Part shown: positions 1-33,526 of the stretch, one piece after another
Numbering within the stretch: position 1 is the first letter of the stretch
Layout of the letters: each line of letters opens with the position of its first letter
DNA from: Clostridia bacterium
Lineage (GTDB): Bacteria; Bacillota; Clostridia; Oscillospirales; QAMX01
Direction of reading: 5' to 3'
DNA: 33,526 nucleotides
Assembly (NCBI GenBank): GCA_017533425.1
Contig: JAFXIE010000089.1
Coordinates: forward strand, 1-33,526
Made by a program: the position numbers and the translations under genes
The notes under the pieces: generated by a model
Database searches by the model: none
The model's input: only the letters and a program-made list of their open reading frames with translations
What the model was told of the DNA's origin: nothing

Positions 1-51
1 AGCCTATACCTGCCAATGCGAGAGTAAATATTCACTCGTGTACCGGTTGCA

Positions 52-80
52 AGTATAGCACACAAAAAGCGCAAAGTCAA
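52..80 (-). promoter_or_regulatory. Leftward sigma-A promoter
   Basis: Read on the minus strand, TTGACT (75-80) and TATACT (52-57) are separated by exactly 17 bp. The promoter fires out of the left edge of the window, so its gene is not visible. An imperfect dyad with outer arms CGAG/CTCG (about 18-38) lies at or just past the expected start site, where a repressor could sit. The core match is very good; the operator is a guess. Confidence 0.7.
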
Positions 81-213
81 GTAAAATACCAAATGAATAA
101 ATAAAATATTTCTTATAACGTGAAGAAAACGTTGAATAACTTGCGGAATGCTAATAATGAAATATAGTGCATACCAAAAACGCTGTGAAAGCAGGAGCGT
201 GTTGATGTAAAAC

Positions 214-243
214 AAAAAGCTGTCGTTTACCGACAGCTTTTTT
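214..243 (-). terminator. Intrinsic terminator after the small ORF
   Basis: A perfect 8-bp stem AGCTGTCG/CGACAGCT (218-225 and 231-238) with a 5-nt loop is flanked by A5 on the left and T6 on the right, so it can work in both directions. On the minus strand it lies just after the small ORF at 248-358 and ends that transcription unit. Confidence 0.85.
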
Positions 244-247
244 GAGT

Positions 248-358
248 TTAGCGCACATCCATGTTAGGACACAGTATGGAAATGGCGGCTACTTGGATAT
301 GCTTATACAATTCGGATTTGGATAGCATTGTGAACCTGGGCTTTTTCCACTCTTTCAT
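248..358 (-). CDS. Small peptide, RiPP-precursor-like (36 aa)
   Basis: This ORF encodes 36 residues: it starts MKEWKKPRF, continues with a helix-forming SELYKHIQVAAIS stretch and ends LCPNMDVR with a single Cys. A short N-terminal W-x-x-P leader followed by a short Cys-containing tail resembles leader-core organisation of ribosomally made, modified peptides, but I cannot assign a family and see no modification enzyme in the window. The ATG follows the regulator's stop codon by 2 nt. A GGAGG motif inside the last codons of the regulator lies 12 nt upstream, slightly far but usable. A strong terminator follows directly. Translation is therefore plausible and probably coupled to the upstream gene. 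It could also be a chance ORF or a short regulatory peptide. Confidence 0.5.
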   Translation of the reverse strand: MKEWKKPRFTMLSKSELYKHIQVAAISILCPNMDVR

Positions 359-360
359 AA

Positions 361-1416
361 TTAAAGTAAACCTCCGTTAGCGTATAGCTGCAATTTCTTC
401 GCGAGATCCTGGAACATGGAAGCGTTTATGCTGTAAAAAACCGTCTTTCCGACATTTCTTGTCTTCAATACGCCGGATTTAATCATAAGAGAAAGATGAT
501 AATATGCGTTTGGCGCGGAAAGCTGCAACGCTTGCTCCACTTCCTTTGCGGATACTTCTCTCTGCTTGTGAATCAAGTCGAGAATGGCCTGGCGGTTTGT
601 ATCAGAAATAGCCTGGCAAAAATTCTTGAGGTCAGGGCAAACGCTTTTCTTTTCCTTCAAGGCAAGCACATTCAAGTAATCACATCCAAGCATGAGCAGT
701 GCCGCTCCGTTGACAATATTGCAATAGATGACGGATTCTGCATATGAGCAAAAGGTGACATACACTTCCTGAAAACTTGAAAGATCAATGCGGCACAAGT
801 TTATTCTTTTGAGCATCTGTGTGACATCATCAAGAATAAATCCATCGCGCAGTTTAAGATGGCTGCTGTAGTTGCGATTATAGTCAAGCTGCTGCACAAA
901 GCTCTTTTCCAGCAGCTCATCAGATAATTTGCGGATTGCGGATTCCGGATCTATGAAAAAATCATAAAGATAAGCTTTTTGTTCGTGCGACAGAGAAGAC
1001 GATTTAATTACTTTGTTTACCGCAGTGATGGAGGTTCTGCATGGAATAATTTCGTCTTCACTGAGAGAAGGAAAATAGAAGGTGAGCACATTCTCGATGA
1101 TCTGGGTTGTGTGGTTAAGCTCTTCGCGAACCTTTGAGAGATTGTATCCGGAATTTGTCAGCAAATCTGCCTTGCGGTCAAAAAAATGATGGGACATCAT
1201 GCACTTTCCGGAATCATTCGTTTTGAAGAAAATAAACAGTTCATTGGAAATGGGCGGAATATTTTCCAGCAAATGCCTATAATGTGCCTGCTCTTCCGGG
1301 GTGGTTTGCAATGCGCTGTTGTTTGCGAAATACTTATCCCGGTTAAAGTGAAGAATAAAGAGGAAGAAAAGATCGTGCAATTGCCCGGGAGCATCTAAAA
1401 AAGTGATATGAGCCAT
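361..1416 (-). CDS. ArsR-type winged-helix transcriptional regulator
   Basis: The protein has 351 aa. Its last ~80 residues form an ArsR/SmtB-like winged helix: 'ISDTNRQAILDLI' for the first helix, 'VSAKEVEQALQLSAPNAYYH' for the recognition region and 'LKTRNVGKTVFYSI' for the wing. The first ~265 residues are a long, mostly helical domain I do not recognise, probably sensing or dimerisation. There is no ELCVCD-type metal site. The start is set by GGAGG four bases before the ATG. The gene is visibly AT-richer than trmB and the genes to its right, which suggests transfer. A 36-aa ORF follows by 2 nt and both end at the terminator at 214-243, so the regulator probably controls this small unit or the promoter at 52-80. 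No clear promoter of its own is visible in the 58 bp upstream; read-through from trmB is possible. Confidence 0.8.
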   Translation of the reverse strand: MAHITFLDAPGQLHDLFFLFILHFNRDKYFANNSALQTTPEEQAHYRHLLENIPPISNELFIFFKTNDSGKCMMSHHFFDRKADLLTNSGYNLSKVREELNHTTQIIENVLTFYFPSLSEDEIIPCRTSITAVNKVIKSSSLSHEQKAYLYDFFIDPESAIRKLSDELLEKSFVQQLDYNRNYSSHLKLRDGFILDDVTQMLKRINLCRIDLSSFQEVYVTFCSYAESVIYCNIVNGAALLMLGCDYLNVLALKEKKSVCPDLKNFCQAISDTNRQAILDLIHKQREVSAKEVEQALQLSAPNAYYHLSLMIKSGVLKTRNVGKTVFYSINASMFQDLAKKLQLYANGGLL

Positions 1417-1474
1417 AAAACCTCCGTGTTAATCTTACTTTTCTTAAAAAATAAGGGCGTCCGGGGGGGACTGT

Positions 1475-2077
1475 TTACAGAATCAGCTCCTTGGCGGCGT
1501 TGATCCACTCGCCGGCGAGAAGACCGTGGCCGGCGGAGGTGGGGAGCAGGCCGTCGTAGAGCCAGTACTCCGGCGCGCGCAGCTTGGAGGCGCGGGAGAG
1601 GGCACTCTGGGCGGGAATAAAGGTGGTGCCGCAATCCCGGGCGAGGACGCGCACCGCCTGCTGATAGTTGGTGGCGGCGGTGAAGATGGCGTTGAAATAC
1701 TCGCCGATGGCGTCGTTTGGCAGAAGGAAGGGCTCGATGAGAACGGGCTTCACGCCGGGGAAGCGCTCCTTGAGCTTACAGAGCAGGGAAAGATAGCCGT
1801 CGCGGAACTGGGCAAGAGGGGTGGGACGGCTGCCGTCGGTGGGCAGGATATCCTCCATGCCGATGCAGATGGAGAGAATGTCGGGGGCGGCGGGGGTGAT
1901 AATCTCGTCAAAGCGCGCCGCGAGGTCTGCGATGCGCAGCCCCTTTTCCGAATGGGCGGAAAAATGCAGATCCCGGTCAAAGTAGGAGGAGGTCATCAGC
2001 GCGCTGACAAGGGCGGGATAGCCCGCGGCCTCCATGGCGGGGGTGGCGCGGTCACCGATGAAGAGTATGTTGGGCAT
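1475..2077 (-). CDS. SGNH-fold protein lacking catalytic residues
   Basis: The 200-aa chain follows the layout of small cytoplasmic SGNH/GDSL hydrolases: strand plus block I 'ILFIGDRAT' near the N-terminus, block III 'SICIGMEDI' near residue 72, 'VLIEPFLLP' in the middle, and block V 'YDGLLPTSAGH' near the C-terminus. In active relatives block I reads GDS, block III GxND and block V DGxHPxxxGH. Here the nucleophile Ser is Arg, the block III Asn is Glu and the catalytic His is Leu, while the surrounding fold is preserved. It is therefore probably a pseudoenzyme or has changed function. It sits 3 nt after trmB with a clear AAGGAG, so the two are co-transcribed. The frame is open throughout, which argues against simple decay. 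Confidence 0.8.
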   Translation of the reverse strand: MPNILFIGDRATPAMEAAGYPALVSALMTSSYFDRDLHFSAHSEKGLRIADLAARFDEIITPAAPDILSICIGMEDILPTDGSRPTPLAQFRDGYLSLLCKLKERFPGVKPVLIEPFLLPNDAIGEYFNAIFTAATNYQQAVRVLARDCGTTFIPAQSALSRASKLRAPEYWLYDGLLPTSAGHGLLAGEWINAAKELIL

Positions 2078-2080
2078 GGT

Positions 2081-2761
2081 TTACTGCTCCTTTTTGAGAA
2101 GTGAGGGGAATTTTGCCGTGAGGTGGTAGATGGGCATACCGGCGGCGGTGAATTTATCCTCATATTCGGTGGTGTGGTTGGGGAGATCTGTGGCATGGAG
2201 ATCAAAGCAGATGTCCCGCAGGATGAGGCCGTAGCCCGAGAGCTCGTTTAAGGAGAATTCAAAGAGGCCGCGGTTGTCGGTTTTGAAATGCAGGTCGCCG
2301 CCGGGGGCGAGAATGCGCTCATAGAGGGAAAGAAAGACCGAATGGGTCAGGCGGCGCTTGGCATTGCCCTTCTTGGGCCAGGGATCGCAGAAATTGACAT
2401 ACAGGGCAGAGACCTCGCCGGGGGCGAACCAGTCGGCAATGGCGCCGGCATCGCCGTTGACAAAGCGGACGTTGCGGATGCCGGCCTCCAGAGCCTTTTC
2501 CATGGCCATGACGATGGCCTCCGTCACCTTCTCCACGGCGACAAAGAGGGTTTCCGGCTCGGCCTGAGCTTTCTTGAAGACAAAGGAGCCCTTGCCGCAG
2601 CCGATTTCCACGTGGAGGGGTGCGCCGTGGATATCAAAGGGGAGATCGTCAAAAAGGGAGCGCCAGGCACCGGCCTCGGCGGCGGGATCGGCCACCAGCA
2701 GGGAGGCGACCCGTTCCATACGGGGGCCGATATTCTTCTTTTTTCGCATTCTTGCGCACAT
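2081..2761 (-). CDS. trmB: tRNA (guanine-N7-)-methyltransferase
   Basis: The product forms m7G46 in the tRNA variable loop using S-adenosylmethionine. It has 226 aa with the SAM-binding glycine loop 'EIGCGKGSF' (52-60), the TrmB signature 'NFCDPWPKK' (123-131), 'KRRLTH' and 'FKTDN' (159-163). These diagnostic motifs are in the right order and the length is normal. The ATG at 2761 is chosen because GGAG lies 9 nt upstream; an internal Met at codon 5 matches the usual N-terminus MRKKK but is too far from that site. The SGNH gene follows in the same operon. Confidence 0.95.
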   Translation of the reverse strand: MCARMRKKKNIGPRMERVASLLVADPAAEAGAWRSLFDDLPFDIHGAPLHVEIGCGKGSFVFKKAQAEPETLFVAVEKVTEAIVMAMEKALEAGIRNVRFVNGDAGAIADWFAPGEVSALYVNFCDPWPKKGNAKRRLTHSVFLSLYERILAPGGDLHFKTDNRGLFEFSLNELSGYGLILRDICFDLHATDLPNHTTEYEDKFTAAGMPIYHLTAKFPSLLKKEQ

Positions 2762-2801
2762 ATTTTTATTCTCCGTATTCGATTTAGGTTTACAAAAACC
2801 A

Positions 2802-2830
2802 ATTATACCACAAAATATGTCCGGTGACTA
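2802..2830 (-). promoter_or_regulatory. Probable trmB promoter
   Basis: On the minus strand an extended -10, TGGTATAAT (TATAAT at 2802-2807), lies about 40 bp upstream of the trmB start. The -35 region 17 bp away (TAGTCA) is poor, which is typical of extended -10 promoters. Confidence 0.55.
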
Positions 2831-2851
2831 TAGCTTTTCGCGGAATGCGGG

Positions 2852-3715
2852 GTGGAAATCGTGCGGGGATGGAAAAAGGCGCTGCTCGCGGCGGCGGGCG
2901 GCGGTATATTTGCCCTGGCGGTGGATCTGTTTTACCTGCCGGCGGGCATCACCACCGGCGGCATCACCGGCATTGCCATGCTCCTGCGGCGGGGCTTCGG
3001 GCTGCCGGTGGGGGCGGTGTCGCTCGGCCTCAATGTGCCGCTGTTTGCGCTGGCCTTCCGCTTTCTTGGAGGCCGCTTTGCGGTGCGAAGTCTTTGCGGC
3101 GCGGGGATCTCCTATATCGCCTGCGATGCGCTGGCTTTTTTGGAGAAATCTTCGGCGGCGGCCGTCCTGCGGTCGGATCCGCTGCTTGCCGCCCTCTTTG
3201 GCGGGATGCTGATGGGCGGCGGGCTGGGGCTGGTCTTTGCCGCCGGGGCAACCACCGGCGGAATTGACATTGCGGCGGCGCTGGTACGGCGAAAACGGCC
3301 GGGGCTTTCCATGGGGCGGCTGATGCTCGCGGGAGATCTCTGCATCATCGCCGCCGGGGCGGCGGCAGATGGGGATATCCGGGGCTTTATGTATGGCTGC
3401 GTGGCGCTGTATATCTCCTCCCGCGCCATTGATGCCCTGCTTTACGGCCTGGATCGGGGGAGCGCCGCGCTGGTGGTCACCGGGCGGCCGGAGGCGGTCA
3501 AGGCGGAGATCTTCCGCCGCCTTTCCCGCGGGGTGACGGAGCTTTCCGCCGTGGGCGGATATACCGGGGAGGGGCGCACGGTGCTGCTCTGCGCCGTTAG
3601 CCTTTCGCAGACGGCGGAGCTGACATGCGCGGTGCGCGAGAGCGATCCCGGGGCGTTTGTCATTCTCACGGAGGCGCGGGAAATGGTCGGCCGGGGCTTT
3701 GGGGATAAAAAATGA
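2852..3715 (+). CDS. YitT family membrane protein
   Basis: The 287-aa protein has several hydrophobic helices in its first ~185 residues and the YitT hallmark 'LPAGITTGGITGIAM' (about 29-43), partly repeated as 'AAGATTGGIDIAAALV'. The last ~85 residues resemble the DUF2179 domain, including 'YTGEGRTVLLCAVS'. It is an integral membrane protein with a cytoplasmic tail; the molecular function of the family is not settled. The start is a GTG at 2852 with only a weak ribosome site; another GTG three codons later is possible. The stop codon lies inside the left arm of the mscL terminator. No convincing own promoter is seen. Confidence 0.85.
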   Translation: MEIVRGWKKALLAAAGGGIFALAVDLFYLPAGITTGGITGIAMLLRRGFGLPVGAVSLGLNVPLFALAFRFLGGRFAVRSLCGAGISYIACDALAFLEKSSAAAVLRSDPLLAALFGGMLMGGGLGLVFAAGATTGGIDIAAALVRRKRPGLSMGRLMLAGDLCIIAAGAAADGDIRGFMYGCVALYISSRAIDALLYGLDRGSAALVVTGRPEAVKAEIFRRLSRGVTELSAVGGYTGEGRTVLLCAVSLSQTAELTCAVRESDPGAFVILTEAREMVGRGFGDKK

Positions 3716-3739
3716 GCCTGCACGGCGGGTGCAGGCTCA
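3707..3739 (-). terminator. mscL terminator overlapping the YitT stop
   Basis: A perfect 10-bp stem GAGCCTGCAC/GTGCAGGCTC (3714-3723 and 3729-3738) is followed, on the minus strand, by six T. It lies just downstream of mscL. The TGA of the convergent YitT gene (3713-3715) overlaps its first arm, and the last YitT codons (Lys-Lys) supply the T tract on the other strand. Confidence 0.85.
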
Positions 3740-3754
3740 AGGATGGGCAATATC

Positions 3755-4342
3755 TTAGGCTTTTGCGCTGAGAAGATCGCGGATCTGCTTGAGCAGCTCC
3801 TCGGTGGTGGGATTGGCCTCGCGCTCCAGGCGAGCCTTTTCCTCCTCGGCGGCCTTGGCGGCAGCCTCGGCTTCGGCCTTCTCGGCGAGGTAGGCGGCAA
3901 CGCCTTCCTTGTCGGAAAGCTTGACGCCGCGGGCCTTCAGGGCCTTGCGATCCTCGGCGGTGAGGGTGCCACCGAGCTTGTTGAAAAACTCGCCCTGGGC
4001 GGTGCGGAGGTTGTTGATGATGCGGACGATGGTGAAGAGCACCAGCGCGATGAGCAGGAAGTTGATGACGGCGTTGATAAATGCGCCCCAGTCGATATAA
4101 ATGGACTGCTCCAGATCGACGACGCCGTCAACTTCGACACGCTGCAGGAAGGTGAAAACCTCGCTGAGGGAATTGGCGCCGAAGAGAAGGGCGAGCAGCC
4201 AGTTGATGATGGGCTTGAGAATGTTGTTGGAAAGGGCGGTGACGATGGCGGTGAAGGCGCTGCCGACGATGACACCGACAGCCATGTCGATGACGTTTCC
4301 GCGGGTGATGAAGACCTTGAATTCCGAGAAGAACTTCTTCAT
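3755..4342 (-). CDS. mscL: Large-conductance mechanosensitive channel
   Basis: The channel opens under membrane tension to release solutes during osmotic downshock. It has 195 aa. The N-terminal amphipathic helix and TM1 'FITRGNVIDMAVGVIVGSAF' (11-30) are diagnostic; TM2 is about 88-110 ('INAVINFLLIALVLFTIVRI'). Bacterial MscL proteins are usually about 120-150 aa. Here ~60 extra residues, including an Ala/Glu-rich stretch likely to be a coiled coil (about 148-176), separate TM2 from the final helix 'PTTEELLKQIRDLL'. The ATG at 4342 is chosen by alignment of the N-terminus; an open frame continuing upstream runs through the tRNA and is not real. The tRNA terminator lies upstream and no strong separate promoter is visible. 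Confidence 0.93.
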   Translation of the reverse strand: MKKFFSEFKVFITRGNVIDMAVGVIVGSAFTAIVTALSNNILKPIINWLLALLFGANSLSEVFTFLQRVEVDGVVDLEQSIYIDWGAFINAVINFLLIALVLFTIVRIINNLRTAQGEFFNKLGGTLTAEDRKALKARGVKLSDKEGVAAYLAEKAEAEAAAKAAEEEKARLEREANPTTEELLKQIRDLLSAKA

Positions 4343-4407
4343 GTGTGTAGACCCCTTTGAAAAAATTTCCTTTGATCCGACAAAATCGGACAAAGGGACA
4401 GATATAG

Positions 4408-4439
4408 AAAAAACGACTTGCAGGAACAAGTCGTTTTTT
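4408..4439 (-). terminator. Terminator of the tRNA-Pro gene
   Basis: Stem ACGACTTG/CAAGTCGT with a 6-nt loop (4421-4426) is flanked by an A tract and a T tract. On the minus strand it starts right after the tRNA 3' end. Confidence 0.85.
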
Positions 4440-4440
4440 C

Positions 4441-4517
4441 TGGTCCGAGTGACTGGATTCGAACCAGCGGCCTCTTGAACCCCATTCAAGCGCGATACCA
4501 AACTTCGCCACACCCGG
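4441..4517 (-). tRNA. tRNA-Pro (anticodon GGG)
   Basis: On the minus strand 77 nt fold as a complete tRNA: acceptor CCGGGTG pairs with CACTCGG (one G-U pair), D arm GCGA/TCGC, anticodon stem CTTGA/TCAAG enclosing loop ATGGGGT, and T arm with TTCGAAT. The anticodon is GGG, reading CCC. CCA is encoded. It has its own promoter and terminator, so it is a single-gene unit. Confidence 0.93.
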
Positions 4518-4538
4518 ATATCTCGAATCAGCCCGTAT

Positions 4539-4567
4539 ATAATAGCATACCTTTTCAAAAAATGCAA
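4539..4567 (-). promoter_or_regulatory. tRNA-Pro promoter
   Basis: Minus strand TTGCAT (4562-4567), 17 bp, then TATTAT (4539-4544) with an extended TGC. It is placed just upstream of the mature tRNA 5' end. Confidence 0.75.
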
Positions 4568-4647
4568 GGGGTAAACGAAAAAATTCTGCAAAGAATAGTT
4601 GGCTTTTTCCCGGCGGATACTACGGAAGGCAGAAAGGGGGAAAAAAG

Positions 4648-5295
4648 ATGCTGCAAATGGTGCTGCGTACAGCAGTGCTTTATTTTACCGTTGTGCTTTG
4701 CCTGCGGCTGATGGGCAAGCGGCAGGTGGGAGAGCTGGAGCCCTCGGAGCTTGCGGTCACCTTTCTCGTCTCCGAGATCGCGACCATCCCGCTGCAGAAC
4801 CCGGAGATCCCGCTGCTCTACGGGATCGTTCCCATTGCGGTGCTGATGGTGCTGGAGGTGTGCCTCTCCGTTCTCATTCTGAAGATCGTACCCCTGCGGG
4901 AGCTTCTCTGCGGCCGGGCAAGCCGCCTCATGCGGCGGGGGCACATCGACCAGCGGGAACTGCGGCGGCAGCGGATGTCGGTGGAGGAGCTTATGGGAGA
5001 GCTGCGGGTGCTGGGTTATCCGGATATCGGTGATCTGGAGGAGATCGTGCTGGAATCCGGCGGCAAGATTTCCGCCATTCCCAAAACGGGGAGAAGCTCC
5101 GAGCAAAGCGGCCCCTGCACCGTGCTCATCAACGGCCGCTGGCCGGATCGAAAGGGTCTGCGGGAGGCTGGTATCAGCCGGCAGGAGCTGCTCTCCCGGG
5201 TGCGGGCCATGGGATACCGGAAAATATCGGATATCCTCTATATGTACCGCGATGCCGCCGGACGGATCCACACAATCCCTTACGAAAAGGGCTGA
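4648..5295 (+). CDS. DUF421 (YetF-like) membrane protein
   Basis: The 215-aa protein opens with hydrophobic helices surrounding the family signature 'LRLMGKRQVGELEPSELAVT' (20-39). The soluble C-terminal part contains 'MSVEELMGELRVLGY' and repeats this pattern as 'ISRQELLSRVRAMGY', a duplicated small alpha/beta unit typical of the family. DUF421 proteins are common in spore-forming Firmicutes; their role is unsettled. The start follows an AGGGGG site. The stop is 3 nt from the cysK stop on the other strand, leaving no room for a terminator between them. Confidence 0.85.
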   Translation: MLQMVLRTAVLYFTVVLCLRLMGKRQVGELEPSELAVTFLVSEIATIPLQNPEIPLLYGIVPIAVLMVLEVCLSVLILKIVPLRELLCGRASRLMRRGHIDQRELRRQRMSVEELMGELRVLGYPDIGDLEEIVLESGGKISAIPKTGRSSEQSGPCTVLINGRWPDRKGLREAGISRQELLSRVRAMGYRKISDILYMYRDAAGRIHTIPYEKG

Positions 5296-5298
5296 GCT

Positions 5299-6225
5299 TC
5301 AGAACAAATCGGTGGAGAGATAGCGCATGCCGGTATCCGGCAGCAGAACAACGATGGATTTTCCTGCGTTTTCTGCCCGGCCGGCCACCTGCATGGCGGC
5401 GGCGAGGGCGGCACCGGAGGAGATGCCCGCAAGGATGCCCTCCTCGCGGCAAAGCTTTCGGGCGGCGGCATAGGCCTCTGCCTCGGTGATGGGAAGAACC
5501 TCGTCATAAACGGTGCGATCCAGAAGCTCGGGGATGAAATTTGCGCCGATGCCCTGCAGGCCGTGGCTGCCGGCCTTTCCGCCGGAAAGCAGGGGAGAGC
5601 CCGCGGGCTCCACCGCCAGGATGCGGACGCCGGGATTTTGCTCCTTCAGATAGCGGCCTGTGCCGGAAAGGGTGCCGCCGGTGCCGACACCGGCGATGAA
5701 GATATCCACGCAGCCGTCGGTATCCTCCCAGATCTCCGGGCCGGTGGTCTCATAATGGGCCCGGGCGTTGGCGGGATTTGCAAACTGATCGGGAATGAAG
5801 GCGCCGGGGATTTCGCGCGCCAGCACCTCTGCCCGGGCAATGGCCCCGGCCATGCCTTCCGCGCCGGGGGTGAGCTCCACCTCCGCGCCGTAGGCACGCA
5901 TGAGCTTCTGACGCTCAATGCTCATGGAATCGGGCATGACAATGATGCAGCGATAGCCCCGCAGTGCCCCCACCAGCGCAAGGCCGATGCCGGTGTTGCC
6001 GGAGGTGGGCTCGATGATGACGCTGCCGGGACGGAGCTTTCCCTCTGCCTCGGCGGCCTCGATCATAAAAAGGGCGGCGCGATCCTTAACAGATCCCGCG
6101 GGATTGAAAAACTCCAGCTTTGCTGCGATGCGGGCGGAAAGCCCGTGGGAACGGCAGAGACGGGAAAGAGAGACCAGGGGCGTGCGGCCGATCAGATCTA
6201 TGGCGGAAGAATGCATGCGGGCCAT
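5299..6225 (-). CDS. cysK: Cysteine synthase A (O-acetylserine sulfhydrylase)
   Basis: The enzyme makes L-cysteine from O-acetylserine and sulfide with pyridoxal phosphate. It has 308 aa. The PLP lysine lies in 'NPAGSVKDRA' (K47), the substrate loop is 'TSGNTG' (74-79) and the phosphate-binding loop 'GVGTGGTLSG' is near residue 178; 'GISSGAALAA' is also typical. The ATG at 6225 has GGAGG 9 nt upstream; open frame further upstream runs into dinB antisense and is discarded. It is divergent from dinB and convergent with the DUF421 gene. An own promoter with a palindrome in its spacer suggests regulation by a repressor, plausibly of sulfur metabolism. Confidence 0.95.
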   Translation of the reverse strand: MARMHSSAIDLIGRTPLVSLSRLCRSHGLSARIAAKLEFFNPAGSVKDRAALFMIEAAEAEGKLRPGSVIIEPTSGNTGIGLALVGALRGYRCIIVMPDSMSIERQKLMRAYGAEVELTPGAEGMAGAIARAEVLAREIPGAFIPDQFANPANARAHYETTGPEIWEDTDGCVDIFIAGVGTGGTLSGTGRYLKEQNPGVRILAVEPAGSPLLSGGKAGSHGLQGIGANFIPELLDRTVYDEVLPITEAEAYAAARKLCREEGILAGISSGAALAAAMQVAGRAENAGKSIVVLLPDTGMRYLSTDLF

Positions 6226-6264
6226 ATGGAAATACCTCCGTGAAGGGTGAGAATACATATATCT

Positions 6265-6293
6265 ATTATAATTTCTCCCGGGAGAGAAGTCAA
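6265..6293 (-). promoter_or_regulatory. cysK promoter with palindrome in spacer
   Basis: Minus strand TTGACT (6288-6293), 17 bp, TATAAT (6265-6270), a near-consensus sigma-A promoter. A perfect 12-bp palindrome TCTCCCGGGAGA (6274-6285) fills the spacer, an ideal place for a repressor. The leader is too short for a riboswitch. Confidence 0.8.
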
Positions 6294-6303
6294 GAATTGC
6301 CTC

Positions 6304-6332
6304 TTGACAGATGCGAACAGATGTTCTAAAAT
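6304..6332 (+). promoter_or_regulatory. dinB promoter
   Basis: TTGACA (6304-6309), 17 bp, TAAAAT (6327-6332). The first LexA box lies in the spacer, so LexA binding would block the polymerase. Confidence 0.8.
6315..6326 (+). promoter_or_regulatory. LexA (SOS) box 1
   Basis: GAACAGATGTTC, preceded by C, matches the Firmicutes LexA operator CGAAC-N4-GTTCG on both arms. It lies between -35 and -10 of the dinB promoter. Confidence 0.85.
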
Positions 6333-6340
6333 ATAAAAGA

Positions 6341-6352
6341 GAACAGATGTTC
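6341..6352 (+). promoter_or_regulatory. LexA (SOS) box 2
   Basis: A second GAACAGATGTTC, identical to box 1 and followed by G, lies at the expected start site. The two centres are 26 bp apart, so both dimers sit on nearly the same helix face. Confidence 0.85.
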
Positions 6353-6369
6353 GATAATCGGAGGGGAAG

Positions 6370-7608
6370 ATGGAAAGGTGTATTCTGCACAGCGATCTCA
6401 ACGCCTTTTATGCCTCGGTGGAGGTGGCGAAGGATCCCGCCCTGCGGGGACGGCCGGTGGCGGTGTGCGGCTCGGAATCCGACAGGCACGGAATCGTGCT
6501 GGCAAAGTCGCAGGAGGCAGCCCGCGCCGGGGTGAAAACGGGAATGGTCAACTGGGAGGCACGGCGGCTCTGCCCGGGGCTTGTGTGCCTTCCGCCCCAT
6601 TTTGACGATTATCTCGCCTGTTCCCGCCGGGTTCGCCGCATTTATGAGCGCTATACCGACCAGGTGGAGCCCTACGACATGGACGAATGCTTTCTGGATG
6701 TTTCGCAGAGCCGCTCCCTTTTCGGCAATGGGGGAGAGATCGCGGAAAGCATCCGCCGGACGGTCAAGGCAGAGACCGATCTGACGGTGAGCATCGGCGT
6801 TTCCTTCAACAAGCCCTTTGCCAAGCTGGGAAGCGACCTGAAAAAGCCCGATGCCGTGACGGAGATCAGCCGGGAGAATTTTCACGAGGTGGTGTGGCCG
6901 CTGCCGGTGGAGACGCTGCTTTATGTGGGCCCGGCCACCCGGCGGAAGCTGGTGGCGCGGGGGGTTCGCCGGGTGGGGGATATCGTGCGCTACGGGGAGG
7001 AGAACATGGCTGCCCTGCTGGGAAAATGCGGACGGCAGCTCTATGCCTTTGCCGCGGGGCTGGATCGCTCCCGGGTGATGCACACGGATTTTTCCGCGCC
7101 CATCAAGTCGGTGGGGCATGGACTGACCTTTACCGCCGATCTGCACAGCGACGGCGAGGTGGGGCAGATGCTGCTCTTTCTTGCCCAGGATGTGGAGCAC
7201 CGTCTGCGCACGGCGGCGCTGCACGCCGGGGGTGTGGAGGTGGCGGTACGGGATACCGATCTTGCCGTGCGGCAGTATCAGCGTATCCTTCCGGCGGCCA
7301 CCCGCAGCGCCCTGCGGATCGCGGAGGCGGGGCTGTGCCTTTTCCGGGAAAATTATTCCTGGCGGAGGCCGGTGCGGGCGCTGACGGTGCGCGCCATCCG
7401 GCTGACACCCGCCGGCGGAAGCCGCCAGTGCCTGCTGGGGCCTGCGGAGCAGCAGCTGTGCCGGGATGAGACCATCGGCGCCACGGTGGAGGGGGTTCGC
7501 GCCCGCTTCGGAAAGTGGGCGGTGGCGCCCGCCGCCCTTCTCGGGATGGAAAAGGTGCCCGGCGCCACATCCCACGATGTCATCCTGCCGGGACAGATGT
7601 ATGCATAG
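6370..7608 (+). CDS. dinB: Y-family DNA polymerase IV
   Basis: An error-prone translesion polymerase of 412 aa. Catalytic metal ligands are visible: D9 in 'LHSDLNAFYASVE' and D105-E106 in 'YDMDECFLD'. The palm motif 'VSIGVSFNKPFAKLGSDLKK' (about 140-159) and a helix-hairpin-helix region 'VGPATRRKLVARGVRRVGDI' follow, then the little-finger domain. No clear C-terminal QLxLF beta-clamp motif is seen. The start is fixed by GGAGGGG 3 nt before the ATG. Two LexA boxes cover the promoter, so expression should rise in the SOS response. It is divergent from cysK. Confidence 0.93.
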   Translation: MERCILHSDLNAFYASVEVAKDPALRGRPVAVCGSESDRHGIVLAKSQEAARAGVKTGMVNWEARRLCPGLVCLPPHFDDYLACSRRVRRIYERYTDQVEPYDMDECFLDVSQSRSLFGNGGEIAESIRRTVKAETDLTVSIGVSFNKPFAKLGSDLKKPDAVTEISRENFHEVVWPLPVETLLYVGPATRRKLVARGVRRVGDIVRYGEENMAALLGKCGRQLYAFAAGLDRSRVMHTDFSAPIKSVGHGLTFTADLHSDGEVGQMLLFLAQDVEHRLRTAALHAGGVEVAVRDTDLAVRQYQRILPAATRSALRIAEAGLCLFRENYSWRRPVRALTVRAIRLTPAGGSRQCLLGPAEQQLCRDETIGATVEGVRARFGKWAVAPAALLGMEKVPGATSHDVILPGQMYA

Positions 7609-7630
7609 GTGAAAAAATCGGAAAAGCGGG

Positions 7631-7659
7631 TAGGAATTTTGCGGAAACTGTGCTATAAT
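7631..7659 (+). promoter_or_regulatory. Probable promoter of the MFS-SGNH unit
   Basis: An extended -10 TGCTATAAT (TATAAT 7654-7659) lies about 40 bp upstream of the MFS start; the -35 (TAGGAA) is weak. Confidence 0.5.
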
Positions 7660-7697
7660 TCGGAGCAGCATGCAAACAAAGGCGGTGTGTTCCGAAA

Positions 7698-8939
7698 ATG
7701 AAAGGCTATGCGCGCGTCAAGGCGGCCTGCTATATGACCAATATCTCCATGTCCGTGGTGGGAAATATTTCTCCCATACTCTTTCTCACCTTCCGGACGC
7801 TGTACGGCATCTCTTACTCCCTGCTGGGGCTTTTGGTGCTGGTCAATTTCTCCTCCCAGCTGGCCATTGACCTGATTTTTTCCTTTTTCTCCCATAAATT
7901 CAACATTTCGCGCACCGTCAAGCTCATCCCCGTGCTGACCCTGGCGGGGCTTCTGGTGTATGCGGTGTGGCCGCTGCTGCTGCCGGAGGCGGCATATGTC
8001 GGCCTGGTGATCGGAACGCTGATATTTTCCGTGTCCGGCGGACTGGCGGAGGTGCTCATCAGCCCCGTCATTGCCGCCATTCCCGCCAAGGATCCCGACC
8101 GGGAGATGAGCAAGCTCCATTCGGTCTATGCCTGGGGCGTGGTGGGCGTTGTGCTCTTTGCCACCGCCTTCCTGCGCATTTTCGGCGCGCAGAGCTGGCA
8201 TCTTCTTGCCCTGATCTTTATGGCGGTACCCCTGTCCGCCGCCCTGCTCTATGCCGGCTGCGAGCTGCCGAAGATGGCTGCCCCGGAACGGGTGGGTCAG
8301 GTGCTCTCCTTTTTGAAAGACCGGGGTCTGTGGATGTGCGTTGCCGCCATTTTCCTTGGCGGCGCGGCGGAATGCACCATGGCGCAGTGGTGCTCCGGGT
8401 ATCTTGAAAAGGCCGTCGGTATTCCCAAGCTCTGGGGCGATATTTTCGGCGTGGCTCTTTTCTCCGTCATGCTCGGCACCGGGCGCTCCATGTATGCCCG
8501 GTCGGGTCGCCGCATCGGGCGGGTGCTTACCCTCGGCGCGGTGGGGGCTGCGGTGTGCTATGGCCTTGCGGCGCTGTGCAATATTCCCGCCATCGGCCTG
8601 CTTGCCTGCGCCCTCACCGGCCTGTGCGTGTCCATGATGTGGCCGGGCAGCCTCATCGTTGCGGCCGACCGGCTTCCCCAGGGCGGCGTATTTATGTATG
8701 CCATGATGGCCGCCGGCGGTGATCTCGGTGCCTCGGTGGCACCCCAGCTGGTGGGCGTCATCACCGATACGGTTTTTGCCCTGCCCGGCGCGGCAGAGCT
8801 TGCCGCAGACCTCGGCGTGACTGCCGAGCAGCTGGGCATGAAATGCGGCATGCTGGTGGGTATGCTCTTCCCCCTCGCCGCCATCCCCCTCTATTTCCAC
8901 ATCCGCCGCAGCCGCAGAGCCGGCGGGCTGGAGCCCTGA
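7698..8939 (+). CDS. Major facilitator superfamily transporter
   Basis: The 413-aa protein has about 12 hydrophobic helices, with a break near the middle ('LPKMAAPERVGQVLSFLKDRG') that fits the cytoplasmic loop between two six-helix halves. The N-terminal half has the loop 'FSFFSHKFNISRTVK' after TM2, a loose version of the MFS motif A position. The C-terminus is short and basic (HIRRSRRA). The substrate cannot be told; the family includes sugar and drug transporters. It precedes an SGNH hydrolase gene by 46 bp with no terminator between, so the two are likely co-transcribed and the hydrolase may act on the transported compound. Confidence 0.85.
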   Translation: MKGYARVKAACYMTNISMSVVGNISPILFLTFRTLYGISYSLLGLLVLVNFSSQLAIDLIFSFFSHKFNISRTVKLIPVLTLAGLLVYAVWPLLLPEAAYVGLVIGTLIFSVSGGLAEVLISPVIAAIPAKDPDREMSKLHSVYAWGVVGVVLFATAFLRIFGAQSWHLLALIFMAVPLSAALLYAGCELPKMAAPERVGQVLSFLKDRGLWMCVAAIFLGGAAECTMAQWCSGYLEKAVGIPKLWGDIFGVALFSVMLGTGRSMYARSGRRIGRVLTLGAVGAAVCYGLAALCNIPAIGLLACALTGLCVSMMWPGSLIVAADRLPQGGVFMYAMMAAGGDLGASVAPQLVGVITDTVFALPGAAELAADLGVTAEQLGMKCGMLVGMLFPLAAIPLYFHIRRSRRAGGLEP

Positions 8940-8985
8940 TTTTTTTGCCGGAAGAAAACATGAACATACAGAAAGGATAAGAAAA

Positions 8986-9762
8986 ATGGATTGGATGCGC
9001 GAACTTTTTTGTGAAAACGAAAAGCCCCTGGATCGCCTGGTGGAGGGCTACAGCCACACCTCCGTTTTCCGCACCCTGGCCTTTGTGGGCGACAGCCTTT
9101 CCTCCGGCGAATTTGAAAGCCGGGACGGCGAGGGAAAGCCCGGCTACCACGATTATTTTGAGTATTCCTGGGGGCAGTATATTGCCCGCAGCTGCGGCCT
9201 CACCGCCTACAATTTCTCCCGCGGCGGCATGTCGGCCAAGGAGTATATGACCAAATTTGCCGATGCAAACCGCTTCTGGCGGCCGGAGGTGGCGGCGCAG
9301 GGCTATGTCATCGCCCTCGGCGTCAACGACATTTTCAATCTCCATCAGGAGATGGGCACCACCGCGGATATCTGCAGGGAGGACTGGCGCAAAAATGCCG
9401 ACACCTTTGCCGGCTGGTACGGCGCCATCATCAGCCGCTATAAGGAGATCCAGCCGGATGCACACTTTTTCCTCTTGAACATGCCCCGCGGCGGCGGTCC
9501 TATGGATGAGACCAAGGGAAGATTTGCCCAGCTCATCCGGGATATTGCGGCCCTCTTCGATAACTGCTGGTGCATCGATCTCTTCGAGTACGGCCCCGTT
9601 TACGATGCGGAATTCAAGGAGAAATTCTATCTCTACGGCCACATGAACGCCAGCGGCTACATTCTTACCGCCCGCATGGTGGACTCCTACATCGACTATA
9701 TCGTTCGCCACAATCCCGAAGCCTTCCGCCGGATCGCCTACATCGGAACGGAACTGAAGTGA
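8986..9762 (+). CDS. SGNH/GDSL hydrolase
   Basis: The 258-aa protein has a full set of blocks: 'FVGDSLSSGEFES' with the nucleophile Ser in GDS, the Gly block 'NFSRGGMSAKEY', 'ALGVNDIFN' with the oxyanion Asn, and 'LYGHMNASGY' near the C-terminus as the likely His block. No signal peptide is seen, so it is probably cytoplasmic and could deacylate small esters or sugars. An AAGGAT site precedes the ATG. It ends at a strong terminator. It contrasts with the catalytically dead-looking SGNH protein at 1475-2077. Confidence 0.82.
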   Translation: MDWMRELFCENEKPLDRLVEGYSHTSVFRTLAFVGDSLSSGEFESRDGEGKPGYHDYFEYSWGQYIARSCGLTAYNFSRGGMSAKEYMTKFADANRFWRPEVAAQGYVIALGVNDIFNLHQEMGTTADICREDWRKNADTFAGWYGAIISRYKEIQPDAHFFLLNMPRGGGPMDETKGRFAQLIRDIAALFDNCWCIDLFEYGPVYDAEFKEKFYLYGHMNASGYILTARMVDSYIDYIVRHNPEAFRRIAYIGTELK

Positions 9763-9800
9763 AAAATGAGCACCGTCTAAATGGGCGGTGCTCATTTTTT
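9763..9800 (+). terminator. Terminator after the SGNH gene
   Basis: Stem ATGAGCACCG/CGGTGCTCAT (9766-9775 and 9786-9795), 10-nt loop, T tract to 9800, and an A tract on the left; it starts directly after the stop codon. Confidence 0.9.
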
Positions 9801-9861
9801 ATACGGGGATCAATGCAAATTGAATCCAACGGAGACTTGGATTTAAACAAGAAATTGATGA

Positions 9862-9893
9862 TTGTATTTCCAAGGCGGTGTGGTATAGTATAC
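9862..9893 (+). promoter_or_regulatory. XRE-regulator promoter with palindrome at -10
   Basis: TTGTAT (9862-9867), 16 bp, TATAGT (9884-9889) with an extended TGG. The palindrome GTATAGTATAC (9883-9893) covers the -10 and could be the site for autoregulation by the downstream XRE protein. Confidence 0.55.
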
Positions 9894-9923
9894 ATATATT
9901 ACAAAACGAGGGAGGTAGAGATC

Positions 9924-11093
9924 ATGCAGTTGGATCTCGGAGAAATCATACGGGAACTGCGCCGGCGCCGGGGGTGCACGCAGGAGACGCTGGCCAAAGC
10001 CATCGGTGTGTCATCGCAGGCGGTGTCCCGATGGGAGGCGAACGGCGGATACCCCGATATGGAAACGCTTCCCCTCATTGCGAATTACTTTGGGGTCTCC
10101 ATTGATTATCTTTTTGGGTACAATAACGAGAGAGCGCTGCGCATCGACGAGGTGGTATCCAGAATCGAAACGATGAATCTGCAGAACAACGGGGTGGATG
10201 TCAATGTAGATCAATGCATTTCTCTGGCGCGGGAGGCCATGATCGAGTTCCCGGGAAATGAAAAGGTGATGCTGTGCCTTGCCTCCGTGCTGTATAACGC
10301 GGGATATGTCCGCCGGGGAGAGGTACACCGGACCGATGCGGAGGGCTACGACGTTTTCGATGCCGAGCGTCACCGCAGCTATCCGGAATGGGCCGAGGCC
10401 ATAGCACTATACGAAAAACTGCTGCAGACGGCGGATCCCGGGGAGCTGCGCAACCGGACGGTGAACGAGCTTTCTCAGCTGTATCAGAATGTGGGCGCCC
10501 ATGACCGTGCAAAGAGACTTGCCGAAACGGCACCGAGCATTCGCGGCTCACAGGAGTTTTTGAAAATGCGTTCGGCGGACGGAAAAGCTCGGGCTGTTGC
10601 CTGCGGAGAGGCGTTGCTCAAAACCGCCGGGGCGTGCTCGGAGCTGATGGTGCAGACCGTGCTGGGCAGCAAGAAGAATATGACCCCGGCGGAGAAGTCA
10701 CAGAGCCTGCGCGGTGCGGCGGGGATCATTGACCTCGTTTGCCCCGACGGAAATTGCGGCCACTATCACGACTATCTTTCTCAGCTATATATGCTGATCT
10801 CGCTGTATTTGTGGTTGGATGGGGAAAAGAATGCGGCCTTTGATGCGCTTTACGAAGCAATTTGGCATGTTGACCGGTTTTGTGCATATCTGGATGGAAA
10901 CGGTGACTATACGGCGCCGCTGGTACGCCTGGTTTCCCATAAGCCGAAAGGAAGAGGCGATTGCCCGCGCCCTACGAGACGCAATCTTTTGGCCGATTGG
11001 CCCGGCTGGTGTGTGCCGGAGGCGAAGACCGTGAAGGCGGAGATGCAGGCCGATCCCCGGTGGAATGCGTGGGTTGCAGAATTGGAGAAATAG
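9924..11093 (+). CDS. XRE-family regulator with TPR-like domain
   Basis: The 389-aa protein starts with a Cro/CI-type helix-turn-helix (about 5-60): 'IIRELRRRRGCTQETLAKAI', 'VSSQAVSRWE' as recognition helix, and 'LPLIANYFGVSIDYLFGY'. The rest is helical with TPR-like pairs ('ISLAREAMIEFPGNEKVMLC', 'EWAEAIALYEKLL'), a layout used to sense a peptide or partner. The start at 9924 is chosen by GGAGG 8 nt upstream and the domain boundary; a longer open frame back to 9570 overlaps the SGNH gene and is not real. It is 116 bp upstream of the ABC exporter gene and may control it. Confidence 0.85.
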   Translation: MQLDLGEIIRELRRRRGCTQETLAKAIGVSSQAVSRWEANGGYPDMETLPLIANYFGVSIDYLFGYNNERALRIDEVVSRIETMNLQNNGVDVNVDQCISLAREAMIEFPGNEKVMLCLASVLYNAGYVRRGEVHRTDAEGYDVFDAERHRSYPEWAEAIALYEKLLQTADPGELRNRTVNELSQLYQNVGAHDRAKRLAETAPSIRGSQEFLKMRSADGKARAVACGEALLKTAGACSELMVQTVLGSKKNMTPAEKSQSLRGAAGIIDLVCPDGNCGHYHDYLSQLYMLISLYLWLDGEKNAAFDALYEAIWHVDRFCAYLDGNGDYTAPLVRLVSHKPKGRGDCPRPTRRNLLADWPGWCVPEAKTVKAEMQADPRWNAWVAELEK

Positions 11094-11209
11094 GTAAGAT
11101 TGTTTGGAAAAATCATGAACGAAAAGCAATACGGCAATGGAGATTGCTATAAAATAAGGTGTCGGGAAAGCAAAATGGTATCAGATTTTTCAAATGAAAG
11201 GTAAATACA

Positions 11210-12994
11210 ATGAAAAAGACCTTTAATATTGCGAGGAACATTGCCTGGCTCTGCAAACCGTATTGGAAATACGGCAGGCTTTTCTTTATCCTTTCGATGG
11301 TTCTGTCTGTCGGTCTGGCTCCTTTAAGCGATATTTTGTATGTGTATTCGCCGGAGATCATTGTGGACTTGCTGAACGAAGAAAAAGCATTTGGATATAT
11401 TGCTTTTATCGCGCTGGCGTTGGCCGGCGGTAACGTAGCATGCAATATTCTGCCAAAACTATTTAATCCCTATTTTGCAAAAAAACAGACAGAAATCGAT
11501 TTGGCTGTGGGAAAAGATATATATAAAAAAGCGACTGAGATTGACTATCGCTATGTGGATACCCCCAAATATTACAACGATTATTCTTGGGCATTAAATG
11601 AATATGCGAACCAGACGAACCGAACCTTTCGCTTTGTGAAAAAATTTCTCTCTTCCCTTTTGAGCGTGGTTGCGCTTGGAACAATTGTCATCGCTGTTGG
11701 CCCGTGGCTGTTGGCTATCGAGATCATTCAACTGCTGCTCCAGCATTTTTTGATTGATAAAAGAAATAAAGTCAATCTCAAAATGAAGGATGAGTTGGTT
11801 CCTATTGACAGACGGATTTCCTACTGTCACAGGCTTTTTTATTTGAAAGACTATTCGGCGGATATTAAATCGACGCCCCTCAAAGAATGGGCCTTTGCGG
11901 CATATGATACTGCCGGAAAAGAAAAGATTGCAACTAAATACCATTTTTCCAAGCGAACGGCAGCGATAACCATTGGACAGGAAGCTCTGTTTATTATCAC
12001 CGAGTTGTGTATTATTCTCTATTTGATTCAGAGCGTTGCTGCGGGAAACATTGCGGAAACAGGTCTGTATGTAACCATGCTTCTGTCTTTCTATCGGTTA
12101 GATTTCAAATTGTATGACCTGATTCAGCTTGTCGACGAAGCTGCCGATATCTCTATGAATGCAGAAAAGGTTCGCAATTTCTATAATACGGACTCTGAAA
12201 TTGAAAAACCCAAACAGCAGGTTAATCATCATTCAATAGGCGAAGGTAATTTTTCCATCGAGTTAAGAAATGTTAATTTTTCTTATGAAAGCTCGGAGTT
12301 TTCTCTTTCTGATATCAATCTTACGATTCATCCGGGAGAAAAAGTAGCAATAGTCGGAGAAAATGGTGTTGGCAAATCCACGCTTGTTAAATTGCTGATG
12401 AGATTGTATGATGTATCGGCCGGAGATATATTGATTAACGGAGTATCCATTAAAGATTATGCGGTGAATGATCTCCGGCAACATATTGGCATTGCTTTTC
12501 AAAACGCAAATGTGTATGCGATGACATTCGCGGAAAATCTGTCGTTGTTCGGCGCAACGTCTGTTTCGGAACTGGAGAAATTGGCGGGAGATTTGGACTT
12601 GTTACCTATTCTGGCGAAGAATCAAGCGGATTATAATTCTGCGATAACAAAGGAATTTGACGAAAACGGTATCGTTCTGTCAGGCGGCGAAGCACAGAGA
12701 ATTGCTTTGGCGCGGCTAATGACCCGCAATTGGGGATTGCTGCTTTTGGATGAACCGTCCTCTGCGCTGGATCCGATAGCCGAATACAGAATGAACCAAC
12801 ACATTATAAATACGGCAAACAAAGCCACAACAATCGTTGTGGCGCATCGCTTGTCCACAATCCGGAAGGTTGATAAGATCGTCGTAATGGATTGCGGCAG
12901 AATCATTGAAACCGGTTCACATGATGACCTCATGTCAATAAAGGGAAAATACTACGAAATGTTTTCAAAGCAGGCGGAGAACTATGTGAGCTAA
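11210..12994 (+). CDS. ABC exporter, fused permease and ATPase
   Basis: The 594-aa chain has an N-terminal six-helix exporter domain (about 20-310) and a C-terminal ATPase: Walker A 'GENGVGKST' (about 383-391), Q-loop 'IAFQNANVY', signature 'LSGGE' (about 490), Walker B 'LLLLDEPSSALD' and H-loop 'VVAHRLST'. All catalytic residues are present. There is no peptidase C39 domain, so it is not a leader-cleaving bacteriocin exporter. The intracellular 'YRYVDTPKYYNDYSWAL' is typical of Clostridial exporters of unknown cargo. It would function as a homodimer or with a partner not seen here. The gene is markedly AT-richer than glnN or dinB, suggesting acquisition. It ends at the terminator at 13035-13077. 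Confidence 0.9.
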   Translation: MKKTFNIARNIAWLCKPYWKYGRLFFILSMVLSVGLAPLSDILYVYSPEIIVDLLNEEKAFGYIAFIALALAGGNVACNILPKLFNPYFAKKQTEIDLAVGKDIYKKATEIDYRYVDTPKYYNDYSWALNEYANQTNRTFRFVKKFLSSLLSVVALGTIVIAVGPWLLAIEIIQLLLQHFLIDKRNKVNLKMKDELVPIDRRISYCHRLFYLKDYSADIKSTPLKEWAFAAYDTAGKEKIATKYHFSKRTAAITIGQEALFIITELCIILYLIQSVAAGNIAETGLYVTMLLSFYRLDFKLYDLIQLVDEAADISMNAEKVRNFYNTDSEIEKPKQQVNHHSIGEGNFSIELRNVNFSYESSEFSLSDINLTIHPGEKVAIVGENGVGKSTLVKLLMRLYDVSAGDILINGVSIKDYAVNDLRQHIGIAFQNANVYAMTFAENLSLFGATSVSELEKLAGDLDLLPILAKNQADYNSAITKEFDENGIVLSGGEAQRIALARLMTRNWGLLLLDEPSSALDPIAEYRMNQHIINTANKATTIVVAHRLSTIRKVDKIVVMDCGRIIETGSHDDLMSIKGKYYEMFSKQAENYVS

Positions 12995-13034
12995 ACGAGA
13001 CTGACATTGCATCGGCAATGGTTAATATCGGCAC

Positions 13035-13077
13035 AAAAAAGGGGAAGACGCGTACAGTACGTGTCTTCCCCTTTTTG
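13035..13077. terminator. Bidirectional terminator between ABC gene and glnN
   Basis: A long hairpin, GGGGAAGACGCGTAC (13041-13055) against GTACGTGTCTTCCCC (13057-13071), is flanked by A6 and T5. It serves both convergent genes. Confidence 0.9.
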
Positions 13078-13096
13078 GATCTTTGGCATATGTTTG

Positions 13097-15190
<2,094 letters not shown>

Positions 15191-15273
15191 GTGTGCTCTC
15201 TCCTGTCATTGGGAATTTGAAAAATGGGGAGGAGGATCGTTTTGCAAAATAAACATCCTCTTCTTGACTTTGT

Positions 15274-15302
15274 ATTATACTGCGCAGAAGGAAAAATGTC
15301 AA
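15274..15302 (-). promoter_or_regulatory. glnN promoter
   Basis: Minus strand TTGACA (15297-15302), 17 bp, TATAAT (15274-15279): both boxes match the sigma-A consensus. The start site is about 75-80 bp upstream of the glnN ATG. Confidence 0.85.
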
Positions 15303-15399
15303 CGAATTGGCGGGAAATCCGTCGCCGGGCGGAAAAGCTTCTGCCGCGGAGCGGTTCAAAATAGATAAAAGAAACTTTAAAACAGATAATAACTGATTA

Positions 15400-15428
15400 T
15401 TGAGCAGGCGGTTATGATATGATAAAAT
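15400..15428 (+). promoter_or_regulatory. AraC-gene promoter
   Basis: TTGAGC (15400-15405), 17 bp, TAAAAT (15423-15428). The inverted repeat ATAAT-AACTG-ATTAT (15386-15400) abuts the -35 and could be a regulator site. Confidence 0.6.
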
Positions 15429-15452
15429 ATAAGCTGCAAAGGCGGTGAAAAC

Positions 15453-16376
15453 ATGGAACATATTACGGTCAGCACAAAAAACTATCGAAAAAAAGTAGCC
15501 CTTGCCGCGTGCGAAGAGAACGGGCCGCTGGACGATATCGATATTAAGGATAAACACTTTCTGCTGATTGTGCTGACAAAGGGAAAGATGGAGTTTGCGG
15601 TCGGAGATCAGAGAATCGCCGCCAATGCGCCTGCTTTTTTATGCTTTGATGAGCTTGAAAATCCCCGGCTGCTTTCAAAAACGGAGGCGCAGTACACCTG
15701 CGTTTATTTTCATCCGACATTTTTGAATATCAATATGACCTTTGAGTTTCTGCGCTCCAGCCAGTATGACGACATAGCCTCCGTCCACGATATGTTTATG
15801 CTGCGGCCCTTCATGGATAAGACCTATGTCATCCCCATCTCGCATATCAGCACCGAGCGGATTGCCCAATCCGCCGACTATATGCGCCAGGAGCTGACCG
15901 AGCAGAGGGACCGCTACTGGTCCTGCCGGGGACGCACCTACTTTATGGAGCTGATTATCGCCCTGGAGCGCATGTACGGCCTGAACGGCTACGGTTGGCA
16001 GCACCGGCAATCCGACAATGCGCCCATCATCAAAAATCCCCGGCTGCGGGACGCGGTGCTCTACATTGAGGAGAACTACCGAAAGGACATTGCCCTTTCG
16101 GATGTCGCCGCCAACGCGCGCATCAACCATACCGATCTGAACGCGCTGATGAAGGGAGAGCTTGGGTGCACGGCGATGGAATATTTGAAAAAATACCGCA
16201 TCGCCATGTCCAAAAAGCAGCTGGCCTTCACCGATGTGCCCATCAAGGATATTTCCGACATGGTCGGCTTCAAAACGGTGCAACATTTCAACCGGGTTTT
16301 TAAGGAAATCACGGGCACAACCCCGGCGGTATTCCGCAGAACGGCGGTGGAAAAGCGCCGCACGGAGATCAAATAG
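15453..16376 (+). CDS. AraC-family transcriptional regulator
   Basis: The 307-aa protein has an N-terminal cupin-like sensing region (about 15-100: 'HFLLIVLTKGKMEFAVGDQR') and a C-terminal double helix-turn-helix (about 195-295: 'LRDAVLYIEENYRKDIALSD', then 'PIKDISDMVGFKTVQHFNRV' with 'FKEITGTTPAVFRR'), the classic AraC signature. The ligand is unknown. The ATG has an AAAGGCGG site upstream. Its position between glnN and the lipoprotein array suggests it may control one of them; this is inference only. Confidence 0.88.
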   Translation: MEHITVSTKNYRKKVALAACEENGPLDDIDIKDKHFLLIVLTKGKMEFAVGDQRIAANAPAFLCFDELENPRLLSKTEAQYTCVYFHPTFLNINMTFEFLRSSQYDDIASVHDMFMLRPFMDKTYVIPISHISTERIAQSADYMRQELTEQRDRYWSCRGRTYFMELIIALERMYGLNGYGWQHRQSDNAPIIKNPRLRDAVLYIEENYRKDIALSDVAANARINHTDLNALMKGELGCTAMEYLKKYRIAMSKKQLAFTDVPIKDISDMVGFKTVQHFNRVFKEITGTTPAVFRRTAVEKRRTEIK

Positions 16377-16451
16377 AGCTGCGCCGCATCGCGGCGGAAA
16401 GTCCCCGCTCCGGCCCGCAAAAATTTTCTTTGCAGCCCCCCGGAAAACCCA

Positions 16452-16480
16452 TTGACGCGGAGGGGTATATACCTTATAAT
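16452..16480 (+). promoter_or_regulatory. Promoter of the lipoprotein array
   Basis: TTGACG (16452-16457), 17 bp, TATAAT (16475-16480), about 70 bp upstream of the first lipoprotein gene. It is the only strong promoter I see before the terminator at 24615-24653. Confidence 0.8.
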
Positions 16481-16551
16481 TTGATTATGAAGCAAATGCT
16501 CCTACAACACATTCGGCGACGATATTTTTTACCGAAAGGCGGGAGAGAAAA

Positions 16552-17328
16552 ATGAAAAAATCTGTACGCATTTTGACCGGCGGCGCGCTGCTGATAATGC
16601 TGTTGCTGCTGCCCGCCTGCACGGATGCGCCGCGGGAGGAGACGGTGGAGTTTGCCATCTTTAACGAAAGCACCCGCCTCTCCGCCACGGTGACCTACAG
16701 CGAAGATGAGCCCGACCGGGCGGAATGGCTGACGGTCCGTAACCTCGATTCCGGAAGGGAAATGCACCGTTTCCGCCTGGCGGACAACCGCTGCTTTACC
16801 ACGCAGGGAATCTTCCTTGAGGACATCAATCTGGACGGCATGCTGGATATCCTCCTGCCCCACAGGAGGGATGAGAGCGCGGTGTATTTTCAGGCCTTTA
16901 TGTGGAATTCCGTGGGGAAGGGCTATGTCTATACCCCGAGCTTTCAGAATGTGCCAAACTGCAATGTGGTGAAATCCCTGCACCGCCTGCAGTCGACCAT
17001 AACCGAGGACGGCCAGACGGAGTACAGCCTCTGGAAATACGATACGGCGGCGCAGCGCTTTATCCGCACCCGCAGCGTTACCTGGGAGGAAAGCCATCTG
17101 CCGGGGCAGATGAGCTTCCGCGCCTACCGGTGGGAGATTTTCGGCGTCGGTGAAAAATCCGTCCTGACGGAGTATATCGAGACGGCCAAAACGGAGGATG
17201 GCATCGATCTTGCCGACTCCGCACTGCAGGGTTATGCCGGCCCGGATGCCTATTTCCGGCTGCGCGATGCGAGCTGGCAGGCCGAAGATATCTTTTGGAA
17301 AAAGGCGCTGAAGGAGGAGAAGAAATGA
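16552..17328 (+). CDS. Lipoprotein with calcium-loop/FG-GAP-like domain
   Basis: The protein has 258 aa with a lipoprotein signal peptide ending LLPAC (Cys23). Around residue 90 it has 'EDINLDGMLDILL', the D-x-N-x-D-G calcium loop typical of FG-GAP/VCBS-like repeats, then 'SLWKYDTAAQRFIRTRSVTW'. This segment is paralogous to the middle of the protein at 21637-22959 ('DISFDGAEDLLVL', 'SIWRYDSEKVQVSLVRTLCW'). It is predicted to face the outside of the membrane; no function can be assigned. The stop overlaps the next start (ATGA), so translation is coupled. It is first in the array. Confidence 0.8.
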   Translation: MKKSVRILTGGALLIMLLLLPACTDAPREETVEFAIFNESTRLSATVTYSEDEPDRAEWLTVRNLDSGREMHRFRLADNRCFTTQGIFLEDINLDGMLDILLPHRRDESAVYFQAFMWNSVGKGYVYTPSFQNVPNCNVVKSLHRLQSTITEDGQTEYSLWKYDTAAQRFIRTRSVTWEESHLPGQMSFRAYRWEIFGVGEKSVLTEYIETAKTEDGIDLADSALQGYAGPDAYFRLRDASWQAEDIFWKKALKEEKK

Positions 17329-18695
17329 AGAAGTTTTACGTGTTTTTAACGGTGTGTCTCGCGGCGCTTCTCCTTTGCGGCTGCCATACCCCGCTTTCTG
17401 AAACTGCGAAGTATGCAGATGGTGAGGTCACCGTGACCTACAGCATCCGGACGAATATTTCCTATCCCGAGCACTGCCCCGATGTCCACTATGCCGACGG
17501 GTATGCAAAATACAGCACCTCGGCCGATGGGGAAGAGGAGGCATGGAATTTCATTGACACCCTGGGAAAAAAGGTTTTCTCCCGGGATTATTCGGAAATT
17601 ACCCTCATTTCCTACTCCGGCGAGGCTGCCATCCGGGAAGCGGACGGCAAAACCTATGTGATCGATGTTGACGGTGGGCGCGAGCGCTGCACCACCTGGA
17701 AATTTGACGATTATGCCGCCCTCTTTGACACCGCGAAGAGCAACCTTCTGGATCCCACGCCCCTTCCGGAGGGCGCGCTGCTCGTAAGCCGCAGCTACGA
17801 AGGCCTTGCGGTCTTTGCCGTCGCGGCAGAGGAGGAGAAGGACGGCAACAATTGCCTGCTCGGATTCTGCGATGCAGAGGGAAAGGTGGTCATCCCGCCC
17901 TTTATCCCCTGCCGCATGGACGCAGAGAGCTATTTCCTCTCCATGTATGAGGATCGGGTGGTCATCAACGACGGCGGCCGCATGGGAATCGTTGAGATCT
18001 CCCGCCGCCCCACAGTGCAGCCGACGCCGCGGCCCGCATCCGGCAAAGGGCTCACCGCCACCGGAGAATCCGGCGGCAAAAAGGTCACCCTGACCTATGT
18101 TTTGGATACGGATATCTATCATCCCTGGCAGCTCGGTTCGGCGATGTATTTCCAAAACGGCTATGCCGCGCTTTTCCATCACCACGACGAGGACAATAAC
18201 GATTTTCACGATACCGGCACCCTTTGCGGCGGTGAGAACCTGATGGACACGGAGGGAAAGCTTCTCTTTGATCTCGAATATGAGAGACTGACTGTCTTTG
18301 CGGAGGACGGATACGCGGCGGCGCAGACCAACAGCGGCCAGTATGTGCTCGTTGACCGCAACGGCGAGGAAAAGCTCTCCTCCGAGCAGGAATACTGGGA
18401 GAGGGCGCGTGCGCTGGAGGACCTTGCCTTTGGCGGCAAATATCCGGATATTGATCCGGAGCATAAGCGGGTCTTCAGCCTGCCCGAGAACGGCTTTTCC
18501 GTATATGCGGTAAAAAGTCCCGAGCGTATGGGCTACAATTCCTACCTGCTGGGTCTGCTGGATGCCGATGGCCAGGTGGTCATCGAGCCCTTCATTCCCT
18601 GCACCATCGATTATTACCTCTATCTCAGAGAGGGCTATACCATCATCAACGATAACGGCTATATCGGTATTCTTCAGCTGAAGATTGAAGAATAA
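17325..18695 (+). CDS. Lipoprotein with two tandem WG-repeat-like units
   Basis: The protein has 456 aa, signal peptide ending LLCGC (Cys20). Two homologous halves (about 25-226 and 243-456) are joined by a Pro/Thr linker 'RRPTVQPTPRPASGKG'. Matching landmarks: 'VTVTYSI' and 'VTLTYVL' at the beginning; 'CDAEGKVVIPPFIPC' and 'LDADGQVVIEPFIPC' at the end; 'GRMGIVEI' and 'GYIGILQL' as last strands. The short 'D-x-x-G-K' beta units resemble WG (KWG) repeats. Single copies of this unit occur at 20192-20932 and 23388-24608. The ATG at 17325 follows AAGGAGG and overlaps the previous stop; 10 extra upstream codons are unlikely to be used. Confidence 0.8.
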   Translation: MKKFYVFLTVCLAALLLCGCHTPLSETAKYADGEVTVTYSIRTNISYPEHCPDVHYADGYAKYSTSADGEEEAWNFIDTLGKKVFSRDYSEITLISYSGEAAIREADGKTYVIDVDGGRERCTTWKFDDYAALFDTAKSNLLDPTPLPEGALLVSRSYEGLAVFAVAAEEEKDGNNCLLGFCDAEGKVVIPPFIPCRMDAESYFLSMYEDRVVINDGGRMGIVEISRRPTVQPTPRPASGKGLTATGESGGKKVTLTYVLDTDIYHPWQLGSAMYFQNGYAALFHHHDEDNNDFHDTGTLCGGENLMDTEGKLLFDLEYERLTVFAEDGYAAAQTNSGQYVLVDRNGEEKLSSEQEYWERARALEDLAFGGKYPDIDPEHKRVFSLPENGFSVYAVKSPERMGYNSYLLGLLDADGQVVIEPFIPCTIDYYLYLREGYTIINDNGYIGILQLKIEE

Positions 18696-18722
18696 GACAG
18701 CCACGAAAAAGGAGTAACCGCA

Positions 18723-19457
18723 ATGAAAAAGATTGTTTCGCTTACCCTCTGCCTTGCACTGCTTTTCTGCCTTGGCTCCTTCTCCGGCTGCGTCGGTTCT
18801 GCAGATTTTGCAGAGGGCGATGCCGTCGTGCTCTCGAAGGTCAGCAAAGCGGAGGCCGCGCAGGTGCTTTACGGCACGTACAACGGAAAGACGGTCACCG
18901 TCCGGTCGCCGCGCTTTACCGGGATTCCCGTGGCCTCCGTCTACAGCTACAAAGAGGCTTACTGTTTTATGAACGGGACTGTCATTTTCAATGCCGCCCT
19001 TGCGGACGGCGCCCACCTCTTTCAGGTGAACAAAGACGGAAAAGTGCTTGACCGGGATTATGAGCTTTCCGGAGACCGTATTCCGGCGGATATCGTTGCC
19101 TTAAACAGCATAACCTGCCCGGTACCGGGCGGAAATGTGCGCGGCGAGAATGCCGTGGTCGTGCAGACCGGCGAGCCCGGGGCGTATTCGCAGCATCTCT
19201 GCAATTTGCAGGGCGAGAAGCTCAGCGGCGAATATGATTCCATCGGCTATTTTTATAATGGGATCGCTCTGGTCACAAAGGACGGAAAAGTCGGACTGAT
19301 CGACGATGCCGGCGGCGTTGTGCTGGAGCCCTGCATTGCCTATGATTCCGTCTCCTATCCGCCGAAGGAGAAAATGTATGCCCCCGTTTTCATGCATGAG
19401 GATGCCTTCGTCCTGCCCATTGGCGGCGAATTTGCCATCTTTACGGTTTTGCGATAA
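18723..19457 (+). CDS. WG-repeat-like lipoprotein
   Basis: The protein has 244 aa with signal peptide 'SLTLCLALLFCLGSFSGC' (lipid Cys23), nearly identical to those of several neighbours. The mature part has short beta units such as 'HLFQVNKDGKVLDRDY', 'HLCNLQGEKLSGEYDSIGYF' and 'ALVTKDGKVGLIDDAGGVVL', which fit WG-type repeats. It has no visible catalytic motif. Its last 13 codons and the leader that follows are repeated at 20106-20201. An AAGGAG precedes the ATG. Confidence 0.75.
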   Translation: MKKIVSLTLCLALLFCLGSFSGCVGSADFAEGDAVVLSKVSKAEAAQVLYGTYNGKTVTVRSPRFTGIPVASVYSYKEAYCFMNGTVIFNAALADGAHLFQVNKDGKVLDRDYELSGDRIPADIVALNSITCPVPGGNVRGENAVVVQTGEPGAYSQHLCNLQGEKLSGEYDSIGYFYNGIALVTKDGKVGLIDDAGGVVLEPCIAYDSVSYPPKEKMYAPVFMHEDAFVLPIGGEFAIFTVLR

Positions 19458-19513
19458 AAAACGTGCCGTACATGATCCGTATCACCCGAAAGGAGTACCT
19501 ACAATGAAAAAGA
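19418..19513 (+). repeat. 96-bp direct repeat, copy 1
   Basis: This copy spans the end of the 18723-19457 gene, the spacer and the first codons of the next gene. It matches 20106-20201 at 92 of 96 positions with no indel, offset 688 bp. Confidence 0.95.
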
Positions 19514-20064
19514 CTACATGTATTCTTCTCGTTATCATGCTCTCTATCCTTTGCACAGGATGTTTTTTCACAAAGACGCAGGATGAGCGGTTTCATGCGG
19601 TACTGAAAGGTGAGCAGGAATGTATCACCGCTGATGGCAAAGCCCACAAGCTTTCCGATTTAGTGCCGCATTCTGCCAAAGCAGCATCCTACGCGCTTCT
19701 TGATATGGATGGTGACACCACAGAAGAAATGCTGGTCTCTTTTGAAGTTAACGGTTATGCTGAATATATTGTATTACTGCACGAAGAGGAAAAGACGGTT
19801 CGGGCATGGCTTTTGGGTAAGCGGCAAATGTATGATATTCGTGCAGACGGATCGTTTTGCGCCACTGACAACGCGTCAGAAACATGGTATTATAAAATCC
19901 TTTTGCATGAAGGCTTGTTGTACAAATCTGAAATTGCTTACTGTTCCCATCATGAAGAGTTATATCGTGTAAACGGTGCGCCAGCAAGCAGAGCGGTTTT
20001 TGACGAATATATCACAGAACGAGAGCAGATAGCAGCAATTGATTTTATTCCTTTGGTAAATTAA
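19504..20064 (+). CDS. Small lipoprotein with DxDGD loop
   Basis: The protein has 186 aa, with a signal peptide ending ILCTGC (Cys20). The mature part contains 'YALLDMDGDTTEEMLVSF', a D-x-D-G-D-x-x-x-E loop like those of calcium-binding or VCBS-type extracellular proteins, followed by beta strands. No function can be given. The gene is AT-richer than its neighbours and lies between two 96-bp direct repeats, so it looks like a unit inserted by, or left after, a duplication. The start is set by GAAAGGAG upstream; its leader is almost the same as that of 20192-20932. Confidence 0.72.
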   Translation: MKKTTCILLVIMLSILCTGCFFTKTQDERFHAVLKGEQECITADGKAHKLSDLVPHSAKAASYALLDMDGDTTEEMLVSFEVNGYAEYIVLLHEEEKTVRAWLLGKRQMYDIRADGSFCATDNASETWYYKILLHEGLLYKSEIAYCSHHEELYRVNGAPASRAVFDEYITEREQIAAIDFIPLVN

Positions 20065-20104
20065 GTAGCACAGGGGGACGGTTCTGTGTGTTGCCTGTGC
20101 TTTC
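20054..20104 (+). repeat. 51-bp repeat, copy 1 (hairpin-forming)
   Basis: It covers the stop of the 19504-20064 gene and the spacer. It matches about 20948-20997 with one indel and very few substitutions. In this copy GCACAGG (20068-20074) pairs with CCTGTGC (20094-20100) around the GGGGGACGGTTCTGTGTG core. The T run after it is short (ttt), so a terminator role is weak; a REP-like palindromic element is possible. Confidence 0.85.
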
Positions 20105-20105
20105 A

Positions 20106-20201
20106 CATTGGCGGCGAATTTGCCATCTTTACGGTTTTGAGATAAAAAACGTGCCGTACATGATCCATATCACCCGAAAGGAGTTCCCACAATGAAAAAG
20201 A
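20106..20201 (+). repeat. 96-bp direct repeat, copy 2
   Basis: It carries an orphan copy of the last 12-13 codons of the 18723-19457 gene ('GGEFAIFTVLR' plus stop), then the same leader and ribosome site, and runs into the start of the 20192 gene. The orphan tail has no gene in front of it. Confidence 0.95.
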
Positions 20202-20932
20202 TGATCTCCCTTTTCCTCTGTCTCGCACTTCTGCTCTGCATTTGCTCGTTCTCCGGCTGTGAGAAAGATAAAACGCTTTCGGCAACGGGGGAATATAATG
20301 GGCAGAAGATTACCATGACGTATAGCGGTCCAACGGATATCCCATTTCCCTATGATATGTCCTTCATGAAGCAGGTCAATGGCTATACCGTGTTTTTCGA
20401 CTATTCAAATTATGTGGAGGGGGATATTTACACTGCCGGTTTCAATGTCATGGATGCAGAGGGAAATATCCTTTTTGATAAGGTTTATGACGGTATGACC
20501 CATGTTGATGAAGAGGGCTGGTGTGCTGTGCAAGAATATCCTCGCGAAGCGGGGGTGTATCGCATGCTCCATGTCAGCGGAGAGTCTTATGCAATCACGA
20601 AAGAAGAATTTTATAGCCATTTCGACAAAATGTATGAGGCATACGATAAATATAACGATTTTGCACAGGAACCCGACTTTCTTGCCCTTAGGGATGGTCA
20701 GTATACCGGATACCTCTACAATGGGCTTGCACCGTACGTCATGTTGAATCCGGACGAGGAAAGCCGCTACTATTATTTGATGGGGCTCTGTGATGCGGAG
20801 GGAAATATTGTGATCCCCGCGTTTATTCCTGCTTGCCACGATGTAAAAGGAGCTGTTATCGCCTTAAGCGAAGATCGTATATATTTTCAGGACTACGATA
20901 AAATCGGTTATGTGACGGTAACCAGAGAATAA
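20192..20932 (+). CDS. WG-repeat-like lipoprotein, single unit
   Basis: The protein has 246 aa with lipid Cys23 in 'SFSGC'. The mature part starts 'TGEYNGQKITMTY' and ends with 'CDAEGNIVIPAFIPAC' and 'KIGYVTVTRE', the same unit found twice at 17325-18695 and once at 23388-24608. The central part ('YEAYDKYNDFAQEPDFLALR') is its own. It is probably an exported, membrane-anchored beta-rich protein of unknown role. Codon use is more AT-rich than in 23388-24608 although the proteins are related, so they have diverged or arrived separately. Confidence 0.75.
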   Translation: MKKMISLFLCLALLLCICSFSGCEKDKTLSATGEYNGQKITMTYSGPTDIPFPYDMSFMKQVNGYTVFFDYSNYVEGDIYTAGFNVMDAEGNILFDKVYDGMTHVDEEGWCAVQEYPREAGVYRMLHVSGESYAITKEEFYSHFDKMYEAYDKYNDFAQEPDFLALRDGQYTGYLYNGLAPYVMLNPDEESRYYYLMGLCDAEGNIVIPAFIPACHDVKGAVIALSEDRIYFQDYDKIGYVTVTRE

Positions 20933-20947
20933 CAAAAAAGCGACAGA

Positions 20948-20997
20948 TGGTAAATTAAGTAGCACGGGGGACGGTTCTGTGTGTTGCCTGCGCTTTC
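20948..20997 (+). repeat. 51-bp repeat, copy 2
   Basis: It retains the 'GGTAAATTAAGTAGCAC' tail of the 19504-20064 gene, now stranded after an unrelated gene, and the GGGGGACGGTTCTGTGTG core. Its outer arms no longer pair well. Confidence 0.85.
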
Positions 20998-21019
20998 ATA
21001 TCAACCGAAAGGAGCAGCC

Positions 21020-21607
21020 ATGAAAAAGTTTCTCTTTGTTTCTCAGTGTCTTGTGTTTTTACTTTATCTATGCGCCTGTACAGGAATAAGAGAGCTTCCT
21101 GCGGCCGAGCTCCAGGAGATTGAAAATTACCTGAACGACGATGTAAACAATGGCTTTATCTGCTACAACACATATACACGTCCGGAAGAGATTTCTCTCC
21201 GGGATGTCTTTTACGACGGTGCCGGGGTTCGTCGAAACACGCCGTTAAGTGACGAAGAACGCGCATATTTCGGCGACAAAGAATACCTGCTTTCTTTTCT
21301 CAGCTACATAACCCATGAAGACGCAGAAAAAGTGGTGAGGGAAAAGCTGGGGATCCCTATGTCAGAAGTCTATACAAGCTTCGAGAAAACCGACGGATAT
21401 ATAGCTTCGTTTGACAAATTATATTATTCTCATTCGGATTGCCAGTACTGCTTTATAGAAGTGCTTTCCGGTCATACCGACGAGCTCGGGCGCTATGTTA
21501 TAGAATATCAAGACAATTCACACGAAGAACCCGATTTCAAGGCCGTTGTTACCTTGAATAAGGTTGGGGATATCTATCAATTCGTTTCAAATGCAATAAT
21601 CCATTGA
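21020..21607 (+). CDS. Lipoprotein, ELQEIEN domain
   Basis: The protein has 195 aa with a signal peptide ending YLCAC (Cys20). The mature part has 'AAELQEIENYLNDDVNNGFI', 'DVFYDGAGVRRNTPLSDEE' and, near the end, 'YVIEYQD' and 'KAVVTLNKVGDIYQFVSN'. The same landmarks occur in order in residues 24-205 of the protein at 21637-22959 (ELQEIENCLNSAEYNGFI, AFYDGAG, YEIEYIP, ATVTLIKTKTGFRFASN), so the two are paralogues. No function is known to me. The ATG at 21020 follows AAAGGAG; 13 extra in-frame codons upstream lie in the repeat spacer. Confidence 0.75.
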   Translation: MKKFLFVSQCLVFLLYLCACTGIRELPAAELQEIENYLNDDVNNGFICYNTYTRPEEISLRDVFYDGAGVRRNTPLSDEERAYFGDKEYLLSFLSYITHEDAEKVVREKLGIPMSEVYTSFEKTDGYIASFDKLYYSHSDCQYCFIEVLSGHTDELGRYVIEYQDNSHEEPDFKAVVTLNKVGDIYQFVSNAIIH

Positions 21608-21636
21608 AAAACTTACATTTCAGCAAGGGGGTTGAC

Positions 21637-22959
21637 ATGAAGAAAAGAAGTTCTTTTACCCTCTGCCTCGCGCTGCTTTTCTGCCTTTGCTCCTTCTCCG
21701 GCTGCGGTGAAGCAGAGAGCCTTTCCGCGGAAGAACTCCAGGAGATTGAAAATTGCCTGAACTCGGCAGAGTACAACGGATTTATCAACACATATTTCGA
21801 CTCGCTGGAGGAGATCGATCTCACCCGGGCGTTCTACGATGGCGCAGGCGCTGCTACCTTCGATCAGACAGGCTGGAGCGAGGAAGAAAAGGCCGATGTG
21901 TTAGCCGCCACAGGATGGGAGACCTATGCAGGTGCCGTGCTGAAGCTGACCGGAGATGCCGTTGAGAGCGTTCTTCAGGAACGGCTGGGGGTTTCACGGG
22001 GGCAGATGGCGGATAAACTTTCGGAGGCCATGCGATACGTTGAAAAATACGATGCCTATTACCTGATGCATGGAGATACAGATTACGCCCCTGTAACGAC
22101 CGTTGCAGGCCGTCGAACCGGGGATACATACGAAATTGAGTATATCCCGGAATCCTACACACCTGAGTATGCGACGGTTACGCTTATAAAAACAAAGACC
22201 GGATTTCGGTTTGCATCAAACAAAAGGACAGAGTCCGTGCATTCGGAGAAAACCTATGCGGCGGACATATCCTTTGATGGGGCGGAGGACCTGCTCGTTC
22301 TCCGGGAACGCACGGCGGCAGCACAGTACTGCTTTGCCTATGCCCGGCAGACGGAGAGTGGTCGGTATATTCAAATTGCTGGCTTTGAGGAGATCCCGAA
22401 TCCGGTACCAGATGCAGATGCCGGCGTGATCCTTGGCAGCCGATCCGGCGACGGGATCGTGAGCTATTCGATCTGGCGGTACGATTCGGAGAAAGTACAG
22501 GTTTCTCTCGTGCGCACACTGTGCTGGGAGGAGAAAACAGCCGGATGCGGATGGCTCCGGGAGGAGCAGTATTCCGCCGACGGAAGGGTGGAGACCGTGC
22601 GGGAGCAGTATGTGCCGATGATTGGCCGATATGACCTGGATATCTCTGCCCCGGAGGTGGCGGCGTATTATGCGGAAGGAAGTGAATGGTCGCTTTCGGA
22701 TGCAAAATGGACGGAAGGACTTGCCGAAGGCATAAAGCCCTGCCGGGATATGGGAGAGACCCAGGGCGAGACGCAGGAAATTGTGAGTCTCGATGGCAAA
22801 CTCTATCAGTCCTATGTCAATTCCGCCTCCGGCCTACGGTATATTTTCCTTAGCGCAGAGGAATACGATATGCAGGCCCTCTGGGACTGGATTGCAGTGG
22901 GTACGGAAAAGGAATACTCCCTCGATCTTCTCGGGAAAATGGATGAAGGCCGCAAATAA
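21637..22959 (+). CDS. Mosaic lipoprotein of three modules
   Basis: The protein has 440 aa with lipid Cys23 in 'SFSGC'. Three segments have separate relatives in this array: residues 24-205 match 21020-21607 (ELQEIEN domain); about 205-370 match 16552-17328 (D-x-F-D-G-x-x-D calcium-loop domain 'DISFDGAEDLLVL' at about 208); about 377-440 match 22994-23353 almost exactly ('LYQSYVNSASGLRYIFLSAE'). It therefore looks like a gene fusion made from array parts. The start at 21637 is chosen for AAGGGGG upstream and the signal peptide; a TTG at 21604 overlapping the previous stop is less likely. Exported and lipid-anchored; role unknown. Confidence 0.78.
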   Translation: MKKRSSFTLCLALLFCLCSFSGCGEAESLSAEELQEIENCLNSAEYNGFINTYFDSLEEIDLTRAFYDGAGAATFDQTGWSEEEKADVLAATGWETYAGAVLKLTGDAVESVLQERLGVSRGQMADKLSEAMRYVEKYDAYYLMHGDTDYAPVTTVAGRRTGDTYEIEYIPESYTPEYATVTLIKTKTGFRFASNKRTESVHSEKTYAADISFDGAEDLLVLRERTAAAQYCFAYARQTESGRYIQIAGFEEIPNPVPDADAGVILGSRSGDGIVSYSIWRYDSEKVQVSLVRTLCWEEKTAGCGWLREEQYSADGRVETVREQYVPMIGRYDLDISAPEVAAYYAEGSEWSLSDAKWTEGLAEGIKPCRDMGETQGETQEIVSLDGKLYQSYVNSASGLRYIFLSAEEYDMQALWDWIAVGTEKEYSLDLLGKMDEGRK

Positions 22960-23062
22960 TCAACAAATCATTTGAAAGGAACATATCTGCAGAATGAAAA
23001 GGATCATCTCTCTCACCCTCTGCCTTGCACTGCTTTTCTGCCTTTGCTCCTTCTCCGGCTGC
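22801..23062 (+). repeat. 262-bp direct repeat, copy 1
   Basis: It covers the 3' end of the mosaic gene, the spacer and the signal peptide of the next gene. It matches 23195-23456 at 258 of 262 positions, offset 394 bp, no indels. Weaker similarity starts about 35 bp earlier. Confidence 0.97.
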
Positions 23063-23353
23063 TCGGATGATGTTGCTGATCTTGCCGGAATATATGCTGA
23101 GGCCGTCGAAAAGCATATGCAAAATCCGGCTTCCCTACGGGATCCCGGCGAATTTCAATCTGAAACGCAGGAGCTCATTACCCTCGGTGGACAGCTCTAT
23201 CAGTCCTATGTCAATTCCGCCTCCGGCCTACGGTATATTTTCCTTAGCGCAGAGGAATACGATATGCAGGCCCTCTGGGACTGGATTACAGTGGGTACGG
23301 AAAAGGTATACTCCCTCGATCTTCTCGGAAAAATGGATGAAGGCCGCAAATAA
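22994..23353 (+). CDS. Mini-lipoprotein from tandem duplication
   Basis: The protein has 119 aa with signal peptide 'SLTLCLALLFCLCSFSGC' followed by a short spacer and the same last ~55 residues as the mosaic protein upstream ('LYQSYVNSASGLRYIFLSAE', ending 'LDLLGKMDEGRK'). The gene is essentially one 394-bp tandem unit: signal peptide plus C-terminal module. It has a good AAAGGA site and an open frame, so it is probably expressed. Its only unique part is about 30 residues after the lipid Cys ('DDVADLAGIYAEAVEKH'). It may also be a non-functional by-product of recombination. Confidence 0.72.
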   Translation: MKRIISLTLCLALLFCLCSFSGCSDDVADLAGIYAEAVEKHMQNPASLRDPGEFQSETQELITLGGQLYQSYVNSASGLRYIFLSAEEYDMQALWDWITVGTEKVYSLDLLGKMDEGRK

Positions 23354-23456
23354 TCAACAAATCATTTGAAAGGAACATATCTGCAGAATGAAAAGAATCA
23401 TCTCTCTCACCCTCTGCCTTGCACTGCTTTTCTGCCTTTGCTCCTTCTCCGGCTGC
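23195..23456 (+). repeat. 262-bp direct repeat, copy 2
   Basis: It covers the 3' end of the mini-lipoprotein gene, the spacer and the signal peptide of the 23388-24608 gene. The junction falls at the lipobox, exactly where the signal peptide module ends. Confidence 0.97.
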
Positions 23457-24608
23457 GAAAAGGACGAAGCCCTCTCCGCCACGGGGGAATATAACGGACA
23501 GAAGATCACCATGACCTACAAGGTAACGGATATTAGGTATCCCTGGGATATGCGGGGGATCCACATGTCACAGGGGTATGCTATCTACTACGATCACACC
23601 TGGTTGGAGGAACATCCACATGCGAGTTACGACCCGCATGTGACAGATGCATGGAACATGATAGATCAAAACGGAACCCCTATGATCGAAGAGCCGTACT
23701 TGGACGTTATGTCCTTCAATTCGGAGGGAAAGACAGTCGCCCGAAAGCAGGACGGCACCTACGTTTCCCTGAACACCAAACTGGAGGAAACTCCCGTTTC
23801 CCAGGATGAATGGAAGGCCTTTCGCGCCGATCCGAAAAACAATCCTTTGCAGGACGCCGAAAAGATCAAAATTTTTGATGACGGCACGGGGACAAGCTAC
23901 GTGTATGAGGGGCTGGCGATTTATGTTGAGTTGGGAAGCGATAAAATTATGCGCGCCGGCCTCATGGATCGGGATAAGAACGTGATCATCCCCGCCTTTA
24001 TTCCTGTTTGCTATTCTGCCATGATCGAAACGCTGTATCTTTTCGAGGACGTGGCCTTTGTCGAAGACTATGAGACAAATAAGATCGGGATCGTTACCGT
24101 TACAAGAACCCCGACGGATACCGAAAACCTGACCGTGCTGGCGGATGAAGAAAACTATCGCGTGGAAATGACGGAAGATCAGAAATTTGTGCATTTCTAC
24201 ATCCGGGACAATGCCGGAAAGGTGCTGGAGGACAGCTGGGCTTCCGCCTCCCGCTATCTCGGCACGGAAAAGGACGGGGAAATACTGGCGGTTCGCTACG
24301 GCCTCGGCACCGTCGGCGCAGCGCGCGAGCGCTATTACGATCTGGCAGCGGGCGAGGTTTCCCGCTGGCAGGATGTCACGGTAAGGGTGGGACGCAGCGC
24401 CTATCTCTTTACGGCGGTTGAAGGGAAGCCCGTCCTGCAGGCGGCGGATATTTTTGGCTCCGATGCGCCGGTCACCATCCCGGGAGAATACCCCGATTTT
24501 GTGCTGACCCTCCTGCCGGAATCCTTTGAGATATCCGAAGGGGGCGAGCTCTCCCTTGCGTATACCCACGGCGGAGAGAAGAAAACCGTCACGGCAAAAC
24601 TGCGTTGA
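23388..24608 (+). CDS. Two-domain lipoprotein, WG-like plus C-terminal domain
   Basis: The protein has 406 aa with lipid Cys23. Residues 25-240 are the WG-like unit ('TGEYNGQKITMTYKV' to 'KIGIVTVTRT') also seen at 20192-20932 and twice at 17325-18695. Residues 250-406 form a separate beta-rich domain ('NYRVEMTEDQKFVHFYIRD', 'ERYYDLAAGEVSRWQDV') that I do not recognise and that has no copy elsewhere in the window; its DNA is GC-richer than the first part. It is last in the array and ends at a strong terminator. Confidence 0.78.
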   Translation: MKRIISLTLCLALLFCLCSFSGCEKDEALSATGEYNGQKITMTYKVTDIRYPWDMRGIHMSQGYAIYYDHTWLEEHPHASYDPHVTDAWNMIDQNGTPMIEEPYLDVMSFNSEGKTVARKQDGTYVSLNTKLEETPVSQDEWKAFRADPKNNPLQDAEKIKIFDDGTGTSYVYEGLAIYVELGSDKIMRAGLMDRDKNVIIPAFIPVCYSAMIETLYLFEDVAFVEDYETNKIGIVTVTRTPTDTENLTVLADEENYRVEMTEDQKFVHFYIRDNAGKVLEDSWASASRYLGTEKDGEILAVRYGLGTVGAARERYYDLAAGEVSRWQDVTVRVGRSAYLFTAVEGKPVLQAADIFGSDAPVTIPGEYPDFVLTLLPESFEISEGGELSLAYTHGGEKKTVTAKLR

Positions 24609-24614
24609 ACACAG

Positions 24615-24653
24615 ATCCTGCCTTCCCGGCGCCCGGGGAGGCAGGATTTTTTT
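24615..24653 (+). terminator. Terminator of the lipoprotein array
   Basis: ATCCTGCCTTCCC (24615-24627) pairs with GGGGAGGCAGGAT (24635-24647) with one T-G pair, followed by a T tract. Confidence 0.9.
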
Positions 24654-24675
24654 GGAAGGAAAAGCCTTGCTGCTC

Positions 24676-24704
24676 TTGCAATTTCGGGGGAAAGCGCATA
24701 TAAT
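24676..24704 (+). promoter_or_regulatory. Promoter of the aldolase-LRR unit
   Basis: TTGCAA (24676-24681), 17 bp, TATAAT (24699-24704). Confidence 0.75.
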
Positions 24705-24757
24705 AAACCTATCTGTGTACCGCTTTGAAAATTTCGGAAAAAGGAAGGTATAGATTT

Positions 24758-25693
24758 ATGAAAAAGCCCAACATTCCCAACGGCATGTGGCCCGTTATGC
24801 TCACCCCCTACAATGAGGACGGCTCCGCCATCGATTACGCGATGCTGGAAAAGCTCGTCAACTGGTATATCGACAACGGCTCCGACGGTCTTTTCGCCGT
24901 CTGCCAGTCCAGCGAGATGTTCTTCCTCTCCGCCGAGGAGCGCAAGGAGTATGCCCGCACCGTCGTGCGTGCCGCCGCCGGCCGCGTGCCCGTGGTTGCC
25001 TCCGGCCATGTTGCCGATGATTTCGAGACCCAGCTGCGGGATGCAAACGAGATGTACGAGACCGGCATCGATGCCCTCGTGCTGCTGCCCAACCGCTTTG
25101 CCACCCAGGAGGAGACCGACGACGTCTTCATCGAGAACATGGACAAGTTCATCGCAAAGCTCGATCCCTCCATTCCTCTCGGCATTTATGAATGCCCCTA
25201 TCCCTACAAGCGCGTTCTGACCCCCAAGAGCACCGCCTACTGTGCCGACAGCGGCCGCTTCTTCTTCCTGAAGGACACCTGCTGCGATATGGATCAGATC
25301 AAGGCAAAGCTCGCCGCCGTCAAGAACCCCGACTTCAAGATCTTCAATGCAAACTGCGCCACCCTGCTTGATTCCATGCGTGCCGGCTGCCAGGGCTTCT
25401 CCGGCGTTATGGCAAACTTCCATCCCGCCCTCTATTCCTGGCTGTGCAAGCATGCCCACGAGGAGACCGAGCTTGTCCAGCGCGTGCAGGACTTCGTCGG
25501 CATCACCTCCTGCATCGAGTGCAAGGCCTATCCCATCTCCGCAAAGGTCTATCTCTCCCGCTATGAGCTGCCCGGCTTCAGCGTTGCCTGCCGCAGCCGC
25601 TCCTTCAGCGAGTTCACCCCCAGCGTGGCCTGGGAGCTGGACAGCCTCTACCGCCTTTCCAAGGCCATGGAGGCGGAGATCGCCGGAAAGTAA
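24758..25693 (+). CDS. DapA/NanA-family aldolase-fold protein
   Basis: The protein has 311 aa and a TIM-barrel class I aldolase layout. The Schiff-base Lys is K172 in 'FFFLKDTCC' and the catalytic Tyr is Y144 in 'LGIYECPYPYKR'; their spacing of 28 equals that in E. coli DapA (133 and 161). The 'GTTGE' loop of true dihydrodipicolinate synthase, which supplies two Thr, is replaced by 'CQSSE' (49-53), so I would not call it DapA; an aldolase or lyase for another 2-keto acid is more likely. The ATG at 24758 has AAGGAAGG upstream. Codon use is strongly biased towards C-ending codons, suggesting high expression. The LRR lipoprotein gene follows by 8 nt. Confidence 0.88.
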   Translation: MKKPNIPNGMWPVMLTPYNEDGSAIDYAMLEKLVNWYIDNGSDGLFAVCQSSEMFFLSAEERKEYARTVVRAAAGRVPVVASGHVADDFETQLRDANEMYETGIDALVLLPNRFATQEETDDVFIENMDKFIAKLDPSIPLGIYECPYPYKRVLTPKSTAYCADSGRFFFLKDTCCDMDQIKAKLAAVKNPDFKIFNANCATLLDSMRAGCQGFSGVMANFHPALYSWLCKHAHEETELVQRVQDFVGITSCIECKAYPISAKVYLSRYELPGFSVACRSRSFSEFTPSVAWELDSLYRLSKAMEAEIAGK

Positions 25694-25701
25694 GGCCGGG
25701 A

Positions 25702-26259
25702 ATGAAAAAAAGACTGCTGTGCCTTGTCCTTGCGCTGGCAATGTGCCTTTGCCTCTGCGCCTGTGAGGACGATCCGGGAAGCTCCTCCCTTTCCGTCATG
25801 GATCCCGACGCGCCCTACAGCCTGACAGAGCAGGTGCATTACACCGACCCGGTGCCTTTCCCGGATAAAAACCTGGAGAAGGCTCTGCGCGAGGCCATGA
25901 AGCTGCCGGAAAAGTATGAGATCACGCCGCTGCACTGCTCCGGCCTCTCTTATCTTGACCTGCGCGGCAAGGGCATCACCAATCTGGACGGTCTGCAGTA
26001 CTGCACCGGCCTGGAGGTGCTGTATGCCGGGGATAATGAAATCGTCCATCTCGATGCGCTGGAGGGGCTGATCGATCTCTTCATCCTCGATCTCTCCAAC
26101 AACAACGTGCGCGATGTTGCCCCCATTCTGAAGCTGTCCAACCTGATGCTCATCGATCTCTACGGCAATCCCGTGGAGGATATCCTCTCGGTGCAGAAGG
26201 CCTTTGATATCGATAAGACCTATATCAGCTTCGAATATTCTCCCGTGGCCTGGGAATAA
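25702..26259 (+). CDS. Leucine-rich-repeat lipoprotein
   Basis: The protein has 185 aa with a signal peptide ending LCAC (lipid Cys21). Residues ~75-170 form three to four LRRs of the SDS22/internalin type: 'LSYLDLRGKGITNLDGL', 'LEVLYAGDNEIVHLDALEG', 'LFILDLSNNNVRDVAPILK', 'LMLIDLYGNPVED'. It is probably a surface-anchored binding protein; the partner is unknown. It is co-transcribed with the aldolase gene and ends before the terminator at 26318. Confidence 0.85.
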   Translation: MKKRLLCLVLALAMCLCLCACEDDPGSSSLSVMDPDAPYSLTEQVHYTDPVPFPDKNLEKALREAMKLPEKYEITPLHCSGLSYLDLRGKGITNLDGLQYCTGLEVLYAGDNEIVHLDALEGLIDLFILDLSNNNVRDVAPILKLSNLMLIDLYGNPVEDILSVQKAFDIDKTYISFEYSPVAWE

Positions 26260-26294
26260 GAATTTCGCCGCCGGCCCGACGGCCTGCGCGATAT

Positions 26295-26319
26295 TTCGAC
26301 AGGAAAAATAGCGTATAAT
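26295..26319 (+). promoter_or_regulatory. Candidate Spo0A box and promoter of spoIIA
   Basis: TTCGACA (26295-26301) is the exact complement of the Spo0A box TGTCGAA. It is followed by ACAGGAAAA (26299-26307), which fits the sigma-H -35 consensus RnAGGAwWW, and by TATAAT (26314-26319). A proper sigma-H -10 (GAAT) at normal spacing is not seen, so which sigma factor uses it is open. Spo0A control of spoIIA is established in spore formers. Confidence 0.5.
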
Positions 26320-26352
26320 GACCGCAGACAAACCGTCTGCGGTCATTTTTTT
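26318..26352 (+). terminator. Terminator overlapping the spoIIA promoter
   Basis: A perfect 12-bp stem ATGACCGCAGAC/GTCTGCGGTCAT (26318-26329 and 26335-26346), loop AAACC, then seven T. It ends the LRR lipoprotein transcript. Its left arm begins in the TATAAT of the presumed spoIIA promoter. Confidence 0.9.
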
Positions 26353-26382
26353 GCCGCAAAAGAAGAGAGGACGTGAAATTCA

Positions 26383-26715
26383 ATGCAAACGGATATCCGC
26401 GAGAGGGCGGCGGGCAGCTTTGTGCTTTCCCTGCGGGGGGAGCTGGATCACCATGCCTCCGGAGAGGTCATCGCAAGGCTGCGGGAATGCACGGGGCGGA
26501 TCCCCTTCCGGGAGCTGGAGCTGGATCTCGGCGGAGTTACCTTCAGCGACAGCTCGGGGATTGCCGTGGCGGTGCTTGCCCGGCGGCTGACTGCCGGCGC
26601 GGGCGGCAGCCTCAGCATCAAAAACACCCCGCCGCAGATGCAGCGCCTGTTCCGCACGGCGGGACTGGGGCGGATGCTCGGAGAGACAACCATGCAGGAA
26701 GGAAGAAGAAAATGA
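26383..26715 (+). CDS. spoIIAA: Anti-sigma F factor antagonist
   Basis: A 110-aa STAS-domain protein. 'FSDSSGIAVAV' contains the phosphorylated Ser58 of the DSSG motif. In its unphosphorylated form SpoIIAA releases sigma F from SpoIIAB in the forespore. It overlaps spoIIAB by 4 nt (ATGA). Identity rests on the motif plus operon order. Confidence 0.95.
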   Translation: MQTDIRERAAGSFVLSLRGELDHHASGEVIARLRECTGRIPFRELELDLGGVTFSDSSGIAVAVLARRLTAGAGGSLSIKNTPPQMQRLFRTAGLGRMLGETTMQEGRRK

Positions 26716-27167
26716 AAAGAGAAAAACAGAATGAAATGCAGCTTGCCCTGGATTCCCGATCGGTCAACGAGGGCTTTGCCCGGGCGGCGGTGGCGGCCTT
26801 TGCCGCCCAGTTAGATCCCACCCTGGAGGAGCTCAACGATATCAAAACGGTGGTTTCCGAGGCGGTGACCAACTGTATTGTCCACGCCTATCCCGACACC
26901 TGCGGGAAAATACATATCCTGTGCCGCATCTATTCCGGCGGGCTGCTGGAGGTGACGGTGCGCGACCGGGGCTGCGGCATTGCCGATATCGAAAAGGCGC
27001 GGGAGCCTCTCTTCACCACCGGCGGCAGCGACCGGGCGGGTATGGGATTTACCATCATGGAAAGCTTTACCGACGGCTTCCGGATATCCTCCCGGGAGGG
27101 ACGGGGGACAAGCGTCACCATGCGCAAGCTCATTGCGCCGCGGCTGCGGGGCGGCAGGCCGGCATGA
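26712..27167 (+). CDS. spoIIAB: Anti-sigma F factor, serine kinase
   Basis: A 151-aa GHKL-fold protein that binds sigma F and phosphorylates SpoIIAA. The N box 'VVSEAVTNCIVHAY' (E50, N54), the G1 box 'VRDRGCGIADI' and the G2 box 'DRAGMGFTIMESF' are intact. The start overlaps the spoIIAA stop and the stop overlaps the sigF start, each as ATGA, so the three proteins are made in coupled amounts, as expected for a partner-switching system. Confidence 0.95.
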   Translation: MKREKQNEMQLALDSRSVNEGFARAAVAAFAAQLDPTLEELNDIKTVVSEAVTNCIVHAYPDTCGKIHILCRIYSGGLLEVTVRDRGCGIADIEKAREPLFTTGGSDRAGMGFTIMESFTDGFRISSREGRGTSVTMRKLIAPRLRGGRPA

Positions 27168-27838
27168 GAAATCTCTCGCCGGAGGAGGAGGAGCAGATTC
27201 TCAAGGATAACGAGCGGCTGGTATGGAGCATCGTCCGCCGCTTTCACGGTCGGGGAGAGCGGGAGGATCTCTTCCAGCTCGGCGCCATCGGGCTGCTCTC
27301 GGCGGCGCGGGGCTTTGATCCGGAGCGCGGGCTGGCCTTCTCCACCTATGCCGTTCCCTTCATCGCCGGGGAAATGCGCGGCTATCTGCGGGATCACGGC
27401 CCCGTCAAGGTCTCCCGCGCCCTGCGGGAGCTTTCCGCCCGGGCGGCGGCGGTGCGGGCGGGTCTTGCCCAGGAGCTGGGGGAGGAGCCGCGCCTGTCGC
27501 AGATCGCGGAGCGCCTCGGTGTGACCCCGGAGGAGGTGGCGGCGGCGGAAACGGCGGCGGCCCATCCCACATCCCTGGAGGCAGCGCGGGAGGAGGGCGG
27601 CAGCCTCGCGGAGTGCCTGGCCGCGCCGGAGGATACGGAGGAGAAGGCCTGCGAGCGGGCGGATCTTGCCGCCGCCCTGGCGCAGCTGGACCGGTGCGAG
27701 CGGGCGGTCATCCGCCTGCGCTTCGGAAGCGGATTGACCCAAATACAGACGGCAAAGCTGCTGGGGCTTTCCCAGGTGCAGGTTTCCCGGACGGAGCGGC
27801 GGGTTCTGCGCCGGCTGCGCACGGGAATGCAGGGCTGA
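27164..27838 (+). CDS. sigF: RNA polymerase sigma-F factor
   Basis: The protein has 224 aa and directs early forespore transcription. Region 2 is 'EREDLFQLGAIGLLSAARGF' with 'FSTYAVPFIAGEMRGYLRD'; region 3 'VKVSRALRELSARA' follows; region 4 is 'ERAVIRLRFGSGLTQIQTAK' with helix-turn-helix 'LLGLSQVQVSRTERRVL'. It is slightly shorter than B. subtilis SigF. Order and 4-nt overlaps match the spoIIA operon; no spoVA genes follow here. Confidence 0.95.
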   Translation: MRNLSPEEEEQILKDNERLVWSIVRRFHGRGEREDLFQLGAIGLLSAARGFDPERGLAFSTYAVPFIAGEMRGYLRDHGPVKVSRALRELSARAAAVRAGLAQELGEEPRLSQIAERLGVTPEEVAAAETAAAHPTSLEAAREEGGSLAECLAAPEDTEEKACERADLAAALAQLDRCERAVIRLRFGSGLTQIQTAKLLGLSQVQVSRTERRVLRRLRTGMQG

Positions 27839-27841
27839 CGC

Positions 27842-27870
27842 TTTACTTTTTCTCCGCATTGGGCTATAAT
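27842..27870 (+). promoter_or_regulatory. Promoter of the DHS-like/SIS unit
   Basis: TTTACT (27842-27847), 17 bp, TATAAT (27865-27870), beginning 3 bp after the sigF stop; a separate sigma-A unit. Confidence 0.7.
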
Positions 27871-27897
27871 GGTTAAAAAACCAAAGGGGGAAAGCCC

Positions 27898-28875
27898 ATG
27901 GATTGGAATATTACAAAGCCCGGCCGGCTGGATTTTGACCACATTACCACCTACACCGTCCGGGATCGCAAAAATCTTGTCACCACGGAGAATATTTATA
28001 AGGTCGGCGACCCTGTAGCGCCGTATGAGCACCCCGATTTTCTCACCCTCTGCGAAAAGGTTGCCGAAGCCCGCAGAAACGGCCGCCCGGTCATCCTCTC
28101 CATGGGCGCCCATGTCATCAAATGCGGCCTCTCCCGCTTTCTCATTGCGCTGATGGAGAAGGGCATCATCACCCACATTTCCTCCAACGGCGCCGGCTCC
28201 ATCCATGATTTTGAGCTGGGCTACAACGGCGGCACCTCCGAGGATGTGCCCACCGCCATTGAGGACGGCTCCTTCGGCATGTGGGAGGAAACGGGCGGCT
28301 GGATGAACGAGGCCATTCAGGCAGGGGCGAAGGCCGGCCTCGGCTATGGCGAGGCGCTGGGAAAATATATCGACGAGAACCCCGAGAAGTTCCCCCACCG
28401 GGAGGACTGTGTGCTGTGGAATGCCTATCGCCTCGGCATCCCCGCAACCTACCACATCGCCCTCGGAACGGATATCATCCATCAGCATCCGAGCGTGGAT
28501 TTTGCCGCCATCGGCGCCTGCTCCGGCGAGGATTTTCACAAAATGTGCCATTCCGTGTCTCAGCTGGACGGCGGCGTGTTTATGAATTTCGGTTCCGGCG
28601 TCATCGGCCCGGAAGTTTTCCTCAAGGCGCTTTCCATCGCCCGCAATCTCGGCTATCCCACCTTCCGCATCACCACAGCCAACTTTGACCTCCACAAGCT
28701 TGGGGATTACCGATCCAAAATCGGCTACGATGACCCCAATTATTACTACCGCCCCCGCAAAAATATCGTCAACCGACCCACGAGTCAGGGCGGTCAGGGG
28801 TGGCATTTTGAGGTGGATCACCAGATCTCCATCCCCAATCTCTATTACCGTGTAACCAAGCTGCTGGAGGACTGA
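27898..28875 (+). CDS. Deoxyhypusine-synthase-like protein
   Basis: The protein has 325 aa. 'MGAHVIKCGLSRFLIALMEK', 'GIITHISSNGAGSIHDFELG' and 'TSEDV' (about 69-116) resemble the NAD-binding half of deoxyhypusine synthase family proteins, and 'FMNFGSGVIGPEVFLKAL' lies where the eukaryotic enzyme has 'GGGVVKHHI' with its catalytic Lys; here that Lys position reads Gly. Bacteria lack eIF5A, so hypusine formation is not expected. The next gene, an SIS sugar-phosphate isomerase, starts 5 nt later, so a role in sugar-phosphate chemistry is an open guess. AAAGGGGG precedes the ATG. The family assignment is from memory of motifs and is moderately sure. Confidence 0.6.
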   Translation: MDWNITKPGRLDFDHITTYTVRDRKNLVTTENIYKVGDPVAPYEHPDFLTLCEKVAEARRNGRPVILSMGAHVIKCGLSRFLIALMEKGIITHISSNGAGSIHDFELGYNGGTSEDVPTAIEDGSFGMWEETGGWMNEAIQAGAKAGLGYGEALGKYIDENPEKFPHREDCVLWNAYRLGIPATYHIALGTDIIHQHPSVDFAAIGACSGEDFHKMCHSVSQLDGGVFMNFGSGVIGPEVFLKALSIARNLGYPTFRITTANFDLHKLGDYRSKIGYDDPNYYYRPRKNIVNRPTSQGGQGWHFEVDHQISIPNLYYRVTKLLED

Positions 28876-28880
28876 ACAGA

Positions 28881-29537
28881 ATGGCATACGATAAGGTTTT
28901 TACAGAAGAAGAACTCATTTCCACCGCCTTTGCCCGCTATCCCGCCCTGGAGAGCTGCCGGGCGGACATTCTGCGGGCCTGCGATGCGCTGGAGAAGTGC
29001 TACCGCGGCGGCGGCAGGGTGCTGCTGTGCGGAAACGGCGGCTCCAGCGCCGACTGCGCCCACATTGCCGGGGAGCTGCTCAAGGGATTTCTCTCCCTGC
29101 GGCGCCTGCCGGAGTACGCGCAGGCGGAGCTTTGCAAATCCGGCGAGCTGGGCGCCCTCTGTGCCGATAAGCTGCAGGGTTCCCTTGCCGCGGTGGATCT
29201 CACCGCCCAGGGTGCCATCATCGCCGCCGTGGCAAACGATACCGATCCCCGTCTGGCCTATGCCCAGCAGCTCTGGGGTCTCGGCAGAGAGGGGGATGTG
29301 CTCATCGGCCTGTCCACCTCCGGCAATGCGGAGAATGTCCGCTGCGCGGGAATTGCGGCCAAGGCGCTCGGCATGGTGCGCATCGCCATGACCGGGGAGA
29401 CGGGCGGAAAGATGGGAGAGGAGTTTGATATCGCCATCCGCGTTCCCTCCCGCCATACCCCCGATGTGCAGGAGCTGCACCTGCCTGTCTATCACCTGTT
29501 GTGCGCCGTCACGGAGTACCGACTTTTTCACAAATGA
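28881..29537 (+). CDS. SIS-domain phosphosugar isomerase, GmhA-like
   Basis: The protein has 218 aa. 'LLCGNGGSSADCAHIAGELL' (48-67) and 'GLSTSGNAENV' are the phosphate-binding loops of sedoheptulose-7-phosphate isomerase, E65 in 'AGEL' matches the catalytic Glu, and 'ELHLPVYHLLCAVTE' carries the catalytic His near the C-terminus. The ~20-residue insertion 'SLRRLPEYAQAELCKSGELG' after the first motif makes it a little longer than E. coli GmhA (192 aa). No heptose kinase or nucleotidyltransferase is visible in the window, so the substrate is uncertain. It is coupled to the DHS-like gene. Confidence 0.82.
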   Translation: MAYDKVFTEEELISTAFARYPALESCRADILRACDALEKCYRGGGRVLLCGNGGSSADCAHIAGELLKGFLSLRRLPEYAQAELCKSGELGALCADKLQGSLAAVDLTAQGAIIAAVANDTDPRLAYAQQLWGLGREGDVLIGLSTSGNAENVRCAGIAAKALGMVRIAMTGETGGKMGEEFDIAIRVPSRHTPDVQELHLPVYHLLCAVTEYRLFHK

Positions 29538-29594
29538 AGGAAGGCGTACTCCTGCATCTCCCGGAGGGAGAGCCAGGAAGATATGCATATCTTA

Positions 29595-29629
29595 AAACAA
29601 AAAATGCCCGCGGCACGGCTGCGGGCATT
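29595..29629 (-). terminator. murD terminator
   Basis: Stem AATGCCCGC/GCGGGCATT (29603-29611 and 29621-29629), 9-nt loop, followed on the minus strand by a T tract interrupted by one G. It lies between the convergent SIS and murD genes; it may also serve the plus strand weakly. Confidence 0.85.
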
Positions 29630-29643
29630 GCTGTTTTGGAAAA

Positions 29644-31035
29644 CTAAGAAAGCATGGCGCGGACGGCGGCACGGAAGCGCTCGCCCCGCTCCTCAAAGTT
29701 TGCATAGAGATCAAAGGAGGTGCAGCCGGGGGAAAGGATGACGATATCACCGGGAACGGCGAGGCTGCGGGCAGCAGCAACGGCGGCCTCCATGTTTTCC
29801 TCGATGCGGACGGGGAGCCGGTCTGCGTCGTAATCGGGCGAATTGCACACGGCATTCCTGATGCGCTCTGCCGTATGCCCCACAAGGATGCAGCCCTTGG
29901 CCTTTTCCCGGAAGAGGGGGCCGAGGGGCTCCAGGGGGATGCCCTTGTCGGCGCCGCCGGCAAGGACGATGACCGGTCGGTCAAAGCAGGATAGGGCAGC
30001 TGCTGTGCGGGTGGGGCTGGAATCGATGGAGCTGTTGTAATAGCGCACGCCGTCGATCTCGGCCACCAGCTCCAGCCGGTGGGGAACGCCGGCAAAGCTC
30101 TTTGCCACGCGGCGCATGGCCTCCGGCGGCACAAATTCCGCCACGGCGGCGGCAGCGGCCATGTAGTTTTCAACATTGTGAAGCCCCGGCAGAAGAATAT
30201 CCGCCGTGCTGATGAGGGGAAGCTCTTTTTCTCCCTCGCAGAGGGTGATGACGCTATCCCGCAGAATTACGCCGACCGAAGTATTCCCGCCGCGGGAGAA
30301 AAGACGCACGCGGCCGGGAGCCAGCAGGGCAGAGGCGGCGGTAAGGTCATTGTCGGCGTTTAAAACGACCAGGCCGGAGCTATCCTGATGGCGGAAGATT
30401 TCCCGTTTTGCCTCCACATATTCCGCCATATCCCGGTGCTTGTCCAGGTGGTTGGGGGTGATGTTTGTAATGATCGACACCGCCGGAGAGCGGGTCATGC
30501 TCATGAGCTGGAAGGAAGAAAGCTCCACCACGGCAAAGTCTGTGGGGGCGATATCCGGCACATCGGAGAGGAGAGGATGGCCGATGTTGCCGCCGAGATG
30601 CACCCGGTGGCCGGCGGCGCGGAGCATCTCCGCCACGAGGGTTGTGGTGGTGCTTTTGCCGTCGCTTCCCGTGATGCCGATGATGGGGCAGGGGCAGGTT
30701 TCAAAGAAAAGCTCCATCTCGGAGGTGATGCGGGCGCCACCTTCTGCGGCGGCGCGCAGGGCGGGGTGAGAGGCCATGATGCCGGGAGAGCGGAAGATGA
30801 CCTCCTCGCAGAGATCCTCAAGATAATCCTCGCCGCAGCGGAAGGCGGCGCCGGAGAGCACCAGCTCTGCGCAGAGGGTGGGATCGAGCTTTTCGCGGCT
30901 CTGCTTATCCCGGACGGTGATGCGTGCGCCGGCGCGCATCAGAAGATGCAGCAGGGGGCGGTTGGAGATGCCCATACCCAGCACGGCCACCCGGCGACCG
31001 GAAAGGGCGGATAATTCCTCGTCAAATCGGCTCAT
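29644..31035 (-). CDS. murD: UDP-N-acetylmuramoyl-L-alanine--D-glutamate ligase
   Basis: The enzyme adds D-Glu to UDP-MurNAc-L-Ala in peptidoglycan synthesis. It has 463 aa: N-terminal Rossmann domain 'VAVLGMGISNRPLLHLL' (16-32), ATP loop 'GITGSDGKSTT' (120-130), 'ITNITPNHLDKH' in the central domain and 'YNSSIDSSPTRTAAAL' in the C-terminal domain (active relatives usually read DSKATN here). The start at 31035 overlaps the UDG stop by 4 nt (ATGA) and has AAGGA upstream; a longer frame to 31176 lies inside the UDG gene. No other mur gene is nearby. Confidence 0.93.
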   Translation of the reverse strand: MSRFDEELSALSGRRVAVLGMGISNRPLLHLLMRAGARITVRDKQSREKLDPTLCAELVLSGAAFRCGEDYLEDLCEEVIFRSPGIMASHPALRAAAEGGARITSEMELFFETCPCPIIGITGSDGKSTTTTLVAEMLRAAGHRVHLGGNIGHPLLSDVPDIAPTDFAVVELSSFQLMSMTRSPAVSIITNITPNHLDKHRDMAEYVEAKREIFRHQDSSGLVVLNADNDLTAASALLAPGRVRLFSRGGNTSVGVILRDSVITLCEGEKELPLISTADILLPGLHNVENYMAAAAAVAEFVPPEAMRRVAKSFAGVPHRLELVAEIDGVRYYNSSIDSSPTRTAAALSCFDRPVIVLAGGADKGIPLEPLGPLFREKAKGCILVGHTAERIRNAVCNSPDYDADRLPVRIEENMEAAVAAARSLAVPGDIVILSPGCTSFDLYANFEERGERFRAAVRAMLS

Positions 31036-31598
31036 TTTTCCTTCGACGCGAGGGCGTCTGCCTCCTGTTTGATCTTGATGAAATCCGCCATGGCGGCTCC
31101 CTTGAGATTGGGGTTGCGCAGCAGGGCGGCGGGATGGTATACAGCGGTCATGCGAACGCCGGCGCGGTCGATCCACTGGCCGTGCTCCTGCGAGATGCGA
31201 TAATCCTCATGCAGGATGACGCCGGCGGCGATGCGGCCAAGGCATACAATGATCTTCGGGCGGATGAGCGCCACCTGGTTTCGCAGCCAGGCAAGGCAGG
31301 CCTCCCGCTCCTCGGGCAGGGGATCGCGGTTCTGGGGCGGACGGCATTTGACGATATTTGCAATGTAGACATCCTCCCGGTCAAAGCCCACGGCCAGCAG
31401 CATATCATCCAGCAGCCGGCCGGCGCGGCCGACAAAGGGAATGCCCTGTAAATCCTCGTCCCGGCCGGGACCCTCGCCAATAAATAAAACATCGGCATCG
31501 GGGTTTCCACAGCCGAAGACGACATTGGTGCGTCCCTCGCACAGACCGCATTTGCGGCAGGCGAGGCACTCTGTGCGCAGCTCATCCCAAGATAACAC
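31032..31598 (-). CDS. Uracil-DNA glycosylase, family 4 (Fe-S)
   Basis: The enzyme removes uracil from DNA. It has 188 aa. Cys14, Cys17, Cys85 and Cys101 are placed as in the [4Fe-4S] cluster of the Thermus enzyme. 'GEGPGRDED' (41-49) is the water-activating motif, '[11 protein letters not shown]' and '[17 protein letters not shown]' are typical, and 'VYHPAALLR' is the C-terminal motif. It is first in a two-gene unit with murD. The N-terminus MLSWDEL fits the family; no strong Shine-Dalgarno is visible. Confidence 0.93.
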
Positions 31599-31631
31599 GA
31601 AAAATCACATCCCATGCGTATATTCTTACCT

Positions 31632-31660
31632 ATTATACCACGAAATGGGAAATCATGCAA
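31632..31660 (-). promoter_or_regulatory. Promoter of the udg-murD unit
   Basis: Minus strand TTGCAT (31655-31660), 17 bp, TATAAT (31632-31637) with an extended TGG. The -35 lies in the last codons of the S1-domain gene. Confidence 0.75.
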
Positions 31661-32588
31661 ATACTGTCTCCTCCGTGCGCACAGCCCCCGCCGGCGCATA
31701 GCGGAAGGTGCGCAGGCGTCCCTCCCGGATGAAGTATTCGGGCGGGGAAAAAACCGTGCCGCCGGGGGTGCGGCCGATGACAGAGAGCTTGATCTTCATG
31801 CGCTCCGGACAGATGGACTTGATGAAAACCGAAACGAGATCCCCCTCCTGCAGGCCGGGACAGGGCTCGGCCAGGCCGGACAGATTGGGGGCGAGCTCCA
31901 CAAACACGCCGTACTCCTCGATGCCGCGCACGATGCCCCGCACCGTCTCGCCCGGGGAAAAGCGGGCGGCGTTTTCCTCCCAGGTGCCCAAAAGTTCCCG
32001 GTGCGTCAGATAAACCCGCCGGGCGTCGGGATCGCAGCAAAGCACGCAGGCGAAAATTTCCTGCCCCGGCCGGAAGCGCTCGGCGGTATGCCGGATGCGG
32101 GAAACCGAAACCCGGTCGGCGCCGATCATGGAGACCACGCCGCGGCCGATATCCGCAAAACAGCCGAAGGATTCCAGATGGGTCACCCGCGCCCGGAGAA
32201 TATCGCCGGGCAGCAGGTTTTCCACCAAAGTATCTCTGGCCTCGGCCTGTACGGCACACCGGGAGCCGACGATCGAGGGCTCCGCCGCCGCAAGGCCGGA
32301 TATATCGGTGATGCGGAAGGCCACCGGACGCCCCACCCGGGAAAGGATGGCGATGTCCCGCACGCTTCCGTCGGCGATGCCGAGGGCGGCCTCCGCCCGG
32401 GGGATGACGCAGCGGATGCCGGGCAGGCGCAGGTGCAGATTGTGGGCGGCATCGCAGCGTTCGGCCACCGCCTCCAGCACCTCCCCGCGGGCATAGGCGG
32501 AACGGAGTCCCTCCGGGGAGGACAAAAAACGAATATTTTCCGCAGTGGAGAGAATGGATCCCTCCGGCAGAATATTTCCCTGAGGCAT
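31653..32588 (-). CDS. S1-domain RNA-binding protein
   Basis: The protein has 311 aa. At least two S1 (OB-fold) domains are clear: '[20 protein letters not shown]' from about 125 with '[14 protein letters not shown]', and '[20 protein letters not shown]' from about 210 with 'LSGLAE'. The first ~120 residues include '[13 protein letters not shown]' and look like a degenerate, earlier S1 unit. Clostridia carry such S1-like proteins apart from IspH-fused forms; it probably binds mRNA or ribosomes. GGGAG lies 12 nt before the ATG. Confidence 0.85.
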
Positions 32589-32622
32589 AAAGAATCAGCG
32601 CTCCCTTCTTTTAGGTTACATA

Positions 32623-32651
32623 TTGTGATTTTCGGAAAACTGTGATACACT
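32623..32651 (+). promoter_or_regulatory. Possible promoter of the DUF951 unit
   Basis: TTGTGA (32623-32628), 17 bp, TACACT (32646-32651) with an extended TGA. Each box matches four of six consensus bases. Confidence 0.45.
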
Positions 32652-32706
32652 ATATGCAGGTATAGCTCCTGATATGTTCTCGGCAGAGGAAAGGCGGTGT
32701 GGGCGC

Positions 32707-32901
32707 GTGGATGTCCGTGTGGGCGACCGGTTGGTGATGAAAAAAAGCCATCCCTGCGGCAGCGCGGAATGGATCGTGCTGCGCTCCGGCATGGATTTTC
32801 GCCTCAAATGTGCCGGCTGCGGCCATGAGGTGCTGACCCCCCGCGTCAAGGCGGAGAAGAACATCCGCCGGATCCTTCGGGAGCATCAGGAGGAAAAGTG
32901 A
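32707..32901 (+). CDS. DUF951 domain protein
   Basis: A small protein of 64 aa if started at the GTG at 32707, or 75 aa from an ATG at 32674. DUF951 proteins start with a sequence like 'DVRVGDRLVMKKSHPCG' and continue 'CAGCGHEVLTPRVKAEK'; the GTG start gives exactly that form, although its ribosome site is poor. The fold is an SH3-like barrel with three Cys (one CxxC), so metal binding is possible. The gene stands 21 bp before the sugar isomerase gene and is probably co-transcribed with it. The function of the family is not known to me. Confidence 0.82.
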   Translation: MDVRVGDRLVMKKSHPCGSAEWIVLRSGMDFRLKCAGCGHEVLTPRVKAEKNIRRILREHQEEK

Positions 32902-32922
32902 TTTTACGGAGGTAATTTGACT

Positions 32923-33526
32923 ATGAAACTTGGCGTACTTACCAACCTTTTCGGCGACAGACCTCTGGCAGAGGCCTGTGATTATTTCAAGACCCTCGGT
33001 GTTGAGGCGCTGGAGATCGGCTGCGGCGGCTATCCCGGCCGTGACCATTGCGATCCCGATGTGCTGCTGCATGACGATGCTGCCCTGGAAGCGTTCAAGA
33101 ACACCATCGCCTCCCGCGGCCTGGAGATTTCCTGCCTGTCTGTTCACGGAAACCCCGTGCATCCGAACAAGGAAATCGCCGCGGGCTATCACAGCGATTT
33201 TGAGAAGGCCGTTCTGCTCTGCGAAAAGCTCGGCCTCGACACCCTGGTGACCTTCTCCGGCTGCCCCGGTGACCATGAGGGCGCAAAGTATCCCAACTGG
33301 GTCACCTGCCCCTGGCCGGAGGATTTCCTCGCCATTCTCGAGTGGCAGTGGAATGAGGTTCTTATTCCGTACTGGAAGCAGGCCGTTGCCTTTGCCGAGG
33401 CCCACGGCGTCAAGCGCATTGCCCTGGAGATGCATCCCGGCTTCTGCGTTTACAATCCCGAAACTCTGCTGAAGCTGCGCGAGGCCGTCGGCCCCGTCAT
33501 CGGCGCAAACTTCGATCCCTCCCACC
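32923..33526 (+). CDS. Sugar phosphate isomerase/epimerase, partial
   Basis: The first 201 residues of a xylose-isomerase-like TIM barrel are visible; the gene runs past the window end. It starts 'MKLGVLTNLFGDRPLAEACD' with 'GVEALEIGCGGYPG' (strand 2), 'ISCLSVHGNPVHP' (strand 3), 'LVTFSGCPG' and 'IALEMHPGFCVYN', where the Glu and His are likely metal ligands, and ends in 'GANFDPSH', the next metal-ligand strand. ACGGAGG precedes the ATG. Relatives act in sugar or inositol catabolism; the substrate cannot be read. Confidence 0.9.
   Translation, partial: MKLGVLTNLFGDRPLAEACDYFKTLGVEALEIGCGGYPGRDHCDPDVLLHDDAALEAFKNTIASRGLEISCLSVHGNPVHPNKEIAAGYHSDFEKAVLLCEKLGLDTLVTFSGCPGDHEGAKYPNWVTCPWPEDFLAILEWQWNEVLIPYWKQAVAFAEAHGVKRIALEMHPGFCVYNPETLLKLREAVGPVIGANFDPSH

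Follow-up and report, generated by a model that had tools for sequence, protein, structure and literature searches.

The window analysed here, a stretch of 33,526 nt, is one entire contig of a 151-contig assembly, and its position 1 is a contig end. Near this end, an ATG-started open reading frame (248..358, minus strand, stop codon included) encodes a peptide of 36 amino acid residues, MKEWKKPRFTMLSKSELYKHIQVAAISILCPNMDVR, directly behind a gene for a regulator of 351 amino acid residues (361..1416, minus strand). The stop codon of the regulator (361-363) is separated from the ATG of the peptide by 2 nt, and a Shine-Dalgarno-like GGAGG (371..375, minus strand) is located 12 nt 5' of this ATG, within the 3' end of the regulator gene. 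The hairpin of an intrinsic terminator (214..242, minus strand; 12 pairs and a T-run) begins 5 nt beyond the stop codon of the peptide (248-250). This arrangement had been described in the first-pass annotation and was confirmed. The terminator was the sole terminator-like site detected at 1-1600 (242-214, minus strand), a scan that by itself proves nothing given an average of 1.7 sites in shuffled sequences; the nearest relative, however, has preserved the hairpin. Further to the left, a sigma-70-like promoter (52..80, minus strand; TTGACT-17-TATACT, 10/12) faces off the contig. It had been called strong, and the site does exist, but its score was not above chance (two promoter-like sites in the scan against 2.6 expected from shuffles); it is considered here because the nearest relative has TTGACA-17-TATACT at the unchanged position, where it precedes a radical SAM gene, and not because of the score. 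The surroundings are AT-rich, as had also been noted, with a GC content of 0.41 at 1-1000, whereas the remaining 1-kb blocks have 0.42-0.66. The contig is mostly at 0.50-0.66, and low-GC stretches were also seen at 11001-13000 and 20001-22000 (0.42 and 0.45-0.48).

Three genomes of the genus were compared, namely that of the window (G000), G001 and the nearest relative, G002. The regulator was present in all three, and in both relatives the peptide frame was found at the same location with the same start, stop and length of 36 codons, the window peptide being 89% and 47% identical to those of the two relatives. The peptide genes of the window and G002 differ at 13 of 111 nt (4, 1 and 8 differences at the three codon positions), and residues 21-36 are unchanged. 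According to the Nei-Gojobori method, dS was 0.56 and dN 0.054, giving a dN/dS of 0.096, a rough figure from 36 codons only that nonetheless complements the conservation seen more widely; that of the regulator was 0.164. The peptide frame is thus under purifying selection between the window and G002, and we are highly confident that the ORF at 248-358 is a genuine precursor gene. Loss of the frame in regulator-bearing relatives, which the first-pass annotation had named as the finding that would speak against its proposal, was not observed within the genus.

Profile searches were then used to follow the peptide beyond the genus. A profile of the three peptides matched seven places in six of the 21 family genomes; four were new, and all four sit behind a homolog of the regulator, of which only the C-terminal part is in frame in G020. 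With a profile of seven peptides, 14 places were matched in 12 of 394 order genomes, and the seven new places comprised five behind a regulator homolog, one in a cluster containing one (G059) and one spurious match (G051). Searches with the peptide only therefore reached other genera, at places behind homologs of the same regulator. At class level, nine of 392 genomes were matched. Seven places (two each in G405 and G477, and one each in G403, G676 and G485) resemble a divergent branch in which the W-x-x-P leader is kept but the core differs, having mostly ..ACS or ..GCS and no Arg pattern at its end; four of them (G405:C13, both of G477, and G403) lie behind a regulator homolog, and none was found within the locus for the other three. 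The matches in G051, G691, G706 and G395 were judged by eye and rejected as family members. Among 398 phylum genomes the window's own genome was the single match, and the 36-residue type, as sampled, is limited to Clostridia and a single contig (L057) from a bin that carries the name Opitutales.

Alignment of 27 members, a selected set leaving out a 50-residue ORF of G015 and the seven class-level places, revealed a shared pattern, K-x-W-x-x-P...L...(A)x-S...C....R-stop, in every row. Seven residues (K2, W4, P7, L17, S27, C30 and R36) are invariant in 27/27 members down to 25% identity, the precursors range from 34 to 41 residues, and two places after W-x-x-P most rows have a hydrophobic residue or Cys. 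The pattern suggests a leader of ~25 residues and a core of ~8-14 residues with the form X-S-(x)0-4-C-(x)4-6-R. In the window, the predicted leader (residues 1-25, MKEWKKPRFTMLSKSELYKHIQVAA; 284..358, minus strand) would end at the conserved A-x-S junction, a boundary placed with the help of the signal-peptidase-like protease described below, and the predicted core (residues 26-36, ISILCPNMDVR; 251..283, minus strand) carries the invariant S27, C30 and C-terminal R36. By analogy, the W4-x-x-P7 motif (338..349, minus strand) is likely the counterpart of the YxxPxL motif of lasso leaders (PMC10368454); a recognition-element fold matching a leader-bound lasso B1 protein was modelled for a protein of the L069 cluster. 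The peptide belongs to none of the families of the Pfam and NCBIfam models, and precursors of this size would therefore be missed by pipelines whose annotation depends on models of this kind.

The regulator combines an N-terminal domain of unknown fold with an ArsR-type winged helix (residues ~265-340), which was recognized by Pfam HTH_20 (7.6e-8), by the NCBIfam ArsR/SdpR domains and by PDB matches to a structure model. Among the 50 PDB matches listed, only ArsR-type winged helices occurred, and none covered the N-terminal 260 residues. A regulator-based set of 37 loci was assembled from named metagenome bins, many of whose titles refer to animal guts. In 20 loci the start of the peptide falls at -4 to +19 nt relative to the regulator stop, and in one (L086) the peptide lies elsewhere, giving 21/37 peptide-positive loci; in the other 16 the peptide was not found in the fetched sequence. 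When the profile was run against 14428 frames, matches below 1e-4 were limited to the known peptides, renamed duplicate loci and L042, which serves as a background check and not as independent discovery, the profile having been built from most of those peptides. On the regulator tree, peptide presence could be explained by 9 changes, compared with 11.9 when the labels were shuffled (a count as low was reached in 25 of 500 cases), and is only mildly clustered; L068, without a peptide, is nested in a peptide-bearing clade. The regulator of L057, on the contig binned to Opitutales (Verrucomicrobiota), groups with a Clostridia one (support 93/99), which suggests misbinning or transfer. Regulator paralogs, 32% identical and with no peptide behind them, were also seen at G000:C3:10598-11599 (minus strand; L006) and G001:C1:392-1414 (plus strand; L005), and two diverged tandem precursor copies follow a single regulator at L067:1355-1661 and L073:10025-10323 (plus strand).

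The genes next to the peptide were compared across the relatives. In G002, to the left of the peptide and terminator, the conserved promoter is followed by genes for a radical SAM/SPASM enzyme, a PqqD-like protein, an HPr-kinase-like protein and a membrane protein, in agreement with the earlier suggestion that modification or export genes could lie on this side. In G001, the kinase and regulator genes point away from each other, and the peptide is followed by genes for an S24/S26 protease and an NTP_transf_5 protein. At many other loci, NTP_transf_5, radical SAM, PqqD and protease, and kinase genes are divergent from the regulator and peptide; PqqD and protease are often a single protein of 240 amino acid residues. 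Enzymes found in further relatives were radical SAM, S24/S26 protease, PqqD, kinase, NTP_transf_5 and ABC exporters, and several clusters further contain an acyl-carrier-domain protein and ABC transporters, the latter including the two proteins of 600 amino acid residues in L069. The set of radical SAM enzyme, S24 protease and HPr kinase was present in 10/21 peptide-positive against 1/16 peptide-negative loci (Fisher p 0.010), and at least the HPr kinase in 13/21 against 1/16 (p 0.0006), counts that ignore the relatedness of the loci and their unequal flank lengths. In eight of the 21 loci with a peptide, the fetched sequence contains none of these enzymes, some of the eight being on short contigs. 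Orphan pairs of regulator and peptide exist (e.g., L061, L062 and L090), and the genome that contains L061 also carries the complete cluster L065.

No enzyme is visible beside the window peptide because the contig ends at position 1. The upstream neighbours, a GDSL hydrolase gene and trmB, are common to the window and G002, and on this basis the cluster most likely runs off the contig as it does in G002; in G001 the trmB neighbour was not found. The window's genome, a metagenome-assembled genome that is 86% complete, gave only weak, unrelated matches when searched with the G002 radical SAM enzyme (5.7e-8 and 8.3e-4), and with the kinase profile only a match of 2.4e-5 over ~70 of 269 positions was obtained; neither a radical SAM ortholog nor a cluster kinase was found in it.

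The enzymes of the relatives keep the residues expected for catalysis. In 12 of 12 radical SAM enzymes, CxxxCxxC and seven further Cys residues are invariant, while the G002 and L060 enzymes are only 30% identical; their best NCBIfam models were StsB (2.4e-26) and MftC (6.7e-29), respectively, both far below the cut-offs, and the sactipeptide and ranthipeptide maturase models StsB and PapB matched well below cut-off. The kinase has the catalytic His in 15/15, Lys in 14/15, the first Asp in 14/15 and the second Asp in 15/15 sequences, and the same His-Lys-Asp-Asp set is described for lasso kinases in PMC9266682. Ser28 and His65 of the protease, part of a Ser and a His-Arg motif, are invariant in 10/10, and the domain was matched to SEC11A in a sequence comparison (7.9e-5) and to SEC11C in a fold comparison (5.2e-4). 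For the L069 protease-PqqD fusion, an AlphaFold model (pLDDT 90.7) was matched by SEC11C over the protease and by the leader-bound lasso B1 protein TbiB1 over the PqqD part (TM 0.83 by target length). In sequence, fold, invariant Ser and His-Arg motif the protease resembles ER/archaeal-type signal peptidase I (SEC11), but it lacks an evident N-terminal membrane segment and is fused to a PqqD domain, and it is therefore probably a cytoplasmic leader peptidase.

Features by which a RiPP is generally recognized were thus found: an encoded precursor with a conserved leader and a variable core, as seen from the 27-member alignment and dN/dS, and, in the relatives, its clustering with modifying enzymes and a recognition element. 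The peptide is very likely a RiPP precursor, as the first-pass annotation had proposed from its leader-core appearance; the conserved frame, the purifying selection and the enzyme neighbourhoods of relatives all support this. It is likely, as a whole outline, that it is the precursor of an undescribed RiPP family and acts with the following enzymes, each chemical step being less certain. The PqqD domain would bind the leader through W4-x-x-P7, and the radical SAM enzyme would modify the short core, with the invariant Cys30 or a position close to it as the probable site. The HPr-kinase-like kinase would phosphorylate the invariant Ser27, and decoration of this residue by NTP_transf_5 may follow. 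Cleavage by the SEC11-like protease near A25/I26 would leave a core of ~11 residues ending in Arg, and an ABC exporter would release the mature peptide. The regulator is co-transcribed with the precursor and probably controls the cluster; perhaps it responds to the mature product, a guess from the gene pairing. A bolder and rather improbable proposal is a new RiPP class of gut Clostridia, in which a single W-x-x-P...A-x-S leader would serve an HPr-type kinase as well as a radical SAM/SPASM enzyme; the core X-S-(x)0-4-C-(x)4-6-R would carry a radical-made crosslink and a phosphoserine (or a sugar or nucleotide ester), be freed by a soluble SEC11-like protease with its own recognition domain, and be the ligand of the co-transcribed ArsR-type regulator.

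This set was compared with known systems. Radical SAM/SPASM RiPPs (mycofactocin, PQQ, sactipeptides and ranthipeptides) likewise have a SPASM enzyme with an RRE, but here the precursor is outside the NCBIfam and Pfam families and a kinase, NTP_transf_5 and a SEC11-RRE protease belong to the set. For the HPr-rel-A and SynChlorMet cassettes (NCBIfam names TIGR04352/04353 and TIGR0424x/0425x), the L060 PqqD protein is above the cut-offs of PF05402 and TIGR04353 (41.5 vs 35), the kinase resembles HprK_rel_A (45.2 vs a cut-off of 200) and ScmE/ScmF resemble the radical SAM enzyme, whereas the kinase and radical SAM enzyme here are far below the equivalog cut-offs; no paper on these names was found in the open-access literature. 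Among the papers listed by searches of that literature, supplements aside, no title or abstract start describes this set of enzymes and peptide, and the family seems to be as yet undescribed. If the RiPP reading is right, the family joins radical SAM chemistry with a lasso-type kinase and nucleotidyltransferase module, its hosts are uncultured Clostridia, mostly of animal guts, and its leader peptidase is of the signal-peptidase type, fused to a recognition element.

Regulator-peptide pairs such as Rgg-SHP and ComR-ComS raise the question of whether the adjacent regulator takes the peptide as its signal, the mature form of the peptide binding the N-terminal domain. This is compatible with the RiPP reading, and with the peptide directly behind 20 of 37 regulator homologs, including enzyme-free orphan pairs, we regard it as possible, if on balance improbable. 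Among the 50 PDB matches listed, there is no peptide receptor aligned to the N-terminal domain, both the leader motif and the set of enzymes are those of RiPP biosynthesis, and no common operator was apparent when inverted repeats in the inspected intergenic stretches were compared by eye. The close pair nevertheless offers a concrete, testable case of a modified peptide as a signal.

An unmodified, small antitoxin- or toxin-like peptide under control of the regulator would account for the small size, the coupling to the regulator and the variable core, but the co-occurring RiPP enzyme set and the leader architecture make it very improbable. Similarly remote is a lasso peptide precursor of the paeninodin or pseudomycoidin type, accompanied by a kinase and a nucleotidyltransferase as accessories. 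Phosphorylated lasso peptides (paeninodin, pseudomycoidin and Bradymonadales Bsf) do share a YxxPxL-like leader motif, which W-x-x-P resembles, a discrete PqqD/RRE protein, an HPr-type kinase with the His-Lys-Asp-Asp set, a nucleotidyltransferase and an ABC exporter, and PMC9266682, PMC7533575 and PMC10368454 present PqqD, the kinase and the nucleotidyltransferase as typical accessories of lasso clusters. According to PMC9266682 and PMC10368454, lasso precursors are phosphorylated on Ser, at the C-terminus by PadeK and PsmK and at core Ser3 by BsfK. One distant relative of the peptide also matches the paeninodin leader model weakly (E 0.0016, below the model's cut-off). However, the clusters here have a radical SAM/SPASM enzyme together with a SEC11-like protease of the Ser/His type, and the core is short and ends in Arg, without the Gly1/Asp-Glu ring pattern of lasso peptides, a rule given in part by PMC10368454. 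No asparagine-synthetase-type cyclase or transglutaminase-type B2 protease is present among the annotated genes of L060 and L069, the two most fully annotated clusters, and the lasso assignment was rejected on this ground. Finally, the ORF could be a leader or attenuator peptide or have arisen by chance in the 3' UTR of the regulator gene, in either case yielding no product of its own. This would fit a short frame at the transcript end next to a terminator, but is ruled out for practical purposes by the dN/dS and unchanged residues 21-36, the seven invariant residues over 27 members and the diverged tandem copies of L067 and L073.

Longer precursor-like ORFs were also observed beside radical SAM genes. 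In G002, a Cys-rich ORF of 70 amino acid residues ending in Arg (L009:1688-1900, minus strand) has the radical SAM gene on one side and the PqqD gene on the other; its sequence SELLETIRINADSVC aligns to SELYKHIQVAAIS of the window peptide, with none of 2000 shuffles scoring as high. At L039:13434-13661 (plus strand), an ORF of 57 amino acid residues starts with MYIKPTIIEIN (a Y-x-x-P leader), has a Gly/Cys-rich core and lies upstream of a radical SAM gene. Both are longer than the peptide and match the profile weakly, each beating 2000 of 2000 shuffles, and the G002 radical SAM enzyme may mainly serve its adjoining ORF. At the L057 locus, a second group of radical SAM, PqqD and P-loop proteins was found at 10670-13250. 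Proteins of ~400 amino acid residues with an acyl-carrier domain occur inside clusters at L069:5103-6278 (minus strand) and L085:14142-17968 (plus strand), the latter cluster also containing a BtrH_N-type protein, and these proteins might acylate the peptide.

Follow-up and report, generated by a model that had tools for sequence, protein, structure and literature searches.

The nine-gene array at positions 16552 to 24608 of the 33,526-nt window (the whole stretch of DNA analyzed) is best explained, at something short of an even chance, as a chromosomal, hypervariable island of surface lipoproteins, shuffled by module and exchanged between species, which forms a polyimmunity-like repertoire of inhibitors or receptors whose function we only infer. 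This explanation draws on re-assorted fusions in one related species, gene loss and hybrid genes in another, mapped recombination joints, a mosaic domain at the end of the array, and the contrast in dS between the array and its flanks. The genome studied (G000) was compared with those of two other species of the same genus (G001 and G002); all three assemblies are fragmented drafts.

Gene layout and modules

The array lies on the chromosome in a stretch bounded by two conserved genes, glnA and dapA. Its nine open reading frames (g1 to g9) share the forward strand, with intergenic gaps of no more than 127 nt, and a lipobox cysteine closes the signal peptide in 9 of 9, in agreement with a sequence-only reading that had described nine consecutive genes, nearly all of them encoding lipid-anchored exports. 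The promoter and terminator proposed there are also present, as a site with 11 of 12 consensus matches 5' of g1 and a hairpin 3' of g9; because the other promoter-like matches within the array are weaker, g1 to g9 likely form a single transcript. No RNA element in Rfam was matched, and Pfam and NCBIfam family matches revealed no toxin genes within the array or between its genes.

The array genes are composed of about six modules, and the similarities between genes greatly exceed what chance would give. By BLASTP of each of the nine proteins against the others (7e-12 to 2e-42), g1 matches the middle of g7 (7e-12), g6 the N terminus of g7 (5e-20), and g8 the C terminus of g7 (2e-39), bearing out the proposals that modules recur in different combinations and that the g7 protein, which starts at 21637, combines three modules of its neighbors. 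Similarly, g5 matches g9 (2e-42) and both halves of g2 (2e-22 and 2e-19). The body of g4 and the C-terminal domain of g9 (g9C) are additional mobile modules, visible only through comparison with G002. When module profiles were compared with each other they proved unrelated, which gives no support to kinship between modules, for example between the loops of g4 and of the XAC2610-related domain.

The WG repeat (PF14903, Pfam cut-off of 25.6 bits) is scored above threshold in g2 (47.9 bits) and g3 (31.2 bits) and slightly below it in g5 (24.1 bits); in g9 and its G002 relatives, the assignment comes via homology to g2 and g5 only. Four WG-like copies in three proteins had been counted previously, and the relation among g2, g5, and g9 stands, but the repeat in g3 had been overlooked. 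A weak NCBIfam match of g4 to a type VI secretion system (T6SS) immunity lipoprotein fell below its cut-off and lay mostly over the signal peptide, and this assignment was rejected. Mean AlphaFold pLDDT was 46 for g7 (7 sequences) and 37 for the G002 fusion of the g4 module and g9C (5 sequences).

A single signal peptide throughout the array, as had been claimed, was not found. The signal-peptide DNA is near identical only in g3, g7, g8, and g9 (84 to 99%), that of g5 is a cousin of this version (74 to 80%), and those of g1, g2, g4, and g6 are different (about 33 to 55%). With the g9 copy as the query, no further copy of the shared DNA was found in the genome.

Table 1. Positions of genes, signals, repeats, and the exchanged tract (window coordinates)
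Feature	Position	Strand	Basis or remark
Tract exchanged between G000 and G001 (araC and array)	15250..24601	.	Identity and dS profiles
AraC-family regulator	15453..16376	+	Pfam HTH_18, 5e-18; in exchanged tract; no match in G002
Sigma-A type promoter-like site, TTGACG-17-TATAAT	16452..16480	+	5' of g1; 11/12 matches
g1 lipoprotein, XAC2610-related domain (aa 89-164)	16552..17328	+	NF047539, 36.6 bits (cut-off 35)
g2 lipoprotein, two WG-type units	17325..18695	+	PF14903, 1.3e-12; each half matches g5 and g9
g3 lipoprotein, WG repeat, shared signal peptide	18723..19457	+	PF14903, 2.2e-7; signal-peptide DNA 84-90% vs g7-g9
Repeat a, 3' end of g3 and g4 leader	19418..19513	+	96% vs 20106-20201
g4 lipoprotein, DxDGD-loop module (g4 module)	19504..20064	+	47-51% identity to N-terminal half of G002 fusion protein
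Repeat b, g4 end and intergenic	20055..20105	+	Repeat comparison
Repeat a', g5 leader, same sequence as repeat a	20106..20201	+	G001 g4 has the a' leader version
g5 lipoprotein, WG-type unit	20192..20932	+	2e-42 vs g9, 2e-22 vs g2
Repeat b', 5' of g6	20949..20998	+	b/b' hybrid present in G001
g6 lipoprotein, ELQEIEN module	21020..21607	+	5e-20 vs g7 N terminus
g7 lipoprotein, ELQEIEN, XAC2610-like, and LYQSYV modules	21637..22959	+	BLASTP; NF047539 1.1e-6, below cut-off
295-nt repeat, LYQSYV end of g7, intergenic, g8 signal peptide	22768..23062	+	95% vs 23162-23456
g8 lipoprotein, short spacer and LYQSYV module	22994..23353	+	86% vs g7 aa 370-440
295-nt repeat, LYQSYV end of g8, intergenic, g9 signal peptide	23162..23456	+	Pairs with 22768-23062
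g9 lipoprotein, WG-type unit and g9C domain (24108-24605)	23388..24608	+	BLASTP; g9C 88% identical in G002
Intrinsic terminator, strong hairpin	24615..24647	+	3' of g9

Re-assortment and exchange between species

The three species have three arrangements of the array, differing in the number and type of genes. In G002, one fusion unites the ELQEIEN and LYQSYV modules directly, and another pairs the g4 module with g9C, which in G000 sits with a WG-type unit. G001 is without g5 to g7 and has a single recombinant gene; its joints lie in a 50-bp intergenic repeat (b/b'), at a start codon (ATGAA), and within the signal-peptide DNA. The signal-peptide DNA, suggested before as the site of crossover, is demonstrated to be one such site among others. 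The g9C domain is a three-way mosaic, in which informative sites form 13 runs where 30.9 would be expected (0 of 100,000 shuffles). Judged from these alignments, modules and whole genes have been gained, lost, and re-fused via recombination at short direct repeats, among them the DNA of the signal peptide, leaders at start codons, repeats between genes, and conserved 3' ends. The tails of g7 and g8 differ by 11%, as opposed to 3% between the g8 tails of G000 and G001, which makes the g7 tail an allele in its own right, not a recent copy.

The direction of change can be drawn either way: the G001 arrangement is derivable from that of G000 by deletions between b and b', between the g6 and g7 starts, and between the g7 and g8 signal peptides, and the G000 arrangement is derivable from that of G001 by unequal crossing over. 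A scan of the genome collection with the flanking dapA returned only the two known genus members.

The array and the adjacent araC gene (about 15.25 to 24.60 kb) are 96 to 99% identical between G000 and G001. Their dS values range from 0.00 to 0.09 (araC, 0.025), with only the mosaic g9C higher (0.15), as opposed to 0.33 to 1.56 for flanking genes (glnA, 0.41; dapA, 0.33; an anti-sigma gene, 0.75; an ABC gene, 1.56). In the same slot, G002 carries a very divergent allele, most of whose array proteins have 26 to 55% amino acid identity, between flanking genes of 96 to 97% amino acid identity. The low dS relative to the flanks, together with this divergent allele, marks the locus as a hypervariable island exchanged between species, and the edges of the exchanged block are clean and near gene boundaries; by these profiles, regulator and array moved as a whole block. 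The proposal of a combinatorial locus is upheld, since the slot is conserved, what it contains varies from species to species, and modules are re-fused; neither an identical locus everywhere nor a lack of similarity among modules, the outcomes named beforehand as contrary to it, was obtained in the three species compared. Plasmids, viral contigs, PHROGs, and PADLOC gave no match, and an origin as a mobile element was rejected.

Functional leads and rival explanations

The sole immunity-linked match in the array proteins is the XAC2610-related domain, and none of the Imm families of Pfam or NCBIfam was matched. With a curated cut-off of 35 bits for NF047539, g1 (36.6 bits) and its G002 counterpart (54.9 bits) pass and g7 (29.0 bits) falls short. 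This is the calcium-loop domain of the sequence-only reading, which does recur in g1 and g7 but is not unnamed. The XAC2610 match does not extend beyond the calcium-loop region. When four module profiles were run against the solved structures of the PDB, no convincing hit emerged, and XAC2610 appeared only at a nonsignificant E value of 0.24. The family namesake is a lipoprotein that inhibits a lysozyme-like effector, with PliI and Tsi1 as functional analogues (PMC10933484). In other Clostridia, the ELQEIEN, g4, and XAC2610 modules recur as BlaR1/M56 ectodomains or directly downstream in BlaR1 operons, the background frequency of M56 genes being about 1.4 per genome. The earlier statement that no described system with these modules is known needs qualifying: the XAC2610-related domain and the WG repeat are described, and three modules are known from BlaR1/M56 ectodomains.

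In the preferred explanation, the operon would display alternative outward-facing binding domains that neutralize or capture envelope attackers, such as the peptidoglycan hydrolases or toxins of neighbors; if attackers vary, diversity of the repertoire would be favored, and the BlaR1/M56-fused versions in other Clostridia may sense ligands of the same class. An inhibitor function is suggested by the XAC2610-related domain above its cut-off, the lipoprotein-inhibitor namesake, the M56/BlaR1 ectodomains, and the lack of a toxin gene inside the array. Against it stand the lack of an Imm family, the loop-only XAC2610 match, and the lack of LXG toxins in the genus, which also removes the genus's own LXG toxins as partners of the array; moreover, modules fused to M56 sensors might just as well sense a ligand and not neutralize it. 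Family profiles matched no gene for a cognate peptidoglycan-hydrolase effector in the array or its direct neighbors. The more specific version, an undescribed envelope-side polyimmunity system of lipid-anchored inhibitors in gut Clostridia, with a repertoire rebuilt by homologous recombination through shared signal-peptide DNA, an operon traded between species, and domains re-used on BlaR1-type sensors, is possible but on balance doubtful.

Somewhat less probable still is that these are surface lipoproteins that sense or capture nutrients, cell-wall fragments, or antibiotics through general extracytoplasmic binding domains, feed signal systems, vary with their ligands, and have no immunity role. 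The occurrence of three modules on M56/BlaR1 proteins or in BlaR1 operons fits such a role, as does the AraC regulator that accompanies two of the three arrays, but there is no M56 gene near the array, the M56 proteins of this genus carry different ectodomains, and what is known of the XAC2610 family is inhibition rather than sensing (PMC10933484). Joints at short direct repeats are expected of ordinary recombination or replication slippage, and tandem lipoprotein duplicates could recombine through common signal-peptide DNA with no selected function; this is improbable, given that every gene is open with a lipobox, fusions are in frame, dN is lower than dS in most array comparisons, and a block with clean edges passed between species. 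Least probable is that surface antigens have diversified under antibody pressure in ruminant hosts or under phage pressure, like variable lipoprotein families. Lipoproteins at the cell surface, a fixed slot whose content is hypervariable, exchange between species, and the derivation of related genomes from goat and buffalo cecum would suit this account, but there are no switch elements and no adjacent recombinase, the array is one co-directional operon instead of one expressed copy, and three of its modules are also found in sensor proteins outside the genus. The antigen-style switching once likened to this locus is not supported, as there are no inverted repeats of note and no match to Phage_integrase or Resolvase profiles on the contig (C60), so that a phase-variation switch within a culture was rejected.

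Comparison with known systems

The S. aureus lpl genes constitute one paralogous family, DUF576. The array resembles their cluster on the nuSa-alpha island (PMC4470592) in that lipoprotein genes stand in tandem within a genomic island but differs in re-fusing several unrelated modules, and no lpl-type family is among its Pfam and NCBIfam matches. As in the Mycoplasma vpma and vsa loci (PMC2268961), a conserved 5' region is attached to differing lipoprotein bodies; the adjacent site-specific recombinase, inversions, and single expression site of those loci are not seen here. As with XAC2610/X-Tfi (PMC10933484), g1 and its G002 counterpart are lipoproteins above the NF047539 cut-off, with the conserved D-x-N-x-DG-x-x-D loop, but no effector adjoins them, the match covers no more of the domain than its loop region, and any inhibition would be putative. 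BlaR1/M56 sensors with alternative ectodomains have the ELQEIEN, g4, and XAC2610 modules in common with the array, whose modules are free lipoproteins that lack the protease and have no BlaI repressor.

Heterogeneous polyimmunity loci and polyimmunity proteins (Zhang et al. 2012, PMC3482391) likewise have tandem genes on one strand, small gaps, unrelated domains, multidomain fusions, no intervening toxin genes, and a gene content that varies between genomes (here across three species). Unlike those loci, the array consists of lipoproteins, has no named Imm family, and is shuffled via signal-peptide DNA; in the published collection, only Imm65 seems to be a lipoprotein. A recombinase, reported next to several polyimmunity loci and optional there, does not adjoin this array. 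The array is best read as akin to polyimmunity loci, yet not as a formal member of that class.

The locus offers a natural, nucleotide-level example of modular surface-protein evolution, with crossovers in signal-peptide and intergenic DNA and whole arrays moving between species. If the modules inhibit cell wall-attacking enzymes, the array would be a membrane-anchored counterpart of polyimmunity loci in gut Clostridia, and it would supply candidate functions for several unnamed domains that also occur on BlaR1-type sensors.

The array and its counterparts in two relatives

The array (genes g1 to g9, in order) is a real mosaic lipoprotein island and is well supported, and there is nucleotide-level evidence for both module shuffling and interspecies exchange. 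The source genome, G000, is fragmented and probably metagenome-derived (1.9 Mb, 151 contigs, 86% complete; the window is its contig C60). All nine open reading frames face one direction, and nine of nine encode a signal peptide with a terminal lipobox cysteine. The recurrence of modules proposed from sequence alone was borne out by all-against-all BLASTP of the nine proteins, which places WG-type units in g2 (two), g5 and g9 (one each), the ELQEIEN module in g6 and at the N-terminal start of g7, and the LYQSYV module at the ends of g7 and g8. Pfam adds a WG repeat in g3, an XAC2610-type domain lies in g1 and in the middle of g7, and comparison with relatives revealed two further modules, the body of g4 and the C-terminal domain of g9 (g9C). 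As that reading also held, the g7 protein (21637) joins three modules also seen apart, in g6, g1 and g8. No relatedness was found between module profiles in the four pairs compared (A1/A3, A1/A4, A4/A5 and A2/A6).

Features of the window and of loci in other genomes
Feature	Location	Description
Promoter match	upstream of g1	11/12 positions
Array g1 to g9	16552-24608	
Terminator	downstream of g9	strong hairpin
Repeat b motif GGGGGACGGTTCTGTG	20073-20088; 20966-20981	
Low-GC stretch	11001-13000	42% GC amid 55-65%; holds ABC transporter gene
Leucine-rich-repeat lipoprotein gene	25702-26259	just downstream of dapA
Second, separate WG-type lipoprotein gene pair	G001 C154 (L020), 13733-15261	other chromosomal place
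M56/BlaR1 gene	G165 C11 (L084), 5587-9474	1295 aa; extracellular part of two g4 modules and one XAC2610-like domain; BlaI-like repressor gene adjoins
BlaR1 operons of another family	L082, 6421-7815; L083, 7101-9322	

The proposal of one signal peptide holds for part of the array: over the first 69 nt, counted from the start codon, g3, g7, g8 and g9 are 84 to 99% identical to one another and 74 to 80% identical to g5, but g1, g2, g4 and g6 are unrelated there (about 33 to 55%). A genome search with g9 as the query did not find the shared signal peptide outside the array.

Two other species of the genus, G001 (JAFYLV01, RGIG7208, buffalo cecum) and G002 (JAFQKV01, RGIG1911, goat cecum), each have an array at the corresponding position, flanked by glnA and a dapA-like gene. 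The G001 array holds g1, g2, g3, g4, one g8-like gene and g9, without g5, g6 and g7; it is split over two contigs, which we read as adjacent, with the break at the start of g3, within the repeated signal-peptide DNA. In G002 there are two WG proteins, one g1-like protein, a direct fusion of ELQEIEN to LYQSYV that is missing the middle domain of g7, and one protein combining the g4 module (47%) with g9C (88%).

For the G001 WG-type gene pair outside the slot, no counterpart was found in G000 beyond the array. The leucine-rich-repeat lipoprotein gene is a second fast-evolving surface gene, its product being only 58 to 62% identical in both relatives, versus 85 to 97% for its neighbors. The low-GC stretch is about 77% identical to its G001 counterpart and is missing from G002 in the stretch read.

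Exchange and crossover points

To the left of glnA and to the right of dapA, G000 and G001 are about 80% identical; these two conserved genes themselves reach 85 to 95%, and the tract from about 15.25 to 24.60 kb is mostly 96 to 99% identical. Synonymous divergence (dS) is 0.00 to 0.09 for araC, g1 to g4, g8 and g9, and 0.15 for the mosaic g9C; values for other genes are 0.41 (glnA), 0.33 (dapA), 0.75 (anti-sigma gene) and 1.56 (ABC gene). Constraint on the proteins cannot account for this pattern. All genomes compared are draft assemblies, but a chimeric G001 array is unlikely, since the tract edges lie near gene boundaries and on two separate contigs. G002 flanking proteins are 96 to 97% identical and most of its array proteins only 26 to 55%, the exceptions being the LYQSYV and g9C ends, which are more recently exchanged.

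Signal-peptide DNA had been suggested as the crossover point, and one G001 gene bears this out for one of its joints. Lying between g4 and g9, it is a composite running from repeat b (end of g4) to b' (upstream of g6), then the g7 signal peptide and the g8 mature part, with one joint in the b/b' repeat (50 bp), one at ATGAA and one inside 33 nt common to the signal peptides of g7 and g8. The g4 leader in G001 is the one belonging to g5 in G000. In G000 the tails of g7 and g8 differ by 11%, against 3% when the g8 tail is compared between G000 and G001; the duplicated ends carrying LYQSYV are therefore old alleles placed side by side and not a fresh copy. Informative sites in g9C fall into blocks (in order, G000=G001, G001=G002, G000=G001, G001=G002), with 13 runs against 30.9 expected, a value reached in 0 of 100,000 shuffles.

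The repeat b motif recurs with one or two mismatches at three further places in G000 (C38 and C25) and may belong to a dispersed repeat.

Known systems and probable function

In polyimmunity loci, the genes share one orientation and are separated by small gaps, toxins are absent, content varies and there are multidomain members (PMC3482391). The array layout fits this description, but we do not claim membership, because its families are not Imm families and its products are lipoproteins. Phase-variable Mycoplasma loci, which share the idea of a conserved leader, need a recombinase next to them and sites in inverted orientation (PMC2268961), both absent at the array. In S. aureus, the lpl cluster is an island of tandem lipoprotein genes that all belong to one family (PMC4470592).

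The XAC2610 link comes from NF047539, for which g1 scores 36.6 and its G002 counterpart 54.9 (cutoff, 35). XAC2610 is a lipoprotein inhibitor of a lysozyme-like effector, with a beta-propeller topology similar to those of PliI and Tsi1 (PMC10933484). Array modules serve as the extracytoplasmic portion of BlaR1/M56 proteins in Clostridia that are more distant but belong to the same order: ELQEIEN in G075, G055 and G147, the g4 module in G165, G101 and G161, and the XAC2610 domain in G165, with Pfam confirming the assignment for those proteins scanned. In two more genomes, modules lie downstream of BlaR1 in the same operon, and in one of these clearly downstream of a BlaI repressor as well. M56 genes number about 1.4 per genome, so the association is not due to chance.

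By eye, an ELQEIEN-like domain appears directly N-terminal of a g4 module in one M56 protein (G161 C65, L042). Neighboring genes in the BlaR1 operons of another family have a common N-terminal anchor segment but differ in their outer domains, a design shared with the array.

Judged from these ectodomains, the array modules are outward-facing domains that very probably bind something at the cell surface. The main rival to an immunity function is that they serve pure sensing; we prefer the reading that the array would act in neutralization, on the strength of the link to XAC2610 and of a gene organization resembling that of polyimmunity loci.
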